A stretch of 64,000 nucleotides of DNA from Verrucomicrobiaceae bacterium (GTDB taxonomy: Bacteria > Verrucomicrobiota > Verrucomicrobiia > Verrucomicrobiales > Verrucomicrobiaceae): positions 124,001 through 188,000 of the forward strand of contig JAIBCL010000013.1 of the NCBI GenBank assembly GCA_019694165.1. The letters are read 5' to 3'. The notes under the pieces were generated by a model. That model saw nothing but the letters and a program-made list of their open reading frames with translations, made no database searches and was not told the DNA's origin. The position numbers were made by a program, and so were the translations under genes. Below, one piece after another: positions 1-64,000 of this stretch (the first letter of the stretch is position 1; every line of letters begins with the position of its first letter).

Positions 1-91
1 TGCCTTTGTTTGCGGGTTTCGCCCCGCCCTCCAGCTTCTCCACGCGCTGCTGCAGCTCTGCGATCTTCCGCTCCATCATCTTCGTGCTCAT
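1..91 (-). CDS. Partial small coiled-coil protein, N-terminus only
   Basis: Reading leftwards from an ATG at 91, the first 30 codons give MSTKMMERKIAELQQRVEKL followed by a Gly-Ala-Lys-rich segment, and the frame runs open off the window edge. The heptad-like spacing of I, L, V and L suggests a short amphipathic coiled coil. Small proteins that begin this way are common in Verrucomicrobia, sometimes as the antitoxin-like partner of a PIN-domain toxin, but nothing here shows such a partner because the gene is cut off. It is divergent from the LRR gene starting at 180. The function is unknown. Confidence 0.55.
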   Translation of the reverse strand, partial: MSTKMMERKIAELQQRVEKLEGGAKPANKG

Positions 92-179
92 GCGCCGAGC
101 CTAATGCACCACCGAAAAGCTGACCACCAAAACTTCACCCTCAGGCCGTTCACTCTCCACACCATCACACCCCAGGCTC

Positions 180-1892
180 ATGCACTCCCCCATTCGTCAT
201 TCGCCATTCCGCATCCGGCATTTGGCCGCCACCCTGCTCCTCGCTCCCTGCGCCCTGCTCCCCGCCGCTCCGCCACCGGAGCTGACCTTGCTGCGCACTC
301 AGTATGAGAAAGTGCTCGCCGAGAAAGTCACCGCACCCTTTGATGCGGCGAAGGCTGATCTCGATGCCAAGTTCACCGCCGCGCTCGACCGCATCGCGGA
401 TGAAGCGAAGAAGGAGGGCAAGCTCGATGCCGTGCTCGCCATCCTCGAAGACAAGAAGCGCCTCGCCAACAAGTTCCCGCTGCCGGATGACGATGACGCC
501 ACGCCTGACTCGCTCAAGAAGCTGCGCGGCATCTACCGCGAGCAGTTGACGAAACTCGAAGAGCAACGCACGGCGAATCACGCCGCGATCCTGCCATCCT
601 ACACGGCAAAGCTCCAGGCACTCGAAACCACGCTCACAAAAGCGGACCGCATCGACGAGGCGAAGGAAGTGATGACGTATCGCGAGGGGCTGGCGGCTGG
701 CGCTGGGGAAACCGGGCCGACGGCACCGGCTGGTGCAGGGGCCAAGCTTGGAATGAGCCGCGATAGCCGGCGCGAAAACAACTCCACGGCCAAGGGCGAT
801 GACCGCGCGGCGGCGGAGTTCGTCATCGGCCTGGGCGGCAAAGTGAAGATCGCGGGTGTGAATGATTTCATCACCAGTGTGGATGCCTTGCCAAAGAAAC
901 GCTTCAGCCTCTATGACATCAACCTGTCCACCAACGGCAAAGGGACTTTGGAAGAAGCTGACGCCGACAAACTGTCGGGACTCCGAGAACTCGTTTTTCT
1001 CACGATCAACAACAGCGTGAAGTCCGATGAAGCCCTGCGCTTCCTGCCGACGTGCCCGAACCTGATCCGCGTGCATGTGGAGAACTGCGGTGAGCTGCAA
1101 GGCTCCTGGCTCAAGTACGCCGCGCCCTTGAAGAAGCTCGAGACGCTGGCGGTGGTGAGCGGAGCCAAGAGCGACACTTCCGGGATCGAGGCTTTTCAGT
1201 CGGAGAATCTCGCGAGCATGAATCTGCGTGCCGCCGCAGCCGATGACAACACCATGGCGGCCGTCGGACGCTTCAAAAAGCTGCGCAACATCACTTTGCG
1301 TGACACGAAAGTGACCGACGCGGGCATGGCGTATCTCTCAGGCTTGAAGAATCTCGTCGGCCTTCAGGTACACAACACAGCCGTGACCATGGCAGGGATG
1401 AAGCCGCTGGGATCGGCCCCGCTCGTCACGCTGGGCTTTGGCAGGCGGCCGGACGACATGGCGGCGGCGCTGCCACAGCTCGGGGCACAGTTTCCGAAGG
1501 TCGAACAGTTCTTCATCCCCGGTGGCGGCAAGATGAGCGGCGCGCATGTGTCGGCCATCGCCGCCGCCTGGCCGAAGCTCCGAAAACTGGAGTTTCCGAG
1601 CTACATGGACTTCGAGGAAGACGCCTTTGCCGACGCGGGGCATTTGTTCCCTGAAGTGACTTATCTCTACCTCTGGCAGGACAAGGCCACCGACCACCAC
1701 GTCGAAGAGCTGGCGAAGATGAAGAAGCTCGCGACCCTCAACCTCGAAGGCAGCCAGATCACGGACGCCAGCCTGTCCGCGCTGGAGAAACAGAAATCGC
1801 TGAAGACGCTCGTCATTCGCAACACCGCTGTCACCGATGCAGCCCTCGCTGCCTTCAAGAAGGCGCGGCCTGACGTAAAGGTCGAGAAGTGA
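180..1892 (+). CDS. Exported LRR protein with shared N-terminal helical module (array copy 1)
   Basis: A 570-residue protein. Residues 1-30 form a signal peptide (hydrophobic ATLLLAPCALLPAA), so it is probably exported. Residues 31-172 are the helical module shared across this window: PPELT-LR-QYEK, then APF, a long helix, an acidic loop of four aspartates (103-106), LKKLR-IYREQ, and a final helix ending in TYREGL. After a low-complexity linker, residues from about 215 form leucine-rich repeats of the L--L-L--T-VTDA-L type, capped by ALAAFKKARPDVKVEK at the C-terminus. LRR domains bind proteins or other ligands; no enzymatic motif is seen. It is the first of five tandem paralogues. The ATG at 180 is the only start giving a signal peptide; a 7-bp tandem repeat (191-223) encodes part of the n-region. 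Confidence 0.85.
   Translation: MHSPIRHSPFRIRHLAATLLLAPCALLPAAPPPELTLLRTQYEKVLAEKVTAPFDAAKADLDAKFTAALDRIADEAKKEGKLDAVLAILEDKKRLANKFPLPDDDDATPDSLKKLRGIYREQLTKLEEQRTANHAAILPSYTAKLQALETTLTKADRIDEAKEVMTYREGLAAGAGETGPTAPAGAGAKLGMSRDSRRENNSTAKGDDRAAAEFVIGLGGKVKIAGVNDFITSVDALPKKRFSLYDINLSTNGKGTLEEADADKLSGLRELVFLTINNSVKSDEALRFLPTCPNLIRVHVENCGELQGSWLKYAAPLKKLETLAVVSGAKSDTSGIEAFQSENLASMNLRAAAADDNTMAAVGRFKKLRNITLRDTKVTDAGMAYLSGLKNLVGLQVHNTAVTMAGMKPLGSAPLVTLGFGRRPDDMAAALPQLGAQFPKVEQFFIPGGGKMSGAHVSAIAAAWPKLRKLEFPSYMDFEEDAFADAGHLFPEVTYLYLWQDKATDHHVEELAKMKKLATLNLEGSQITDASLSALEKQKSLKTLVIRNTAVTDAALAAFKKARPDVKVEK
191..223 (+). repeat. Degenerate 7-bp tandem repeat (CATTCGT-like)
   Basis: The sequence steps through CATTCGT, CATTCGC, CATTCCG, CATCCGG and CATTTG, about five units of 7 bp. 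It lies inside the signal-peptide coding part of the first LRR gene and encodes the HSPFRIRHL stretch. The same heptamer family appears at 2230, 7792, 26160, 29630 and 29763. Confidence 0.6.
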
Positions 1893-1943
1893 ATTCCTGC
1901 TCCCGGCCAAACTCCTGCAAGACATTCATCTCGCTCAAATCCC

Positions 1944-3932
1944 ATGCACATGATCCCCAGTCACGAATCCACCTGTATGTCGCGCGATGCGACGGCGAGG
2001 CCCTTGGACTGCGGCAGCCCTGCCGCCGCTTTTCGGAGGCAGCCCTGCTGCCGCCGGTGGCTCCACGACATGTTTCGCCCTGTCGCTGCCGCGCCAGCGG
2101 AGCCTAATCCTGTGAAGCACCTCTCCCGTTCGAGACGCCAGCAGGGCTGGCTTGGAAAAGCGGCAGCAGGGCTGCGCGCAGTCCAAGGCGCTGCGCGCGC
2201 CGTTCTGCTCCACACGCGGTCGCTCACTACATTCGTCATTCTGCATTCGTCGTTCGGCATTCTCCCCGCCGCCCCGCCGCCGGAGCTGACGGTGCTGCGC
2301 ACGCAGTACGAGAAAGTGCTGGCCGAGCGCGTCACCGCGCCGTTTGAAGCTTCGCTCTCGGACTTGAACGACAAGTACATGGGCGGCCTGGACCGGGCCA
2401 TCGCCGAGGCAAAACAGGCGGGCGATCTGAAATCAGTGCTCGCCATCGAGGCGGAGAAGAAACGGCTGACGGACAAGCTGCCCATACCCGCTGAAGATGA
2501 CGACGAGACGCCGCCCGCGCTCAAGAAGCTGCGCCCCATTTATCGTGAGCAGTGGAAGAAGCTCAATGCGCAGAGCACGGCGAATCATGGTGCAATCCTG
2601 CCGGCCTATCAGGCGCGTCTGCAAGCACTCGAAGCCACGTTGACGAAGGCGGATCGCGTCGATGAAGCGAAGGAGGTGATGGAGTATCGCGAAGGACTCG
2701 CCGTCGGTGCCACGTCCGCCATCGCTGAGACTAAGCCTGCGGCCAATGGCACCACTGCTCCTGCGACAGATCCCGAACCAATCACCGATACGGGTCCCAA
2801 AGTGAGCGCCGAGGATGCTGCGCGCCAACTCGTCGAATGGGCGGTGCGGAACGGTCACAAGGCCATGATCACCGGGCGAAAAGGACCACTCACGGTCACG
2901 GCGCCACAGGACATTCCGGAGCAGAAGTTCAATCTGCTCAAGATCGAATCACTCGGGGGAGCTGGATCGCATGAAGCCCTGCCATGGAGGCTTTTCCAAT
3001 TCACGCCTGAGGTGGACCGTCTCTACGTCGGCATCGGGGACAAGACTGTCGTCGGCCCCGATGACGTGGCAATGCTAAGGAAGCTGAAGCAGCTCAAGAG
3101 CCTCGAATTCAAAGGCAAGGTGGTGGAAACCCGCGCCCTGGTGGCCGCGATGCCGCCGTTGCCTAGTCTCAGTGAATTGATCATAGCGGTTGGTATAGGT
3201 GGAGACGAACTCGCGATGCTCGCGGACAAGTATCCCCAGGTGACCGGTCTTGCTTTCGTGCCACGCGAAGGCGTGTCCGACTCGGACTTCGCGGCATTGG
3301 ATCGCTTCAAGCATGTGGAGCGTCTTCGGCTCGACTGGCTGAAAGAGCCGCTCACGGCGGGCAAGGCACGGGTGATCGCGAGAATGCCCGCCCTTATCAG
3401 CTTGGGATCGATGTTTCCCTTTGTCGCTCCGCTGGATACGGCGACTGCGGCATTGCTGCCGAACATCAAGACGGCTCATCTTCACTACAAGGTTCCACGC
3501 GGTACTGTCGAGGGGCTGTGCGCACTGCCTTCACTCAACAGCCTGATGTTCCGCAACTTCGACGCATTTGCCGAGGAGCACCTCACGGCGATCACCTCGG
3601 TATCAGGACTGACCGAACTCAATCTTGATGGCATTTCGAAGCTGGACGACGCCGCGCTCACGCGCATCCTCACTGCTCTCCCAGCTCTCAAGGAACTGCG
3701 CATCGTGAACTGCGGCAGCATCACTGACGCCGCGCTCTCGTCTCTCACGGGACTCAAGAACCTGGTGAAGCTCACGCTCGGCAAGAACACCGCGCTGTCA
3801 GCCGACGCCGTATTTGCCCATTGCAAGGGCCTCGGGAAGCTCAAGAACCTCAGCGTCAAGGACACCGCCATCTCCGACGCCGCGCTCGCCGCCTTCAAGA
3901 AAGCGCGCAAGGATGTGGAGGTGGAAAAGTAG
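1944..3932 (+). CDS. LRR protein with shared helical module (array copy 2)
   Basis: 662 residues from the ATG at 1944. The first 110 residues are unusual: residues 13-86 are encoded by a large palindromic repeat (about 1982-2201) and the hydrophobic segment TTFVILHSSFGILPAAPP by a 7-bp tandem repeat. That segment could still work as a signal-peptide core. Residues 110-252 are the shared module (PPELTVLRTQYEK through YREGL, with an acidic EDDDE loop). Residues from about 350 onward are leucine-rich repeats ending in AFKKARKDVEVEK. The start is uncertain: 1944 is chosen because the same ATG context and the same reading frame through the repeat are kept in copies 4 and 5; ATGs at 1953, 1977 and 2070 are alternatives. 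It follows copy 1 by 51 bp and is probably co-oriented with it in one unit. Confidence 0.75.
   Translation: MHMIPSHESTCMSRDATARPLDCGSPAAAFRRQPCCRRWLHDMFRPVAAAPAEPNPVKHLSRSRRQQGWLGKAAAGLRAVQGAARAVLLHTRSLTTFVILHSSFGILPAAPPPELTVLRTQYEKVLAERVTAPFEASLSDLNDKYMGGLDRAIAEAKQAGDLKSVLAIEAEKKRLTDKLPIPAEDDDETPPALKKLRPIYREQWKKLNAQSTANHGAILPAYQARLQALEATLTKADRVDEAKEVMEYREGLAVGATSAIAETKPAANGTTAPATDPEPITDTGPKVSAEDAARQLVEWAVRNGHKAMITGRKGPLTVTAPQDIPEQKFNLLKIESLGGAGSHEALPWRLFQFTPEVDRLYVGIGDKTVVGPDDVAMLRKLKQLKSLEFKGKVVETRALVAAMPPLPSLSELIIAVGIGGDELAMLADKYPQVTGLAFVPREGVSDSDFAALDRFKHVERLRLDWLKEPLTAGKARVIARMPALISLGSMFPFVAPLDTATAALLPNIKTAHLHYKVPRGTVEGLCALPSLNSLMFRNFDAFAEEHLTAITSVSGLTELNLDGISKLDDAALTRILTALPALKELRIVNCGSITDAALSSLTGLKNLVKLTLGKNTALSADAVFAHCKGLGKLKNLSVKDTAISDAALAAFKKARKDVEVEK
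1982..2201. repeat. Large imperfect palindromic repeat, copy A
   Basis: The left arm (about 1998-2050, CCCTTGGACTGCGGCAGCCC onward) is the reverse complement, with mismatches, of the right arm (about 2138-2195, GCCAGCAGGGCTGG onward to AGTCCAAGG). The arms are 50-60 bp and flank a spacer of about 85 bp. A second long copy lies at 5783-6000 and a short one at 7693-7765, each just upstream of an array gene. The element is in frame with the downstream gene in all three places. Confidence 0.8.
2230..2264 (+). repeat. Degenerate 7-bp tandem repeat
   Basis: Five heptamers: CATTCGT, CATTCTG, CATTCGT, CGTTCGG and CATTCTC. They encode the hydrophobic FVILHSSFGIL of array copy 2, so a short tandem repeat supplies the putative signal-peptide core. 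Confidence 0.7.
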
Positions 3933-3974
3933 TCCCGACTGGCGAGCAGCTACCCTTTTACCATCTCAACCGCC

Positions 3975-5690
3975 ATGAATTACCAGCACATTTTCATTGC
4001 TCTATTCGCGCTCTGCTTCACCACCCGTGCCGCCCCGCCGCCGGAGCTGACCATACTTCGCACGCAGTACGAGAAGCTGCTGGCAGAGCGCTCCACTGCG
4101 CCTTTCGAGGCGGCGAAGGGCGATCTCGATGCGAAGTTCACAGCCGCGCTCGACAAGGCGGCGGCGGATGCCCAGAAAGCGGGCAATCTTCCCGGTGTGC
4201 TCGCCATCGAGGCGGATAAGAAGCGCATCGCCGACAAGCTGCCACTGCCGGACGACGACGACGACGGAAGGACGCCCGAGTCGCTCAAGAAACTGCGCAT
4301 CATCTACCGCGAGCAGTTCAAGAAGCTCGACGACCAGCGCGCGGCGAGTCACAGCGCACTGCTGCCCGGCTACACAGCGAAGCTGCAGGCGCTGGAAGTC
4401 ACGCTGACCAAAGCGGCGCGGGTGGATGAGGCGAAGGAGGTGATGACGTACCGCGAGGGACTCAAAGCGGGAGCGGCGCCAGCCGTGGCATCGTCTTCGC
4501 CCGCCCCCGCGGCGGACGCGCCGGGTCGGCCAGCGCCGCAGGGGGCGGCATCCCGCGTATCGAAGACACAGAAGGCGGCCAATGCGCGGCGGCTCGTGGA
4601 GTGGGCGCTGGCGAACGGGCACGATGCCAGGGTGAAGCTCGACCGGAAGAACGAGGAAGTCCGTCTGCTAGCCGGCACTGTCCCGCCGAAGGGCGACTTC
4701 GATCTCCTCGCCATCGAGCGCCCAAACGGCGGAGGAGCGGTGGCCGGGCCGCCGCCGTGGGATGCCTGCGCCGGACAGGACACGCTGCGCAAACTTTATC
4801 TGGCAGACTGGAAGCAGGCGGTACCGGCCAGCGCCCTCACCGGCCTGACCGGCCTCGTATCACTGCGGGAGCTTCAGATCGCCTCGGATTTCGAAGGTTC
4901 GCTTGCCGATGCGCTGCCTGATCTCCCCGCGTTGAACATTCTTGTCTTGAAGCCCCGCCCGCCGCTCACGGGGCCGGACGTCGCAGCGTTGCCGCGCAAA
5001 TACCCGGACCTCGAGACTTTCGCGCTCGTCCGAGCCGTGCTCTCGGACGAGGAATTCGCCGCGCTGAGCCAGTGGCAGAAGCTGTCCTATCTGATGTTTG
5101 ACGGACCGGCATCCATGCTCTCGCCAGCCAAGGTTCGGACGCTGGCCACGCTGCCAAAACTGCGCGAGCTGAGATTCTACGGCGCGCGGCCCGATGCGCT
5201 CGATGCGGGCGCGATGGCGACGCTGACGAACGTGCGTCACATCGACTTCGCCTACAACGTCACGGCCGAGAACATCAAGGCGGCGCTCGCCGTGCCCGGG
5301 CTGGACCTCCTTGAACTGAGCGGCATCAAGACGCTGGGAGATGCCGAAGTGGAAATCGTCGGCACCCATCGTGCTTTGACCACGCTGCTGATCAACCGGA
5401 GCGAGAAGATCACGGACGCGGGCTTCGCCCATGTCTTGAAGATGGAGAACCTCACCGAGCTCCAATGCACCGGCTGCCCCGGCATCAGCGCGGCGGCATT
5501 CGAGTCGGTCGGTGCATTGAAAAAGCTGCGCAAACTCGTGGTGCATGAAACCAGCTTCGATGACGCCGCCTTGAAGTCGCTCACGAAGAACCGCGCGCTC
5601 AAGGAACTCGGCATCCGCAAGACCGGCGTCACCGACGAAGCGGTGAAGGCATTCACCAGGGCGCGGCCGGATGTGAAGGTGGACAAGTGA
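3975..5690 (+). CDS. Exported LRR protein with shared helical module (array copy 3)
   Basis: 571 residues. It has a clean signal peptide (NYQHIFIALFALCFTTRA, residues 2-19), unlike copies 2, 4 and 5. Residues 19-160 are the shared module with a five-aspartate acidic loop and the LKKLR-IYREQ and TYREGL signatures. A Pro/Ala/Ser-rich linker (about 160-195) leads into leucine-rich repeats ending in AFTRARPDVKVDK. It begins 42 bp after copy 2 and lacks the palindromic repeat at its 5' end, so it probably shows the ancestral N-terminus of the family. It is predicted periplasmic or extracellular, with an unknown ligand. Confidence 0.85.
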   Translation: MNYQHIFIALFALCFTTRAAPPPELTILRTQYEKLLAERSTAPFEAAKGDLDAKFTAALDKAAADAQKAGNLPGVLAIEADKKRIADKLPLPDDDDDGRTPESLKKLRIIYREQFKKLDDQRAASHSALLPGYTAKLQALEVTLTKAARVDEAKEVMTYREGLKAGAAPAVASSSPAPAADAPGRPAPQGAASRVSKTQKAANARRLVEWALANGHDARVKLDRKNEEVRLLAGTVPPKGDFDLLAIERPNGGGAVAGPPPWDACAGQDTLRKLYLADWKQAVPASALTGLTGLVSLRELQIASDFEGSLADALPDLPALNILVLKPRPPLTGPDVAALPRKYPDLETFALVRAVLSDEEFAALSQWQKLSYLMFDGPASMLSPAKVRTLATLPKLRELRFYGARPDALDAGAMATLTNVRHIDFAYNVTAENIKAALAVPGLDLLELSGIKTLGDAEVEIVGTHRALTTLLINRSEKITDAGFAHVLKMENLTELQCTGCPGISAAAFESVGALKKLRKLVVHETSFDDAALKSLTKNRALKELGIRKTGVTDEAVKAFTRARPDVKVDK

Positions 5691-5741
5691 GTCATGTTCA
5701 CCATACAGCATCCCGCAATTCATCCATCGTACCCGATACCC

Positions 5742-7394
5742 ATGCACCCGCTCCCAAATCCGCATCTCGCCATCACGCCACGCCATGCGACGGCGCAGCC
5801 CTTGGACTGCGGCAGCCCTGCTGCCGCCTTGCGAAGCCAGCCCTGCTGGCATCGGCGTCTCCAAACCTTGTTCCGCTCTCCCGCTGCCGCGTCTGCAAAG
5901 CCTCGCGCTGTGAACCACGTCTCCCGTTCTAGACGCCAGCAGGGCTGGCTTGGAAAAGCGGCAGCAAGGCTGCACGCAGTCCAAAGCGCTGCGCGCGCCG
6001 CAGCGTTCCTCTCCATGCTCCTCGCCCCATGCTCCCTGCTGCCCGCCGCTCAGCCGCCGGAGCTGACCGTGCTGCGTACGCAATACGACAAGGCCGTGGC
6101 CGAGCGGGTAAGCGCGCCCTTCGAGGCGGCGTTGGCGGCTTTGAACGGCAAGTTCAACGCAGCGCTGGAGAATGCATCGGCGGCGGCAAAGCAGACAGGC
6201 AAGCTGGACGACGTGCTGGCGATCGAAGAGGACAAGAAGCTCATCGCGGCCGGGCAGGTGCTGCCGGAGGATGACGCGAGGACGCCGGAGTCGCTGAAGA
6301 AGCTGCGTAGCATCTATCGCGAGCAATGGAAGAAGCTCGACGAGCAGCGCATGGCGAATCACAATGCGATCCTCCCGTCCTACATCGCCAGGCTGCAGGA
6401 ACTTGAGGCCACGCTGACCAAAGCAGACAGGATCGATGAGGCGAAGGAACTAAGGCAGTATCGCGAAGGCCTCGGCGTCGGCGCCATGAAGCCCGGAGAG
6501 GCGTCCGGCCCTGTGTCCGCGGACGGCCCCGGCGGCGGTGTCGAGAGCGGTGTGTGTGTCGTCTGGAATTTCATGGGCGATCCGGTCGATCTCAAGGCGC
6601 AGCCGATGGCTGACATGCCCTCTGCGAAGACGAAGCTGCGCCAGATCATGGGCGGCAACAACGAGCGCGCCGCCTACATTCTGGCCGTCACCGACAAGGG
6701 CAAGGTCATCGGCTGGGGCGGGGGCACCTACGGGGGGCTGAGGACGATACCCGCCGATCTCACGCGTGTCGTTCAAGTGTGCCCGAGCTACAGCGGCGCG
6801 GCGGCTCTCGACTCGGCCGGCAGGATCCATGGCTGGGGCGACTTGAAGCCCGATTTCAAAAAACTTCGATTCAAGACGATCAGCACGGGTTCGTTTCAAG
6901 TCCTCGGGATCACGACTGATGGCAAGGTCGTGGCCTGGGGAACGGGGAAGGCGGCAAAGGAGATCGAGCTGCCGCCGGAGCTAGGTCCCTGCGCTTCGGT
7001 GTCAGGCGGCGATGGTTGCTCGATGGCGCTCCAGACGGACGGCTCCGTCTGGCTGTGGGGCCGGACGGATGCGCCCGTGAAAGTGAACGTGGAGAATGTG
7101 AGAAGCGCGCACTGGTTCTTTCGCAGGGGCATCATCGTGCAGAATGACGGGACGCTCTTGCTTGTCGATGATGTGGGCAGAACCGGCCCGCTTCCCGGAG
7201 TGACCGACAAGGTGCCCGAAGGCGGTGGCATCACTGGCGACGGGGCCGGCCACTACGCCATCTGGAACAAGGAGCGCGAATGGAAATTCTTTGGCACGGG
7301 CATCGACAGCGCTCATTGCACCGCCCAGGCGAAGGGCTGCAGCCAGATCGCATTCATTGGCAAGCATGTTTTCGGCATCAAACCCGCAAAGTGA
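5742..7394 (+). CDS. Shared helical module fused to an RCC1-like propeller (array copy 4)
   Basis: About 550 residues from the ATG at 5742. Residues 103-245 are the same module as in copies 1-3 and 5 (PPELTVLRTQYDK to QYREGL). The rest is different: instead of LRRs it carries repeated strands with the motifs GKVIGWGGG, GRIHGWGD, GKVVAWGTG and GSVWLWGRT, typical of RCC1-like beta-propellers, so the effector part of the family has been swapped. The 5' end runs through a long palindromic repeat (5783-6000). A later ATG at 6015 would give MLLAPCSLLPAAQ, which matches the signal-peptide end of copy 1 and may be the real start or its remnant. The frame is also open upstream to 5694. Function unknown; the propeller suggests protein binding. 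Confidence 0.75.
   Translation: MHPLPNPHLAITPRHATAQPLDCGSPAAALRSQPCWHRRLQTLFRSPAAASAKPRAVNHVSRSRRQQGWLGKAAARLHAVQSAARAAAFLSMLLAPCSLLPAAQPPELTVLRTQYDKAVAERVSAPFEAALAALNGKFNAALENASAAAKQTGKLDDVLAIEEDKKLIAAGQVLPEDDARTPESLKKLRSIYREQWKKLDEQRMANHNAILPSYIARLQELEATLTKADRIDEAKELRQYREGLGVGAMKPGEASGPVSADGPGGGVESGVCVVWNFMGDPVDLKAQPMADMPSAKTKLRQIMGGNNERAAYILAVTDKGKVIGWGGGTYGGLRTIPADLTRVVQVCPSYSGAAALDSAGRIHGWGDLKPDFKKLRFKTISTGSFQVLGITTDGKVVAWGTGKAAKEIELPPELGPCASVSGGDGCSMALQTDGSVWLWGRTDAPVKVNVENVRSAHWFFRRGIIVQNDGTLLLVDDVGRTGPLPGVTDKVPEGGGITGDGAGHYAIWNKEREWKFFGTGIDSAHCTAQAKGCSQIAFIGKHVFGIKPAK
5783..6000. repeat. Large imperfect palindromic repeat, copy B
   Basis: Close match to the element at 1982-2201: left arm CCCTTGGACTGCGGCAGCCC at about 5800, right arm from GCCAGCAGGGCTGGCTTGG at about 5936 to AGTCCAAAGCGCTGCGCG. 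It keeps the same reading frame relative to the downstream gene as copy A, coding for a SRSRRQQGWLGKAA stretch in both. Confidence 0.8.
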
Positions 7395-7489
7395 GATCTG
7401 GCGGGGTGGCCTTGGGGGATTTGTGTTTCCCACGGCCCGGGGGGGGGAACACTTCATTGAAGGCTGTGCGCCGAGGCATTCGTATTCCT

Positions 7490-7603
7490 GAGGTGCGCAC
7501 CAAGTTCGTATTCCTCGCCGCCGGTACCCTGGCGGGTTCCTTCTCCGCCGCCACGCTCGCCGCCTCCAAGAAAGCGCGCAAGGATGTGGCCGTGGAGAAG
7601 TGA
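7490..7603 (+). pseudogene. C-terminal scrap of a decayed LRR paralogue
   Basis: The last codons read ATLAASKKARKDVAVEK followed by a stop at 7603, nearly the same as the C-terminus of array copy 2 (ALAAFKKARKDVEVEK). Upstream of about 7540 no LRR or module sequence is recognisable, and no plausible start exists. It is best read as the remnant of another array member, lost by deletion between copies 4 and 5. Confidence 0.65.
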
Positions 7604-7655
7604 ATCCCCGCTGTCAGCCAGACTCCCGCGAACCATTCACCCCGCCCCAAATCCA

Positions 7656-9404
7656 ATGCCCACGCTCCCAAATCCCGAACCCTCCGGCACTCCATGCGAT
7701 GCGACGGCACAGCCCTTGAACTGCGGCGGACCTGCTGCCGCAGTCCGCAGAGCAGTGCGCGCCCCGTTGCTCCACACGCGGTCGCTCATCACATTCGTCA
7801 TTCTGCATTCGTCATTTTGCGTTCTCCCCGCCGCCCCGCCGCCGGAGCTGACCGTGCTGCGCTCTCAGTACGAGAAGCTCCTCGCCGAGCGCGTCACGGC
7901 GCCGTTCGATACGGCGAGGGGCGAACTCGACGCAAAGTTCATCTCCGCGCTGGACCGCATCGCGGATGAAGCCAAGAAGGCAGGCAAGCTCAATGACGTG
8001 CTCGCCATTCTCGATGACAAGAAGCGGCTCGGGAACAAGTTCCCGATGCCTGACGACGATGACTCGACACCCGAGGCACTCAAGAAGCTGCGCGGGATCT
8101 ATCGCGGGCAATTGCAGAAACTCGAAGAGCAGCGAGTGGCGAATCACGGCACGATCCTGCCTGCCTACACCGCCAAGCTCGAGTCTCTGGAGACCACGCT
8201 GACGAAGGCGGACCGCATCGATGAAGCCAGGCAGGTGAAGGACTACCGCGAGGGACTCGACGCGGCGATCACACCGCGCACGGCCGAGACCATGCCGCCA
8301 GGTGAGAAGACGACAACCGCGGCCTCCTCGGCTTCTTCCGCGTCGCACCGGACTTTCCCGCCGGGAGATGATCGCAAGGCCGCGCAGTGGGCCTTCGAGC
8401 AGGCGGCATGGCGGGTGAAGGTAAAAATGGGTGACAGGGAGATGGATTTGAAAAAGAACGAACCGCTGCCGGCGGAGCCGTTTGAGGTCATCGGCATCGA
8501 CATCAATCAGCAGGTGCCGCCGAAGAAGCCGTTCAAGAGCCTCGATGCAATCGCCGGTCTGCAAAAGCTCAGGTGGTTGACGATCCCCAATTCGCCCGTC
8601 GAGGACGCAGACGTCGATGTTCTCGCTTCGTTCCCTCTGCTGAACCGCATCGACTTCACCCAATGCCGCGGCCGTTTCACTGGCATGCATCTCGATCGTC
8701 TGGCCGGACTGACGGCCTTTGAGAGCATGAACCTCGAAGCCTGCCCGATCTCGAAGGCCGGCATCAAGGCCATCGCCTCTTTGCGGATGCTGAAGGAACT
8801 GAATCTCGACCGCACCGACACCGACGACCGCGACCTCGCTCACCTGGCGCAAATGACCGGACTCACCCTGCTGCGCCTCGCTCACACGAAGACCACGAGC
8901 CGGGGCATCGCCAGCCTGAAGCCGCTCGCAAATCTCAAGGAACTCGGCTGGACGCCCACGCCAAAGAAAGCAATGGCGGAACTGCGCGAGATCGCCGCGG
9001 CATTTCCTGACCTCGGGGCCTTCGAGCTGCGCGCCAAAGAAAAACTTGGCGAGGAGGATGTGTCGGGGCTCTCCGCGTTTGGGAAGCTCAAGCGGCTCTA
9101 CGTTCAGAACAGCACCGCTAGCGTCGCCTCCCTCTCCGCTGCCGGACGGCTGCCCGCACTGGAGTACATCCGCCTCTACGACACCGGAAAACTCTCCGGC
9201 GCGGCCTTCGCTCCGCTGGCCGCCAGTACATCGCTGACCTTCGTCCAGCTCGAGCTTTGCCCGGAAGTGACCGACGAACTGCTCGATCACCTCGCCAAGA
9301 TTCCGAGCCTGCGCAAAGTGACGTTGAGCCGCTGCGCGAAGATCACCGACGCCGCCATCGATGCCTTCAAAAAGGGCCGGCCCGAGGTGAAAGTGGACCG
9401 GTGA
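7656..9404 (+). CDS. LRR protein with shared helical module (array copy 5)
   Basis: 582 residues from the ATG at 7656, which sits in the same context as the chosen starts of copies 2 and 4 (an upstream in-frame start at 7584 overlaps the paralogue scrap and is less likely). Residues 20-60 come from a short form of the palindromic repeat plus a 7-bp repeat encoding ITFVILHSSFCVLPAAPP, a possible export signal. Residues 59-200 are the shared module with DDDD acidic loop, LKKLR-IYRGQ and DYREGL. After a Thr/Ser-rich linker, residues from about 265 are leucine-rich repeats ending in AFKKGRPEVKVDR. It is the last gene of the array. Confidence 0.8.
   Translation: MPTLPNPEPSGTPCDATAQPLNCGGPAAAVRRAVRAPLLHTRSLITFVILHSSFCVLPAAPPPELTVLRSQYEKLLAERVTAPFDTARGELDAKFISALDRIADEAKKAGKLNDVLAILDDKKRLGNKFPMPDDDDSTPEALKKLRGIYRGQLQKLEEQRVANHGTILPAYTAKLESLETTLTKADRIDEARQVKDYREGLDAAITPRTAETMPPGEKTTTAASSASSASHRTFPPGDDRKAAQWAFEQAAWRVKVKMGDREMDLKKNEPLPAEPFEVIGIDINQQVPPKKPFKSLDAIAGLQKLRWLTIPNSPVEDADVDVLASFPLLNRIDFTQCRGRFTGMHLDRLAGLTAFESMNLEACPISKAGIKAIASLRMLKELNLDRTDTDDRDLAHLAQMTGLTLLRLAHTKTTSRGIASLKPLANLKELGWTPTPKKAMAELREIAAAFPDLGAFELRAKEKLGEEDVSGLSAFGKLKRLYVQNSTASVASLSAAGRLPALEYIRLYDTGKLSGAAFAPLAASTSLTFVQLELCPEVTDELLDHLAKIPSLRKVTLSRCAKITDAAIDAFKKGRPEVKVDR
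7693..7765. repeat. Short form of the palindromic repeat, copy C
   Basis: It begins with the same GATGCGACGGC and CAGCCCTTGAACTGCGGC as copies A and B, then folds back at once (CTGCGGCGGACC/TGCTGCCGCAG). The long spacer and most of the right arm are missing. Confidence 0.6.
7792..7826 (+). repeat. Degenerate 7-bp tandem repeat
   Basis: CATTCGT, CATTCTG, CATTCGT, CATTTTG and CGTTCTC, in frame with array copy 5 and encoding FVILHSSFCVL, almost the same peptide as in copy 2. Confidence 0.7.
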
Positions 9405-9484
9405 CGATCCGCATGCTCGCGCCCCCGGGTTCTGGCGCACCACTATTTGTGGCGGGCTTGCGGCAGCAGGCCGGGGAGTGCTCG

Positions 9485-10780
9485 TCACTCGAAAGTGGAA
9501 ATGAGTCGCCTCTGGAATTCAAACGCCTGCTCGACTTGGTCGATCTCCACATACTCGTCCGCCACATGCGCACGGTCGATGCTGCCCGGGCCGAAAATGA
9601 TGGTGGGGATGCCGGCGCGGGAGAGCTTGCTGGCGTCGCTGCAGAATGGCACGCCGCACGCGGTGTCGTCGAGGCCCATCCCCCTCAGCGTGGCCCGGGC
9701 GGCGCGGACGATGCCGGAGTCAACGGACGTTTCGAGCGCTTCATCGACCAGCATGGGCGGCTCCATGACGGCGTCGAGATTTGGGTGCTGTTTTTTCAGC
9801 ACCTCGATGATTCCTTGATAATGCGCCAGCACGTCACGGGCCGGCTCGCCAGGCAACATGCGCCGGTCGATCTCGATGTGGCACTCGTCGGGCACGAAGT
9901 TCACCTGAACGCCGCCGCGGATCACGCCGACATTGCAGGTGGCCGGACCGAGCAGCGGATGCGGCATCGCCGCCAGTGCAGCGTGATCTTTTTCCAATTC
10001 GAGAACGATGCGCGCCATGTGGCTCACCGCATTGATGCCGAGATGCGGCTTCGCGCTGTGCGCCGCCCTGCCGCGCACGATGATCCGCCACCGCAGCGTG
10101 CCTTTGCTCGCGATCACGGCACGCATCTCGGTCGGCTCGGCAACGATGGCCGCAACGACCGCTGGACCGCTCTGCGAGCCGTCATCCCGGGGCGTACTGT
10201 GACCTTCGACCTCCAGCCCGGCCGGAACTTGCGACGGGGGCATCCCCGCGTCCTGCCTGTGCCCCGAACTTTGCGCCGCCGAAGGCGTCTCCTCCGCACA
10301 TGACCGGCTGCACGCCGGTGCTAGTCGCTCGACGAGCTTCACCACGCCGCGAAAAGAGAACTCTTCATCGACCACGGCGGCGAGCAACACGTCGCACGGC
10401 GGCATTTTGCCCGACTCGTGAATGGCGGCCATGGCATGCATCATCATCGCGAGGCCGGCTTTGTCATCGACTGCTCCGCGACCGTAAAGCCGCCCGCCAG
10501 CAATCGCCGGCTCGAACGGCGGAATGGTCATGCCTTTGATCGACACGGTGTCCATGTGAGCCTCAAGCACGAGCCGGCGGTCAGGATTCCGGCCCGGCAG
10601 TCGCACGAGGACGTTGTTGCGCCCCGGAAAGACCACCTGCTCGCTCACCTCCATGCCGCGCTGTTCGAAAAAGCGCCGGACATAGGCGGCGACTTCTGCC
10701 TCGCCGGGACCGTCGTCGTAAGACGAGTTGACGCTGTTGATGCGGACAAGGTCGGAGAGAGTCTGGATGAGCGGAGACAT
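9485..10780 (-). CDS. M20-family metallopeptidase (ArgE/DapE-like deacylase)
   Basis: About 431 residues from the ATG at 10780 (a GTG at 10804 would add eight). Family hallmarks are present: EAHMDTV (metal His and Asp near residues 75-77), GRGAVDDKAG (bridging Asp), DEE (catalytic base and ligand near 138-140), VAEPTE, and a C-terminal His in SIDRAHVADEYV. M20 enzymes of this type remove acyl groups from amino acids (acetylornithine deacetylase, succinyl-diaminopimelate desuccinylase) or cleave dipeptides; which one is not decided by sequence. Odd: about 50 residues between VKLVERLAP and VVAAIVAEP (coded around 10180-10320) are Ser/Pro/Gly-rich and look like an in-frame repeat insertion between conserved blocks. 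It is convergent with the LRR array. Confidence 0.85.
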   Translation of the reverse strand: MSPLIQTLSDLVRINSVNSSYDDGPGEAEVAAYVRRFFEQRGMEVSEQVVFPGRNNVLVRLPGRNPDRRLVLEAHMDTVSIKGMTIPPFEPAIAGGRLYGRGAVDDKAGLAMMMHAMAAIHESGKMPPCDVLLAAVVDEEFSFRGVVKLVERLAPACSRSCAEETPSAAQSSGHRQDAGMPPSQVPAGLEVEGHSTPRDDGSQSGPAVVAAIVAEPTEMRAVIASKGTLRWRIIVRGRAAHSAKPHLGINAVSHMARIVLELEKDHAALAAMPHPLLGPATCNVGVIRGGVQVNFVPDECHIEIDRRMLPGEPARDVLAHYQGIIEVLKKQHPNLDAVMEPPMLVDEALETSVDSGIVRAARATLRGMGLDDTACGVPFCSDASKLSRAGIPTIIFGPGSIDRAHVADEYVEIDQVEQAFEFQRRLISTFE

Positions 10781-11277
10781 GGACTGGAAGAGTTGGCGGG
10801 TCACACAATCCCGGAAAGCGCGCTGATGCCTGCGCCGGACGTTTTCGCTCCGACGCCAGACTGCTGCGGATCCCGACGGGAGAGATCAAACATCCGCGGA
10901 CCTTTGCCAATGGGATTAGCGCGGCGCAGCGTGGCGATTTTGCAGTGAACAAGTGATCTCGTGGCAGCAGCGGTGCTCATGCGGAGGCGGGAATTGACTG
11001 CATGGTAGATACTGCGCCGCAGGTTTCCAGTCTTCTTCCGGCCCACCAACCAATCGCTGAAATGGACGGCCGGTCACCTCCGAAAGTCGAGGTCGAACGC
11101 CCTCCGTTTTCCGCTCGTGATGGCACTTCACCCAGCACGAATCAGGGTGCGCGCACTGCCATCGTCCCCGTCCGTACTCTGAGAACGCCCGCTCCCACAC
11201 GCGTTCCGTGCCCCGATCTGTGCAGCGGGCGTTTTGACAAGCTGACGGGCCGAACCTACAAAGAGCCTCCACGAGCC
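10781..11277. other. 497-bp divergent intergenic region
   Basis: This lies between the starts of the M20 peptidase (minus) and deoC (plus). Frames are open through parts of it but no family motif or Shine-Dalgarno is seen. Apart from the promoter-like sequence at 11234-11262, nothing recognisable was found. Confidence 0.5.
11234..11262 (+). promoter_or_regulatory. Sigma-70-type promoter-like sequence upstream of deoC
   Basis: A perfect TTGACA (11234-11239) is followed after a 17-bp spacer by TACAAA (11257-11262; four of six consensus -10 positions). The deoC ATG lies 15 bp further on, so transcription would begin only a few bases before the start codon and leave little or no leader. Confidence 0.45.
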
Positions 11278-12060
11278 ATGAAATACAGCTACTCCGACCT
11301 CGCGAAAATGATCGATCACTCGCTGCTTCATCCCACGATGACGGACGCGGAACTGGAAGCCGGATGCAGGCTGGCGGCGAAGTACGACGTGGCCTCGGTG
11401 TGCATCAAACCCTACGCCGTAAAGCGAGCGGTCGAGTGGTTGCGTGGGACGGATGTGATCGTCGGAGCTGTCATCGGCTTCCCTCACGGCAACAGCGCCA
11501 CCGAATCGAAGCGCTACGAGACGGAACTGGCGTGCAGGGACGGCGCGAAGGAAATCGACATGGTGATCAACATCGGCAAGGCGCTGAGCGCCGACTGGAA
11601 CTACATCGAGGCCGACGTGAAGGCCGTGTGCGACGAGGCGCACAAGCACGGGGCGCGGGTGAAGGTGATCTTTGAAAACGACTACCTCTCAAACGGTGGA
11701 GCCGGCCTGAGCAGCGACGACTTCAAGCGCAAGCTCTGTGAAATCTGCGAGCGCGCCGGTGCCGACTGGGTGAAGACCAGCACGGGCTACGGCTTCGTGA
11801 AACAGCCAGACGGCAGCTACAACTACAAGGGTGCCACCGAGCACGACCTGGCCCTCATGCGCGCAAGCTGCAGTCCGAGGGTGCAGGTAAAGGCCGCTGG
11901 CGGCGTGCGCGATCTCGACGGCCTGATCAAGGTGCGGGAACTCGGCGGCTCGCGCTGCGGTGCCACGGCGACTGCGGCCATGATGGACGAATTCCGCCGG
12001 CGCGAGGCGGCAGGAGACGGTGGCACCACCGTCGGCAAGATCGGCAGCGGTGGCTATTGA
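11278..12060 (+). CDS. deoC: Deoxyribose-phosphate aldolase
   Basis: 260 residues. It catalyses the reversible cleavage of 2-deoxyribose 5-phosphate to glyceraldehyde 3-phosphate and acetaldehyde in deoxynucleoside catabolism, in the cytoplasm. Visible hallmarks are KEIDMVINIG (catalytic Asp94), the Schiff-base lysine in WVKTSTGYG (Lys166) and the second active-site lysine in VKAAGGVRD (Lys205). Length is normal for the family. The frame is open upstream to 11002, but family similarity begins at MKYSYSDLAKMIDHSLLHP, so the ATG at 11278 is chosen. No other deo genes are adjacent. Confidence 0.95.
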   Translation: MKYSYSDLAKMIDHSLLHPTMTDAELEAGCRLAAKYDVASVCIKPYAVKRAVEWLRGTDVIVGAVIGFPHGNSATESKRYETELACRDGAKEIDMVINIGKALSADWNYIEADVKAVCDEAHKHGARVKVIFENDYLSNGGAGLSSDDFKRKLCEICERAGADWVKTSTGYGFVKQPDGSYNYKGATEHDLALMRASCSPRVQVKAAGGVRDLDGLIKVRELGGSRCGATATAAMMDEFRRREAAGDGGTTVGKIGSGGY

Positions 12061-12171
12061 GAGAGTGGCGAGTGCGCGCCGGGAGTTGTCGGATCGTGCG
12101 CGGGACTTGTCGGCGTCTGCCTTCGTGGCCCGCGGCAGGCGAAATATGCCTTCCCCGCTTCGTTAGGTCGG

Positions 12172-15100
12172 ATGATGAAGCCAGCCTTCTCCTTCTCCAT
12201 CTTCCTCCTCCTGCTAACCACTCCGGGCGGCCTGACCGTGCGCGCCGCCGCAGCGCCGGATTTCAATCGCGACGTGCGCCCCGTGCTCGCGCAGTATTGC
12301 TTCAAGTGCCACGGCATGGATGAGCATGGCCGCAAAGGGAAGCTGCGACTCGATCAGGAAGAGGCCGCACATGGCAAGGGCAAGTCAGGCGAGATCGCCA
12401 TCGTGCCAGGGAAGCCGGATGAGAGCGAGGTCATCAAGCGCATCTTCAGCACGGACGAGGACGACATGATGCCGCCGCCATCCACAAAGACGACGATGCC
12501 TGATGCAGCGAAGGAGGTCATCAAGGCGTGGATCGCGAGCGGAGCGAAGTATCAGCAGCACTGGGCCTATGTGCCGCCGAAGCAGGTGGCAGTGCCAGGG
12601 AGCGGCGCCTTGGAAGCGCCGTCGGCGGTTGAAAACCGCCGCTCCTCGGTCGTGCATCCGATCGATGCGCTTGTGCGGGAGAGGCTGGAGAAAGAAGGAC
12701 TGAAGCCCTCGCCGGAAGCGGATCGCTACACGCTCGTCCGGCGCGTCTATGTTGATCTCATCGGACTGCCGCCGACTGCGGCTGAGGCAGACGCTTTTGT
12801 GAAGGCGTCGGACGCGTACGACAAGTCGGACCCCGCCTACGAAAAGCTGGTGGACACTTTACTCAGCTCGAAACAATACGGCGAGCGCTGGGCACGACGC
12901 TGGCTCGATCTGGCGCGCTACGCCGACACGAACGGCTTCGAGAAAGACCGCCCGCGAAACATCTGGCCGTATCGCGACTGGGTGGTGAAGGCACTGAACG
13001 CGGACATGCCGTTTGATCAATTCACGATCAAACAACTCGCCGGCGACATGCTGCCGCATCCAACGCCGGACGATCTCATCGCCACCGGATTCCACCGCAA
13101 CACGATGCTCAATGAAGAAGGCGGCATCGACCCAAACGAGTATCGCTTTTACGCGATGGTGGATCGCGTGGCTGTCACTGGCACGACGTGGTTCGGGCTC
13201 ACGCTGAATTGCGTGCAGTGCCACACGCATAAGTATGACCCGATCGATCACTCGGAATTCTACAAGCTCATGGCGTTGCTGAACAACGCCGACGAGCCGG
13301 CTTACTACATCGACACGCCCGACATCATCGACCAGCGCGCGAAGAAGGCCGCGCTCGTGGCAAAACTGGAGGCCGATCTGCCGACGAAGTTTCCCGGCGG
13401 CAAGGAAGCGATGGAGAAAAAGTTCGATGAATGGCTCGGCAGCGAATCTCCGAAGGCGTCTCATTGGCAGGTGATCAAACCAGCGACGATGAAGTCATCG
13501 ATGCCGCACCTCGAGCAGCAGGTCGATGGCTACATCCTCGGCAGCGGCGACATCACGAAGAGCGACACCTATGACTTCACCTTCGACCGATCGATCAAAG
13601 GCGTGCGCGCCTTGAAGCTCGAAGTCGCCTCGCATCCGAGCCTGCCGAACGATGGGCCGGGCCTCACGTATTACGAAGGGCCGCTCGGCGGCTTCTTCCT
13701 CAGCGAGCTGCACGTCTTGAAAAACGGCGAGCGCGTGAAGATCGCGGACGCCGATGAAACCAACAGCGAAGAAGAAGATCGCATCAGCGATGCCGCTGCC
13801 GGAGCCAAGCCAAAAGCAGCCGCCGCGAAAGCCGGCAAGGCTGCAGCAAAAGCAAAGGCGCGGAAGCAAAGCAACGCCTCCGCGACACAGGACGGCGAGA
13901 TGTCCTCCGGCTGGCAGGTGCTCGGCGGCGCGGGCCAACATCACGCGGCGGTGTTCGTTTTCGAGAAGCCGATCGACATCGACTCGACCTTCGCGCTGAA
14001 GATGCAATTCGAGCGGCATTTTGCCTGTCCGCTCGGAAATTTCCGCCTCTCCGTCACCACCGACGATCACGCGACGGCGATGCGCTGCCCGCCGGAGATC
14101 GAGGCCTTGCTCGCGAAGCCTGCCGGCCAACTCACGGGCAATGATCGCGCACAAATGCAGCGTGAGTTTTTGATGGCGGCGCCCGAGATGAAAATGCACG
14201 CGGATCAAATCATCGCCAATCGCCGCGATCCGCGCGGCCAAGCCACGCTCGTGATGCGCGAGCGGCCCGCGAACAATCCTCGCCCGACGCATCGCTATCA
14301 TCGCGGCGAGTATCTCTCGCCGAAGGAAGAAGTTTCGCCTGCCGTGCCCGCGTTTCTGCCTTCGCTGCCGGGGAATGCACCAGCGAATCGTCTCACCTTC
14401 GCGAAGTGGCTCGTGTCACCGGAGAATCCGCTCACCGCGCGCGTCACGGTGAACCGCCAGTGGCAGGCGTTCTTTGGCCGCGGGCTCGTGAAGTCGCTCG
14501 AAGACTTCGGCTATCAAAGCCAGCCGCCGTCGCATCCTGAGTTGCTCGACTGGCTTGCCGTCGAGTTCATGAAGCAAGGCTGGTCGATGAAGAAGCTGCA
14601 CCGCCTCATCGTCACGAGCGCCACTTACAAGCAATCATCACGCATCACGCCCGAACTCGCCCAGCGCGATCCCGAGAACGTGTTGCTCGCTCGCGGTTCA
14701 CGCTTCCGACTCGATGCCGAGATCATCCGCGACTCCGCTTTGAAAGCCGCCGGTGTGCTCTCCCTAAAAATGGGCGGCCCCGGCGTGTATCCGCCGCAGC
14801 CAGCGAGCGTGACCAGCGAAGGCACTTACGGCAAAGTCGATTGGAAAGTGAGCGAAGGCGAGGATCGCTATCGCCGCAGCCTCTACACGTTCACAAAACG
14901 CACCGCGCCCTTCGCGATGGCCACCACCTTCGACGCGCCGACCGGCGAAAGCTGCCTCGCCCGCCGCGATGTCTCGAACAGTCCGCTGCAGGCGCTCACG
15001 CTGCTGAACGATCAGATGTTCATGGAAGCCGCGCAGCAGATGGCAAAGAAGGTCATCGCCGAATCGCAAAGTGATGCCGATCGCCTGCAAAACATCTTCC

Positions 15101-15255
15101 GCCGCTGCGCCACCCGCCCTGCCGCCGCAGACGAACTGGCGATGCTGAAGACCTTCCTGCAAAAACAACGCGACAAAAAACTCGAAGGCGAAGCGCTGTG
15201 GACGGCCGTGTGTCGTGCGGCGCTGAATCTTGATGAAACTGTGACTCACCCATGA
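12172..15255 (+). CDS. Exported cytochrome c / DUF1549-DUF1553 (PSD1-type) protein
   Basis: 1027 residues. A signal peptide (residues 1-27) is followed by a planctomycete-type cytochrome c segment with haem motif CFKCH (Cys43, Cys46, His47), then DUF1549 (about 170-380) with a second CVQCH motif (Cys347, Cys350, His351), and DUF1553 in the C-terminal third (from about 740, LTFAKWLVSPENPLTARVTV onward). This architecture is greatly expanded in Planctomycetes and Verrucomicrobia and is usually encoded just before a DUF1501 gene, as here (4-bp ATGA overlap). The role is unproven; an envelope redox function tied to polysaccharide breakdown is often proposed. A Lys/Ala-rich stretch (about 543-565) and a short in-frame palindrome (12598-12646) interrupt it. 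Confidence 0.9.
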   Translation: MMKPAFSFSIFLLLLTTPGGLTVRAAAAPDFNRDVRPVLAQYCFKCHGMDEHGRKGKLRLDQEEAAHGKGKSGEIAIVPGKPDESEVIKRIFSTDEDDMMPPPSTKTTMPDAAKEVIKAWIASGAKYQQHWAYVPPKQVAVPGSGALEAPSAVENRRSSVVHPIDALVRERLEKEGLKPSPEADRYTLVRRVYVDLIGLPPTAAEADAFVKASDAYDKSDPAYEKLVDTLLSSKQYGERWARRWLDLARYADTNGFEKDRPRNIWPYRDWVVKALNADMPFDQFTIKQLAGDMLPHPTPDDLIATGFHRNTMLNEEGGIDPNEYRFYAMVDRVAVTGTTWFGLTLNCVQCHTHKYDPIDHSEFYKLMALLNNADEPAYYIDTPDIIDQRAKKAALVAKLEADLPTKFPGGKEAMEKKFDEWLGSESPKASHWQVIKPATMKSSMPHLEQQVDGYILGSGDITKSDTYDFTFDRSIKGVRALKLEVASHPSLPNDGPGLTYYEGPLGGFFLSELHVLKNGERVKIADADETNSEEEDRISDAAAGAKPKAAAAKAGKAAAKAKARKQSNASATQDGEMSSGWQVLGGAGQHHAAVFVFEKPIDIDSTFALKMQFERHFACPLGNFRLSVTTDDHATAMRCPPEIEALLAKPAGQLTGNDRAQMQREFLMAAPEMKMHADQIIANRRDPRGQATLVMRERPANNPRPTHRYHRGEYLSPKEEVSPAVPAFLPSLPGNAPANRLTFAKWLVSPENPLTARVTVNRQWQAFFGRGLVKSLEDFGYQSQPPSHPELLDWLAVEFMKQGWSMKKLHRLIVTSATYKQSSRITPELAQRDPENVLLARGSRFRLDAEIIRDSALKAAGVLSLKMGGPGVYPPQPASVTSEGTYGKVDWKVSEGEDRYRRSLYTFTKRTAPFAMATTFDAPTGESCLARRDVSNSPLQALTLLNDQMFMEAAQQMAKKVIAESQSDADRLQNIFRRCATRPAAADELAMLKTFLQKQRDKKLEGEALWTAVCRAALNLDETVTHP
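12598..12646. repeat. In-frame palindromic repeat inside the DUF1549 gene
   Basis: GGAGCGGCGCCTTGGAAGCG begins the element and AACCGCCGCTCC ends it, with an internal GGCGGTTGAAAACCGCC hairpin. It encodes a GSGALEAPSAVENRRSS linker between the cytochrome c part and DUF1549. Confidence 0.6.
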
Positions 15256-16664
15256 ACACCCCCAACATTACCCGCCGTCACTTTTTCCACGACTGCGCCG
15301 TCGGCACGGGCAAGATCGCGCTGGCTTCGCTGCTGGCGGAGTCGGCTTACGGAGCCTCGCGGAGTCCGAACATGGCCGCGCCGACACATTTTCAGCCGAA
15401 GGCGAAGGCGGTCATCCACATGTTCATGGCCGGTGCGCCGTCGCAGCTCGAGATGTTCGATCACAAGCCGATGCTGACGAAATATGAGGGCAAGCCGTTG
15501 CCGCCGTCGATCATCGGCGGGCAGCGATACGCCTTCATCCGGCCTGACGCGGCGGTGCTCGGGCCGCGCTTCAAGTTTGCAAAGCACGGACAATGCGGAG
15601 CGGAGCTGTCGGAAGTGTTGCCGCATCTGGCGACGATTGTAGATGACATCGCCATCGTGAAGAGCTGTCGCACCACGCAGTTCAATCACGCACCGGCTCA
15701 GATCTTCATGAACACTGGCTTCTCGCAGCCGGGCCGGCCGAGCATGGGCTCGTGGATCACGTATGGCCTCGGCGCAGAGACGCGCGACCTGCCGAGCTTC
15801 GTGGTCATGAGCACGGGCAGCGGCATCAGCGGCGGCGCGGCATGCTGGAGCAGCGGCTTTTTGCCCAGCGTGTATTCCGGCACGAGATTCCGGAACACGG
15901 GCGATCCCATCTTGAACGTGAGCACGCCACAGGGCATCGATTCTGGCACGCAAAAGGACACGATCGATCTCATCAACGCGATGAATCAGCGCCGCCTGAA
16001 GCTCGATGGTGATGGCGAGACCGCCACGCGCATCGCGAACTACGAGATGGCCTACCGACTGCAAACCTCCGCGCCGGAGCTGATGGATCTCACGAAGGAA
16101 GACGAAGCCACTCTGAAAATGTACGGCTGCAATCCGAAGGAACCGTCATTCGCCCGCGCCTGCCTGCTCGCACGGCGCATGGTCGAGCGCGGCGTGCGCT
16201 TCATCAATATCTACAACGAAGGCTGGGATGCACACAGCAACGTGGAAGGCAATGTGAAGAGCAACTGCGCCAAGACCGACCAGGCCAGCGCCGCGCTCGT
16301 GAAGGATCTCAAACAGCGCGGCCTGCTCGACAGCACGCTTGTCGTCTGGGGTGGCGAATTCGGCCGCACACCGATGGTCGAGGCCAGCGTCGCGCTCGGC
16401 CGCTCGATGGGCCGCGATCACCATCCGCAGGCATTCACCATGTGGCTTGCCGGCGGCGGCATCAAAGGCGGCGTCACCCTCGGTGCGACCGATGAGATGG
16501 GCTTCAACATCATTGAAGACGAAGTCCATGTCGCCGACCTCCACGCCACCATCCTCCACTGTCTCGGCATCGACCACGACCGCCTGACCTTCCGCGCCGC
16601 CGGCCTCGACTTCCGGCTCGTCGGTGTCGAGCCTTGCCATGTGGTGAAGGAAATTCTGGCGTAG
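15252..16664 (+). CDS. Tat-exported DUF1501 protein
   Basis: 470 residues. The N-terminus carries a twin-arginine signal (TRRHFF at 8-13, then a hydrophobic stretch ending ESAYGA), so it is exported folded. The body is DUF1501, an alkaline-phosphatase/sulfatase-like fold, with blocks such as FMAGAPSQLEMFDHKP, VVWGGEFGRTPM and GRDHHPQAFTMWLAGGGIKGG. Its ATG overlaps the stop of the DUF1549/DUF1553 gene by 4 bp, implying translational coupling; the two families occur as a pair across Planctomycetes and Verrucomicrobia. The substrate is unknown. Confidence 0.9.
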   Translation: MNTPNITRRHFFHDCAVGTGKIALASLLAESAYGASRSPNMAAPTHFQPKAKAVIHMFMAGAPSQLEMFDHKPMLTKYEGKPLPPSIIGGQRYAFIRPDAAVLGPRFKFAKHGQCGAELSEVLPHLATIVDDIAIVKSCRTTQFNHAPAQIFMNTGFSQPGRPSMGSWITYGLGAETRDLPSFVVMSTGSGISGGAACWSSGFLPSVYSGTRFRNTGDPILNVSTPQGIDSGTQKDTIDLINAMNQRRLKLDGDGETATRIANYEMAYRLQTSAPELMDLTKEDEATLKMYGCNPKEPSFARACLLARRMVERGVRFINIYNEGWDAHSNVEGNVKSNCAKTDQASAALVKDLKQRGLLDSTLVVWGGEFGRTPMVEASVALGRSMGRDHHPQAFTMWLAGGGIKGGVTLGATDEMGFNIIEDEVHVADLHATILHCLGIDHDRLTFRAAGLDFRLVGVEPCHVVKEILA

Positions 16665-16708
16665 CCGCGCTGGCGGCGGGATCAAATCGCCGGGCAAGAC
16701 GTATCGCC

Positions 16709-18343
16709 TCACTTCTTCTCCGCCGCCTTTTGCGTCGCGGCCTTCTTCTTCGCATCGGTCAATTTCGTCAGCTCGGCCGCCTTCTCCGCGTTTTGCTTTG
16801 AGACGAGCGGGAAATCGTCGGTGCGGAAGGGCGTGAGCGGCAGACCTTCCTTGGAGTACACGTTGCACACTGGATTGTCCGCCCAAGCATAGCGGACGGC
16901 GACCGGCGCGGCGACCACGCTGCTCGACACCTCGAGCTTGTCTCCGCTCAAGAGCCTCGCATCAGCCCACACCCATTTCTTGTCCGCTCCGCAGACGGCA
17001 AAGCCTTTCACTTCCGCTGTGTCCACCGTCCGCAGGGATGAGCCGAAGCAGTCCACTGTCACCACCGCCTTGCGGCCCTGCACTTCCATGCTTTTCAGCT
17101 CGGGACTGCGATACGGAATCTTCAGGCCGTAATCCTTTGCGAGCGCCCAGCGCACGAGACGCGCGGCCACGTCACGCTTGTTCCGCGGGTGAATGTCCTG
17201 CCCTTCACCGAGATCGATGATCACCGCCTGGCCGGTGTTCTTGAGCAGGCTCATCGTCTTGCTCTGCGCCTCGCGCAGCTCGGCCCAGTCGCTGTCACCG
17301 GGAAGTGGCTGCTCTGGCTTGAAGTCGGCGAGTTGCACCCAGTAGAAGGGAAAATCGCCCTGCTTCCACTCATCCCGCCAATGCTGGATCATCAGCGGAA
17401 ACAGATATGCATACTCATAGGCTCGGCCCGCATTTGACTCGCCCTGATACCACACCACACCCTTGATGCCATAGCCGATGGTGGGATGCAGCACGCCGGC
17501 GTAGAGATTGCCGGGGCGGTGCTGGCCGGTCATCGGATTCTGCGGCGGACGCGGCAGCGGCGCGGGCGGCGGCTGCTTGTTCTTCACGGCCGCTCGGCGC
17601 GCCTCATTCCACGCCGCGACTTTTGCCCCGTAGTCCGCCTTCTGCTTTTCGAACTTCTCCGGCGAGAACTCCGCTTCCTGCTTCTTCCAGCCTCCGAGCA
17701 AGTCGGCGAAGCGTTTGTCCTTCTCCAGCACATCACGCCGCACCCATGCCTCCGCGGAGCTGCCGCCCCAGGCATTGTCGATCAGCCCCACGGGCACGCC
17801 GAGCGTTTCGTGCAGCGTGCGTCCGAAGAAAAATCCCACCGCCGTGAAGCTGCCTACGTTCTGAGGCGAGCACGGCTCCCACTGCCCCTGGAAGTCCTCC
17901 TGAATCTCCTGCGTGCCCACCTGCGGCACGGAGATCAACCGGATGTCCGGATACTTTGCCATCGCGATCTCGATCTCCGCATTCAGCGCACGATCCACGC
18001 TGAAGCCCATGTTGCTCTGCCCGGAACACACCCACACCTCGCCCACGAGGATGTTCTTGATCTCCCGTTGCGTCGTGCCCGCGATGCTCATCGTCGCCGG
18101 TTTCGCGCTCGCCGGCACGGGATCGAGCTTCACGCTCCACTTTCCTTTTTCATCGGCCTTGCCCGTCACCGTCTGCGCACCGAACTTTACCGTCACCACC
18201 GTCCCCGGCGCATCCCAGCCCCAGATCGGATTCGTCTGCTTTTGCTGGAGCACCATGTTGTCGCCGATGACGGCCGGAAGCTTCAATTCCGCGCGCGCGC
18301 TGAGCGTGGCGGCGAGGGACAGGAGAAGAATGCGCGTGGTCAT
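16709..18343 (-). CDS. Sialate O-acetylesterase-like SGNH hydrolase, exported
   Basis: 544 residues from the ATG at 18343, which opens a signal peptide (TTRILLLSLAATLSARA). An N-terminal beta domain (LPAVIGDNMVLQQ) is followed by the esterase domain: nucleophile in CSGQSNM, oxyanion segment WGGSSAEAW, WYQGESN and the catalytic DIHPRNK. These enzymes remove acetyl esters from sialic acids or plant-wall sugars. The C-terminus ends in a Lys/Ala/Glu-rich tail (KKKAATQKAAEKK). The frame stays open another 99 codons upstream, but that part is antisense to the neighbouring repeat-rich gene and carries no signal. It is convergent with the DUF1501 gene, 44 bp away. Confidence 0.88.
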   Translation of the reverse strand: MTTRILLLSLAATLSARAELKLPAVIGDNMVLQQKQTNPIWGWDAPGTVVTVKFGAQTVTGKADEKGKWSVKLDPVPASAKPATMSIAGTTQREIKNILVGEVWVCSGQSNMGFSVDRALNAEIEIAMAKYPDIRLISVPQVGTQEIQEDFQGQWEPCSPQNVGSFTAVGFFFGRTLHETLGVPVGLIDNAWGGSSAEAWVRRDVLEKDKRFADLLGGWKKQEAEFSPEKFEKQKADYGAKVAAWNEARRAAVKNKQPPPAPLPRPPQNPMTGQHRPGNLYAGVLHPTIGYGIKGVVWYQGESNAGRAYEYAYLFPLMIQHWRDEWKQGDFPFYWVQLADFKPEQPLPGDSDWAELREAQSKTMSLLKNTGQAVIIDLGEGQDIHPRNKRDVAARLVRWALAKDYGLKIPYRSPELKSMEVQGRKAVVTVDCFGSSLRTVDTAEVKGFAVCGADKKWVWADARLLSGDKLEVSSSVVAAPVAVRYAWADNPVCNVYSKEGLPLTPFRTDDFPLVSKQNAEKAAELTKLTDAKKKAATQKAAEKK

Positions 18344-19292
18344 GGATCGAGGCGGGAACAAACGCACCGGCCTCACGGGGCATTTCGCCGGAGAGTGGTG
18401 TTTCCGGCAAAAAGAAAGTGCGCCGTGCCCGGCCTCCGCGAGCAGTGCCTGCGCGTTCGAGAAGGGCCAGCGCCTGGCCCGCCTCGTCGGCCAGCGGCGC
18501 AGCCTCCTCATCCTCGACGGCCTTGAGCCGCTGCAATACGCGCCCACCGCGCCCACGCCGGGCGAACTCAAGGACCAGGGCCTCGCCGCGCTGCTCAAAG
18601 GCCTGGCCGCCGCCAGCCACGGCCTGTGCATCGTCACCACCCGCTACTCGCTGCCGGACCTGCGGGCCTTCTGGCAGACCACCGCGCCGGAGGTGAAACT
18701 GCTGCGCCTGTCCCGCGATGCCGGCGTGCATCTGCTCAAGACACTCGGCGTGAAAGGCAGCGACCTGCGCAACATCGAGCTGAAGAACGGCGACGGGAAG
18801 ATCGAGCTGGTGAGCGAGTTCGAGAAGCTGGTGGAAGACGTGAAAGGCCACGCGCTCACGCTGCAACTCCTCGCCACCTTTCTCCGCGACGCGCACGATG
18901 GCGACATCCGCCACCGCAATCTCGTGAAGCTCGCGGAAGCCGATGCGGAGGAGCAGGGCGGCCACGCCTTCCGCGTCATGGAGGCATACGAACGCGAGTT
19001 CGAGCGCGAGGGCGACAAAGGCCGGCGCGCGCTCGCCATCCTGCGCCTGCTCGGCCTCTTCGACCGTCCCGCCACGGCGGATTGCCTGGAGGCGTTGTGG
19101 TCGGGTGAAGTCATCGCGGGGCTGACCGATCCGCTCATCGGCATCAGCGAGGCGCAGCGCAACCTCGCGCTGCGGCGGCTGGAGGACGCGCGGCTCATCG
19201 CCGCGGCGCGCGATGCCGCGCACCGGCTCGTCTCCATCGACGCCCATCCCCTGCTGCGCGAGTTCTTCGCGCAACGCTTGCGCCACGGCCCA

Positions 19293-19471
19293 GGTTGGAG
19301 TCCCGGCTTCAGCCCGTCAGGAAAGGGCGCGACCACCGCGACGCACACCCAACCGCCTGAAGCGAAGCTCGTTGGAGTCCCGGCTTCAGCAGGTCCGCAG
19401 TCGCCCGATGCCCCAGACCAGGGCGAAGGTGGGCTGAGAACGTCCGAGCCGCCTGAAGGCGGGACTCCAAC
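19293..19471. repeat. GTTGGAGTCCCGGCTTCAG repeat cluster inside a coding frame
   Basis: GTTGGAGTCCCGGCTTCAG occurs directly at 19294-19312 and 19371-19389, and its inverted form (GCCTGAAGGCGGGACTCCAAC) at 19451-19471. The intervening DNA also holds partial inverted arms (AACCGCCTGAAGC near 19351). The cluster adds roughly 60 residues to the STAND remnant without breaking the frame. Confidence 0.8.
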
Positions 19472-20199
19472 AAACGCCTGGCGCGCGGCCCACCGGCGGC
19501 TCTACGAACACCTCTGCGCGAGCACGAAGGAAGGCGACCAGCCCACGCTCGAAGACCTCCAGCCGCTCTACCAAGCCGTGGCCCACGGCTGCCAGGCAGG
19601 GTTGCAGCAGGAGGCGGATGAAAAGGTCTACTTCGCCCGCATCAAGCGAGGAGAGGAAGCCTACAGTTCGAGAAAACTCGGCGCGTTTGGTTCGGACTTG
19701 GGAGCAATCGCCTGCTTCTTCGAGCAACCGTGGAGTCGTGTTTCGTCCGCGCTCCCAGCAGGGATTCAAGCTTGGTATCTGAGCGATGCCGCATTTCGAC
19801 TGCGCGCCTTGGGTCGGCTGACCGAGTCCCTTGAGCCAATGCGGGCTTCGCTCGAATTGGCCGCCAGGCAGCAAGACTGGAAGAACGCCGCCATCCGCGC
19901 CAGCAACCTGAGCGAGCTGGAGCTGACGCTGGGCGAGGTGGCCGGGGCGGTGGGGGACGCCGAGCAGTCCGTGACCTACGCCGACCGCAGCTGCGATGCG
20001 AGTATGCGGATGATCATGCGCACGACCCACGCCGACGCCCTGCACCAGGCGGGCCGCCGGGCCGAGGCGGAGACGCGCTTCCGCGAGGCCGAGCAAATGC
20101 AGCAGGAGATGCAGCCCGCCTACCCGCTGCTCTACTCGCTGCGCGGCTTCCGGTATTGCGACCTGCTCCTCGCCGCCCCCGAGCGCGCCGCGTGGCAAA

Positions 20200-20318
20200 G
20201 TAGCCATCACGCTCCGCGTGATGAGCGTGAGACTGCCGTCACGGGAAAATCCGTCGATACATCCCAGCCTGCGATTGATGCGGATGCTGAGGCTCCTCTC
20301 GCGGAGCGAGAGGGCTAC
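20200..20318. repeat. Paired-hairpin repeat (GTAGCC...GGCTAC)
   Basis: The outer ends GTAGCC (20200) and GGCTAC (about 20313) are inverted. Inside lie the hairpins CATCACGCTCCGCGTGATG (20205-20223) and CTCTCGCGGAGCGAGAG (20296-20312). It is in frame with the STAND remnant. Confidence 0.75.
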
Positions 20319-20455
20319 CTTGCCACCTGCCGCGCCGTCTCCCAGCGCGCGGCGCAGACACTCAAGTGGGTCACCGACGCAAAGATGAGTCTTCTCACCC
20401 TCGCCCTCGACCATCTCACGCTGGGCCGCGCCGCGCTTTACGCGGCGATTCTGCA

Positions 20456-20560
20456 AGGTAGGGCGGGCAGTCCTCTGCCCGCCGCGGACGCCCTCGCGCC
20501 ACCCGACGCTCCGCCACGTCCGGACACCCAGCGGCGCGCGCGGAGCGACGCGCCCTACCT
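20456..20560. repeat. Paired-hairpin repeat (AGGTAGGGCG...CGCCCTACCT)
   Basis: Inverted ends AGGTAGGGCG and CGCCCTACCT, with an inner GGCGGGCAGTCCTCTGCCCGCC hairpin near the left end (positions 20463-20484). The same end motif bounds the insertion inside both kinase domains at 45049 and 58530. Confidence 0.75.
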
Positions 20561-20795
20561 GGACACCGCCCGCCGCGAACTGGACGCCGCCGTGGCCGGT
20601 CTCCGCCGCGCCGGCCAGCAGTTCCTATGCGTCTCGGGCCTCCTCACCCGCGCCTGGCTGCGGTTTCTCACCGGCGCGCGCACCGGCCCCGAGAGCGCGC
20701 AGGCGGACCTCGACGAAGCCTGGGAAATCGCCGAGCGCGGGCCGATGCGGCTGCACATGGCGGACGTGCTGCTGACGCGGGCGAGGTTGTTTGGA

Positions 20796-20880
20796 TGTCG
20801 GAGGTTGGAAGTCGGAAGTCGGAACCAAGCGCCGATCTCTTCCACTTCCGACTTCCCCCGTCCGACTTCCAACCTTCCCT
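20796..20880. repeat. Heptamer repeat pair (TCGGAAG / CTTCCGA), inverted
   Basis: TCGGAGG, TTGGAAG, TCGGAAG and TCGGAAC are followed about 25 bp later by the complementary series ACTTCCGACTTCC...CCGACTTCCAACC. The two tracts could pair into one long hairpin. It is in frame within the STAND remnant, coding SRNQAPISSTSDFPRPTSN. Confidence 0.75.
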
Positions 20881-20991
20881 ATCCGTGGGAGTCGGCGGAG
20901 GAGGATTTGGCGGAGGCGCGGAGGCTGATCGAGAAGTACGGTTACGGGCGGCGGATGCCTGAACTCGAGGATGCCGAGGCCGCACGGCTGC

Positions 20992-21010
20992 CATCTCGCT
21001 CTGCGAGATG
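20992..21010. repeat. Perfect hairpin that supplies the stop codon of the STAND remnant
   Basis: CATCTCGC-TCT-GCGAGATG is an 8-bp perfect stem with a 3-base loop. Its last bases, with the next A, form the TGA stop at 21009-21011. Confidence 0.6.
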
Positions 21011-21237
21011 AGCCTTGGGCGTGCGATGGCAGAAACGACCTCCGGCTTGCCACGGCGGCTCCGCTCGACCGGAGCCAGGTGGCTTTGCACATCCAGACGG
21101 ATTTTTGCGATCCGGAGATCAATCGGTCAACGGAGTACGCGGCACGTCCCGCGAAACAACACGGCTGCTTTGCCGCTGCACGACACGTGCGCCGCCCCAT
21201 TCGACAAACCCGCATCCTTGGCTACCATCCGCGCCCT

Positions 21238-22509
21238 ATGCTCGACATCCGACTCATCCGCGAAAAGACTGATCACATCAGAGAACGCCTCGCCACGCGC
21301 AACGGGGCGCTGCCGTCCTTGATCGACGAGGTGCTCGCCATCGACGAGCAGCGCCGCGCGGCAGAGACGGAGCGGCAGAAACTGCAGAGCGACCGCAATC
21401 GCATCAGCAAGGAAATCGGCATCGCGAAGAAGAACGGCCAGGACACCAGCGCCATCGAGGCGGAGGTACGCGGCATCGGCCAGCGCATCGACCAGATCGG
21501 CAAGGACGCGGACGCGGCGGATGAAAAGCAGCGTGAGCTTTTGCTAGGCATCCCAAACACGCCGCACGATGCCTGTCCCGTTGGCGACAGCGCGGAGCAG
21601 AATCCCGAAGTGCGAGTGTGGGGCGAGAAGCCGAAGCACGACTTTGAACCGAAGGACCACATCGCGCTCGGCGCATCGCTCGGCATTCTGGATTTCGAGG
21701 CGGGAGCGAAAATCAGCGGCAGCGCTTTTGTCGTGTATCGCGGTGCAGGTTCGAAGCTCGAGCGCTCGCTCATCAGCTTTCTGCTCGACCTGCACACCAC
21801 ACAGCATGGCTACGCGGAAGTGAGTCCGCCTCTGCTCGTGAAGCCGGAGTGCCTGGTCGGCACGGCGCAGTTGCCCAAGTTTGAGGATCAGCAGTACAAA
21901 TGCGAGCGTGACAACCTCTATCTCGTGCCAACAGCCGAAGTGCCGGTGACGAATCTGCACCGCGAGGAAATTGTGGCGCTGGAGAAGCTGCCGATTCAGT
22001 ACGCAGCCTACACGCCCTGCTTCCGCAGCGAGGCCGGCGCTTCTGGCCTCGGCACGCGCGGACTTATCCGCATGCATCAGTTCGACAAAGTCGAGCTGGT
22101 GAAGATCACCACGCCGGAGAGTTCGATGGCCGAACTCGAAACCCTCACCGCGAACGCCGAGAAGGTGCTGCAGCTTCTCGGACTCCACTACCGCGTCATC
22201 GAGTTGTGTACCGGTGATCTCGGATTCGGCAGCACAAAGACCTACGACATCGAAGTCTGGGCGCCGGGTCAGAACAGCTATCTCGAGGTTTCCTCGTGCT
22301 CGAATTTCGGCGACTATCAGGCGCGCCGCATGAATCTGCGCTACAAGGATGAAAATGGGAAAAACCGCTTCTGCCACACGCTCAACGGCTCGGGCACCGC
22401 GCTCGCGCGCCTCTTCGTCGCTCTCGTCGAGACGCACCAGCAAGCCGACGGCTCCATCCGCATCCCCGAAGCGCTCAGGGGCTATTTTGGAGCCGAGCGG
22501 ATTGGGTAG
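21238..22509 (+). CDS. serS: Seryl-tRNA synthetase
   Basis: 423 residues. It charges tRNA-Ser with serine (class II synthetase, cytoplasmic homodimer). The N-terminal two-helix arm (about residues 30-105, rich in Glu, Arg, Lys and Gln) binds the long variable arm of tRNA-Ser. Motif 2 is visible in FRSEAGASGLGTRGLIRMHQF and motif 3 in NGSGTALARLFVALVE near the C-terminus, with TAEVPVTN between. The length is normal. The start at 21238 gives the usual MLDIRLIREK N-terminus; open frame upstream is not homologous. tilS follows closely, so two translation-accuracy genes are linked. Confidence 0.97.
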   Translation: MLDIRLIREKTDHIRERLATRNGALPSLIDEVLAIDEQRRAAETERQKLQSDRNRISKEIGIAKKNGQDTSAIEAEVRGIGQRIDQIGKDADAADEKQRELLLGIPNTPHDACPVGDSAEQNPEVRVWGEKPKHDFEPKDHIALGASLGILDFEAGAKISGSAFVVYRGAGSKLERSLISFLLDLHTTQHGYAEVSPPLLVKPECLVGTAQLPKFEDQQYKCERDNLYLVPTAEVPVTNLHREEIVALEKLPIQYAAYTPCFRSEAGASGLGTRGLIRMHQFDKVELVKITTPESSMAELETLTANAEKVLQLLGLHYRVIELCTGDLGFGSTKTYDIEVWAPGQNSYLEVSSCSNFGDYQARRMNLRYKDENGKNRFCHTLNGSGTALARLFVALVETHQQADGSIRIPEALRGYFGAERIG

Positions 22510-22531
22510 TGCTCAGTGTTCAGACGACACT

Positions 22532-23590
22532 TTGCACCCTGGAGGTGAAAAATGCAGCCATCCGGCCTCAGGCGGTGGCTTCCGTCCTTTCACCCCCTTC
22601 CGTCCCTCTCCCCGCTCACTCGCCACCGCCCTCCGTACCGCTCTCGCCTCTGAAAATGCGCCCGCACCATCCGAGGCGGCGCTCATCGGCGTCTCCGGGG
22701 GGCGTGATTCCGTCGCGCTGCTACGCTCTCTCCTCGCGCTCGGCTGGAAGAAGCTGATCGTCTGCCATTTGAATCACTCCCTTCGTGGTCATGAATCCGA
22801 CGCCGACGCCGACTTCGTCCGTAACCTCGCCAAAGAACACGGTCTCAAGTGCGAGATCGCAAAAGTCCGCGTGTCCGCACTTGCTCGAAAACAGAGCATT
22901 TCCACTGAACTCGCCGCTCGCCGTGCTCGCGAGGCGTTCTTTCTTCGCATGGCACGCAAGCACCGCACGCCATTCATCTTCCTCGCACACCACGCAGACG
23001 ACAACGCCGAGACGATCCTCGGCAATCTTTTCCGCGGCACCGGACTGGCCGGACTCGCCGGTATGGCGCCGAGATCCGAAACGGAAGACGGTCTAATCAA
23101 ACTGCGCCCGTTGCTCGCCTTGCGCCGCAGTGACATCGACGCCTTCGTGACGTCCGCCGGCGTCGAATTCCGCGAGGACTCCAGCAACACAACGCCGGAG
23201 CACCGACGCAATCGCATCCGCCACGAATTGCTGCCTTTGCTGGACGACATCTTCGATCGCGATGTGGTCCCGATCCTCGGACGTGTCGCGCAGAACGCAC
23301 GGCGGGATCGCGATTGTCTCGACGAGCTTGCGCGCGAATTCGCCCGCACCGACACGCTGTTCCAAGCCGACGGCTCGCTGCGCCTCACATCCGAACTCGT
23401 GCAAGCCGATCCCGCCATCCAGTCACGCATCTTGCTCGGCCTGCTCGTCGATGTGGCCGGCTGTGCCGACATAGGCACGCATGAGATCGAATCCGCGATA
23501 TCAATGCTCCAGCCCGGTGGCCCCGCGAAGATCAATCTCCCTGCTGCCCGGCACCTGAGGCGAAAATCGAAGCGTCTTTGGGTCGAGTGA
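22532..23590 (+). CDS. tilS: tRNA(Ile)-lysidine synthase, start codon unclear
   Basis: Converts C34 of tRNA-Ile(CAU) to lysidine using ATP and lysine, so that the tRNA reads AUA and accepts isoleucine. The N-type PP-loop SGGRDSVAL, HLNHSLRG, HHADDNAET and RPLL---R-DI segments are all present, and the protein is a normal-to-short form of about 350 residues. The start is a puzzle: there is no in-frame ATG between the serS stop and the PP-loop. A TTG at 22532 is used here as a provisional start. The only good ribosome-binding site (GGAGGTG at 22541) precedes an ATG at 22552 in another frame that ends after 33 codons. A sequencing error, a frameshift or a non-ATG start would each explain this. 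Confidence 0.85.
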   Translation: MHPGGEKCSHPASGGGFRPFTPFRPSPRSLATALRTALASENAPAPSEAALIGVSGGRDSVALLRSLLALGWKKLIVCHLNHSLRGHESDADADFVRNLAKEHGLKCEIAKVRVSALARKQSISTELAARRAREAFFLRMARKHRTPFIFLAHHADDNAETILGNLFRGTGLAGLAGMAPRSETEDGLIKLRPLLALRRSDIDAFVTSAGVEFREDSSNTTPEHRRNRIRHELLPLLDDIFDRDVVPILGRVAQNARRDRDCLDELAREFARTDTLFQADGSLRLTSELVQADPAIQSRILLGLLVDVAGCADIGTHEIESAISMLQPGGPAKINLPAARHLRRKSKRLWVE

Positions 23591-23627
23591 GCCTACCGTG
23601 GAAGCGGAGAGCCTGATCGCGTCTCCC

Positions 23628-23668
23628 CAAAAACAACAAAGCCGCGCCCCGTTTCCAGGGCGCGGCTT
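23628..23668 (-). terminator. Rho-independent terminator of the cysteine-rich peptide gene
   Basis: A perfect 11-bp stem AAGCCGCGCCC / GGGCGCGGCTT (23639-23668, 8-base loop) is followed, reading the minus strand, by TTTGTTGTTTTTGG. It lies 16 bp beyond the stop of the minus-strand gene at 23685. Confidence 0.8.
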
Positions 23669-23684
23669 CGTCGATGGGTTCAGA

Positions 23685-23834
23685 CTACTTCTTGCAGCAG
23701 TCCTTCGTGCAGTCGGCGCACTTGGCACCGCAGCACTTCGTGCATTTTTCCTTGCCGCCGCAGCCGCAGGCTTGCGAACTGACCGGCATGGCGAGGAAGC
23801 CGAATGCGAGGGCGAGTGTGAGGATGGATTTCAT
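23685..23834 (-). CDS. Small exported cysteine-rich peptide (49 aa)
   Basis: The ATG at 23834 opens a signal peptide (KSILTLALAFGFLAMPVSSQA) followed by a 27-residue mature part with nine cysteines in the pattern CGCGGKEKCTKCCGAKCADC and ending DCCKK. The Cys/Lys-rich pattern resembles metallothionein or other metal-binding peptides, but the match is by composition only. It has its own strong terminator (23628-23668), which supports expression as a separate unit. It is convergent with tilS and divergent from the esterase gene. Metal storage outside the cytoplasm is a guess. Confidence 0.75.
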   Translation of the reverse strand: MKSILTLALAFGFLAMPVSSQACGCGGKEKCTKCCGAKCADCTKDCCKK

Positions 23835-24106
23835 GTTTTCGATTTATAGTTGGTTGGTTGCGTTTGTGACATCACCGCCCGTTCGAGCGGCAAAAGGTTC
23901 TCCCGCTATCCAATGAGGACGCCTGCACGACCGTCTCACCGGCTGCCTCCAAAAGCTCAATGGCTTGTCCTGCTCCCATGGGATGCGCGGAGTTAACGCC
24001 ACAAGCGCGAGTTTTGCAACTGTCGCCTCGTTTTCTGCCGCGGCCTGCCTTCGTGCAACAACCTCTCCCTCTAACCCGTTCCTCAGCCTCCGCACCACAT
24101 CCCTCC

Positions 24107-25081
24107 ATGAAATCCGCCCTCGCTCTCGTCGCCCTGCTCGCTTTCACCAGCCCGCAAGTTTTCTCCCAGGCCCCGGCCAAGCCGGACGCAAAGCCCGCCA
24201 AACCCGCCGCTCCAGCGATCAAGCCCACGCTCGCCGACGTGCCATATGGCAGCGATCCGAAGCAGGTGCTCGATTTCTACAAGGTGGAGTCCAGCAAGCC
24301 GACGCCGCTGCTCTTCTTCATCCACGGCGGCGGCTGGGTGGCAGGCAGCAAGAGCGGCGTGAGCGGCCTGCGCGAATGTCTCGCGGCCGGCATCAGCGTC
24401 GTGTCGGTCGAATACCGCTTCATCCAGCAGGCGATGCTCGCCGGACAAAAGCCGCCGGTGGACTGGCCGCTGCACGATGCGGCGCGGGCGCTTCAGTTTG
24501 TCCGCAGCAAGGCCGCCGAGTGGAACATCGACCAGGAACGCATCGGTGCCTCCGGCGGCAGCGCGGGAGCATGCAGCAGCCTGTGGCTCGATTTTCATCC
24601 CGACATGGCCGATCCGAAGAGCAGCGATCCCATCGCGCGCGAATCCACGCGCCTGTGGTGCGCAGCGGTCATCGGCGCTCAGACCTCCCTCGATCCGAAG
24701 GAACTCAAGGAATGGACCCCAAACAGCCGCTACGGCGGCCACGCCTTCGGCTTCATGGACCCGAATGACACCAAGACCCGCGACACGCGCTTCGCCGAGT
24801 TTCTAGCGCACCGCGAGGAAGTGCTGCCTTGGATCAAGGAATACTCGCCCATCGAGCATCTCACCGCTGACGATCCGCCCGTTTACATGACCTACAGCGC
24901 ACCGCCCGCGATCGGCCAGGAACAAAAGGACCCGACGCACACCGCAAACTACGGCGTGAAGCTCAAGGAGCGCTGCGACAAGCTCGGCGTGAAGTGCGAA
25001 CTCTATTACCCCGGTGCCACCGACGCGCCGCACAAGACCGCGCACGAGTATCTCATCGAGCGGCTCAAGGCGGCCAAGTGA
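24107..25081 (+). CDS. Exported alpha/beta-hydrolase (HSL/carbohydrate-esterase type)
   Basis: 324 residues. Signal peptide at residues 1-23 (LALVALLAFTSPQVFSQA), then a Pro/Lys/Ala linker. Catalytic hallmarks are the oxyanion-hole HGGGWVAG, the nucleophile elbow GGSAGA, an Asp in DDPPVYMTYS and a His in DAPHKTAHEY. This family hydrolyses short acyl esters, and in polysaccharide-degrading bacteria often those on sugars; the true substrate is not shown. The frame is open upstream to 23960 but the ATG at 24107 starts the signal peptide. Confidence 0.85.
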   Translation: MKSALALVALLAFTSPQVFSQAPAKPDAKPAKPAAPAIKPTLADVPYGSDPKQVLDFYKVESSKPTPLLFFIHGGGWVAGSKSGVSGLRECLAAGISVVSVEYRFIQQAMLAGQKPPVDWPLHDAARALQFVRSKAAEWNIDQERIGASGGSAGACSSLWLDFHPDMADPKSSDPIARESTRLWCAAVIGAQTSLDPKELKEWTPNSRYGGHAFGFMDPNDTKTRDTRFAEFLAHREEVLPWIKEYSPIEHLTADDPPVYMTYSAPPAIGQEQKDPTHTANYGVKLKERCDKLGVKCELYYPGATDAPHKTAHEYLIERLKAAK

Positions 25082-25106
25082 TTGCGGACTGACCCGCTGG
25101 GTCGTG

Positions 25107-26138
25107 CTACAAGCCTTCGCGCACGCGCTTCACACCGGCGACCATGTTCGCGAGCTTTTGCTTCGCAGCCCAGCGCGCGGTCTGGCTGAGGCCGCAGTCG
25201 GGGGCGAAGACCAGGCGGTCGGCAGGTGCGTGCTTCAAACAGGCCCGCACGGCTTCGGCGATGTTCTCCGGCGTCTCGATGTAGTAGCTCTTCACGTCGA
25301 TGATGCCGACGGCGACGTCGGTGCGTTTCGCGATCTCGCCGATGACTTCGAGTTCGGCGTATTCGCGGTTTGCCATCTCAACGTGGACCTCATCGCAGTG
25401 CAGATCGAGGAACGCGGGAAACAGCGGCGCGTATTTGCGATAGCCGACGGGGTGGCCCTTGAAATTGCCGAAACACAGATGCGTGCAGATGCGCGTCTTG
25501 CCGCGACCGCTTTCGACCGTGCCATTGAAGATGTCCACGAAGCGCTTGGTGTCCTCGCGGAAGCCGTAGCAGCTCATCGACGGCTCATCGATGCAGATTT
25601 CCTCCGCGCCTGCCGCGACGAGATCGGCGATCTCCTTCCGCACGATCGGCAGCAGCGCCTCGGTGATGGCGTAGCGGTCTTTGTATTGCGAGTTCGGCGC
25701 GAGGCGACCGCTCAGCGTGTAAGGCCCCGGCACGGACACCTTCAGCCTCTTTCCAAAACCACCCGCCAGACGCTTCAGCCGCTGAAACTCCTCCACCGCC
25801 CCGAGACCACGCGGCGCGCGCAGTTCGCCCACGATCTCATGTTTCCCCCGCTGATCATGCGCCGGCGGACCAAACCGCCGCGGACTCGCTGGCTCCAGGG
25901 CGATGCCTTCGATGAATCCGTAAAACGACAGATTGAAATCAAACCGCGTCTGCTCGCCATCCGTGATCACATCCAGATCTGCCGCCAGCTGATCTTGGAT
26001 AGCGATCATCGCCGCATCGTCCTGCATCTCGCGAACATCTGTGCTGCCGAACTGATCCAGGTGCTGCGCAGCAAACTCGAGCCATCCGGGAAATGGATAG
26101 CTGCCGATGACGGAGGTGCGGAGTGGTTGGGATTGCAT
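25107..26138 (-). CDS. MetE-like cobalamin-independent methionine synthase domain protein
   Basis: 343 residues, equal to the C-terminal catalytic half of MetE alone. It has the zinc-site pattern: His and Cys in CTHLCFGNF, Glu in EVHVEMANRE and Cys in FAPDCGLSQTAR, plus SVPGPYT and IDEPS blocks. Such short forms transfer methyl groups to a thiol (homocysteine) from a folate or other donor; several are only annotated by similarity. It is convergent with the esterase gene, with 25 bp between the stops. Confidence 0.85.
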   Translation of the reverse strand: MQSQPLRTSVIGSYPFPGWLEFAAQHLDQFGSTDVREMQDDAAMIAIQDQLAADLDVITDGEQTRFDFNLSFYGFIEGIALEPASPRRFGPPAHDQRGKHEIVGELRAPRGLGAVEEFQRLKRLAGGFGKRLKVSVPGPYTLSGRLAPNSQYKDRYAITEALLPIVRKEIADLVAAGAEEICIDEPSMSCYGFREDTKRFVDIFNGTVESGRGKTRICTHLCFGNFKGHPVGYRKYAPLFPAFLDLHCDEVHVEMANREYAELEVIGEIAKRTDVAVGIIDVKSYYIETPENIAEAVRACLKHAPADRLVFAPDCGLSQTARWAAKQKLANMVAGVKRVREGL

Positions 26139-26154
26139 GGGATGCGGAAGTCAG

Positions 26155-26222
26155 GATACGCAGCAAGGGATGCAGAATGCGGGATGCGAGATGGAGGATG
26201 CGGGACTCAAGAATCGGGACAC
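26155..26222. repeat. Degenerate 7-bp tandem repeat in intergenic DNA
   Basis: Purine-rich units such as GGATGCA, GAATGCG, GGATGCG, AGATGGA, GGATGCG and GGACTCA run head to tail, the complement of the CATTCGT series in the LRR array. Confidence 0.6.
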
Positions 26223-26306
26223 CGGCGGGTCCGTCAACGACTGCTGCAAATCCCTCGACTTGCGCGCAGTCTTCGCCAAAAGAGGGCGCGTCTCCTGCTT
26301 CGTCCC

Positions 26307-26738
26307 ATGCTCGAAAGCGACCTTCTCGACAAACTGCGCAAGATCGAACGCCTCTACGCCGGAGCGACCACGCCCGGTGAGAAGGACGCCGCGGCGGATG
26401 CCATCGCGCGCATCAAAAAGCGTCTGGCGGAGACCGCGAAGACGGAAAGCCCGGTGGAGTACAAGTTCACGCTGGCCGACGGCTGGTCGAAGAAGCTTTT
26501 CATCGCGCTGCTGCGGCGCTACTCGATCAATCCCTACCGCTACTCGCGCCAGCGGCGAACGACGGTGATGGCCCGCGTGCCGCGCAGCTTCGTGAACGAG
26601 ACGCTGTGGCCCGAGTTTCTCGAACTGAGCAAGGTGCTGAAATCCTACCTCGACGACGTGACCGACCGTGTCATCGCCGAAGGTGTCTCCGGCGATGCCA
26701 CGGAGGAGGACGTGGTGGCCGGCGATTTCCTCGAGTGA
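26307..26738 (+). CDS. Small DUF2786-like protein
   Basis: 143 residues from the ATG at 26307. The N-terminus (LLDKLRKIERLYAGATTPGE to ADAIARIKKRL) resembles the DUF2786 motif, a short helical hairpin found in many bacterial and phage proteins. The rest (YKFTLADGWSKKLFIALLRR, RQRRTTVMARVP) is basic then acidic at the tail (DATEEDVVAGDFLE). No signal peptide or membrane segment, so it is probably cytoplasmic. The frame is open far upstream, but that part is antisense to the MetE-like gene. Function unknown. Confidence 0.7.
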   Translation: MLESDLLDKLRKIERLYAGATTPGEKDAAADAIARIKKRLAETAKTESPVEYKFTLADGWSKKLFIALLRRYSINPYRYSRQRRTTVMARVPRSFVNETLWPEFLELSKVLKSYLDDVTDRVIAEGVSGDATEEDVVAGDFLE

Positions 26739-26780
26739 GGACACGCACGCGGACGCAATGCCCGCGGCGGCCGGACTTCG

Positions 26781-29618
26781 TCACTCCCCGGTCTTCTTCG
26801 CCTCCTCGGGGATCACGTTCACCGTGATGGCGCGACTGGCCGGCAGGTAGGTGCGGGCGAGGGCTTCGAGGTCCTTCTTCTCAATGCCGCTGAAGTCCTG
26901 CAGCAGGCTGCGCGACCACTCGATGCGCTCGGGATGCTCCTGGGCGCAGCGCAGGACGTTCTGGCCCCAGTAGCGGTTGTCGCGCCGCATCTGCGTGAGC
27001 TGCTCGAGCTGCGGCTTCTTCGCGCGGTCGAATTCATCGTCCGTGATGGGCTTCGTGGCGAGTTCGTCGGCGATCTTGATGACGAGCGCGCCGATGCTGG
27101 CGGCCTGCCCGGGCTTGCACTCGATCATGGCGGTCATGTAGCCGTAGCCCTTGAAGGTGTCGTTCGCCACATGGTAGCACGCGGGGCTGTAGGTCTCGCC
27201 GAGTTCCTCGCGCACCTTGATGCGCAGGCGGTCGTCGAGCACGGCGCCGAGCAGGATGAGACGGCGCGTACGCTTGATGTCGCTCATGTCCTCGGTGGGC
27301 CAGTAGATGGTGGCGATGGCCTTTGGAATCTCCGTGGTGAAACGGAAATCCTTCTTTTTGTCGGACGGGAAGCCGACTTTGCGCTCCTCGGTGTAGGCGG
27401 GCTTCTTCTCGGCACGCTTCGGCAGCGCGCCGAAGGTCTTCGCCACGGCGGCCACGGCCTTCTCCAAATCGACATCACCGACGAGGCTGATCTCGAGCCA
27501 GTCCTCCTTGAGCGCGGGAGCCAGCCACTGCTTCAAGTCAGCCGTGGTGATGCTTTCGAGCGCACTCCGATCCGGGAAACCGAAGCGCGGGTCGTCGGAA
27601 TGGATGAAGCCGGAGACCTTGTCGGTCATCACACCCTCGGCGGTGTGCTCGATGCTGGTGTAGATGGCCTCGATGTTCTTCCGGAACTGGCGCTCCGCCT
27701 CATCGCGGTAACCGGGCGCGGTGAAATATGCGGCGAGGAGCTGCATCTGCGCTTCGAGATCGGCCGGGGTCGTCCTGCCCGCCATGAGGAATGCCTCGTC
27801 ACCGACGGCGAACTCGGCGCTCACCGTCTTGCTGGCGAAAATTCGCCGGATTTCATCCACGCTGTGCTTCACGAGGCCGCCGGGCTGGAAGTTCGACTGC
27901 GCGAAAGGAATGAGTGCGGCCTTTTCCTTCGGCACGCTGAGCTTGCCGCCGCCAAAGTTCACCAGGACGCTGATGGCGTTCTTCTGGAAGGGCGTGTGCT
28001 TCACATTGAGCCGCACGTTGTTTTCAAAGGCGAGCTGCGTGATCTCGAGATCCTTCACCTCGTCGCGCTTCGCCACCTTGCCCTCGGGACCGAACCCGGT
28101 GTAGGCGAACTTCAACTGCTCCTCGTTTTTCGGCGCGGCTACCGGCTTGCCGTTGCTGTCCCTGTAAGCGGCGAGAATTTGCGCGCTGCTGTCGCCCTCG
28201 AGCTTGAGATTGCCACCGATAAAGATGCAGAGGTCCTTGGAGTCCCAGCTCTTGCGGAAGGCTGCGAGGCACTCGTCCTTCTTCAGCGTCTTGAGCGCGG
28301 CCTCGATGCGCGGCAGCTCAGCGGCGGGATGGGTGAAGACGCGCTTCGCGGCCAGCAGGCTCACGATCTGTGTGGAGAGCGCCTTCGACTGCCGCGTGCT
28401 GGCCTGTTCGGCGCTGAGGCGTGCCTTCTTGAGCACGGATGCCTTTGCCTCCTCGAATTCCGAATCGGTGAAGCCAAACTGAAGCGCGCGGCGCTGCTCC
28501 TGCTCGATGACGGCCAGCGCCTCCTTCCACTTTTCCGGCTTGCACTGCGTCTGCACGCCGATGACTTCGACGAAGTCGAGATACTCGTAGGAGTAGGACT
28601 CACCGGACATGATCGGGGAGTTCTCCTCCTTGGCGAGCTTGGAGAAGCGCGTGTTGATCATCGAATCAGCGAGATCGCGCACCAGCAGCTCCCGGCGGCG
28701 GACCGCGGTGTCCGGCAACTGCTTTGACGGCCGCTGCAGCTCGATGGACATGTCCGTGGCCGGCGAATCCTTCTCATGATGCAGCATGGCGATGATCCCC
28801 CTGCCCTTCGTGACGCGGCCCATGTCGGGATCGGGCGACTCCTTGCGGCGCGGCTTCGCATCCTGGAAGCTCGAGACGATGAGCTTTTCCACCATGGCCG
28901 GATCCTTGATGTCGCCGACGATGACGGCGACGGCCCGCCGCGGTGTGTAGTAGGTTTCGTAGAGGTCGGCGAAGCGCGGGCGCTTCATGGACTTGATGGT
29001 GTCCTCCAGGCCGATGGGCATGCGGCGCGAGACGAGCGCATCGGGCATGGCAAACTTGAAGCCGGCGAGCATGGTGCGGTACTCGACGGAGTCACGGCTG
29101 AGTTTCTCCGAGAGGATGATGCCGCGCTCCTTGTCGATCTCGGCATCCTTGAGCAGCATGCCGTCGAGGTAGTCGCGGAAGAGCTTGATGGCATCGGCGA
29201 AGTACTTCTCGTCCACCTTCGGTATCTCGAGCTGATAGACAGTCTCGCGGAAAGAGGTGTGCGCATTCGTATCACCGCCGAAGGACATGCCGAGACGCTG
29301 GAAGTACTCCACCATGTCCTCGCTCTCCGGATAGCCTTTGGTGCCATTGAAAGCCATGTGCTCCAGGAAGTGCGCCATGCCCTGCTGGTCGTCCGCCTCC
29401 ATGAGCGAGCCGACATCCATGTAGAGCCGCAGGCTGGCTCGGCCAGGCGGCTCATCGTTTGGCAGGATCACGTAACGGAATCCGTTTTCCAGCCGGCCAA
29501 ACTTCGCCTTTGGATCCGGCTTCAGGTCACTGCCTTCCTGCGGCCACGCCGGTGCGAGCGCGCAAAGCGGAGCGGACAGCGAGACGAGAGCGAGCAGGGC
29601 GAGGATGGCTTTTTTCAT
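26781..29618 (-). CDS. Exported M16-family zinc protease (pitrilysin-like)
   Basis: 945 residues from the ATG at 29618, which opens a signal peptide (KKAILALLALVSLSAPLCALA). The inverted zinc motif HFLEH (His83, Glu86, His87) is followed 77 residues after the second His by the third ligand in DKERGIILSE (Glu164). Two M16 halves follow (active N-terminal, inactive C-terminal with R/Y substrate motif region TYSPACYHV), the full-length single-chain layout. M16 enzymes degrade unfolded peptides; here it would act in the periplasm. Its 3' end converges with the DUF2786-like gene, 42 bp away. Confidence 0.92.
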   Translation of the reverse strand: MKKAILALLALVSLSAPLCALAPAWPQEGSDLKPDPKAKFGRLENGFRYVILPNDEPPGRASLRLYMDVGSLMEADDQQGMAHFLEHMAFNGTKGYPESEDMVEYFQRLGMSFGGDTNAHTSFRETVYQLEIPKVDEKYFADAIKLFRDYLDGMLLKDAEIDKERGIILSEKLSRDSVEYRTMLAGFKFAMPDALVSRRMPIGLEDTIKSMKRPRFADLYETYYTPRRAVAVIVGDIKDPAMVEKLIVSSFQDAKPRRKESPDPDMGRVTKGRGIIAMLHHEKDSPATDMSIELQRPSKQLPDTAVRRRELLVRDLADSMINTRFSKLAKEENSPIMSGESYSYEYLDFVEVIGVQTQCKPEKWKEALAVIEQEQRRALQFGFTDSEFEEAKASVLKKARLSAEQASTRQSKALSTQIVSLLAAKRVFTHPAAELPRIEAALKTLKKDECLAAFRKSWDSKDLCIFIGGNLKLEGDSSAQILAAYRDSNGKPVAAPKNEEQLKFAYTGFGPEGKVAKRDEVKDLEITQLAFENNVRLNVKHTPFQKNAISVLVNFGGGKLSVPKEKAALIPFAQSNFQPGGLVKHSVDEIRRIFASKTVSAEFAVGDEAFLMAGRTTPADLEAQMQLLAAYFTAPGYRDEAERQFRKNIEAIYTSIEHTAEGVMTDKVSGFIHSDDPRFGFPDRSALESITTADLKQWLAPALKEDWLEISLVGDVDLEKAVAAVAKTFGALPKRAEKKPAYTEERKVGFPSDKKKDFRFTTEIPKAIATIYWPTEDMSDIKRTRRLILLGAVLDDRLRIKVREELGETYSPACYHVANDTFKGYGYMTAMIECKPGQAASIGALVIKIADELATKPITDDEFDRAKKPQLEQLTQMRRDNRYWGQNVLRCAQEHPERIEWSRSLLQDFSGIEKKDLEALARTYLPASRAITVNVIPEEAKKTGE

Positions 29619-29629
29619 GATCAAAGGGC

Positions 29630-29818
29630 GGAATGATGAATGCAAAATGACGACTGCGGAATGCAGGACGACGAATGACGGATATCCGGGCGGATGATGG
29701 CGGGCGAACGCGGTCGGGACTGAGAATGCGGACGGAACTGGTGCTCACCTTGCATCTTCTTCGGCAATTCTGCATTCATTCCCGACTCGCGTTACCCTTC
29801 GTCATTCGTCATTCAAAC
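29630..29818. repeat. Two facing 7-bp repeat tracts
   Basis: Purine units (GAATGAT, GAATGCA, AAATGAC, GAATGCA, GAATGAC; 29630-29690) face pyrimidine units (ATTCTGC, ATTCATT, CTTCGTC, ATTCGTC, ATTCAAA; 29763-29818). They could pair into a long imperfect hairpin. They lie upstream of the M16 gene and downstream of the next minus-strand hydrolase gene. Confidence 0.65.
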
Positions 29819-29830
29819 AGCACGCACATC

Positions 29831-30706
29831 TCACACCGCACCTTCCTCGCCCAGGCCGGCGTTCGGATCGGCCTCGATGAAGCCGAGTTCGACCAGGAAC
29901 TCGTCCATCGCCATGAGCGTGGCCTCGTACATTTCGAAAGAGAGGTTGAAATTGAAGAAGCCGTGGCCCTGCCTTTCGAATTCGATGAGACGGCACTTGT
30001 TCTTCTTGCGGCCCATCTTCTTGGCAAAAGTGTAGGAGCCATCGAAGGGCACAACGCGGTCCGCCGTGCCGTGCATCAGCAGCATGGGCGGCATGCCTTT
30101 GGCGATGGCGCGGATGAGGTTGGCGTTCTTCGCCGCTTTTGCGTCGGGGAAACGCTCGAGACCGAAACCGTGCTTCGAGGTATCGAGCACGGGATTGAAC
30201 AGCACGAGTGCGTTCGGCACGGCACTGATGCTCAAGTCATCGGCGGGATCATCATAGCCCTTCAGCATTGCGGCGCTGGTGATGGCGTGCGCGCCGCCGG
30301 AGCCGCCGACGGTGACGATTTTGCCAGGGTTGATGCCCAGTTCGGCAGCGTTCATGCGGATCCAGCGGATGGCGGAGCGGGCATCCGCCATGGCCTCCAG
30401 CGGGCCGGCACCGTGCTTCGTTCCCACGCGATAATCGAAAGCGATGGCCGTCATCCCGCGCGAGGCGAAATACACGCAGTGCGGAGCAAACTGCGTGACC
30501 TGCCCGTGGTCCCAGCCGCTGCTAAAAAAGAACGCGGCCACCGAGCGCGGATATGGCGGTCTCTTGTCCGGCGCAGGCTCCCAGACGTAGGCGGAGAGGG
30601 CAAAGTCGCCGCCGACCTTGTAGGTCTCCTCGCGGGCGGACTTGAGCAGCTCGCGATTGCGGTCGATCGGCGTCAGTCTGCCATGTCCTTCCGGTGTCTG
30701 CTCCAT
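29831..30706 (-). CDS. Alpha/beta-hydrolase (acetyl-esterase-like)
   Basis: About 291 residues from the ATG at 30706 (a TTG at 30721 is the only upstream alternative). The nucleophile elbow is GGSGGAHA, with GTADRVVPFDGS and ERQGHGFFNF giving the acid and the catalytic histidine. The usual HGGG oxyanion motif is replaced by FFFSSGWDHG. No clear signal peptide, which sets it apart from the exported esterase at 24107. Such proteins hydrolyse esters or act as acyl-transferring hydrolases; the substrate is unknown. It is divergent from the lipoprotein gene at 30838. Confidence 0.8.
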   Translation of the reverse strand: MEQTPEGHGRLTPIDRNRELLKSAREETYKVGGDFALSAYVWEPAPDKRPPYPRSVAAFFFSSGWDHGQVTQFAPHCVYFASRGMTAIAFDYRVGTKHGAGPLEAMADARSAIRWIRMNAAELGINPGKIVTVGGSGGAHAITSAAMLKGYDDPADDLSISAVPNALVLFNPVLDTSKHGFGLERFPDAKAAKNANLIRAIAKGMPPMLLMHGTADRVVPFDGSYTFAKKMGRKKNKCRLIEFERQGHGFFNFNLSFEMYEATLMAMDEFLVELGFIEADPNAGLGEEGAV

Positions 30707-30837
30707 GCGCTGTGGGGTCAAAAGAGCGCCAAAAATCGCGACAATCGCCGTGGCGGCAAATGCTTTTCCGCAAAGAATCCTGATTTACAGATGCACAAGT
30801 GTCTTGAATTCTCCAGCCCCACGCCATTGCAAAACCC

Positions 30838-31728
30838 ATGATCCGCATCCTCCGCCGTCTCCTGCCGCTGCTCTTCCTCGCGGCCTGCGCACCCGCCCAC
30901 GCCGCTGACGACGTGGCGCTGCGCACTGCGCTTGAAAAGGTCTATCACGAATGGCGCAATGCCGTCATCAACCGCAACATGGATGCGTGGAAGCGCTCCA
31001 CCTCCACCTACCGCCAGGTCGTCACGCGCAATCTCATCATCAGCGGCGGCCAGACGTATCCGGACTCGATTTTCGAGATCCCCATCCAGCCGCCCGAGAT
31101 CACGCGCCTGCGGCTGCTCGAATGTGAGCAGCACGGCCCCACCGCGCATCTCGTCTATTTCGGCAAAGTCGATCTCGGCCTGGACGCCGAGGTGATCCCG
31201 GAAAACGTCATCGTCCTGAAGTTCTTCAACGAGAAGGGCGCGTGGAAGTTCGACTCGAACCGGCTGATGAATCTCTCCCAGTCACCCGAGGTGCGCTCCG
31301 CGCTGCAAAACGGCCTCAAGCCCGACTTTCTCGACGATCCGGCCTTCACACCCAGCGGCGTGGTGCCCGCCACTCCGCCCGAGTGCCGGAAGCCGCAGTA
31401 CGTCTCCGCGCTGCAGATCCAGTGCTTCGGTTACGAGCTGCGCGCCAGCATCGGCGGCTACGACTACGGCCCGCTGGCCGATACCATGGAGCAGCAGCTC
31501 ATCATCGGCGGCCTCGTGCTCGGGAGGAACGACCTCACGCTCAAGATCAAGCCCCTGCCAGTGCCCGAAGGCGCTGAGCGCCTGCTCGAAGTGAACGCCG
31601 TGCTCATCAACGGCACGAAGGAGAAGCCGCAGGTGCGCATCTTCACCTGGGACACGAAGTCCGCCACACCGCCCGCCGAAATCACGCTGCCGGTTTATGT
31701 GAGCCCCGCCACCATGCGCGGCGTGTGA
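30838..31728 (+). CDS. Putative lipoprotein of unknown function
   Basis: 296 residues. The N-terminus (RILRRLLPLLFLAACAPAHA) fits either a lipobox (LAAC, Cys17) or an ordinary signal peptide. The next 100 residues (LEKVYHEWRNAVINRNMDAW) look like an NTF2/SnoaL-like start, but the match is weak. The last 100 residues are beta-rich. It sits 22 bp before a TIM-barrel isomerase gene in the same direction, so they may be co-transcribed. Function not recognised. Confidence 0.75.
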   Translation: MIRILRRLLPLLFLAACAPAHAADDVALRTALEKVYHEWRNAVINRNMDAWKRSTSTYRQVVTRNLIISGGQTYPDSIFEIPIQPPEITRLRLLECEQHGPTAHLVYFGKVDLGLDAEVIPENVIVLKFFNEKGAWKFDSNRLMNLSQSPEVRSALQNGLKPDFLDDPAFTPSGVVPATPPECRKPQYVSALQIQCFGYELRASIGGYDYGPLADTMEQQLIIGGLVLGRNDLTLKIKPLPVPEGAERLLEVNAVLINGTKEKPQVRIFTWDTKSATPPAEITLPVYVSPATMRGV

Positions 31729-31750
31729 AGCGCGATCTGCGACCTCCGCG

Positions 31751-32671
31751 ATGCTCTCCCTCTCCACCTGCTGGAACAGCCACCGCTTCCACGACGGACG
31801 CGAACTCGCGCGTGAAGCGCGCGCCATGGGCTTCGAGTTCATTGAGATCAGCCACGGCACCAGCGTCGCCCTGCTTCCCGGCCTCATGCAGGCCCATGAC
31901 GCCGGCGAGATCCGCGTCTCCAGCATCCACAATTTCTGCCCCTCGCCCGTCGAGGTCATCATCGACGCGCCGGACGCCTATGAATTCAGCTCGCACCGCC
32001 CCTTTGACCGCGAGCGTGCCATCAAGCTCACGAAGCAGTCCATCCAGACCGCCGTGCGCTTCGGCGTGAACCGCGTGGTGCTGCACATGGGCAGCGTGCC
32101 GATGAAGGCGCTGACCGCGCGGCTTGAAGCGCTCGCTGCGGAGGGCGGGGCTTATTCGCGGAAGTTCACCGACATCAAGTTGATGCTCGTCGAGCAACGC
32201 GAGAAGTCCTCCACCTTTTATCTCGACCGGGCGCGTGCCGCGCTGCACGAGCTGCTGCCCGTCGCGCAGGAAAACAAGGTCGCGCTCGCCATCGAGACGC
32301 GCAGCCATTACGAGCAAGTGCCGGACGAGACCGAGATGCTGCAGCTTCTCGCCGACTTCGGGGACAGTCCGTGGATCGGCGCATGGCACGACTTCGGCCA
32401 TGTGCAGCGTCAGGCCAACCTCGGGCTGCTCGATCACGCGCAGTACCTCGCCGCCATCGCGCCGAAACTTCTGGGCTGCCATGTGCATGACGTGACGTGG
32501 CCCGCGAAAGATCACCGCATCCCATTCACCGGCGGCTGCGTGGACTTCGATCGACTGCTGCCCCTCGTGCCGAAAGGAATCCCTCTCGTATGGGAACTCA
32601 GTCCCCGGCAAAAGCGTCTCGAAATCATGGAGCGGCTGACGGAGTGGCGTACGCGATTTGGAGGGTCGTGA
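31751..32671 (+). CDS. Sugar phosphate isomerase/epimerase-like TIM barrel
   Basis: 306 residues with no signal peptide. It belongs to the xylose-isomerase-like/AP-endonuclease-2 superfamily: FEFIEISHG, RVVLHMGSV, LAIETRSHYE, IGAWHDFGHVQ and LLGCHVHDV carry the His, Glu and Asp residues that bind the divalent metal. Members isomerise or epimerise sugars and inositols, or act as endonuclease IV; the exact reaction is not shown. It lies 22 bp downstream of the lipoprotein gene. Confidence 0.82.
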   Translation: MLSLSTCWNSHRFHDGRELAREARAMGFEFIEISHGTSVALLPGLMQAHDAGEIRVSSIHNFCPSPVEVIIDAPDAYEFSSHRPFDRERAIKLTKQSIQTAVRFGVNRVVLHMGSVPMKALTARLEALAAEGGAYSRKFTDIKLMLVEQREKSSTFYLDRARAALHELLPVAQENKVALAIETRSHYEQVPDETEMLQLLADFGDSPWIGAWHDFGHVQRQANLGLLDHAQYLAAIAPKLLGCHVHDVTWPAKDHRIPFTGGCVDFDRLLPLVPKGIPLVWELSPRQKRLEIMERLTEWRTRFGGS

Positions 32672-32800
32672 CAAGGCCGGCTCCGTCATCGCCCTCGAAC
32701 ATCGGACGTTTTCGAGCGCGAGGACGAGGACGATCCACCATCCAACCCAACCACCGCCCGCCTTGACATTCCCGCCACCGCCCCTTGAGTGCGCCGCTTC

Positions 32801-33400
32801 ATGACCAGCGCCATCAAAGACGCCATCGACTTCCTCCGGCACAATGACCTGCCGACCATTCTCACCCGCATTCGCGCGCGCGAGGTGCCGCCGCTCATCC
32901 AGTTCGCCGCCTACAGCGTGTGCGGCGGTCTGGCCACCGTCGTTTTCCTGGGCGTGGTCTTGGCCCTCACCAACTCGGTGCTGCCTGCCGAAGTCGGCTT
33001 GAAGGTGAACGACCACCCGGTGGAGTTTTCCCACAAAGTTCTCTGGTGGCCTTCCGCATCCGCGCCCGATCACAGCCTCACGATCGCCAAAGACCACCAG
33101 AGCGACGACATCCGCGCGCAGAACCTGCTGGTGTGCAATTTCATCGCATTCATGCTCGCCAACATCGTGGCTTACGTCACCAACGTGCTCTTTGTCTTCA
33201 AGACCGGCCGCCATCATCCCATACTCGAATTCCTCTTTTTCACCGCCGTGAGCGGCGTCGCCTTCGGCATCAGCCAGATCGCCGGTCCTTGGCTCATCCA
33301 TCAGTTCGGCCTGGCCACGAAGCTCGCCATCCTCACGAATGTCGTGGCATCCATGCTGTTGAACTTCGCCGGCAGGAAGTTCTTCGTCTTCAAAGGCTGA
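32801..33400 (+). CDS. GtrA-family membrane protein
   Basis: 199 residues with four predicted membrane helices (about 33-57, 108-131, 142-165 and 172-190) and the family ending LNFAGRKFFVFKG. GtrA proteins are thought to help move polyprenyl-phosphate-linked sugars across the membrane for surface glycan modification. Unusually, a 50-residue polar loop (about 60-108) separates helices 1 and 2. The ATG at 32801 is preferred over a GTG at 32789. The ketoacyl synthase gene begins 6 bp after its stop, which suggests an operon. Confidence 0.8.
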   Translation: MTSAIKDAIDFLRHNDLPTILTRIRAREVPPLIQFAAYSVCGGLATVVFLGVVLALTNSVLPAEVGLKVNDHPVEFSHKVLWWPSASAPDHSLTIAKDHQSDDIRAQNLLVCNFIAFMLANIVAYVTNVLFVFKTGRHHPILEFLFFTAVSGVAFGISQIAGPWLIHQFGLATKLAILTNVVASMLLNFAGRKFFVFKG

Positions 33401-33406
33401 CGCGGC

Positions 33407-34684
33407 ATGGAGCACCGCGCGGGGAACATCGAGCGCAGAGCCGTCATCACCGGCATAGGACCCGTCACCACCATCGGCACCGGCAAGGCTGCGCTGTGGT
33501 CCGGCCTGCAGGGGGAGGCGAGCGCCATCCGCCGCATCCCGGAGAGCGGTCATTCGCTCTCCGGCGTGACTCGCCTCCACGCCCGCCATGCCGCCTGGAT
33601 CGACGACTTCGCCCCCGCAGCCTGGTTCCCGCCGCACAAACTCAAGCGTCTCGACCGCTACGTGCAGTTCTCGCTCGTCGCCTCCCGGCTCGCCCTGCAC
33701 GACTCCGGCCTGCTCTCCGACATTCGTCTTGCCAACCGCGTCGGCATCTCCTTCGGCTCCGGCCTTGGCGGCATCGCGCACGCCGAGGCGCGGCACGCGG
33801 CATTTCTCGAGCACGGCATCCGCGCCGTCACGCCGGCGCTCGCGTTCCAAATCTGGGGCGGCTCCGCGCACTCGAACATCGCCATCGAGTTCGGCCTCCA
33901 AGGCCCCGCCACCACGAACTCGAACTCCTGCGCCTCCGGCAATGTGGCGCTCATCGACGCCGCACGCTTCATCCGCGATGGCAGCGCCGATGTGGTGATC
34001 GCCGGTGCGGCGGAGTGCCCGCTCGCGCCGCTCACTTTTGCCGCGTTCGATCACATCCACACCATGTCGCGCTGGAGCGGCGAGCCGCCGCAGCATGCGA
34101 TGCGCCCCTTTCACCGCGATCGCGACGGCTTCGTGATGGCCGAGGGCGCGGCGGCATTCGTCGTCGAGGAGTACGAGCATGCAAAGAAACGCGGCGCGCG
34201 CATTTATGCGGAGATCACCGGCTGGTCGCTCACGAATGAAGCCCACCACATGACCAGCCCGCGCCCCGATGGCGCGCCGCTCCGCGCGGCGGTCCAGCAG
34301 GCGCTCGACTCCGCGCGCCTGCGGCCGGAGCACATCAGCTACATCAACACCCACGGGTCCTCCACGCCCGCCAACGATGCGCACGAATGCCTTCAGCTCG
34401 CCCGTGTCTTCGGTGATTGCATTCGCCACGTTCCCGTCTCCGGCACAAAGGCATACACGGGCCACACGCTGGGCGCAGCAGGCGCCATCGAAGCGGCCAT
34501 TTGCCTCGTTGCGATGGAGCAGGGCTGGCTCCCCCCCACGCTCCATCTCACGGATGTTGATCCCGCGCTCGGCGGCTTTGATCTCGTCCCATTGCACGCC
34601 CGTGAAGCAAAGCTCGACCATGTGCTGAGCAACTCCTTCGGCTTCGGCGGCATCGACTCATGTGTCGTGTTCAGCCGCGTGTGA
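33407..34684 (+). CDS. Beta-ketoacyl-ACP synthase, FabF-like
   Basis: 425 residues. The catalytic triad is complete: Cys175 in NSNSCASGNV, His316 in YINTHGSST and His353 in YTGHTLGAAGA. These enzymes extend acyl chains on acyl carrier protein by decarboxylative condensation. No ACP, ketoreductase or malonyl transferase is nearby, so it is not a visible fatty-acid operon; it may serve a polyketide-like or lipid-modifying route. Its link to gtrA hints at an envelope lipid or glycolipid, which is inference. The last codons (VVFSRV) are ordinary for the family. Confidence 0.88.
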   Translation: MEHRAGNIERRAVITGIGPVTTIGTGKAALWSGLQGEASAIRRIPESGHSLSGVTRLHARHAAWIDDFAPAAWFPPHKLKRLDRYVQFSLVASRLALHDSGLLSDIRLANRVGISFGSGLGGIAHAEARHAAFLEHGIRAVTPALAFQIWGGSAHSNIAIEFGLQGPATTNSNSCASGNVALIDAARFIRDGSADVVIAGAAECPLAPLTFAAFDHIHTMSRWSGEPPQHAMRPFHRDRDGFVMAEGAAAFVVEEYEHAKKRGARIYAEITGWSLTNEAHHMTSPRPDGAPLRAAVQQALDSARLRPEHISYINTHGSSTPANDAHECLQLARVFGDCIRHVPVSGTKAYTGHTLGAAGAIEAAICLVAMEQGWLPPTLHLTDVDPALGGFDLVPLHAREAKLDHVLSNSFGFGGIDSCVVFSRV

Positions 34685-34898
34685 ATGCAGCCGGGAAACG
34701 AGTCTTCCGCGCCGACCGAGGCATCGATTCCGACAATGTCACCGCCCGCCGAAACGACCAGCGTGTGATTGGCGGAAAAGAAGCCGTGACTTTTTCCGCG
34801 CATGTCAAAGATTGCGTCGAAGCGCCGTTCGCATCTTCAACAGCGCGCGGCCCGGGGATCGAACGGGCCGCCCGTCGCACGGTCCCAACTTGAAATTC

Positions 34899-35825
34899 AT
34901 GCCAGCCCAGCCACACAGCGCCCCCCAGACACCAGCCTTCCACCACAAGCCCTTCGTGTGGCTGCGGAACAAGCTGCTCGCGGGCGTGGCGCTGGCGCTG
35001 CCGCTGGTGGTCACCTTTTGGATTCTCCAGTCAGTCTATGATCTGCTGAAGGGCTGGAGCGAGCCGATGCTCGAATTCGTGGCGGTGAACGTGAACCTCG
35101 TCGCCGGCGGCCATGTGATCGATCTCGAGTCGAACGCGTTTCACCAAGTCTCAAAATTCGTGGGCGTGCTCATCCCGCTGCTCGTCTTCGTTTTTCTCGG
35201 CGTGATGGCCACCAACGTGATCGGCGCGCGCATCGTCACGGCCATGGACCAGCTCATGCTGCGCGTGCCGGTGATCTCCTTCATCTACAAGACGCTCAAG
35301 CAGGTGATCGATGCCTTCAAAGGCTTTGGCGCGAAGCAGAATTTCAAGCGCGTGGTGTATGTCGATTACCCGGCGGCCGGGATGAAGATGCTCGGCTTCG
35401 TGACCGGTCAGTTTTACGACACCGACACCGGCAGGGACATGACCGCCGTGTTCGTGCCCGGCGCACTCAGCGTGATGACCGGGCTGCTGCTCGTGGTGGA
35501 GACCGAGAAGCTGACCGATGCGCCCCTGTCCATCGAGGATGCGATGAAGCTCGTCTTCTCCGGCGGCCTCGTCGTGCCCGGGGAAGGCCGCACCGTCGCG
35601 AGGCCGGCCGCCGCACCGCTCGGTGAAACGGCGGTGACACCCGAGCCGGCGGAAGCGCAGCTCGCAAAAGATCTGCCGCCGAACCTGCCGCGCGCCGAAG
35701 ACTTCGATTTCGGCGACCCGGACATTCTCGCCAGCAGCGACGACATCCGCGTGCCGCTGCTCACGGCCGCCGGGCGCAAAGCGAGAAGCTGGGGCCTGCT
35801 GCTGCCTTGGGGACGTCGCGGGTGA
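34899..35825 (+). CDS. DUF502-family membrane protein
   Basis: 308 residues from the ATG at 34899. Two hydrophobic segments (about 25-45, LLAGVALALPLVVTFWILQ; about 90-110, VGVLIPLLVFVFLGVMA) are followed by the conserved DUF502 blocks RVPVISFIYKTLKQVIDAF, VYVDYPAAGMKMLGFVTG and VFVPGALSVMTGLLLVVE. The C-terminal 80 residues are acidic and variable. DUF502 proteins are inner-membrane proteins of unproven role. The gap of 214 bp before it holds nothing recognisable. Confidence 0.85.
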   Translation: MPAQPHSAPQTPAFHHKPFVWLRNKLLAGVALALPLVVTFWILQSVYDLLKGWSEPMLEFVAVNVNLVAGGHVIDLESNAFHQVSKFVGVLIPLLVFVFLGVMATNVIGARIVTAMDQLMLRVPVISFIYKTLKQVIDAFKGFGAKQNFKRVVYVDYPAAGMKMLGFVTGQFYDTDTGRDMTAVFVPGALSVMTGLLLVVETEKLTDAPLSIEDAMKLVFSGGLVVPGEGRTVARPAAAPLGETAVTPEPAEAQLAKDLPPNLPRAEDFDFGDPDILASSDDIRVPLLTAAGRKARSWGLLLPWGRRG

Positions 35826-36114
35826 AGCTCGTGCGCCAGAAGCCCCCGCCAGCACGCAGGGGTTGCGCATGAAATGCCGCTGTGAGTCTGTTGCTTCTGC
35901 GTTGTCCCACAAGATCCAGGATTCCACCCACAGATGGGTTCAGCGGAAGTCCAATCCGTGGTCGTCCTGAATCCGTGGGAATCCACTCCAAATGTCTTCA
36001 TGCGCAAGCCCTGAGCAGCACGCCGCCGGACCAAGCCCTCACTTGCGGACGCCGACGGATTGCGATAGAACAGCGTCCCCTCGCGCAGGAGTTTGGTCCG
36101 CCCGGGGACGACTC

Positions 36115-37197
36115 ATGGTCTCCATCTCCATCCGGCATCTGACGAAACGCTTCGGCGGAAGCGCCGTGCTCACCGACGTGAATCTGGAGATCGCGCAGGG
36201 GGAGCTGTTCTTCCTGCTGGGGCCGAGCGGTTGTGGCAAGACCACGCTGCTCAGGCACATCGCCGGCTTCTACGCGCCGGATGGCGGCGGCATCTACTTC
36301 GATGACGAGGATGTGACCGACCTGCCCGCGCACCGGCGCGGCACGGGCATGATGTTCCAGAGCTACGCCCTGTGGCCGCATCTCACCGTGGCACAGAACG
36401 TGGCCTTCGGTCTCGAAGAGCGAAAACGCCCGCGCCCGGAGATCGAGCGGCGCGTCGATGAGACCCTCGCCATCGTGAAGCTCGACGGCCTCGGCTCGCG
36501 GCGCATCCAGCAGCTCTCCGGCGGCCAGCAGCAGCGCGTGGCCCTGGCCCGCGCGCTGGTCATCAGGCCGCGCTGCCTGTTGCTCGACGAGCCGCTCTCG
36601 AACCTCGACGCGAAACTGCGCCTTGAGATGCGCTCGGAGATCCGGCGCATCTGCAAGGAGTTCGGCCTCACCGCCATCTATGTGACGCACGACCGGGACG
36701 AGGCTCTCTCGATGGCGGACCGCATGGCGATCATGGAAGGCGGGCGGCTCGTCCAGGTGGGATCTCCGGAGGAAATCTACAAAAGTCCCGCCACACGCAT
36801 GGTGGCCGAGTTCATTGGCGAGGCGAACCTCATCGACGGACGGGTGATCCGCGAGTCGAGCCGGGAGGGCTATTATGACGTGGAGGTACCGTTCGGCGTG
36901 CTGCGCGCTCGTCCGAACAACGACGACTGGCGTCCCGTGCAGGGCCAGCCCGTGGTGCTCTCCGTGCGGCCAGAGGCGCTCACCTTCGGTGACGTGCGCG
37001 ACTCGCCGAACCGTTTCCCCGGCCACATCATCAGCACCACCTACCTCGGCGCCACCGTGCAATATGAGCTGCGGGTGAGTGAAGTTACCGTGATGAAAGT
37101 CTGCGAGATGAACCCGTGGGACATCCGCCTGCCCTCGAGCAGCGAACCCGTGCGCGCGATGTGCAGCACCTGGGACCTGGTGATGATCCGCAAATGA
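36115..37197 (+). CDS. ABC transporter ATP-binding protein (CUT1/PotA/FbpC type)
   Basis: 360 residues. Walker A is GPSGCGKTT (36-44), the signature is LSGGQQQR (134-141), Walker B is CLLLDEP (154-160) and the H-loop sits in YVTHDRDEA. A C-terminal TOBE-type domain begins near EFIGEANLIDGRV. This is the importer class for sugars, polyamines or ferric iron. No permease or binding protein is adjacent, so the partner genes lie elsewhere and the substrate cannot be told. 289 bp without features precede it. Confidence 0.9.
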   Translation: MVSISIRHLTKRFGGSAVLTDVNLEIAQGELFFLLGPSGCGKTTLLRHIAGFYAPDGGGIYFDDEDVTDLPAHRRGTGMMFQSYALWPHLTVAQNVAFGLEERKRPRPEIERRVDETLAIVKLDGLGSRRIQQLSGGQQQRVALARALVIRPRCLLLDEPLSNLDAKLRLEMRSEIRRICKEFGLTAIYVTHDRDEALSMADRMAIMEGGRLVQVGSPEEIYKSPATRMVAEFIGEANLIDGRVIRESSREGYYDVEVPFGVLRARPNNDDWRPVQGQPVVLSVRPEALTFGDVRDSPNRFPGHIISTTYLGATVQYELRVSEVTVMKVCEMNPWDIRLPSSSEPVRAMCSTWDLVMIRK

Positions 37198-37207
37198 GCG
37201 GTTTCCC

Positions 37208-37236
37208 TGCGCCGGTCGGCGGCGAGAGCCGGCGCA
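37208..37236. repeat. Palindrome after the ABC ATPase gene
   Basis: TGCGCCGG and CCGGCGCA form a perfect 8-bp stem around a 13-base spacer, 10 bp after the stop codon. There is no T-run, so it is more likely a repeat element than a classic terminator. Confidence 0.45.
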
Positions 37237-37301
37237 CCAGTCCTGGCGGCGCTTCATGATTGGCGCGAAATCCCGGCGGCTCGCGACGTTTCATTTGCAT
37301 C

Positions 37302-38567
37302 ATGAAACGCCGTACCTTCCTCACCCGGACAGCCGCGCTCGGCGCGTCCCCCTTGTTTGCCAACACCACGCCGGTTTCCGTGCCGAAAGGCAAGGCCGAG
37401 GCCTGCATCTTCATCTGGCTCGGCGGCGGCATGGCACAGATCGACACCTTCGATCCGAAGGACTTGGGCGACAATCTGGGCAAGCCGCAGAAACCCGGCT
37501 CGCTTTACAAGTCGATCGACACCGCCGTGCCCGGCGTGCGCGTGACCGAGCATCTGGCGCAGTGCGCAAAGGTGATGGACCGCATGACCGCCGTCCGCAC
37601 GGTGAATCATCATGTGATCGACGAGCATGCGTTTGCAACCAACCTCGTGCACACCGGGCGCATGATCTCGGGCAATGTCGTTTACCCGAGCATCGGCTCC
37701 ATCATCGCCAGTCAGCGTGGGGCTGCGGATCCCTCCGTGCCGGCGTACATTCTGATCGGGTATCCGAATGTGAGCCGCGGGCCGGGCTTCCTCGGGGCGA
37801 AGAGCGGCTATGTGTATCTCACGGACACCAACACGGGTCCCGCCGGCTTTACGCGCCCCGATTACGTGGACGACCAGCGTGCGGAAACCCGGAATGAACT
37901 TCTCAAGCCGCTCATGGCGCGTGCCGTGCGCAACCCGGCCGAGGCAGACTACCAGATGGCGCAGATGGAGGCTCTCAGACTGGCCGGGCCCAGCTTCATG
38001 CGTCACTTCAACCTCAAGGAGGAGCCGGGCGATCTGCGCTCGCGCTACGGCGGCGAATTCGGCCAGCGCTGCCTGCTGGCGCGCCGCCTCGTGCAGGCAG
38101 GCGTGCGCTTCATCGAGGTCTCTCACAATCTGAACTTCATGAACGGCACGGGCTGGGACATCCACAATGAGGGCTTCAAGAACCAGCACCTGCTCATCCA
38201 GGAACTCGACACCGCGCTCTCTGCGCTCGTCACCGACCTGGAGTCCAAGAAGATGCTCGACAAGACGCTCGTCGTGGTGGGCACCGAGTTCGGTCGTCCG
38301 CCGGAATTCGACGGCCGCGGCGGTCGCGGCCATCAGGGCACCACGTTCTCCATGGTGCTGGCCGGCGGCGGCCTGAAACACTGCGGTGCCTACGGCGTGA
38401 CTGACGAGCTGGCGAAGAAGCCCGTGGAGAATCCCGTGTCGCTCGTGGATTTCCATGCCACGATCCACGCGGCCATCGGCATCGACCCCGGCAAGGAACT
38501 CATGGACGGCACGCGCCCCGTACCCATCACCGACGGTGGAAAGCCGGTGACCGCGCTTCTGGCTTGA
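37302..38567 (+). CDS. Tat-exported DUF1501 protein (second copy)
   Basis: 421 residues from the ATG at 37302, which gives a twin-arginine-like start ([15 protein letters not shown]). DUF1501 blocks seen are [50 protein letters not shown] and [16 protein letters not shown]. It is related to, but clearly diverged from, the DUF1501 protein at 15252, and lacks an adjacent cytochrome/DUF1549 partner. Exported, substrate unknown. Confidence 0.88.
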
Positions 38568-38622
38568 GAGCTGGCCGGGCGTTTGCCGCGGCGTGATTGG
38601 TTGTGACAGGGCGCGCGGTTCG

Positions 38623-39270
38623 TCAGAGCCGGCGGTGCCCGCTTAGCGTCTCGAGAGCCACGAGGCTGGCCGCATTGCGACTCTCCACGCCCATCTTCTG
38701 AAAGCAGACGCCGAGGTGGTGCTTCACGGTTTTGTCGCTCATGCCGAGGATGGCCGCCACGTCGGCATTGCTCTTGCCCTGCGCCACCCAGACGAGGACC
38801 TCCGACTCCCGGGGTGTGAGTCCGTGGGCGTGCTGGAGAAGATCAGGCCGGCTGAAGTCAGGGTTGAAGCCTGAGCTCTCCGCAAAGCGCTGCTGCAACA
38901 TCTCCGCGCGCGCGAGGCGGGCATGCACCGCGGCCAGCAGATCGTCACGCACCACGGGCTTCGCGAGGTAGTCGTCCGCACCGAAATTCATGCCGGTGCG
39001 CACGTCAGTGCGGTCCGTCCGCGCCGTGAGAAAGATGAACGGCGTGTTCGCGAACGCCTCGTCCTCCCGCAGCGCGCGCAAGACGGCATAGCCGTCGAGT
39101 TCAGGCATCATCACATCACACAGCACCAGATCGGGCTGCTGCTCGCGGGCCTTCTCGATGCCGGCGCGGCCGTTCTCGGCAGTGGCGGTGTCGAACCCCT
39201 CCATCTGCAGCATGAGGGCGAGGTTCCGTCGCATGGTGGCCTGGTCTTCGATGATGAGGATCTTCTTCAT
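38623..39270 (-). CDS. Response regulator, REC-LuxR (NarL type)
   Basis: 215 residues. The receiver domain has the acidic pocket (Glu8, Asp9), phospho-acceptor Asp52 in LVLCDVMMPELDG, Thr82 and Lys104. The C-terminal LuxR helix-turn-helix runs from about 149 (LTPRESEVLVWVAQGKSN). Its ATG overlaps the stop of the sensor kinase gene by 4 bp (ATGA), so the two form a two-component pair and are probably translationally coupled. The DNA targets are not known. Confidence 0.93.
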   Translation of the reverse strand: MKKILIIEDQATMRRNLALMLQMEGFDTATAENGRAGIEKAREQQPDLVLCDVMMPELDGYAVLRALREDEAFANTPFIFLTARTDRTDVRTGMNFGADDYLAKPVVRDDLLAAVHARLARAEMLQQRFAESSGFNPDFSRPDLLQHAHGLTPRESEVLVWVAQGKSNADVAAILGMSDKTVKHHLGVCFQKMGVESRNAASLVALETLSGHRRL

Positions 39271-42158
39271 GGCGTGTCGCGGGCGAACAAAGGCAATCGT
39301 ACGGTGAACGCTGTACCGGCGCCAGTCTCGCTGGATAGTTCGATGCTGCCGCCGTGCAAATCGACGCAGCGCCTGACGATGACGAGACCGAGGCCGGTGC
39401 CGGGTGCATCCCCGACATTCGAGCCGCGATGGAACGCCTCGAAGAGCCGCTCACGATCTTCCTCCGGTATGCCGATGCCGTGGTCAATCACTTCAAAAAC
39501 CGCGTCGGCTCCGGCGCGCCGGATGCGGAAGATCACGATGCTCTTCGCGGGCGAATACTTCACGGCATTGGCGATGAGATTGCCGAAGATGTGACGGAGC
39601 AGGGCCTCGTCTCCCGCCGCACCATCGAGCGAGCCCTCGATGGTGGTCTCCACGGGGCATTTGTGACCGGAGATGGACTGCATCTCATCGACGATGCGTG
39701 CGACGAAGGCCGCTACATCGAGCGGCTGCTGATGGCACGCGAGCTTCCCGGCTTCGACGCGTCCGAGCACCAGCACCTGCTCCATCAGCCCGCCCATGTG
39801 CCGGGTGGAACTCTGGATGGCGGCGAGCTGCTGGCGCTTCTCATCTTCGGGCAGGCGGTCGGAGTAATGCTGGAGCAGCTCCACCGACGACATGATCACG
39901 CCCAGCGGCGTGCGGAACTCGTGGCTGACCATGGCGACGAAGCGTGTCTTCAGTTCCCCCAGCTCACGCTCCTGCGCGAGGGCGCGGTGCAGCTCTCCCT
40001 GTGTCTGGCGCAGTTCGGCGGTGCGCTCGTTCACACGCTGCTCCAGCATCAGGGCGGCCTCCGCCTGCACGCGGCTGCTGCGCCGCAAAACGGCGATCCA
40101 CCCGAGCAGCAGCGCGAGCACCGCCGCGCCGCCGCCGCCCCAGAGCCAGAACTGCCGCGTGCGGACGGCCTGCGAGACACCGAGCGAGCGCACATCCGCC
40201 GGCGAGAGGAGCCACAGCTGCCGGGGATCCCGCGCGCTGCCACGCGCCACCAGCGCGCGCACCAGCACATCATCATCCACATTCAGCCGGTCAAATCCGG
40301 CCCGGCCCCCGGCATGATGGGTGGCAGCCATTTCCTCGCCGCCGGCTTCCAGCAGCATGGTGGTGCGCCATTCTCCATGCTCCATCGGCACTTGGTGGAG
40401 CGCCAGCAGCCGGCCGCGCACTTCCACCAGATCGGACGTATGCGAACCCCGCGCCACCTCCGCGAGTGAAGCCTGCACCGGCAGCGGCGCGGCGGCGGGA
40501 TGCCCGAGCTTCCTGATGAAGCACTCGTAAAGATCGAATCCCACCGGCAGCGGCTCGATCACATTTTTCATGGCCGAACCCATCACCTCGACTTCATCTC
40601 CGGCATGGACATCCGGCCACGGACCGCAATCGACGACGTTCCTGCCATTGGCACCCTCCATGCGCGGCCACGGACGCTGGAGGATGATGCACACAGCCTG
40701 GTCGCGGCCGCGCACATGGAGCACACCTTCATCCGGCACACCGACGACGACGCCACGGATTCTTACTCGCTCCGGCGCGGATGTCCCCCCGTCAGAAATG
40801 TCCTTCATGTCCTTCTGCGGCGCGTCGAACGGATCGCGCGTCCCTGCCCGGACCACTTCAACGAAGGATGGACCTGTCACATGCAGCACATCGGTCCGGC
40901 TCTGCAACAAGCTGCGGCTCATGCCGGTGAAACGCAGCCGCGCGCCGTGCAGGTCGGCGGGCAATGCAGGGCCCGCATTGCGGACAAGAATCTGCGCCGA
41001 CGAGTGCGTGCCGAGGATGGAGCATCCGAGTGTGCCCCCCTGCTGAATCCAGGCCGTGACCACGCCTTCCACGCTCACCCAGTCGTCGTGATTCTTCCAT
41101 CCGAGCAGGGTTTCGAGTTCCACGGGTTTTGCCTTTGGCGGCGCCGACTTGCCGATGACCCGCCCCTGACAGCCGATGAGTCCGCAGGCCCGCAGGTCGG
41201 CGTCCGTCGGATCACTGCTGACGATGGACCCCACGAGTTCCATTTCATCACCCGCCACCGGCGTCGGCCACAGGCCGGAGTCGCTGTAAATGGTTCCGGC
41301 CTGCTCCTGACCTCGGGACGGCTGCATCTGGCACGTCATGCCTCCCTCGGGTCCCGTGAGGAAGACCTTGCGGTCCGGCGTGACTGCCGCCACGACACCT
41401 TTCACCCGCCACCGCCGCGCGAACTCGAGCTGCCGCTGCACGACGGCATCGATCGACGCCGGTGGCGCTGCAAACACGTCCTCCATTCCCGGCTCGACTA
41501 TCTCCATCTGCTTCGCGTCGGGCACGAAGAGAACTTTGCCCAGCGACGGCGTGCTCACCACCGCACCGGTGATGCGCAGGCGCGCTCCGTGCAGACTGGG
41601 CGGCAGGCTCGCCGCATCCGGCACCGTCACATTGGCATCCGCGATCCCGTCACGGCAGACCAGCCGCACCTGGAAATCGGGCGCCTTGTACTTCCACTCC
41701 AGCACAAAGCCGTCGATGCTCACCCACTGATCGTAGAACGAAACGTCGGTAAGGTCCATGGCCGGCACCGCCGTCGGTTGCGGCAGCTTCCCGGCGCCTG
41801 TCACCCGGATCGACTCCGCGGCCACGCGCGGATGCATGTGGCCCGCCACACTGGTCATCATGGTCTGTCCCGTGATTTCGACTTCATCCCCCTGCTTCAC
41901 GGACGGGTGGGCGCGCTTCAGAATCACTCCCAGTCCCCTGACTCCATCATGCACCGACATGAAGTTGAACATCGTGCTCTCACCGAGCACCACGCAATTC
42001 AGCCGCACGGGCCGCGGGTTCTGCCGCGCATCGAGACCGTCGAGCGCCAGGATGTCAGCGATGCTCGTCAGCGTGCCGTCGCCAGCCGACTGCCCATGAA
42101 GCACCGCCACCGGCGATGCCAGAAACGCGCACAGAAAAATAATGCGGAAGGCCGGCAT
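39267..42158 (-). CDS. Sensor histidine kinase with extracytoplasmic OB-like repeats
   Basis: 963 residues from the ATG at 42158, which opens a signal peptide (RIIFLCAFLASPVAVLHG). Residues about 30-660 are extracytoplasmic and contain roughly six related beta-rich segments (GDEVEITGQ, GARLRITGAV, GDEMELVGS, GARLRFTGM, GDEVEVMGS and so on) that look like OB folds in tandem. A membrane helix lies near 671-692, then a short coiled coil, HisKA with His746 in SHEFRTPL, and HATPase (N-box NLIANAVKYSP, G boxes DHGIGIP and GTGLGL). Phosphotransfer to the overlapping response regulator is expected. The ligand is unknown. Confidence 0.9.
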   Translation of the reverse strand: MPAFRIIFLCAFLASPVAVLHGQSAGDGTLTSIADILALDGLDARQNPRPVRLNCVVLGESTMFNFMSVHDGVRGLGVILKRAHPSVKQGDEVEITGQTMMTSVAGHMHPRVAAESIRVTGAGKLPQPTAVPAMDLTDVSFYDQWVSIDGFVLEWKYKAPDFQVRLVCRDGIADANVTVPDAASLPPSLHGARLRITGAVVSTPSLGKVLFVPDAKQMEIVEPGMEDVFAAPPASIDAVVQRQLEFARRWRVKGVVAAVTPDRKVFLTGPEGGMTCQMQPSRGQEQAGTIYSDSGLWPTPVAGDEMELVGSIVSSDPTDADLRACGLIGCQGRVIGKSAPPKAKPVELETLLGWKNHDDWVSVEGVVTAWIQQGGTLGCSILGTHSSAQILVRNAGPALPADLHGARLRFTGMSRSLLQSRTDVLHVTGPSFVEVVRAGTRDPFDAPQKDMKDISDGGTSAPERVRIRGVVVGVPDEGVLHVRGRDQAVCIILQRPWPRMEGANGRNVVDCGPWPDVHAGDEVEVMGSAMKNVIEPLPVGFDLYECFIRKLGHPAAAPLPVQASLAEVARGSHTSDLVEVRGRLLALHQVPMEHGEWRTTMLLEAGGEEMAATHHAGGRAGFDRLNVDDDVLVRALVARGSARDPRQLWLLSPADVRSLGVSQAVRTRQFWLWGGGGAAVLALLLGWIAVLRRSSRVQAEAALMLEQRVNERTAELRQTQGELHRALAQERELGELKTRFVAMVSHEFRTPLGVIMSSVELLQHYSDRLPEDEKRQQLAAIQSSTRHMGGLMEQVLVLGRVEAGKLACHQQPLDVAAFVARIVDEMQSISGHKCPVETTIEGSLDGAAGDEALLRHIFGNLIANAVKYSPAKSIVIFRIRRAGADAVFEVIDHGIGIPEEDRERLFEAFHRGSNVGDAPGTGLGLVIVRRCVDLHGGSIELSSETGAGTAFTVRLPLFARDTP

Positions 42159-42242
42159 AAAAAGGCGGCATCGTAGCACTGCGATCACGCTGACATCATC
42201 GGTCGAAGGTCGTATGCACGGCATCCCGCCCTGCCCCGTACT

Positions 42243-43433
42243 TTACTTCACTCCCACGCACGCCACGTCTCCGGCTGCATTCCGGCAGTAAAGCCTTCCG
42301 TTCGCCACCACCGGCACCGTCCAGCACCTGCCGCCCAGCACCTTCGCGCGCGTGCCCGGCTGGAAACCCTCGGGCGAGAGCCTGCCGATGCACAGCTCGC
42401 CCTTCTCGCCGAGGAGCACGAGCTGATCTCCCGCGATGGTGATCGCACCCGCGCCGGAATCGGGAAAGCTCCACTTCTCTTTTCCCGTGGCCCACTCGAT
42501 GCATTTGAGCGCAGGCTTCTTCCCCTCGTTCCCATCGACGCCATAGAGATGATCGCCGACGAGAATCGACGGGCTCATCATGTTCCGCATCACGCGGCTC
42601 TGCCACACGAGCGCCGGCGGGTTGGTGCCCAGCTTCAGCAGCGCGCACCCCTTCTCATAGCCCGACGAGATGAAGCACTGCCCGTCATGCACGATGGCGT
42701 CCGCCGCATTCACTCCGTAGCTCGTGCGCCAGTCCTGCGCCCACAACACTGCGCCGGTGGCGATCTCGATGCCGACATAGGTGCGGCCCGAGCCAAAGGC
42801 GGCGCATTTTTTTCCATTCGCCACATACGGCGTCGGTGTGGAGTAACCGGCGTCCTTGTTCTTCGACGTCCAGAGCGTCTTCCCGCTCTTCTTGTCCAGC
42901 GCCGTGCCGCTCTCACCCACGTTCAGCAGCAGGATGTCTCCGCTGACCAGCGGCGAGCCTGCATAGCCCCAGTCGGGTATGCGGATGTCGTGCTCCTTCT
43001 GCACATTGCGGCTCCAGATCACCCGGCCGCTCGCGGCATCGAAGCAAAAAACATCACCCCAGCGGCTGAGCGTGAAGACCATCCCGCCATCCACCGTCGG
43101 CGTGCCGGTGGTGCCGCCTTCGAAGTACTTGTCGCCGAGATCAGCGGGGTAGCTGTGGGACCACACGATCTTGCCGCTCGCGGCGTCGAAGCACCACACC
43201 GTGTCTTTGTCGTCCTCATTGCCCATCGTGTACACGCGGCCGCCCGCGACGCTGAAGGACGAGAAGCCGGTGCCTGCCCGGGCCTTCCACAACACCTTTG
43301 GCACCGCGCCGGGCTTGATCGTCTCCGGCGAGATGCCGTCGTGGCTTGGCCCTCGCCAATGCGGCCAGTCGGCTGCGCTGACGTGGGCGGCGAGTGTGAG
43401 CAGCGGGATGAGTGCGAGCGTGTGTTTCATCAT
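42243..43433 (-). CDS. Exported PQQ-like beta-propeller protein
   Basis: About 396 residues from the ATG at 43433; an ATG at 43454 would overlap the preceding gene by 11 bp and also give a signal peptide. The N-terminus is MKHTLALIPLLTLAAHVSA and then DWPHWRGPSHDGIS, the usual opening of planctomycete/verrucomicrobial PQQ-like proteins. Repeats of the type VWCFDAASGKIVW, VFCFDAASGRVIW and ALDKKSGKTLW show the propeller. It is probably a binding or scaffold protein in the periplasm rather than a quinoprotein dehydrogenase, since no enzyme motif is seen. It lies 10 bp after the TIM-barrel gene, likely in one operon. Confidence 0.87.
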   Translation of the reverse strand: MMKHTLALIPLLTLAAHVSAADWPHWRGPSHDGISPETIKPGAVPKVLWKARAGTGFSSFSVAGGRVYTMGNEDDKDTVWCFDAASGKIVWSHSYPADLGDKYFEGGTTGTPTVDGGMVFTLSRWGDVFCFDAASGRVIWSRNVQKEHDIRIPDWGYAGSPLVSGDILLLNVGESGTALDKKSGKTLWTSKNKDAGYSTPTPYVANGKKCAAFGSGRTYVGIEIATGAVLWAQDWRTSYGVNAADAIVHDGQCFISSGYEKGCALLKLGTNPPALVWQSRVMRNMMSPSILVGDHLYGVDGNEGKKPALKCIEWATGKEKWSFPDSGAGAITIAGDQLVLLGEKGELCIGRLSPEGFQPGTRAKVLGGRCWTVPVVANGRLYCRNAAGDVACVGVK

Positions 43434-43443
43434 GGAGGTCGGC

Positions 43444-44538
43444 TTATTTTTCATCGGTGAGATCGACGGCGTGGTTGAACTGACGGTACGGCAGCCCCAG
43501 CTTCTCTCCGCCGTAGCGCAGGGATTTCAAGATGTTCTCCTCCTCGATGGCCAGCGCGGTTTCCACCGGTTTGTCGGAAAGCGTGGGCAGCTTCTCCACG
43601 CCGCGCTGCTTCACCAGCGCCAGCATCGCGGCCATCTGCACGCCGGGTTTGTCTGGAAAGGTGGCCCAGTACTTCTCCGTCAGGCACGGAATGCGCAGCG
43701 GATCACGAGTGATCATCTCCAGGTTCACCGTCGCGGCCGGAGCCACCTTTTCGATGCGGCGCAGCATCCGCGGCAGATCAAGGATGCCCTCGCCCAGCGG
43801 CACTTCTGAGAGCAGGAAACCTTCGGGGCACGACTGCACGGCCATGTCCTTGATGTGCGTGGTCACGACGAAGGGTGCCAGCGTCTCCACCGTCGTCATC
43901 GCGTCCTCCAACAGCGCGAGGCTGTTCCCCGTGTCGAGGCAAGCGCCGATGTGCGGACTCGCAAGCCTGCCGAGCATCTCCGCCAGCTCCGCGGACTCGA
44001 AGTCCTTGTGGTTCTCGATGCCGATCTTCACGTCATGCCGGTGCGCCACCGGTGCGGCAAGCTGCATCGAGCGCCAGGCGCGCGCCTTGAATGTCTTGAA
44101 CTCCTCCAGCCGCGAATACAGCTCGTAGCGCCGGCCGCCGACGGCGCTGCGGAAAACGCCGGCCCCAGCCTCTTTGCCCGCGCGCAGGTCCTTGTCGAAG
44201 CGCGCCACATCCCCCTCGTCCTTCGGCAGCGTGATGCTCCCTTCAAGATAGAGTCCGTAAGAGTCGAGCGTGGCGCGCACCTCCCGTGCAAACTCGCGCG
44301 TCCAGCCTTCCACTCCGGTCTGCAGTCCCGCCGCGCTGATCTCGCGGCAGTGATCCAGCACATCGAGCGCCGTCTCGAAGGGCGGATGCTTCACGCTCGA
44401 GTGCTTCCCGCGCCAGCGCTTTGAGTACGAGTGGATCACCAGCCCCATGCGCTTCGGCGGCACATCCACGACCGCCGCGGCACCCCGCCATGCGGCAGCG
44501 GCACCCAGCCCGGTGATGAGTCGTCGGCGGTCGATCAC
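43444..44538 (-). CDS. Exported sugar isomerase/epimerase-like TIM barrel
   Basis: 364 residues with an apparent twin-arginine-like signal (DRRRLITGLGAAAAWRGAAA). The barrel has VKIGIENHKDFESAELAEML, IGACLDTGNSLALL and VVTTHIKDMAV, carrying the Glu, Asp and His metal ligands of the xylose-isomerase-like superfamily. Exported members are common in Verrucomicrobia and Planctomycetes; substrates are mostly unknown. It is divergent from kinase 1 (183-bp gap) and leads into the PQQ-like gene. Confidence 0.83.
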   Translation of the reverse strand: MIDRRRLITGLGAAAAWRGAAAVVDVPPKRMGLVIHSYSKRWRGKHSSVKHPPFETALDVLDHCREISAAGLQTGVEGWTREFAREVRATLDSYGLYLEGSITLPKDEGDVARFDKDLRAGKEAGAGVFRSAVGGRRYELYSRLEEFKTFKARAWRSMQLAAPVAHRHDVKIGIENHKDFESAELAEMLGRLASPHIGACLDTGNSLALLEDAMTTVETLAPFVVTTHIKDMAVQSCPEGFLLSEVPLGEGILDLPRMLRRIEKVAPAATVNLEMITRDPLRIPCLTEKYWATFPDKPGVQMAAMLALVKQRGVEKLPTLSDKPVETALAIEEENILKSLRYGGEKLGLPYRQFNHAVDLTDEK

Positions 44539-44721
44539 GTCGCATACTCAAACGCACCATCCCCGGCGTTCAAGCGCCGAAACCGAGAGACGCATGGCAC
44601 TCCACGGACGGCCAACCTCGTCCCGGCCCGGCAGTGCGTCGCGTCGCTTCAAACCGGAAAAAAGCGTCGCCAAATCCAGAGCATGTGGGCTAGGATGCCC
44701 GCTGGTTTCCCCCGAGAACCC

Positions 44722-47700
44722 ATGGACGACTCCGCTTCAACTCAACCGCGCCCTCCCTCCTCCCGAGCCGGCTCTTCCGGTGCTGGGTGGAAGCCTCCGA
44801 GCGTGGAGCATCTTCAGGCGTTGCTGCCGCAGTATGAGATCATCTCCATGCTCGGCCACGGCGGCATGGGCGCGGTTTACAAGGGCAAGCAGAAATCGCT
44901 GGACCGCATGGTGGCGATCAAAATCCTGCCGCCGGGGATGGAGGACGATGACGCGAACTTCACCGAGCGCTTCAAGAACGAAGCGCGCACGATGGCGAAG
45001 ATGATGCATCCGGGCATCGTCGCGGTGTTTGATTTCGGCGAGATCCATGAAGGTGGGGCGCTTGCTCCCGCAAGCGCCGCCCGGACGCCGCGCCCCTCCG
45101 ATGCTACGAGCAACCCAACGGACAGTTCTCCGTCTCCCGCGGCGGCTGGCGGAGCAGCCGCCCTACCATCTGGCCCGCCGCTGCTCTACTTCATCATGGA
45201 ATACGTCGATGGCACGGACGTGGCGAAGATGATCCAGGCCAGCGGCAAGCTGCCTGCCGATCATGCGCTCGCGATCACCGCGCATGTCTGTGATGCGCTG
45301 GCCTATGCGCACTCGAACGGCGTGATCCACCGCGACATCAAGCCGGCGAACATCCTCATCAACATGCAGGGCCAGGTGAAGGTCGCCGACTTCGGCCTCG
45401 CAAAGATGGACGACCCCTCGCAGACCAGCGGCCTCACGAAGACCGGCATGGCGATGGGCACGCCGGACTACGTCGCGCCCGAGGCGCTGATCATGGGCGT
45501 GAATGTCGATGGTCGCGCCGACCTCTACGCCATCGGCGTCATGCTCTACCAGATGCTGACCGGCGAGATACCGCGCGGCCTGTTCCTGATGCCGAGCGTG
45601 AAGACGAATGGTGAGATCGATCCGCGCTTCGACAAGATCATCACCCGCGCGATGCAGACGGACCGCGAGGCGCGCTACCAGCAGGCGACGGAGATTCGGA
45701 AAGACCTCGATGTCATTCTGACCGCGCCGCGCGTGAAGCAGGATGCTTCCAAAGCCGTGGCCGCCGTGCCGCAGGGCGCGGTGAAAAATGTGCCGGGGCA
45801 AAGAAGCGCCGCACAGCCGCCCCCCGACCGTAGGCCGGGTGTGGCGCAGCCCGCCCGGCCCGCGCACGAATCCCCGAATGCGCCCGGCAAAGGCGAAGCG
45901 AACGCACCGCCAGCCGGGCGGGCCAAGGCCACACCCGGCCTACAGTCCGCGGCCGCGCCAGGCGCGAAATCCAAAACCGGTCTCTGGCTCGGCCTCGCCG
46001 CCGGAGCCGTCGTGCTCATCGGCGGCGCGGTGTTCTTTCTCGGTGGCGACAAGCAGCCCATGGCGGAATCCGCCAAGGATGACGGACGTAGCGAAATCCG
46101 CCAGGATTCCGCCGCCAAAGGAACGCTGGCGCGCCCCGCTACGAGCACGGGGCCGGTCAAAGTGGCCGAGCCGCCGAAGAAGCCCTCCGCAGCACCATCG
46201 CCCGCCATCGCCACGACGAACGCTTCGCCGCAGGAGCAGTGGGTGGACGTGCTGAAGGAGTATCTCGCCCGCCCGGCCGACAAGCAGCGGGAGAGGGGCA
46301 TCGAATCCACACCGGAAGGCGTGAAATTCACCAAAGCCGGAGCGACCTTCCCCTTCAACGCGTCGCTCAGAGAAATACCAAACGTGGCCCTGCGCGCCAC
46401 CGTGCGTGGGGTCAAGGGTGGCCTCAACCTGGTCGTGCGGACTTCGGGCACTCCACCCGAGAAAAACATGCGCGATTACCAGGCGATTTTGCAGTCCGAT
46501 GGCAGCGTCACGTTCAAGCGCTATGACATGACCCAGCCCGGGCCCAGCGTCGAATTGAGCCGCTCTGCGCCCATACCGGGTTTTTCCCCCGACGCCCGCC
46601 ATATCTTCGAATTCCGCGCCGTGGGCGATGTGCTCACCGCGACGCTGGATGGGGGTGTGCTCGAGCCCATCCGCGATGCCTCGTTCACAAATGGCGGCAT
46701 CGGCCTCGTCGGCTATCCCGGCATGATCGTGGAGAAGCTGGAGGTGGCCGACCTGACGGGCGTGAAACCCGCGGCGGCGGAGGAGCAGTGGGTCGATGTG
46801 CTGAAGGAGTATTTCGCCCGGCCGGCTGATCAGCGGCGGGAGAAGGCCATCGAGCCCTCGCGGGAGGGCGGGAAAGTCACGGAAAGGGCCAACTTCAACA
46901 TCTCGCCCGGCGAGAAACAGAATGTCGCCCTGCGCGCCACCGTGCGTGGGATGAACAACGACCTCAACTTGGGCGTGCGGGGTTCGGGCGGCGTAACCGC
47001 GAAAATCGCGCGCAACTACCGAGCATCGTTCGCCCCCGATGGCAGCGTCAGGATCATTCGCTACGACCTGACCCAGCCGACGGTGGATACCGAGCTGAGC
47101 AAATCTGCGCCCATCCCGGGCTTTTCCCCCGACGCCCGCCATACCTTCGAATTCCGCGCCGTGGACGACGTGCTCACCGCGACGGTGGACGGCCGGGTGG
47201 TCGGTCCCGTCCGCGATGCCTCGTTCACGAAGGGCGGTCTCGTCTTCGTCGGCAATCCCGGCATGATCGTGGAGAAACTGGAGATGGCCGACCTGACGGG
47301 CGTGAAGACCGCGGCGGCGTCTGCGGGCGGCGGCGGCGAGAAGTGGGTGGACGCACTGGCCGAGGTGTTGGCCAAGGGGCCGGGCAGTTCGGCCGACGCT
47401 CTCGCAAAGGTCGCCGATGGGGTGGAGGTCAAGCGACGCGATCCCCCCATCGGTCTTCCCCTTGGTCCACGAGGCTCGTTGCGCGACTACGCGTTGCGGG
47501 CGCGGGTCCGTCCCATCAATGTTTCGTTGCAGTTCTCTTTGCGCACTGCCGGCAGCATCACGAATGGCGATATGCACAGCTATGTGGCGGACTTCAAATC
47601 GGACGGCAGTGCGACGATTCGCCGACGGGATGCGAACGACAAATTCGTGGAGCTCGGCGCGTTCCCGGCGATCCCCGGTTTCGACAAATCAGCGTGGCAC

Positions 47701-50700
47701 TCCCTGGAGTTCCGCGCTGAGGGCGAAGTGCTGACCTTGCGTGTCGATGAACAGACGGTCGGCACCGTGCGCGATTCCACGTTCAGCAGCGGCGGCGCTT
47801 ATTTCGTCTGCGACACCGGCATGATCATCGAGAAGCTGGAGTATGCCGACCTGACGGGCGTGAAGCCCGCGGCGGCTGTCGCCTCATCTTCCCTGCCCGT
47901 CATCACCGGCTGGCAGGACTTGATGGGCGCGGCGAAGAAAGAGATTCCGCGAGTGGGCCAGACCGGCGTGAAGGAGGACAATGGCTGGCTGGTCGCCAGC
48001 AATTTCAAAGGCACGGCCGGCGTGGCGCTCGGCGAGAAGCACTTTAAGGACACCGCCATGCGCGGACGCGTGCGCGGGTATCTCTCTGCGGTGCTGCGGC
48101 ACAACGAAGCACTGCCAGGCAACTATATCGTGAGATTCCAGAAGAACGGCACCGGCTCCATCCTTCAGCTTACCAGCAACCCGCGAAAGGAAACGGTGCT
48201 CGCGAGCTTCACGATGAGCAGCGCCCCGGAGCACGACTTCCTCGTCACGATGACCGGGCCGGACATCCGCCTCTGGGTGGACGGCACGCTCGCAGCCACG
48301 GCGCGCGACACCACCATCGCCAGCGGCGTGCCGGGCATCACTCTTGCGGAGGAAGGTGCCGCCTTCCGCGACCTCGCCGTCGCCGAGCTGCCGGCGGATT
48401 TCGCCAGCAAGCTCGCGCCCGTCGATGCCTCGGGCGGGCCGTGGATAGATGCCATCGCGAAGGTGTATCCTCCCGGCACGAATCTCCCCAGTTCGTTGGT
48501 GCGCGAGGGCGCCGGCATCTACCTGACCCCGCAGGCAACGGGGGCCGCCACGCTGTGCACCCTCAACAATCTCCGCGACTTCGAGATTCGCATCACGGCC
48601 AGGTGCGATTCGCCCAAAGGCTATTGGAACATCTCCGCACGCGATTCGTCGCAGGACGGAAAGCGGTCCCAATACGTGATGAATGTGTTTTCATCCGGCG
48701 GAGGGAAGGTGGACTTGCAAAGCCGCAATGGGAAGCTGCCGGAGCCGAGCGTAACGCTGGGCAGCAGCGCGGCCCCGCCGGGCTTCGACATCACGAAGGA
48801 GCACACGCTCCACGTCCGCCTCCAGGGAACACGCATCATCGTGCGGCTCAACGAAGCTGAGGTCATCAACGCGGAGGATGCGACCGCCTCAACCGGTCAA
48901 TTCTTCATCTACTCGCAGCTTGGGGGCATTCATCTCTCGAAGATTGAATACCGCGAGCTGCCGCCTGCCAAAGCGTCCGCCGCTGCGGCGAGCGGCAGCG
49001 AGAAATGGGTGGACGGCCTCGCCGAGTGGTGGGCCGATCCCAAGAATACGAACAGCGCCAGGATGGTGAAGGAAGCCGGAGGTTCGCGGCAGGTCGATGC
49101 CTTTGGAGCTGGTATCGCGCGTGACTTCAAGGATGTCGCCCTGCGGGTCCGGGCCGTTGGCGGCGCGAGCACGGACTTTTACAAGCTGAACCTGCGCTTG
49201 GGCAACGGGGGCTATCAGGCCCACCTGAAGAAAGAGGGGAAAGGTTTCATCTACCGCGGCGAGGTGAACCCCGAAGGCAAGATGCAATACGTGACACTGG
49301 CGAGCTTCGATCTCCCCGCCGGCTTCTCCATCACCGAGCGGCACGAGATGGAGTTCAGCGTGATCAAGGACGTGATGGAATTGTTCCTCGATGGCCAGAA
49401 GGTCGCCACGGCGCGCGACAGCGTGCGCACCCACGGCGCGATCTCCATCGAAGGAAAGGGCGCGTTGTTCGAGAAGTTCGAATACCGCGAGCTGGGCGAG
49501 AACTCCGCCGCGCCCGCACCCGCCGTGGCATCGGGCGAGAAGTGGATCGACGCACTCACACCAGCCCTCGCGAGCTGGAAAGGTGGCAGTTCGTGGAAAC
49601 CATCTGGCACCGGCCTCGTGACCGTCGAATACCAGGGCTTCGGCTTCGTTCCAACGCATTTCACCGACATAGCGGTCCGCGCCACGGCGCGCTGTAGCGA
49701 TGCGAATGGCTTGTGGCAGGTCAGACTGCGGGCAACCGTAACGGCGGAGCAAGGACAAGCGGGCTATAAAGCCATTCTGTCCTCCGACGGGCAGGGGCGC
49801 ATCCAGATGGAGACAGGTGGCAAGCCCACCGATCTCCAAACCTTCACGATGCCCGCCGGCTTCTCGATCACCGACAGCCACACGATGGAGTTCCGTGCGC
49901 AAGGCGACCGCCTCAGCCTCGCCGTGGACGGCCGCGAAGTCGCCACCGCGCAGGATTCCACGCTCCGCAGCGGCCTGTTCAACCTGCTCGGCCAGCCAGG
50001 GACCGTATTCGAGAAGGTGGAGTATCGCGAGCTGACAGGCTCGCCGGGTGCCGCTGCATCGAGCGAGAAATGGATCGACGGCCTCGCCGAGTGGATGAGC
50101 GCCGGAAACAAGGGCGACGTGCTGGAGAAGCCCGACGCATCCGGGGCCAGGCTCGTCGCGAAGCCGCTGGGAGTGACTTGCGGCACTGCCTCGATGAAGG
50201 ACGTGTCCATCCGTGCCACGCTGCGGGCGCAGACGGTCGGCATCGGCGACATGTTCGGGTTCGTGGTGCGCGGCCAGATCAAGGGCGACGGTTACCTGGT
50301 CAAGGTGGATGGGAAGAGCGGACGCATCCACCGCCAAAGCGGGGGACAGGGCACGGTGCTGAAGGCTTTTGAGATGCCCGCGGGCATTTCGATGAAAGAC
50401 ACGCACACCGCCGAGTTTCGCGCACAAGGCGGCGTGCTCACCTTCCTCCTCGACGGCCAGGAACTGGGCCGTGCGCAGGACACCGCATTCACCAGCGGCA
50501 GCATCTACTTCTTGGCCCAGAGGCCGAACGAGATCCTCCTGAGCAAGCTGGAGTATCGCGAACTGCCCGCCGCGCCCGCCGCGGTCTCCCCCAAGAAATC
50601 CGCCGCGACCCCAGCGCCGCCGCCTGCCGCACCCGGCGGAACGCTGGCGCGTCCCGCTACGACTGAGCCGCCGCCACTCCCCGCTGAACTCGCCGCGCTC

Positions 50701-51984
50701 GATGCACAGTTCATCAAGCTGCAGGCCGAGCGCGTCGCCGCGCCGTTTGAGGCCGAAATGGCGAAACTGAACGCCAGCTACGTCGGCGGCATCGCCAGGA
50801 AAATCACGGAGGAGAAAACTGCGGGGCATCTCGATGCCGTCCTCGCGCTGGAGGCGGAGCAAAAACTGCTCGCCGACAAACAGCCCGTGCCGGAGAGCGA
50901 TGACGACAAGACGCCCGCCGGTCTCAAAGACCTGCGCAAGATCTACCGCGACGCCTTTGCCAAACTCGTCGCGACCCAGGCGGCAAACCTCAAAGACCTG
51001 ATCGTGCCGCTGGAGAAACGCCTGGTGCAGATGGAGACGGATTTGACGAAGGCAGACCGCCTCGCCGATGCAAAGACGGTGCGCGCTTATCGTGAGGCGC
51101 TCACAGAAGATGGGGCAGGTGCTTCTGCGCCCGCCTCCCCGGCTGGCACCACGGGTGCGAGCACCCGAAGCGTGGCGCTTGCAGGAGCCAGCGCGCTGCC
51201 CAAAAACGTGAGCCCAGCCTCCGCGATCGCGCTGCGGGGCGGCATCACGAACACCCTCGGCATGAAGCTTGTCCCCGTGCCAGGCACCGACGTGCTGATG
51301 TGCATCCACGAGACGCGCTACAAGGACTACGCCGCGTATGCCACCGAGGTGCAGGGCGTGGATGCCAAGTGGAAAGATCAAACCATCGAGGGCATCCAGA
51401 TCACCGACCGGGCCGAGGACCACCCCGTCATCAATACGAGCTGGGATGACGCGCAGGCGTTCTGCGCCTGGCTGGGCAAGAAAGAAGGCAGGACCTACCG
51501 CCTGCCCACGGACAAGGAGTGGAGCTTCGCCGTCGGCATCGGACGCAAGGAGAAATGGGGGAGTGACACCCCTCCAGCCTCGCTGAGCCACAAGATAGAT
51601 ACCGAGTGGCCGTGGGGTGAAAACTTCCCGCCCAGGACCCGGGACAAAGCCGGGAACTACAACGACATGAGCCATGACGAGAAAAACGGAAGTTATCTCA
51701 AGGGCTACAAAGACGGCTACCCGACCACCGCGCCCGTGATGAGCTTCAAGCCCAACAAGCTCGGCATCTACGACCTGGGCGGCAACTTGTTTGAGTGGGT
51801 TGAGGACTGGTATGACGGTGAGCAAAAAGAACGGACTCTGCGTGGTGCCTCCTGGTCTCACGCCGATCGCGGCTATCTGCTGTCGTCCGGCCGCTTTCGC
51901 TCCGGCCCCGGCGCACGTACCACCGCCTACGGCTTCCGTGTGGTGTGGGTACCAGGGTCCGCTGCCGAGCCGCCGCGCCCGTGA
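44722..51984 (+). CDS. Giant membrane Ser/Thr kinase with LamG-like repeats, shared helical module and FGE-like domain (kinase 1)
   Basis: 2420 residues from the ATG at 44722, the start matched in kinase 2. Cytoplasmic Hanks-type kinase: G-loop GHGGMG (45-50), Lys67, HRD (203-205), DFG (223-225), APE. A repeat-derived Ala/Pro/Ser insertion (110-151) splits the N-lobe. A Pro/Ala linker leads to one membrane helix (about 421-441), so the rest is outside the membrane: eight modules of about 165-180 residues (from about 503 to 1949), each with W(V/I)D-L near the start, F-FRA near the end and a final LEYRELP-type motif, probably LamG/DUF1080-like sandwiches; the shared helical module (about 1988-2129); and an FGE-sulfatase-like domain (about 2173-2410; GMKLVPVPG, LPTDKEWSF, YDLGGNLFEWVEDW, GFRVVW). 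The FGE cysteines are missing, so this domain probably binds a ligand. Confidence 0.9.
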   Translation: MDDSASTQPRPPSSRAGSSGAGWKPPSVEHLQALLPQYEIISMLGHGGMGAVYKGKQKSLDRMVAIKILPPGMEDDDANFTERFKNEARTMAKMMHPGIVAVFDFGEIHEGGALAPASAARTPRPSDATSNPTDSSPSPAAAGGAAALPSGPPLLYFIMEYVDGTDVAKMIQASGKLPADHALAITAHVCDALAYAHSNGVIHRDIKPANILINMQGQVKVADFGLAKMDDPSQTSGLTKTGMAMGTPDYVAPEALIMGVNVDGRADLYAIGVMLYQMLTGEIPRGLFLMPSVKTNGEIDPRFDKIITRAMQTDREARYQQATEIRKDLDVILTAPRVKQDASKAVAAVPQGAVKNVPGQRSAAQPPPDRRPGVAQPARPAHESPNAPGKGEANAPPAGRAKATPGLQSAAAPGAKSKTGLWLGLAAGAVVLIGGAVFFLGGDKQPMAESAKDDGRSEIRQDSAAKGTLARPATSTGPVKVAEPPKKPSAAPSPAIATTNASPQEQWVDVLKEYLARPADKQRERGIESTPEGVKFTKAGATFPFNASLREIPNVALRATVRGVKGGLNLVVRTSGTPPEKNMRDYQAILQSDGSVTFKRYDMTQPGPSVELSRSAPIPGFSPDARHIFEFRAVGDVLTATLDGGVLEPIRDASFTNGGIGLVGYPGMIVEKLEVADLTGVKPAAAEEQWVDVLKEYFARPADQRREKAIEPSREGGKVTERANFNISPGEKQNVALRATVRGMNNDLNLGVRGSGGVTAKIARNYRASFAPDGSVRIIRYDLTQPTVDTELSKSAPIPGFSPDARHTFEFRAVDDVLTATVDGRVVGPVRDASFTKGGLVFVGNPGMIVEKLEMADLTGVKTAAASAGGGGEKWVDALAEVLAKGPGSSADALAKVADGVEVKRRDPPIGLPLGPRGSLRDYALRARVRPINVSLQFSLRTAGSITNGDMHSYVADFKSDGSATIRRRDANDKFVELGAFPAIPGFDKSAWHSLEFRAEGEVLTLRVDEQTVGTVRDSTFSSGGAYFVCDTGMIIEKLEYADLTGVKPAAAVASSSLPVITGWQDLMGAAKKEIPRVGQTGVKEDNGWLVASNFKGTAGVALGEKHFKDTAMRGRVRGYLSAVLRHNEALPGNYIVRFQKNGTGSILQLTSNPRKETVLASFTMSSAPEHDFLVTMTGPDIRLWVDGTLAATARDTTIASGVPGITLAEEGAAFRDLAVAELPADFASKLAPVDASGGPWIDAIAKVYPPGTNLPSSLVREGAGIYLTPQATGAATLCTLNNLRDFEIRITARCDSPKGYWNISARDSSQDGKRSQYVMNVFSSGGGKVDLQSRNGKLPEPSVTLGSSAAPPGFDITKEHTLHVRLQGTRIIVRLNEAEVINAEDATASTGQFFIYSQLGGIHLSKIEYRELPPAKASAAAASGSEKWVDGLAEWWADPKNTNSARMVKEAGGSRQVDAFGAGIARDFKDVALRVRAVGGASTDFYKLNLRLGNGGYQAHLKKEGKGFIYRGEVNPEGKMQYVTLASFDLPAGFSITERHEMEFSVIKDVMELFLDGQKVATARDSVRTHGAISIEGKGALFEKFEYRELGENSAAPAPAVASGEKWIDALTPALASWKGGSSWKPSGTGLVTVEYQGFGFVPTHFTDIAVRATARCSDANGLWQVRLRATVTAEQGQAGYKAILSSDGQGRIQMETGGKPTDLQTFTMPAGFSITDSHTMEFRAQGDRLSLAVDGREVATAQDSTLRSGLFNLLGQPGTVFEKVEYRELTGSPGAAASSEKWIDGLAEWMSAGNKGDVLEKPDASGARLVAKPLGVTCGTASMKDVSIRATLRAQTVGIGDMFGFVVRGQIKGDGYLVKVDGKSGRIHRQSGGQGTVLKAFEMPAGISMKDTHTAEFRAQGGVLTFLLDGQELGRAQDTAFTSGSIYFLAQRPNEILLSKLEYRELPAAPAAVSPKKSAATPAPPPAAPGGTLARPATTEPPPLPAELAALDAQFIKLQAERVAAPFEAEMAKLNASYVGGIARKITEEKTAGHLDAVLALEAEQKLLADKQPVPESDDDKTPAGLKDLRKIYRDAFAKLVATQAANLKDLIVPLEKRLVQMETDLTKADRLADAKTVRAYREALTEDGAGASAPASPAGTTGASTRSVALAGASALPKNVSPASAIALRGGITNTLGMKLVPVPGTDVLMCIHETRYKDYAAYATEVQGVDAKWKDQTIEGIQITDRAEDHPVINTSWDDAQAFCAWLGKKEGRTYRLPTDKEWSFAVGIGRKEKWGSDTPPASLSHKIDTEWPWGENFPPRTRDKAGNYNDMSHDEKNGSYLKGYKDGYPTTAPVMSFKPNKLGIYDLGGNLFEWVEDWYDGEQKERTLRGASWSHADRGYLLSSGRFRSGPGARTTAYGFRVVWVPGSAAEPPRP
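45049..45177. repeat. In-frame repeat element inside the kinase domain (kinase 1 copy)
   Basis: It is bounded by GGTGGGGCG and CCGCCCTACC. The inner hairpin arms are GGCGCTTGC/GCAAGCGCC and GGCGGCT/AGCCGCC. It encodes residues 110-151 and is identical to 58530-58658 in kinase 2. Confidence 0.75.
45830..45943. repeat. GTAGGCCGGGTGTGGC palindromic repeat (kinase 1 linker)
   Basis: GTAGGCCGGGTGTGGC at the left end is the exact reverse complement of GCCACACCCGGCCTAC at the right end; an inner CCCGCCCGG/CCGGGCGGG pair adds to the fold. It encodes part of the Pro/Ala juxtamembrane linker. Confidence 0.8.
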
Positions 51985-52328
51985 CGAGCTTCAGGCCCGG
52001 CGAAGCAAAGCACGCGGCATCGAAACAGCTTCCGTTGTCATGGGCCAGGAAAAGGACACCAAACCCGGCAGTAAAAGTTTTTGTTGTTTTGAAACGCGGC
52101 GCGGTGCTTTACGATAATAAATGCATGAATGCTTTTCTTTGCCCTCCCGCCGCCAGGGCGCGGCGAATACCAATGCCGTCTGGAAATAAAACACCCGGAC
52201 CCCGCGCCATCGGAAATGCTCAAGGCGCACGATCGGTCCCCCCCTCCTCCCGGACCTCTCCCGCAAGGAGAGGAAGCAGAACGATCTGCCGCCCGGCGAT
52301 GCAAAGCACGCTCTCGCCCCAGCACGAA
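51985..52328. other. 344-bp intergenic region upstream of the PEP-CTERM gene
   Basis: It contains an AT-rich patch (about 52070-52140) with a promoter-like pair, and a hairpin CCTCTCCCGCAAGGAGAGG (about 52254-52272) of a common repeat type. No gene seen. Confidence 0.5.
52089..52118 (+). promoter_or_regulatory. Promoter-like sequence upstream of the PEP-CTERM gene
   Basis: TTGAAA (52089-52094) and GATAAT (52113-52118) are separated by 18 bp inside an unusually AT-rich patch of this GC-rich genome. The ATG is 210 bp downstream, giving a long leader that holds a hairpin. Confidence 0.4.
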
Positions 52329-53036
52329 ATGAACACTCACCCACACTTCCCGCCCGGCATCGTAACCAATGGCCGCGCTCGTTCGCTCGCGCTGATCGCA
52401 GTGTGCCTCATCCTCGCCATCACCCTCGCCCCACAAGCCCAAGCGGCGACCGTGGTTTCCAATTTGGGGAATACGTCCGATGGCTCCCTTGCCGTAAACA
52501 ACTTAACCGGCCCTCTCGGATTCGCAGGAGTCGATGCCGCTAATTCTTTTACAACCGGTGCGGCTGCCACGCTGGAAAGTGTGACCCTGAGTCTTTCCGG
52601 CTTCGGAGTCGTCGACTTCAAAGTTGCGCTATACCTTGATAGCGCCGGGCTCCCGGGAACCAGCTTGGTGACCCTGACGGGCAACAGTAACCCAAGCAGT
52701 TTGGGTCTATACACCTACACGGGAACCTACGCGCTTGCCGCCTCGACGACATATTGGGTGGTGGCCTCCGTGCCGCACGACGTCGCTGTCAACCACCTTG
52801 CCAATTGGTATTCGACGACCAACCCCTCGGAAACCGGGCAGCCAGGCTGGAGCATCGGAGACGGAAGCGCTCAGCGCCATTGGTCCAGCGGCGTGCCGGA
52901 GGCTTGGGCGGGCAGCGACCGAGCTCTGCAGTTCTCCGTCGAAACCATGTCAGTGCCCGAACCGGGGAGAGCGACCTTGCTGTTTGGCAGCGTCTGCCTC
53001 GCCACCGTCCTGCGGCGCCGCCGAGTGGCGCACTGA
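52329..53036 (+). CDS. PEP-CTERM-sorted protein with choice-of-anchor-R-like domain
   Basis: 235 residues from the ATG at 52329. Signal peptide (residues about 18-40, SLALIAVCLILAITLAPQAQA), then a beta-rich domain beginning VVSNLGN and including ANSFTTG, LESVTLSLSG, GLPGTSLVTLTG and TYWVVAS, typical of choice-of-anchor R. The C-terminus has VPEP, a hydrophobic stretch and RRRR, the PEP-CTERM signal processed by an exosortase for surface anchoring. No exosortase is in the window. Role unknown, likely part of the extracellular matrix. Confidence 0.85.
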   Translation: MNTHPHFPPGIVTNGRARSLALIAVCLILAITLAPQAQAATVVSNLGNTSDGSLAVNNLTGPLGFAGVDAANSFTTGAAATLESVTLSLSGFGVVDFKVALYLDSAGLPGTSLVTLTGNSNPSSLGLYTYTGTYALAASTTYWVVASVPHDVAVNHLANWYSTTNPSETGQPGWSIGDGSAQRHWSSGVPEAWAGSDRALQFSVETMSVPEPGRATLLFGSVCLATVLRRRRVAH

Positions 53037-53107
53037 AGATCGGAACTGCGGTTGCAAAACTTGCGTGTTAAGCCCCGGGCCATTGACCGGTCGGAGACCG
53101 TCCTCCA

Positions 53108-56100
53108 CTACGGCAGCGTCACGACCACCTTGCCGAACAACTCCACGACCGCCGTGCCGTCGAACGGCTCCAGTTGCACGACGCGCTCCCAGTTCGCATT
53201 GATGGCCGTCACCGTGGGAGTCGAAGTCAGGTTCGACCAGTTGATGAGATCGGGGGACTTCTTCGGCGTGTAAACCAGCCCGCTACCGATGCGGCGGATG
53301 AACTCGTAGCGGAAGAACGATGCCGCGCCGCTGCCGGTGCGATCATAGGCCGGCAAGCCGGTGGTGCCGGTGCCGGGAGCAAGCGTGCCAACGTCCACGG
53401 CGGCGGGATTCATGTTGAAGGCGTACTTGAGCAGATTCGAGACCCCATCGCCCGCTGGATTCGCCGTCGGCGCGAGACTGGCACCGGTGAGGCCGCTGCT
53501 CGTTCCCCAGTTGTTGAAGGCCGCATTTTGCGCCACGCCGCTGATGGGGAAATCAAACATGGCTTCGTCCGCGTCATTGTTGTTGATCACGACGCTGCCG
53601 CTGAAGGTGCCGGTGCTCGTGGCATCGAGCCGCACTTGGAAGGTATGCGTCGCCGCAGCGGCGATGGCCGCGCCGGGCGCATTGAGCACGGTGAAGCCAG
53701 ACGGCGCCGTGATGCTGCTCACGATGAGCGCGGCGCTGCCGGTGTTGGAGATCGTGAAATCGCGCGTTATCGCGGTGCCTTGCGCTGTGTAGCCAAAGTC
53801 CACCACCGCCGCCTGTCCGTCCGTGAGCTGCGGCGCGCCGGTGGTCGCGCCGTTGTGCAGGGTGATCTCGGGAATGCCCGTGGTGGTGAAAAATCCGTCG
53901 GCAGTGATGCCAGTGCCGGAGGCGTTGGTGGCGGTGAGCCGGTAATGATAAATGGTGCCGGGTGTGAGGCTGCCGACGGCGGCAATCACAGCCTGCGCCG
54001 AGCTGCCATCGTTGGGGGACAAGGTCACGCTCGCGCTGTGAGTGTAGCTGGTGGTCAGTCCGAACTCGAACTGCGCCGTGGTGGTCTGGCCGTTGGGATT
54101 GACCGTGCCATTGAGCGTGGCTCCGGTGGTGGTGATGGATGTGGCACCGCCCAATGTCACCGCAGGAGGCAGCGCGGACACAATAGCCTGTGCGAGGTAG
54201 GGCGAGACTTTCCCACCGGCGCTGGTGAAGAAGCCGCCCACATAAAGGCTGCCGCCGGAAACAGCCAGCGCATATACGGAGTTGTTCAGTCCCGAGCCCA
54301 GGGCCGACCACGCCGTTCCATCCCATCTGGCGATGCGGCTGGCGGACACGCCGCCTGCCGTGGTGAAGTCCCCCGCCGCATACAGATCGCTCCCGGAGAC
54401 GGCCAGTGCGCTGACGGTGGAAGAGCTGTTCATGCCGCTCCCCAGCGCGAACCAGGCGATGCCATCCCAGAGCGCGATGCTGTTTACCGTCACCCCCCCG
54501 GCGGTGGTGAAGCTGCCCGCCGCGATCACACTGCTGCCGGAAATGGCGAGCGCCTTGACATCTCCGTTGGTTCCCGCCCCCAGGGCGGACCACGCGCTGC
54601 CGTTCCATCTGGCGATGCGGCTGGCGGCCACGCCGTCCGCATTGGTGAAGAGGCCTCCGGCGTAGAGGTTGCTGCCACTCGCCGCGAGCGCATACACGGA
54701 GGAGTTCATGCCCAGGCCCAGCGCGGACCAGGTGCTGCCATTCCATTTCGCGACACGATTCACCGCCACGCCGCCTGCCGTGGTGAAGCCGCCTCCCGCA
54801 TACAGGTCGCCGCCGGACACCGCGAGCGCGGAGACGGAGGAGTTCATTCCGGCGCCCAAAGCGGACCACGCGCTGCCATTCCATCTGGCGATGTAGTTCG
54901 CCGTGACACCGCCCGCCGTGGTGAACATGCCTCCGGCGATCAAGTCGCCGCCGTAAGCGGCCAGGGCGAGAATCTGGTTGTTGGTGCCTGACCCCAATGA
55001 GGACCAGGCGCTGCCGTTCCATTTCGCAATGTAGTTCGTCGTCGATGGCAAATTGCCTGCCGCAGTGAACGGCCCGCCCACATACAAATCACCGCCCACC
55101 ACCGCGAGCGCCGCCACGCTGGCATTGAATCCCGGGCCTGTCGCCGACCAGGCGCTGCCATTCCAGCTCGCGATGTAATACATGAACTCGGCGCTGTTGC
55201 CCGAGAGGGTGAAGTCACCGCCCGCGTGCAAGGTGCTGCCGGTGACCGCGAGCGCGCGCACGGTGGCGTTCAATCCCACGCCCACGGACGACCAGGCCGT
55301 GCCGTTCCACTTCGCTACACGCGTGGCAGGGGCGCCGCCGGCGTTCAAGAAGGCGCCCGCCACGTAAACGTCAGTGCCCGCCATCGCCACGGAGGTCACG
55401 GCGTTGTCCACGCCGAGTCCGAGATTGGACCAGAAGCTGCCGCTGATGTTCCATTTGGCGACGTAGTTGCACGGTCCGCCGCCCGTGGTGGTGAACCCGC
55501 CGCCAGCATAGAGTTCGTTACCAGAAACCACCAGCGCCGAGACATTGCCGTTCGTCCCGGCACTCACATCCGACCACGCGCTGCCGTTCCACTTGGCGAT
55601 GTTGCCGGCCGTCAGTCCGCCCGCCGTGGAGAAGCTGCCTCCGGCGACGATGTAGCTCCCCGCAGCCGCGAGCGCCGAGACGACGTTGTTCATTCCCGTG
55701 CCCATGGCCGACCACGCGCCGCCGCTCCACCTGGCGATGCGATTGGCCGTCACCCCGCCCGCAGTCGTGAACGCACCGCCCGCATAGACCACGCCGTTGG
55801 AAACCAGCAGCGAGAAAACCAGGCTGTTCATGCCCGTGCCGAGCGCCGCCCAGGTGCTGCCATCCCACTTGGCGATGCGGTTCACAGTCACGCCGCCGGC
55901 GGTGGTGAAGTCACCGCCGGCATACAAATCGGTGCCTGACACGGCCAGCGAACGCACGGTGTTGTTCGCGCCCGCGCCCAGCGCCGACCAGGTGCTGCCA
56001 TTCCACCTGGCGATGTTGCTGGCCAGCGCCGTGCCGACGATGGTGAAGGTGCCGCCGATGTAGAGATCGCCCGTCCCTGTGGTGACCATGGCGAGGATGC

Positions 56101-56935
56101 CGGATCCATTCGCGCCGCGCAGCCCGCCCATGCTGATCCAGTCCGCATCGCTGAACGTGGGATCAATGCGCACGGGATAGACTGCTGATTCATCTTCCAC
56201 CAGCACACGGACACGATCCGGCGCAGGCACCTCGAATCGCGCCCGCAGTTCCTTCCCGGCGGCATCAGTGACTTTCAGCCGGCTGTATGCCAGTTCGCGA
56301 CCAGTGGCCAGCACCGTCAGCTTCACACCATACGAAGCGGATTCCGCACAAGCGCCCGCTGCCTCCAAATCCACCACCAGCATTCCTTCGCCGCCCGCCG
56401 GCCGCCGGGTCAGCACAAAGTCCTGCCGCACTCCGTCAGCGCTCACCGTGTATTCTTCCATGACTCCAGGACGGAGAAACACGGCGGCCTCCGTGCTCGC
56501 CTGAACGATGCCTTCATGCCCGAGGGCGAACGCGCTGAACGGACTGCCGGATGAGGAGCGGCGGGAAACCTCGATGGCTTTCACGCGGAAGCGGTTGGGC
56601 GTGGCCGCGTCCTCATCCGCAGTGGAGGAAATCCACAGTCCATCTCGCGTGGCCTCGCCCTCCAGGTCTTGCATCACCGCCGTGAGCCTGGCCCCGCTCT
56701 TCGTTGGCGTGACGCGGCCATCATTTCCCGGTCGCTGCTTTTGCACCTCGGCTCCGAGCTGGTCAAAAGGAATGGCAACTGGCGGCAGCCGCGTCGCCAC
56801 AGGCGACACCTCGCGCTGCAAGCTGTCTGCCAATGCAAAGCCGAAGCTCATGGATCCCGCCACTGCGGTTAGCAACGCAATGCGGGCAATCGGCACGGAT
56901 GTTGTTTTCATGGTGGTGGTCAGGGTGTTGGCCAT
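53108..56935 (-). CDS. Large secreted repeat protein (13 tandem 46-residue repeats, Fn3-like and ASPM/choice-of-anchor-D-like domains)
   Basis: 1275 residues from the ATG at 56935; an ATG at 56911 gives an equally good signal peptide (KTTSVPIARIALLTAVAGSM). After a beta-rich N-terminal region come 13 full repeats of about 46 residues plus a partial one (coding about 56060-54180), consensus AGG-FTTAGGV-AN-IAKWNG followed by SAWSALG-GMN and V-ALAVSG--LY, similar to kelch or delta-60-type propeller blades. Then an Fn3-like domain (ATLNGTVNPNGQTTTAQFEFG), a choice-of-anchor-D-like domain (DFTISNTGSAALIVSSI) and a C-terminal segment with NLLKYAFNMNP, common in verrucomicrobial secreted proteins and perhaps a sorting region. 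It is probably a surface adhesin or matrix protein. Confidence 0.85.
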   Translation of the reverse strand: MANTLTTTMKTTSVPIARIALLTAVAGSMSFGFALADSLQREVSPVATRLPPVAIPFDQLGAEVQKQRPGNDGRVTPTKSGARLTAVMQDLEGEATRDGLWISSTADEDAATPNRFRVKAIEVSRRSSSGSPFSAFALGHEGIVQASTEAAVFLRPGVMEEYTVSADGVRQDFVLTRRPAGGEGMLVVDLEAAGACAESASYGVKLTVLATGRELAYSRLKVTDAAGKELRARFEVPAPDRVRVLVEDESAVYPVRIDPTFSDADWISMGGLRGANGSGILAMVTTGTGDLYIGGTFTIVGTALASNIARWNGSTWSALGAGANNTVRSLAVSGTDLYAGGDFTTAGGVTVNRIAKWDGSTWAALGTGMNSLVFSLLVSNGVVYAGGAFTTAGGVTANRIARWSGGAWSAMGTGMNNVVSALAAAGSYIVAGGSFSTAGGLTAGNIAKWNGSAWSDVSAGTNGNVSALVVSGNELYAGGGFTTTGGGPCNYVAKWNISGSFWSNLGLGVDNAVTSVAMAGTDVYVAGAFLNAGGAPATRVAKWNGTAWSSVGVGLNATVRALAVTGSTLHAGGDFTLSGNSAEFMYYIASWNGSAWSATGPGFNASVAALAVVGGDLYVGGPFTAAGNLPSTTNYIAKWNGSAWSSLGSGTNNQILALAAYGGDLIAGGMFTTAGGVTANYIARWNGSAWSALGAGMNSSVSALAVSGGDLYAGGGFTTAGGVAVNRVAKWNGSTWSALGLGMNSSVYALAASGSNLYAGGLFTNADGVAASRIARWNGSAWSALGAGTNGDVKALAISGSSVIAAGSFTTAGGVTVNSIALWDGIAWFALGSGMNSSSTVSALAVSGSDLYAAGDFTTAGGVSASRIARWDGTAWSALGSGLNNSVYALAVSGGSLYVGGFFTSAGGKVSPYLAQAIVSALPPAVTLGGATSITTTGATLNGTVNPNGQTTTAQFEFGLTTSYTHSASVTLSPNDGSSAQAVIAAVGSLTPGTIYHYRLTATNASGTGITADGFFTTTGIPEITLHNGATTGAPQLTDGQAAVVDFGYTAQGTAITRDFTISNTGSAALIVSSITAPSGFTVLNAPGAAIAAAATHTFQVRLDATSTGTFSGSVVINNNDADEAMFDFPISGVAQNAAFNNWGTSSGLTGASLAPTANPAGDGVSNLLKYAFNMNPAAVDVGTLAPGTGTTGLPAYDRTGSGAASFFRYEFIRRIGSGLVYTPKKSPDLINWSNLTSTPTVTAINANWERVVQLEPFDGTAVVELFGKVVVTLP
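54180..56062 (-). repeat. Array of 138-bp tandem coding repeats
   Basis: About 13.5 units of roughly 138 bp encode the 46-residue blades of the secreted protein. Several neighbouring units are close at the DNA level (for example the CGCCGGCGGTGGTGAA stretch recurs in most), as expected from unit duplication. Confidence 0.75.
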
Positions 56936-57281
56936 TCAGTTGATTGGCTTCAGTGAAATGTCTCGAAATCGTCCCGCCGTTGTTGCATTCCTGGCTGACA
57001 AAATTCCCGGTTCGCCGGGCCCGTGCCACAACCTTTGGGGTGAGATAATCCCCGGCGGACTGCCCTTCCCTATCGTTCGTGGTGGCGTGGAAAACCCGCC
57101 GTCCCGCATCCAATGCCACATGTTCATGGCATGGGGACTTGAGCCGACGCCTGATGCACAGGCGTTGCTTGGCCCATGCGCAAACCTCTTTTCGACAATC
57201 TCACCGGGCCAGTCCGGCAGCAGCCTTGGCTCCCGGCGCTTGTGATCCCCCGGTTTTGCGACAGTCTTGCCGCCTCCACCC
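56936..57281. other. 346-bp divergent intergenic region
   Basis: It lies between the starts of the secreted repeat protein and the sigma factor gene and should hold promoters for both. No clear promoter, hairpin or gene was recognised. Confidence 0.45.
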
Positions 57282-58058
57282 ATGCCCGACAACCTGCCCA
57301 GCAGCCCCATCGAGCACGATGTGAAGCATCGCGACTCGCTTCTGGGCGTGGCCTTCCCCACCACCCAGTGGAGCTTGGTGCTGCGCTCGCAGCAGGACGG
57401 TGCTGAGGCGCAGGTGGCGATGAACAATCTCTGCCGCCAGTACTGGTATCCCATCTACGCCTACCTGCGCTGCCGCGGCTTCGAGCGGCCCGATGCGCAG
57501 GACATCACGCAGAGCTTCTTTCTCATGGCCGTCACCGGCGGGCTCTTTGAGGCTGCGCAGCGCGAGCGCGGCAAGATGCGCTCCTTCCTCCTCGGCGCGC
57601 TCACCCGCCATATCGCCGATCACTTGCGCCGCCAGCACGCAGCAAAGCGTGGCGGCCGCGCCATCGTGCTGCCGCTCGAAGTCGAAACGGCGGAGGAAAA
57701 ATACAGCAACGAACCCGCCGACCAGCGCGACCCCGAGACTCTCTACCTCGCCGCGTGGGCCAGATCGCTCATCGACACCGCGCGCCAGCGGCTGCGAAAG
57801 CACTTGGAAAGGAAGGGCCGGCAAGAACTCTTCGATCAACTGCAAGCCGTGATCGAGATGGAGGATACCGACACGCCTTATTGCGACCTCGCCGTACAAC
57901 TAAGAGCAAGTGAGGCGTCACTGCGCCTGCAAGTCTTCCGTCTCCGCCGCAGGTTCGGCAAGTTGCTGCGCGAAGAAGTCGCCAAGACAGTCGAGACTCC
58001 CGAGGAGGTCGAAGATGAACTCGCCTGGCTCGCGACGGTGTTGCAGCAAGGCAATTAG
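57282..58058 (+). CDS. ECF-type RNA polymerase sigma factor
   Basis: 258 residues from the ATG at 57282. Sigma region 2 spans about 45-118 (LCRQYWYPIYAYLRCRGF, DAQDITQSFFL) and region 4 about 160-232 (ASLRLQVFRLRRRFGKLLR forming the recognition helix). It is longer than typical ECF factors, with an extended linker (120-160). ECF factors next to a Ser/Thr kinase gene are a known planctomycete/verrucomicrobial arrangement (ECF-STK groups), where the kinase is thought to control the sigma factor instead of an anti-sigma factor. Kinase 2 begins 144 bp downstream in the same direction, and no anti-sigma gene is seen. Confidence 0.88.
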   Translation: MPDNLPSSPIEHDVKHRDSLLGVAFPTTQWSLVLRSQQDGAEAQVAMNNLCRQYWYPIYAYLRCRGFERPDAQDITQSFFLMAVTGGLFEAAQRERGKMRSFLLGALTRHIADHLRRQHAAKRGGRAIVLPLEVETAEEKYSNEPADQRDPETLYLAAWARSLIDTARQRLRKHLERKGRQELFDQLQAVIEMEDTDTPYCDLAVQLRASEASLRLQVFRLRRRFGKLLREEVAKTVETPEEVEDELAWLATVLQQGN

Positions 58059-58202
58059 TGCCCCCAGGAACTGACGTCAGCGTTCGAAAGCGGGGAGAAC
58101 CAGGGCACACCTGAGCGCGTCCGTCCGTCGCAGGTCTCGCGGGAATTGTGTGGCCTTCGCCGCTCGTTCTATCTATCATCGGCGTCAACGCCCGATCCCC
58201 GC

Positions 58203-61200
58203 ATGGACGACTCCGCTCCAACTGAACCGCGCCCTCCCTCCTCCCGAGCCGGCTCTTCCGGTGCTGGTTGGAAGCCGCCGAGCGTGGAGCATCTTCAGTC
58301 GTTGCTGCCGCAGTATGAGATCATCTCCATGCTCGGCCACGGCGGAATGGGCGCGGTTTACAAGGGCAAGCAAAAGTCGCTCGACCGCATGGTGGCGATC
58401 AAGATTCTGCCTCCGGGCCTCGACGACGAGGACGCGAAGTTCGTCGAGCGCTTCAAGAACGAGGCGCGCACGATGGCGAAGATGAATCACCCCGGCATCG
58501 TCAGCGTGTACGATTTCGGCGAGATCCATGAAGGTGGGGCGCTTGCTCCCGCAAGCGCCGCCCGGACGCCGCGCCCCTCCGATGCTACGAGCAACCCAAC
58601 GGACAGTTCTCCGTCTCCCGCGGCGGCTGGCGGAGCAGCCGCCCTACCATCTGGCCCGCCGCTGCTCTACTTCATCATGGAATACGTCGATGGCACGGAC
58701 GTGGCGAAGATGATCCAGGCCAGCGGCAAGCTGCCTGCCGATCATGCGCTCGCGATCACCGCGCATGTCTGTGATGCGCTGGCCTATGCGCACTCGAACG
58801 GCGTGATCCACCGCGACATCAAGCCGGCGAACATCCTCATCAACATGCAGGGCCAGGTGAAGGTCGCCGACTTCGGCCTCGCAAAGATGGACGACCCCTC
58901 GCAGACCAGCGGCCTCACGAAGACCGGCATGGCGATGGGCACGCCGGACTACGTCGCGCCCGAGGCGCTGATCATGGGCGTGAATGTCGATGGCCGGGCC
59001 GACTTGTATGCCATCGGCGTCATGCTCTACCAGATGCTCACCGGCATGATCCCGCGCGGCATGTTCATGATGCCCAGCATTGTTAGCAAGCGTGAGGTCG
59101 ATCCACGCTTCGACGCCATCATCGCGCGCGCGATGCAGACCGACCGCGAGATGCGCTACCAGAGCGCGACGGAGATCCGCAAAGACCTCGATGTGATCCT
59201 GACCACGCCGCGCGTGAAGCCGGAAGCCTCCAAGGCCGCGGCCGCCGTGCCGCAGGGCGCGGTAAAAAATGTGCCGGGACAGCGCAGCGCCGCTCAGCCG
59301 CCGCCCGACCGTAGGCCGGGTGTGGCGCTGCCCGCCCGGCCCGCGCAGGAATCAGCGAATGCGCCCGGCAAAGGCGTTGCGAACGCACCACCTGCCGGGC
59401 GGGCTAAAGCCACACCCGGCCTACGTCCCGCGCCCGCCGCGAAGCCCAAACCGCAATCCGCGGCTCCCAATCCCAAACCCAAGACCGGCCTCATCATCGG
59501 CATCGCCGCCACGCTCGTGATCGGTGGCGGATTGGTTTTCACGCTCGGTGGAAAAAAGAATAGCGCCGAGACCGCCGCCGCCGGATCATCAGCTTCAACC
59601 AGCAGCGACACCAAAAGCGCCGCCGCATCCTCCGCGCCGATCAAGGTCAGCGACTCCAAGCCCGGCGCGGATAGGGCAGCGGCTCCGCCAGCCACCACGA
59701 GTGGCCCTGCGGGAACGACATCAACATCGGCGGCGCTTGCAGGAGCAAGCGCCCTACCCGGCGCATCGTCGCCCGCCGCCGAGTCGTGGCAGGACATGCT
59801 CCGCGATCCTACGCTGCTCCGCATCCCCCGCGCTGCGGACGGTTCAGAGCGCGTGCAGCGGGCGAAGGAGGGCCTGCGCTTCGTGACCTCAGTCACCGCG
59901 ACAATCCCCGATTCAATGGTGAAGGCCGACGGTGCCATCCGCATGCGCTCCGTCCTCGGGAAGCCGGGCACGCTGCGTCCAAATCTCAGAGCCCGGCACG
60001 GCAGCACTGGGCATTACCAGGCGGGGATGCGCGACGAGAGCACCGTCGAAATCATCCGATACACCCGAGATGCCGGCAAGGCCACAAGACTGCGGGACTT
60101 CCCCATCGCGAAGCCTCTGGCGGATAACGAACCGTATCTGCTCGAACTCCGTGCCGTCGGCACGTCGCTCACGGCGAAGCTCAACGGGATCGAGCTTGGG
60201 TCGGTGACAGACGCGCAATTGGCCAGCGGCTCATATGAGATCGCTGTCAGCCCCCAGCAGGGCGAGCCAGTCATGGTCACGAGCTTCGAGTTTCTCGACC
60301 TGTCGGCGTCCGGTGGAGCGCCGTTAGCCGCACCTGCCGCCGCGACGAAGGACGCGCCGTTTGTGAATTCGCTCGGGATGAAGTTCGTCCCCGTGCCGAT
60401 CACCGGCGGGCCGACGGATGGGAAGCGCGTGCTCTTCTCCGTGTGGGAGACGCGGGTGCAGGACTACGAGGCGTTTGTGACCGAGACGAAGCGCTCCTGG
60501 CGGAAAGCGGGATTCGAGCAGGATCCCGCGCATCCAGCGGTGCAGGTCACTTGGGAGAGCGCGAAAGAGTTTTGTGCATGGCTCACCGAGCGCGAGCGCA
60601 AAGCAGGCAAACTCGCGCCTGACGAAGCGTATCGTCTGCCAAGCGATCACGAGTGGAGCTGCGCCGCCGGCATCGGCGCCAGCGAGGATGCATCCCCCGG
60701 TCCGGGGGCGAACAGCGCCCGGGGCGACAAACAGGTGGGCGGATTTCCCTGGGGCGACCAATGGCCGCCGCCCGCAGGATTCGCCAACTACAGTGGAGAG
60801 GAAATCCAGAGTGTGCCGCCGATCCCGGACCAGAAGCTGATCGCCAGTTTCCGCGACCCCTTTCCCTACACGAGCCCAGTCGGGAGCTTTGCGCCGTCGG
60901 CGAATGGCCTCTTCGACCTGAGCGGAAATGTTAGCGAACTCTGCGAGGATGTAGCGGACTTCAAGGCGATTCCCGGAAAGGCCGATCCAGAGCGGATTGT
61001 GCGCGGCGCGAGCTGGTTCGACAGCGACAAGGACTTAATCCGCTGGTCTCGCCGCCACTGGGCTCCGCCAAAACTTCCCGGCAAGGAAGCAGGTTTCCGC
61101 GTTGTCCTCGCCACAGCCGCTTCCACGTCAGCAACCAACACCGGCGGAGCATGGCAGGAGGTGCTGCCGAATCTCGACATCACTCGCGCCATCGTGCAGG

Positions 61201-62006
61201 GCCAGTGGCGCATGGAGGCCGGGCAACTCGTCGGCGGGGGCGATGAGAAAGTCCACGGCACCTGCGCGTTGCCGGTTCCTGCGACGGGGAACCTCGACCT
61301 GCTTGCAGAGGTGACGACGAGTTCCGAGGGATTCGTCGCGTTGTTTTTCACGCCGGGAAACAAGACCGGAGCCTTCACCTTGAACGGTGGCCCCAAGAGG
61401 CCAAAGAGCACGTTCCGCCACACTGCCGGGATGGAAAAGCTCGACGGCTGGCTCCTGCATGACACACCCGACGCAGCCGAGCGTGACAACTGGCTGCCGA
61501 AGGGTGAAAAGCATCAGATCGTCCTTCAGATCCGCTCCGAAGGCCTCACAGCGCAACTCGATGGCCAGATCATCTACCGCTGGAGCGGCGACTGGCAGCG
61601 AATCAACATGCCCGATGGTTGGGGCGACTGGAGCAAGCGCCCGGCTGGCCCGCTCTTCGGCATCGGCGCGCAGGCGAAGACACAAATCACCGTCCACCGC
61701 ATCGCCTGGCGGCCGGCTCAGGCAACTGCGGCCCAGGACGCCATCAGCACCGCAACGCCCGGCACCGCGTCTGCCCCACCGCCACGACCGGCGACTCCCG
61801 ATCCCAAACTCGCCACGCTCCTCGCGCAATACACCAGCGCCGTCACCAAAGCCGCCGCGAGCGCCAGCGCCAAAGACAAACCCGCCTTCGATACGGAACT
61901 CGCCCGCCTGAAAGCCAACGCCCCGCTGCCCGCTGCCTCCGACGACGTGAAGCTGCCCGAGGCGCTGAAAAACCTGCGAGGCATCCTGCGCGAGCAATTG
62001 AAGTAG
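58203..62006 (+). CDS. Membrane Ser/Thr kinase with FGE-like and LamG-like domains and half a helical module (kinase 2)
   Basis: 1267 residues from the ATG at 58203. The kinase domain has the same residue numbering as kinase 1 (G-loop 45-50, Lys67, HRD 203-205, DFG 223-225) and the same in-frame insertion at 110-151. A Pro/Ala linker precedes one membrane helix (about 429-449). Outside: a LamG-like module (about 526-703), an FGE-sulfatase-like domain (about 718-970; LGMKFVPVP, LPSDHEWSC, FDLSGNVSEL, RIVRGASWF, AGFRVVLA) without catalytic cysteines, a second DUF1080/LamG-like module (about 980-1174) and, at the end, the first half of the shared helical module, stopping right after LRGILREQLK. 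It is paired with the upstream ECF sigma gene. 482 bp of its catalytic core are identical to kinase 1. Confidence 0.9.
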   Translation: MDDSAPTEPRPPSSRAGSSGAGWKPPSVEHLQSLLPQYEIISMLGHGGMGAVYKGKQKSLDRMVAIKILPPGLDDEDAKFVERFKNEARTMAKMNHPGIVSVYDFGEIHEGGALAPASAARTPRPSDATSNPTDSSPSPAAAGGAAALPSGPPLLYFIMEYVDGTDVAKMIQASGKLPADHALAITAHVCDALAYAHSNGVIHRDIKPANILINMQGQVKVADFGLAKMDDPSQTSGLTKTGMAMGTPDYVAPEALIMGVNVDGRADLYAIGVMLYQMLTGMIPRGMFMMPSIVSKREVDPRFDAIIARAMQTDREMRYQSATEIRKDLDVILTTPRVKPEASKAAAAVPQGAVKNVPGQRSAAQPPPDRRPGVALPARPAQESANAPGKGVANAPPAGRAKATPGLRPAPAAKPKPQSAAPNPKPKTGLIIGIAATLVIGGGLVFTLGGKKNSAETAAAGSSASTSSDTKSAAASSAPIKVSDSKPGADRAAAPPATTSGPAGTTSTSAALAGASALPGASSPAAESWQDMLRDPTLLRIPRAADGSERVQRAKEGLRFVTSVTATIPDSMVKADGAIRMRSVLGKPGTLRPNLRARHGSTGHYQAGMRDESTVEIIRYTRDAGKATRLRDFPIAKPLADNEPYLLELRAVGTSLTAKLNGIELGSVTDAQLASGSYEIAVSPQQGEPVMVTSFEFLDLSASGGAPLAAPAAATKDAPFVNSLGMKFVPVPITGGPTDGKRVLFSVWETRVQDYEAFVTETKRSWRKAGFEQDPAHPAVQVTWESAKEFCAWLTERERKAGKLAPDEAYRLPSDHEWSCAAGIGASEDASPGPGANSARGDKQVGGFPWGDQWPPPAGFANYSGEEIQSVPPIPDQKLIASFRDPFPYTSPVGSFAPSANGLFDLSGNVSELCEDVADFKAIPGKADPERIVRGASWFDSDKDLIRWSRRHWAPPKLPGKEAGFRVVLATAASTSATNTGGAWQEVLPNLDITRAIVQGQWRMEAGQLVGGGDEKVHGTCALPVPATGNLDLLAEVTTSSEGFVALFFTPGNKTGAFTLNGGPKRPKSTFRHTAGMEKLDGWLLHDTPDAAERDNWLPKGEKHQIVLQIRSEGLTAQLDGQIIYRWSGDWQRINMPDGWGDWSKRPAGPLFGIGAQAKTQITVHRIAWRPAQATAAQDAISTATPGTASAPPPRPATPDPKLATLLAQYTSAVTKAAASASAKDKPAFDTELARLKANAPLPAASDDVKLPEALKNLRGILREQLK
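58530..58658. repeat. In-frame repeat element inside the kinase domain (kinase 2 copy)
   Basis: Identical to 45049-45177 in kinase 1, in the same place between the FGEIHE and PLLYFIMEY segments. Confidence 0.75.
59311..59424. repeat. GTAGGCCGGGTGTGGC palindromic repeat (kinase 2 linker)
   Basis: Same ends as 45830-45943 (GTAGGCCGGGTGTGGC and GCCACACCCGGCCTAC), same position in the juxtamembrane linker, with some internal differences. Confidence 0.8.
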
Positions 62007-62086
62007 CGAAACTTCGCCAGGGTTCCGCCGCGGGCATCGGCTCCAGGCTATGCGCAGGCGGCGTGTTCCGGGCGTGTTTCCCTGCC

Positions 62087-62130
62087 GGCAGGTGGCCTGA
62101 AAACCAGTTGCCGCCTGCCGCATTTTGTTT
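62087..62130 (+). terminator. Likely Rho-independent terminator after kinase 2
   Basis: GGCAGGTGGC (62087-62096) pairs with GCCGCCTGCC (62110-62119; one G-T pair) and is followed by GCATTTTGTTT. It lies 81 bp after the kinase stop and 29 bp before the next start. Confidence 0.5.
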
Positions 62131-62158
62131 CAGACAACACAGCCACACCTTCAACGCC

Positions 62159-63469
62159 ATGCCACATCCTGACACAGCCCCTTCCCGCATCGACATCGCC
62201 AAGCTCGGCGCGCCCGTTTACCTCGGCTCCGTGCAGCACATCTACGCCGCGCCGGATCATCCGGGCTTCATGGTGTGCGAGACGACTGAGGCTGGCTCGG
62301 TCTTCGACGTCGGCTCCATTTTCAAGATCGAGGGCAATGACCTCAGCCGCGCCGTCTTCCGACATGCGCTCTACTCGCGCCTCGGCAAGCCGGAAACGTG
62401 GCAGCGCGTGAAGGCGGCCATCGAATCCTCCGCCACTGTCGGGGACGACTGGAGGAAGGAACTGCTCACCGGCCCGCTCGAAGCGATGCTCGAGCGCGGA
62501 GCGATGACGCATCACCTCGGGATGATCGACGCGAAGACCGGCGAGGTGGTGCGCGATGGCATGCCGGCGAATCCGAGCTGCTTCAATGTAGTGCGCCGTT
62601 TCCCGGTGATGAAGCCCCCGCAGCGCACGTTCCTCGGCGGGCATGTCTTCGACTACGCGCAGTTTCATCAGAGCGACAGTTACGTGATCCCGCTGGAGTA
62701 CATCGTACGCTTCGGCATCACGGGCGGCTCGTCGGTGCTGCGGAAGTATCAGACGCTCACTGACGCGGGCAAGAAAGCCTACGAGCAGGAGCTGGGGCTC
62801 AACGGGCCGATGCAGGCCTGGCAGATGCTGGGCCGCCCGATCTACGACCTCACGAGCAAGTACGAGCCGGAGGACCGCAATGTGACCAAGCAGGAGGCGG
62901 TGATGATGAGCGGGGTGTCCGCCGCTTCATTTCTCGACACGGTGAAGATGGCCATCCTTGGCGGCTGGGCCGTGAGCGAGCTGCTCGGTCAGATCGGCCT
63001 GACGCTCTGGGACTTGAAGTGGGAGTTCGCCATCGACCGCGAGGACGCCTTCTTCGTCGATACCATCGACACAGACTCCTTCCGCGCCACCAGCTTCCTC
63101 GAACGCGACGGCCGCAAGCTCGTCACCCACTACAACAAGCAGTCCATGCGCGACTACTACAAAATCGTCCACGCCGACTGGTTCGCCGGCGTGAACGAGG
63201 CGAAGAAGCAGGCGCAGCAGACCGGGCAGGCTTTCACCGAAGTGCTCAAAACCGGGCAGGCCGCCGGCAAGTGGCCGCATACGCCGGAGGTGGATGCCGG
63301 CTTCCTCAAGCTGCAATCCGAGAAGACCTTCCTCATCCGCCAGCATGTGCTCGACAGCGAGAGCGCCGCCAGTGTGAAGGACCAGCTCAAGTCCTGCGGC
63401 GCCGCCGAAGTGGACTTCTACGCCCGGCGCGGCCTGCTGCCAAAGTACATCGAGGCCAACGGCATCTGA
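62159..63469 (+). CDS. Large PurC-like (SAICAR synthase family) protein
   Basis: 436 residues from the ATG at 62159. It has the SAICAR-synthase layout: GSVQHIYAAPDHPGFMV at the start, then VFDVGSIFKIEGNDLSRAVF, MTHHLGM, PLEYIVRFGITGGSS, LTLWDLKWEFAID and VDTIDTDSFRATSF. SAICAR synthase joins aspartate to CAIR in purine synthesis. At 436 residues it is much longer than typical bacterial PurC (about 240), with extra blocks in the middle and at the C-terminus. The family call is firm; the reaction is less so. No other pur genes are near. Confidence 0.72.
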   Translation: MPHPDTAPSRIDIAKLGAPVYLGSVQHIYAAPDHPGFMVCETTEAGSVFDVGSIFKIEGNDLSRAVFRHALYSRLGKPETWQRVKAAIESSATVGDDWRKELLTGPLEAMLERGAMTHHLGMIDAKTGEVVRDGMPANPSCFNVVRRFPVMKPPQRTFLGGHVFDYAQFHQSDSYVIPLEYIVRFGITGGSSVLRKYQTLTDAGKKAYEQELGLNGPMQAWQMLGRPIYDLTSKYEPEDRNVTKQEAVMMSGVSAASFLDTVKMAILGGWAVSELLGQIGLTLWDLKWEFAIDREDAFFVDTIDTDSFRATSFLERDGRKLVTHYNKQSMRDYYKIVHADWFAGVNEAKKQAQQTGQAFTEVLKTGQAAGKWPHTPEVDAGFLKLQSEKTFLIRQHVLDSESAASVKDQLKSCGAAEVDFYARRGLLPKYIEANGI

Positions 63470-63513
63470 TCCGACGGCGAGGACTGCGGACCATTGCAGT
63501 GAGCATCATGAAA

Positions 63514-63598
63514 GGCAGAATCATGGCAGGCAACATCCTGGTTGTCGCGTTGCGTGCTCATTGGCAAACCCATGATTCTGCCCCGCATGATTCTGCCT
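63514..63598. repeat. GGCAGAATCATG inverted repeats
   Basis: GGCAGAATCATG (63514-63525) faces two inverted copies, CATGATTCTGCC at 63571-63582 and CATGATTCTGCCT at 63586-63598. It looks like a small non-coding hairpin element next to the transposase scrap. Confidence 0.65.
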
Positions 63599-63701
63599 GA
63601 CAAATCGTCGCCCCCTCCCACGTCCCGCCCATCAACTCTGCTCCTGCCATCCACCGTCAACCATTCCGCCTCCCTGCCCATCGCTCCCATCATTTTGCCT
63701 C

Positions 63702-63860
63702 CGTCAATATCCGCCCAAGGGCACCGACATTGCCGTATATAGCCAGGCGCAGTGCAACCGCCTCGCCGCCATCCTCAACAGCCGGACCCGCAATCGCCTC
63801 GGTTACCTCACTCCCTACGAGGTTTGCTACTCACGCCCGGTTGTCGCACTTCGCCGTTGA
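63702..63860 (+). pseudogene. C-terminal remnant of an IS30-family transposase
   Basis: 52 codons read RQYPPKGTDIAVYSQAQCNR, then the C-terminal IS30 block with LNSRTRNRLGYLTPYEV, then VVALRR and a stop at 63858-63860. This is the very end of an IS30-type DDE transposase, including the region just after the catalytic glutamate. Everything before RQY is missing, so it is a dead fragment marking a past insertion. Confidence 0.8.
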
Positions 63861-64000
63861 AAGTCCTCTTGCGGGTTGTTCATGGATCTCTTCGCTGATG
63901 GATTTGCATCTGGTTCACGAGGTCGAAACTCATGAACATTCCGTAACACAACGCTTTCAGAGATGCCCAAAGAGCGGCGGAGTCTCGCAAACTCTGCCTC
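63827..64000 (-). CDS. Possible partial open reading frame at window edge
   Basis: A minus-strand frame enters from the right edge and runs 57 codons (EAEFARLRRSLGISESVVLR onward) to a stop at 63827, ending inside the transposase scrap. It could be the 3' end of a gene broken by the IS30 event. No family is recognised and it may be chance. Confidence 0.25.
   Translation of the reverse strand, partial: EAEFARLRRSLGISESVVLRNVHEFRPREPDANPSAKRSMNNPQEDFQRRSATTGRE

Follow-up and report, generated by a model that had tools for sequence, protein, structure and literature searches.

Does a reading frame of only 49 codons in a verrucomicrobial genome represent a gene, and what could a small, apparently exported peptide with nine cysteines do for its host? 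The frame lies within the window, by which the whole analysed stretch of 64,000 nucleotides is meant. Positions 23685-23834 read through without a stop on the minus strand as MKSILTLALAFGFLAMPVSSQACGCGGKEKCTKCCGAKCADCTKDCCKK*, and the preliminary description of a 49-codon ORF with a 27-residue mature part, nine Cys, seven Lys and its own terminator proved exact when the sequence was re-read. The features of the locus are the following:

23685..23834, minus strand: coding sequence of a 49-residue Cys- and Lys-rich peptide with predicted export, stop codon at 23685-23687 (from the sequence and its relatives)
23769..23834, minus strand: predicted signal peptide, codons 1-22, MKSILTLALAFGFLAMPVSSQA, which aligns with the signal regions of the relatives
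23688..23768, minus strand: mature part, CGCGGKEKCTKCCGAKCADCTKDCCKK, 27 residues with nine Cys and seven Lys (from the translation)
23634..23673, minus strand: intrinsic terminator, an 18-pair stem with 12 G-C pairs and a 4-nt loop, followed by TTTTT (from the sequence)
23835..24106, minus strand: upstream region without a CWCC partner gene, divergent from a plus-strand alpha/beta-hydrolase-like ORF with its ATG at 24107

The cleavage site after SSQA was placed by eye, with small residues at -3 and -1. The convergent neighbouring ORF, ending at 23590, was taken for tilS by its SGGRDS motif, and the divergent ORF starting at 24107 is presumably alpha/beta-hydrolase-like, judged by its HGGGW motif. 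Terminator-like sites are not rare as such near the gene, as five were found compared to 2.2 in shuffled sequences. The stems of the other four span only 5-8 pairs, and one of these sites is part of the 18-pair hairpin.

Across the 64 kb, the gene is the sole ATG-initiated ORF of 30-90 amino acids with at least seven Cys within 27 residues. Forty second-order Markov randomisations of the window yielded on average 0.05 such Cys-rich ORFs and none with nine Cys. These randomisations, together with the relatives described below, led to the rejection of a chance ORF. An RNA gene at this locus was also rejected, as an Rfam scan of positions 23000-24500 yielded no family match at gathering scores. 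The ORF is a real, easily missed gene.

Relatives of the peptide and anatomy of the family

Searching the own genome with the single sequence returned the peptide itself and two matches at E ~0.37. The same query matched 15 of 68 genomes of the family, the own genome included, at E<=0.1, and beyond the own genome four of these (G022, G023, G047 and G048) were taken as real after reading the ORFs. With an alignment of these four and the window copy, at least ten of 387 genomes of the phylum matched at E<=0.01. One match revealed a further copy within the own genome (C41:41631-41786, E 6e-17), and another a peptide in G191, a member of another family of the class (E 5.8e-6); the matches in the other eight genomes were not accepted. 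An eight-row profile (A2) matched 41 of the 68 family genomes at E<=0.01, so that the coherent but easily missed gene of the preliminary description was borne out by members of the same kind. A 20-row profile (A4) matched at least six of 374 phylum genomes at E<=0.001, namely the own genome, G013, G191 and three with weak matches which were not accepted. Searching genome contigs with the alignment found three loci, of which L039 carries the peptide of G005; the single-sequence query found none there. According to the named records, the relatives fall in Verrucomicrobia/Verrucomicrobiales. A plasmid search with the member from G059 as query gave no match. As homologues thus exist in the family and phylum genomes, the lack of homologues that the preliminary description had named as an argument against the gene does not apply.

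Whether the window copy belongs to this family had to be judged with care, since every profile used includes it and Cys-rich composition raises scores. It shares 29-50% identity with the 19 other rows of A4 and 44% with the C41 copy in the aligned part, and its profile E-values are 1.1e-16 (A2) and 2.9e-13 (A4), both from alignments which contain the window copy. Membership was tested by comparing each mature part with 300 composition-preserving shuffles (43 comparisons, raw p-values). Under this control, the mature part of the window copy resembled five of the 43 rows at p<0.01: G022 and G047, for which 0 of 300 shuffles scored as well, and G048, G024 and G005 (p=0.003 each). The values were higher for the C41 copy (p=0.07), for G191 (p=0.15) and for the second of the G020 copies (p=0.28). 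The C-terminal CTKDCCK is identical in the window copy, G022, G047 and G048, and the start and signal region are shared with relatives as well. Due to these composition-controlled matches and the shared start, signal region and CTKDCCK, the window copy is a probable member of a family of Cys- and Lys-rich peptides with predicted export.

Such a family has probably not been described so far. For the window peptide, neither Pfam nor NCBIfam gave a family at E<=10, and no metallothionein family was listed for the 20 members scanned. Eight members matched the NCBIfam families Asr (best E 8.6e-6), BhsA and others, all below the cut-offs and within residues 1-40; these matches appear to reflect mainly the signal region. 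A search of solved structures gave two matches at E ~0.9, covering the signal region and the first Cys, and the AlphaFold model of the window peptide is of low confidence (mean pLDDT 60).

In total, 44 peptide rows were collected, including the window copy, the second copies of G014 and G020, and G191. Exactly nine Cys occur in 39 of them, the remainder having 7, 7, 7, 6 and 10. The most frequent arrangement is C-x2-CC-x3/6-C-x2-CC-x5-C-x3-CC, with Lys in abundance and the Cys-Cys and CxxC spacing kept. The window peptide has kept nine Cys and a C-terminal CTKDCCKK, whose C-x3-CC-K is common to most rows of A4, but opens with CGC rather than CxxCC. The coding sequences bear the mark of purifying selection on the family: pooled pN/pS is 0.185 and lies below 1 in all 63 pairs of equal-length rows less than 20% different, pairs which are not independent of each other and do not include the window copy. 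Terminator-like hairpins follow 41 of the 44 peptide genes, compared to means of 2.1 (strict rule) and 14.1 (loose rule) of 44 in ten Markov resamplings.

Peptides in G006 (L120), G007 (L121) and G008 (L114), which lie outside the 44-row set, have a lipobox-like SSC and a total of 12 Cys, and G062 (L116) has a lipobox-like MSAC version; these four may possibly be membrane-anchored. That the export signal changes while the Cys part stays suggests a peptide working outside the cytoplasm, and the lipobox-like signals, which replace the ordinary ones in these two groups, fit the export that had been proposed from the window copy.

In G191 (L026/L042), another Cys-rich ORF (CCCADPSEP...CGCRTCP) takes the place of the CWCC gene upstream of the family peptide. 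This upstream ORF has a sub-threshold match to Metallothio_11 (E 0.02).

The two-gene unit with a CWCC protein

The usual form of the peptide is that of the second gene in a two-gene unit whose first gene encodes a CWCC protein. A profile of the gene upstream of the peptide matched 43 of the 68 family genomes, and G054, added by scanning, brought the set to 44 partner rows. In 40 of these, the peptide follows the partner on the same strand after a gap of 117-235 nt, and in three further rows a lipobox version succeeds it; in G011, which has the partner, no peptide was seen nearby. The partner is a protein of ~126 residues. Its N-terminal hydrophobic segment runs up to CWCC or a similar motif, additional Cys pairs follow, and the C-terminus resembles GPP...PLYxRHCALLI. 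AlphaFold models the partner with low confidence (mean pLDDT 55). Outside the family, at least three of 374 phylum genomes (G301, G315 and G106) have weaker partner matches (E 4e-8 to 5e-6), with no such peptide within ~1.5 kb of the match.

The unit of the own genome lies on C41 (C41:41028-41792, equal to L041:9029-9793), with the partner at 41028-41429 and the peptide at 41631-41789, followed by a hairpin. It sits behind a gene for a XerD-like tyrosine recombinase (Phage_integrase in Pfam), and the end of such a recombinase gene lies at most 180 nt upstream in 10 of the 44 partner rows.

In 34 of 44 rows, a TTGAAY or GGAATA box is present in the 100 nt that precede the partner gene. Upstream of the peptide this holds for 1 of 43 rows, and 200 resamplings gave 3.7 rows on average and 11 at most. 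The box mostly lies 35-54 nt before the start codon, and in some rows a TCTAA/TCTGA-like box follows it. A two-box pattern resembling ECF promoters was found for 16 of 44 partners and 4 of 43 peptides in its loose form (resampled mean 1.6), and for 13 of 44 and 0 of 43 in a stricter form (resampled mean 0.26); all these patterns were picked after inspecting the sequences. The box could represent an ECF-sigma-type promoter, in which case the transcript would be nearly leaderless. The C41 unit does not contain the promoter patterns.

The spacers between partner and peptide fold with a mean z of -1.32, 20 of 40 lying below -1.5 and several near or above 0. In 12 related genomes they contain conserved blocks able to pair as 1:2, 2:3 or 3:4, these pairings being mutually exclusive:

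A6 spacers (L047, L048, L050, L052-L057, L060, L062, L063): CGTCTGG / CCAGACG..CCGGGCA / TGCCCGG.CGTCTGG / GCCAG, the blocks in this order

These mutually exclusive hairpins would be attenuator-like by analogy. The pairings 1:2, 2:3 and 3:4 are kept in 97% of the cells of the 12 genomes. As none of the three helices contains a change on both sides, sequence conservation alone could explain the kept pairings; of 48 predicted spacer pairs, 3 have a two-sided change, none of them inside these helices.

The window copy stands apart from this arrangement. The sole partner match in the own genome is the one on C41, with none beside the window copy, and the partner-promoter patterns are absent from the 300 nt upstream of it. 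In ten family genomes, that of the congener G009 among them, no peptide of this kind was seen within 1.5 kb behind tilS. A disruption of the frame in sister strains, which the preliminary description had asked about, was not seen in the one congener, where the peptide is absent beside tilS. The window copy is probably a diverged relative without a partner and a paralogue of the C41 peptide, with which it may share common descent. The conserved two-gene unit is of more interest than this lone copy, which is itself of moderate interest.

A bolder reading is that the first gene controls the second. A short-lived, exported CWCC leader, transcribed from an ECF-type promoter, would sense metal while being translated, the hairpin spacer would set the level of the nine-Cys sink accordingly, and the window copy would be a paralogue that escaped from this control. 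This scenario is doubtful. Precedents come from Proteobacteria: copper sensing by the nascent chain of CruR governs the expression of the following genes, as stated in the accessible part of PMC9426467; CutF of Rhodobacter, which combines a CxxxC motif with a proline-rich end, lies ahead of cutO, according to the excerpt of PMC8456105; and PMC9973294 deals with translational control exerted by a nascent exported protein, as far as its opening indicates. As far as these extracts describe CruR (PMC9426467) and CutF (PMC8456105), the CWCC protein appears to share their length of ~120-145 residues, a predicted export signal, a Cys motif, a PP in the C-terminal part, the position as first gene of a unit and the long gap before the next gene, but they have RAPP at the extreme end where the partner has GPP...PLYxRHCALLI. 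When the 44 partners were read by eye, CPC or CxxC was seen, as well as PP in many, not at the extreme end.

Membership of the partner in DUF2946 (PF11162) was not borne out, as no significant match was obtained (one of 12 partners at E 1.8; one of ten at E 2.8, with 9.1 bits against 23.7). PF11162 matched 23 of the 68 family genomes at E<=0.1, one of them over the cut-off, and no partner gene is among the 31 places listed for the family. Since PF11162 fails on the partner and its places in the family are different genes, the CWCC protein would be at most a CruR-like analogue or a very distant relative. A role as leader of an RND operon was not borne out by the neighbours that were read.

Small DUF2946-like (CruR-like) proteins, one of them over the Pfam cut-off, whose ends are DPPPLRALCEVLSRTACPVRGPTQA-like or RAPPTV were seen in L163 (G042 C111), L173 (G020 C77) and L167 (G050 C666). 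Those of L163 and L167 precede HlyD-type genes, and CruR-like leaders may exist in these bacteria.

A proposed metal sink weighed against other readings

The reading preferred here is that of an extracytoplasmic, metallothionein-like thiolate metal sink, to which a probability of about one half is given. The peptide would be exported via the general secretory route and act in the periplasm or at the envelope, where its paired Cys thiolates, if kept reduced, would bind soft metal ions such as Cu(I), Zn, Cd, Ag or Hg. The likeness to metal-thiolate proteins drawn in the preliminary description holds for the CC, CxxC and CxxCC spacings and agrees with two partnerless relatives in heavy-metal islands, but did not extend to a match with any metallothionein profile. 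The genes clustered around these two relatives (G020 C33:206366-206506, L142; G042 C269:10556-10693, L118/L141; family-profile E ~0.001) encode P-type ATPases with HMA or HMBD domains, a YHS protein and proteins of the Metal_resist type; of the two matches to Metal_resist, one falls below its cut-off. The G042 copy contains an in-frame stop.

For the canonical units, ORFs of seven loci were listed, G191 included, and a few neighbours were scanned in Pfam. Those of C41 are an ABC ATPase, the integrase, a HlyD-type protein and a MacB-type permease. Elsewhere, an oxidoreductase, two kinases, a polysaccharide-export protein, a P450, a thioredoxin-like protein and one protein without match were found, and an ABC-type ATPase lies beside the G191 peptide. 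No metal-resistance family was present among the eight neighbours scanned outside the own genome (seven canonical, one of G191), nor among the scanned neighbours on C41, which makes the link of the canonical units to metal indirect. The link of the window copy is indirect as well, given the composition-controlled p-values for the C41 copy and the G020 metal-island copy (0.07 and 0.28). Further points against the metal sink are the missing metallothionein match, the CGC start, and a window copy without partner, promoter patterns or counterparts beside tilS.

The periplasm may also oxidise the thiols of the peptide, which counts against a metal sink and leads to a different reading, in which a disulfide-bonded exported peptide serves an antimicrobial, signalling or envelope-structural role and the Cys are structural instead of metal ligands. 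Export of a small, basic, Cys-rich peptide into an oxidising compartment would fit, and its several CC pairs recall disulfide-rich peptides. Yet the commonest Cys count is odd, nine in 39 of 44 peptides, with 6, 7 and 10 also occurring and 12 in lipobox versions; moreover, lipobox-like versions are ill-suited to a released peptide, and two relatives sit in metal islands. This makes a disulfide-bonded peptide unlikely. It is unlikely, too, that the window copy is a relic or chance retention out of use, with only the C41 unit of importance. Its solitary, diverged state, the missing partner and promoter pattern and a congener without the peptide at the corresponding place would all agree with a relic, but start, frame, signal, nine Cys and CTKDCCKK are intact despite only 44% identity to C41, and the terminator is strong; the window copy may be expressed.

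High thiol content would also suit a buffer for envelope thiol redox or oxidative stress. The gene directly after the peptide in L039 (G005; L039:4213-6450) is thioredoxin-like (Thioredox_DsbH), and the surface metallothionein PmtA has been tied to oxidative stress in the portion of PMC11237414 at hand. Such a neighbour is present at only one unit among those scanned, however, and the metal islands around the G020 and G042 relatives speak for metal, so that a redox buffer appears quite improbable. Even less probable is a precursor of a bufferin-kind RiPP metallophore, some of whose Cys an MNIO enzyme would convert. Cys-rich peptides with predicted export, in part preceded by an ECF-like promoter, do resemble bufferins, many precursors have no MNIO link in the survey as excerpted (PMC12452194), and MNIO genes occur in 20 of the 68 family genomes. 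This reading is nevertheless disfavoured, as no MNIO gene (PF05114) was matched in the own genome, with a positive Caulobacter control that matched in 2 of 14. Among the 41 peptide-bearing genomes, 13 have MNIO (one partial), always on another contig than the peptide, in genomes which are drafts.

Returning to the metal sink and its putative control, the CWCC gene would be a candidate metal-sensing leader beyond the cases described in Proteobacteria. No family in Pfam describes the CWCC protein or the peptide, and none in NCBIfam the peptide; surveys built on these collections would therefore be blind to the unit and miss both genes.

Comparison with known metal-binding systems

SmtA/BmtA and MymT are bacterial metallothioneins, and among the Csp copper-storage proteins Csp1 is exported. 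Like the bacterial metallothioneins, the window peptide is very small and Cys-rich with CC and CxxC spacings, but it matches no metallothionein profile and has an export-type signal. PmtA has no signal peptide according to the text available from PMC11237414, and no exported or verrucomicrobial bacterial metallothionein was found among the literature matches listed, as judged from titles and abstract openings. The Csp proteins are Cys-rich copper sinks (Csp3, in the extract of PMC5171941), which the window peptide would resemble, but form four-helix bundles, whereas the window peptide has 49 residues and a low-confidence model. Bufferins, some of which have lipoprotein signals, are exported Cys-rich peptides, as the window peptide is predicted to be, and sigma-factor genes occur in part of their clusters, as far as the excerpt of PMC12452194 goes. 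They differ in being modified by MNIO enzymes, which the own genome lacks and which the family does not have on any peptide contig, and neither the window peptide nor any scanned member matches a bufferin family of Pfam. If the preferred reading is true, this conserved exported family of an environmental phylum would represent a thiolate metal sink outside the cytoplasm which works without the enzyme-made chemistry of the bufferins.

Follow-up and report, generated by a model that had tools for sequence, protein, structure and literature searches.

In single-pass kinases of the PVC group SUMF1 and DUF1080 domains are typical of the periplasmic part, and the long tandem arrays described for PVC kinases in the cited sections of Odelgard et al. 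(2024, PMC11032199) consist of WD40 (up to 19) and TPR (up to 15) repeats. Carbohydrate-binding modules of family CBM66 include members that bind fructan ends and one that binds xanthan side chains (PMC11002231), and the phosphorylation of ECF sigma factors by Hanks-type kinases has been documented in Xanthomonas and Vibrio (PMC13147305). Intragenic GTAG-type REP elements are known in Verrucomicrobia, being most numerous in Opitutus terrae (PMC3733652). The window, by which we mean the whole stretch of 64,000 nucleotides that was analysed, holds a gene for a very long receptor kinase (kinase 1) and, 3' of it, a sister gene (kinase 2), with the following features.

44722-51984, + strand: kinase 1, a single-pass receptor Ser/Thr kinase of 2420 aa (open frame, codon periodicity, hmmscan domains)
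44833-45573, + strand: protein kinase domain, residues 38-284 (PF00069, E=1e-45)
45052-45167, no strand assigned: GTAG-type REP dimer of 116 bp, in frame, between kinase strands beta4 and beta5 (heads and geometry)
45970-46044, + strand: single transmembrane helix, about residues 417-441 (hydropathy maximum)
46234-46782, + strand: module M1, CBM66/ConA-like
46783-47337, + strand: module M2, CBM66/ConA-like, 66% identical to M1
47338-47904, + strand: module M3, CBM66/ConA-like, in a clade with M1 and M2
47905-48435, + strand: module M4, CBM66/ConA-like, nearest to a module of another kinase, L052 (support 99/97)
48436-48999, + strand: module M5, CBM66/ConA-like, holding the best stretch for Pfam 3keto-disac_hyd
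49000-49536, + strand: module M6, CBM66/ConA-like
49537-50064, + strand: module M7, CBM66/ConA-like, structure predicted (pLDDT 92.0, pTM 0.87)
50065-50562, + strand: module M8, CBM66/ConA-like
50674-51117, + strand: helical module H, about residues 1985-2130 (helices 2-49, 53-67, 82-126 and 130-147; pLDDT 93.9)
51283-51948, + strand: FGE-sulfatase-fold domain without the CxxxxC pair, residues 2188-2409 (PF03781, E=2.5e-32)
57267-58058, + strand: ECF-type sigma factor 5' of kinase 2, candidate output of the pair (PF07638 match just over the cut-off)
58203-62006, + strand: kinase 2, sister kinase with one clear module and an FGE domain (start placed by alignment to kinase 1)

Kinase 1 is an intact gene, which we state with very high confidence, and encodes in this order a presumably cytosolic kinase, one transmembrane helix, the eight modules, the helical module and the FGE-fold domain. 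Positions 44425-51984 (+) form a single open frame with zero stops and no internal break, and third-position GC lies at 0.72-0.92 across all full 300-bp blocks of the kinase 1 frame, a continuous codon periodicity that fits neither several genes nor a decayed one. The claim of the earlier note that the region holds one gene is thus borne out by frame and codon bias alike, a search for internal stops or shorter genes having found none in this interval. Translation from the ATG at 44722 gives the 2420 residues; the similarity to kinase 2 starts at about 44711, just 5' of this ATG, and the open frame 5' of it overlaps a gene on the opposite strand. Directly 3' of kinase 1 lies a gene for a choice-of-anchor R domain protein (51945-53036, +). 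Between the two kinases there is also a gene (53108-56935, -) for a protein of 1275 aa that combines Rax2-type beta-propeller repeats, with a DNA period of 138 bp, and an Ig-like domain of the DUF1573 type, and just 3' of kinase 2 a 489-aa frame with a SAICAR-synthetase-like match of 51 bits (62000-63469, +).

The catalytic motifs of kinase 1 are intact in the translation (the VAIK lysine, HRDIKPAN and VADFG), giving the complete domain with Lys, HRD and DFG that marks a Hanks-type kinase. The membrane helix is the single strong hydrophobic stretch of the protein and separates this kinase from the ectodomain. The N-terminal kinase is most likely cytosolic, with about 1,980 residues across the membrane in the periplasm, a topology that we infer from the family precedent in the cited sections of PMC11032199. 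An ectodomain beyond the membrane had been proposed earlier, and that much stands; its placement outside the cell gives way, on the same precedent, to a periplasmic one.

The eight modules, 166-189 aa each, start at residues 505, 688, 873, 1062, 1239, 1427, 1606 and 1782, the array ending at residue 1947. They are related yet diverged, as had been claimed, with pairwise identities of 17-66%, and share the invariant residues W3, D5, R48, Y77, G85, L100, H115, D140 and G146. The Pfam signals of the modules, for 3-keto-disaccharide hydrolase and LamG, are weak. Against PF06439 (3-keto-disaccharide hydrolase, DUF1080) the whole protein scores 52.2 bits with a cut-off of 26.8, and a single module, for which the genome search gave a score of its own, has 25.5 bits, below that cut-off. 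A larger alignment (A6) matches 4jqt strongly, a result that partly reflects the true DUF1080 rows included in it; the fair test of module identity is a profile of the kinase 1 modules only, free of such rows. The best PDB match of that profile, built from all eight modules, is the CBM66 of Bacillus subtilis levanase (E=1.3e-4). The AF2 model of M7 is a beta-sandwich for which the top five Foldseek matches are all CBM66 chains (best E=2.7e-10), and in VIA-align it superimposes on CBM66 4azz with a Z of 19.3 (rmsd 2.5, 152 aligned). The lectin-type domain of galactocerebrosidase reaches much the same value (Z 19.1), and the DUF1080 hydrolases come behind (Z 15-16). Judging from profile and predicted structure, we have high confidence that the modules are best described as having a CBM66/ConA-lectin-like fold; the term "LamG-like" used before holds at the level of the clan and fails for the closest match, which is of the CBM66 or 3-keto-disaccharide-hydrolase ConA-like type.

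The length of the array is unusual, as had been supposed. Pkinase matches number 58 in the source genome, some being the two halves of a single split gene, and across the 51 kinase frames in which modules were counted there are 0-4 modules per frame, with eight in kinase 1 only. In 59 genomes of the family the next-longest array has three modules (E<=1e-15). The relatives that bear names belong to the Verrucomicrobiaceae and Akkermansiaceae, one being a "Prosthecobacter debontii" MAG of the same genus. A frame cut at a contig end (L101, C58:1-3080) has four modules and no visible kinase, and is maybe another multi-module kinase.

The helical module, also claimed earlier, is confirmed by AF2 as four helices. 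Compared with the PDB it gave nothing at E<=0.001, matches to long-helix proteins being uninformative. Many other kinases of the order have this module too, and it recurs in non-kinase genes that stand in a tandem row, five of them in the window (180-9404) and others upstream, where the row adjoins a helical-module kinase (L064). Two of the five window genes start with a signal-peptide-like stretch, and leucine-rich repeats were found in two of three scanned genes of the row.

The C-terminal head has the FGE fold, a profile of six family members matching the solved FGE 6s07 with E=1.9e-25. The catalytic LCHESYC of FGE aligns to SHADR (within RGASWSHADRG) in kinase 1, and both cysteines are absent; no restored cysteine was found, and the cysteine-less FGE fold described earlier stands. 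The stretch SSGRFRSGPG, previously taken for the catalytic position, falls a few residues C-terminal to the actual site. The lack of cysteines had further been read as a pointer to a binding head, which it does not provide: the CxxxxC pair is present in 0 of 42 FGE domains of related proteins. Across these sequences the absence is a family rule that by itself excludes FGE activity for the head and says no more, and, since every relative lacks the cysteines, it holds no special clue to the function of kinase 1. As FGE-type heads are in some cases variable proteins, we considered whether a diversity-generating retroelement acts on this one, and set the idea aside, the repeats of the window including no second near-identical FGE C-terminus.

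Kinases 1 and 2 share 92% DNA identity over 1.27 kb, up to the membrane helix, and diverge beyond it. A second pair in the genome, L084 (C57:282k) and L085 (C57:321k), has 99.5% DNA identity across 1.6 kb, membrane helix included, with strongly diverged ectodomains and a sharp change between the two parts. The plain reading of these sequences is that each pair has a common kinase and a swapped ectodomain, and either gene conversion or recent duplication may account for the likeness of the kinase halves. A tree of 54 modules groups M1-M3 in one clade (95/90; M1 and M2 at 100/99), so that these three are tandem duplicates; in it M4 pairs with the L052 module and M8 pairs weakly with a module of L086. 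The well supported branches of this tree require at least two origins for the modules of kinase 1, and on this evidence the array owes some of its modules to tandem duplication (M1-M3) and some to exchange between kinases (M4).

The kinase genes also carry REP dimers. The GGTAGGGCG heads have an adjoining hairpin and stand in inverted pairs, commonly 89-118 bp apart, as in GTAG REP dimers, and the dimer of kinase 1 has an identical counterpart in kinase 2 (58533-58648). L051, a homologous kinase with 86% DNA identity to an element-carrying one, lacks the insert at the same place, where the flanks align. Genome-wide there are 66 heads (<=1 mismatch) and none in a reversed control; of 65 re-found, 33 lie in kinase frames, which make up 1.9% of the genome, copies inherited by paralogues not being independent. 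With the kinases of relatives included, 26 of the 27 ectodomain heads fall in linkers, about 13 being expected inside domains. Complete dimers within kinases are mostly 3n+2 long, and other copies vary in length. The genome has 16 Y1_Tnp matches, which are candidates for a RAYT transposase. A further in-frame dimer of the window, at 59670-59758, is again in a kinase gene, and elsewhere a short and possibly decaying kinase frame (L105, C22:353-354k) has about four tandem 96-bp REP-containing copies in its kinase domain.

The reading that we prefer, and to which we give about an even chance, is that kinase 1 would be a sensor of envelope or exopolysaccharide glycans, possibly signaling through the ECF sigma factor beside kinase 2. 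The eight CBM66/ConA-like modules would bind glycan multivalently, the helical module would form a stalk or mediate oligomerisation, and the FGE-fold head would be a domain for binding and not for catalysis; clustering driven by the ligand could then raise autophosphorylation of the kinase and pass the signal inward, plausibly to that sigma factor. Of the earlier proposal of a sensor for glycans or proteins, the glycan part is plausible inasmuch as the best structural and profile match of the modules is a carbohydrate-binding module. The fold does not prove glycan binding, and the similar beta-sandwich of levanase BT1760, which does not bind levan (PMC6560043), is a reason to keep the assignment conditional. 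As to the output, sigma factors of one ECF family are encoded within 400 bp of 19 of the 51 kinase frames, kinase 2 being among them and kinase 1 not. Since kinases 1 and 2 hardly differ in their kinase halves, kinase 1 may target the sigma factor beside kinase 2, which we consider less probable than glycan sensing itself. Acidic residues persist in region 2.2 of this sigma factor (DAQDITQ), so the published charge-restoring mechanism of ECF43 may not apply to it.

Protein ligands are possible for kinase 1 in view of the weak LamG similarity of its modules, which would then be LamG-type domains that sense or adhere to proteins of its own envelope or of the surface of other cells. Laminin_G_2 (PF02210) exceeds its cut-off for the whole protein (28.0 against 22.9 bits, with no single stretch passing), the LamG domains of SHBG and neurexin are among the weak profile matches, and the adjacent choice-of-anchor-R and beta-propeller proteins are both possibly exported. 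CBM66 and the ConA folds of glycosyl hydrolases, however, are far ahead of LamG in both profile and structure, and we regard a protein ligand as unlikely, if well within reach. The head might instead make the signal rather than bind it, as an enzyme with a chemistry other than that of the cysteine pair (as in EgtB and PvdO); the FGE superfamily does have members without the pair, and the head gives weak matches to PvdO and EgtB-type models, but with scores so far below the cut-offs of those families (54 of 500 bits for PvdO) that we think this very improbable. Assembly errors are common in long repetitive genes, and kinase 1 might accordingly be a set of shorter genes or a misassembled repeat. 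No result of the analysis points that way. The unbroken codon bias of its stop-free frame and the divergence of its repeats, with no more than 87% DNA identity over 229 nt in the closest pair, argue against it, and with the gene internal to a 192-kb contig we see next to no chance of such an artefact.

Instead of marking a designed rod, the length of the array may also be an evolutionary by-product, grown by recombination under little selection with only some modules binding. The recent tandem duplication of M1-M3, the exchange of parts among kinase genes in this genome and the want of more than three strong modules per frame in any other sampled genome of the family are all consistent with this, whereas the divergence of modules that nevertheless keep their invariant residues, in a frame intact over 7.3 kb, suggests selection; such a by-product is to our minds decidedly unlikely. 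A broader proposal, which is doubtful but somewhat more credible, is that of a rapidly recombining repertoire, in which near-identical kinase halves would serve a common output, lectin-type, helical and FGE-fold parts would be swapped and amplified, and the REP dimers at junctions would be possible sites of recombination, with kinase 1 as the most expanded product. If true, this repertoire would be the bacterial counterpart to a family of glycan receptors that diversifies. Returning to the glycan sensor, if the modules do bind glycans then kinase 1 combines, in a bacterium, a multivalent receptor for glycans and a eukaryote-like kinase, and there is in this genome a natural series, from 0 to 8 modules on one output, for the tuning of signaling by valency. 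The pairs with near-identical cytosolic halves and unrelated ectodomains make the exchange of sensor parts directly testable.

Among described systems, PknS-EcfK and PknT-EcfP (PMC13147305) likewise place the gene of a transmembrane Hanks-type kinase, here kinase 2, beside that of an ECF sigma factor, although kinase 1 has no adjacent sigma factor and the local one is acidic in region 2.2, unlike the ECF43 consensus. The intragenic GTAG REPs of PMC3733652 resemble those found here in being palindromes arranged as inverted dimers and translated in frame into some tens of residues; the notable targets in that work are DNA-repair genes, whereas half of the present copies lie in kinase genes, a concentration that we did not find described there. 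The best single-sequence PDB match of the head is SUMF2 (pFGE; E=3.4e-18), which has the same fold, belongs to the same sequence family and also lacks CxxxxC in the alignment. FGE/SUMF1 shares the fold and sequence family as well, but its catalytic cysteine pair is absent from the head, and in contrast to both proteins it is bacterial and C-terminal on a receptor kinase. The modules find their best profile and fold match in CBM66, founded on the SacC levanase module of Bacillus subtilis (4AZZ, 4B1L, 4B1M), to which they are 17-19% identical, and are joined to a kinase where the CBM66 founder is joined to a hydrolase. With the PVC receptor kinases, as described in the cited sections of PMC11032199, kinase 1 has in common a cytosolic Pkinase domain, one transmembrane helix, SUMF1/FGE and DUF1080-clan domains on the opposite side and membership of multi-copy families; the arrays in those sections are of WD40 and TPR only, whereas kinase 1 has eight DUF1080/CBM66-like modules and a helical module. 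Hence the parts and layout of kinase 1 are already known in the PVC group, and its length marks the extreme of a mix-and-match receptor family.
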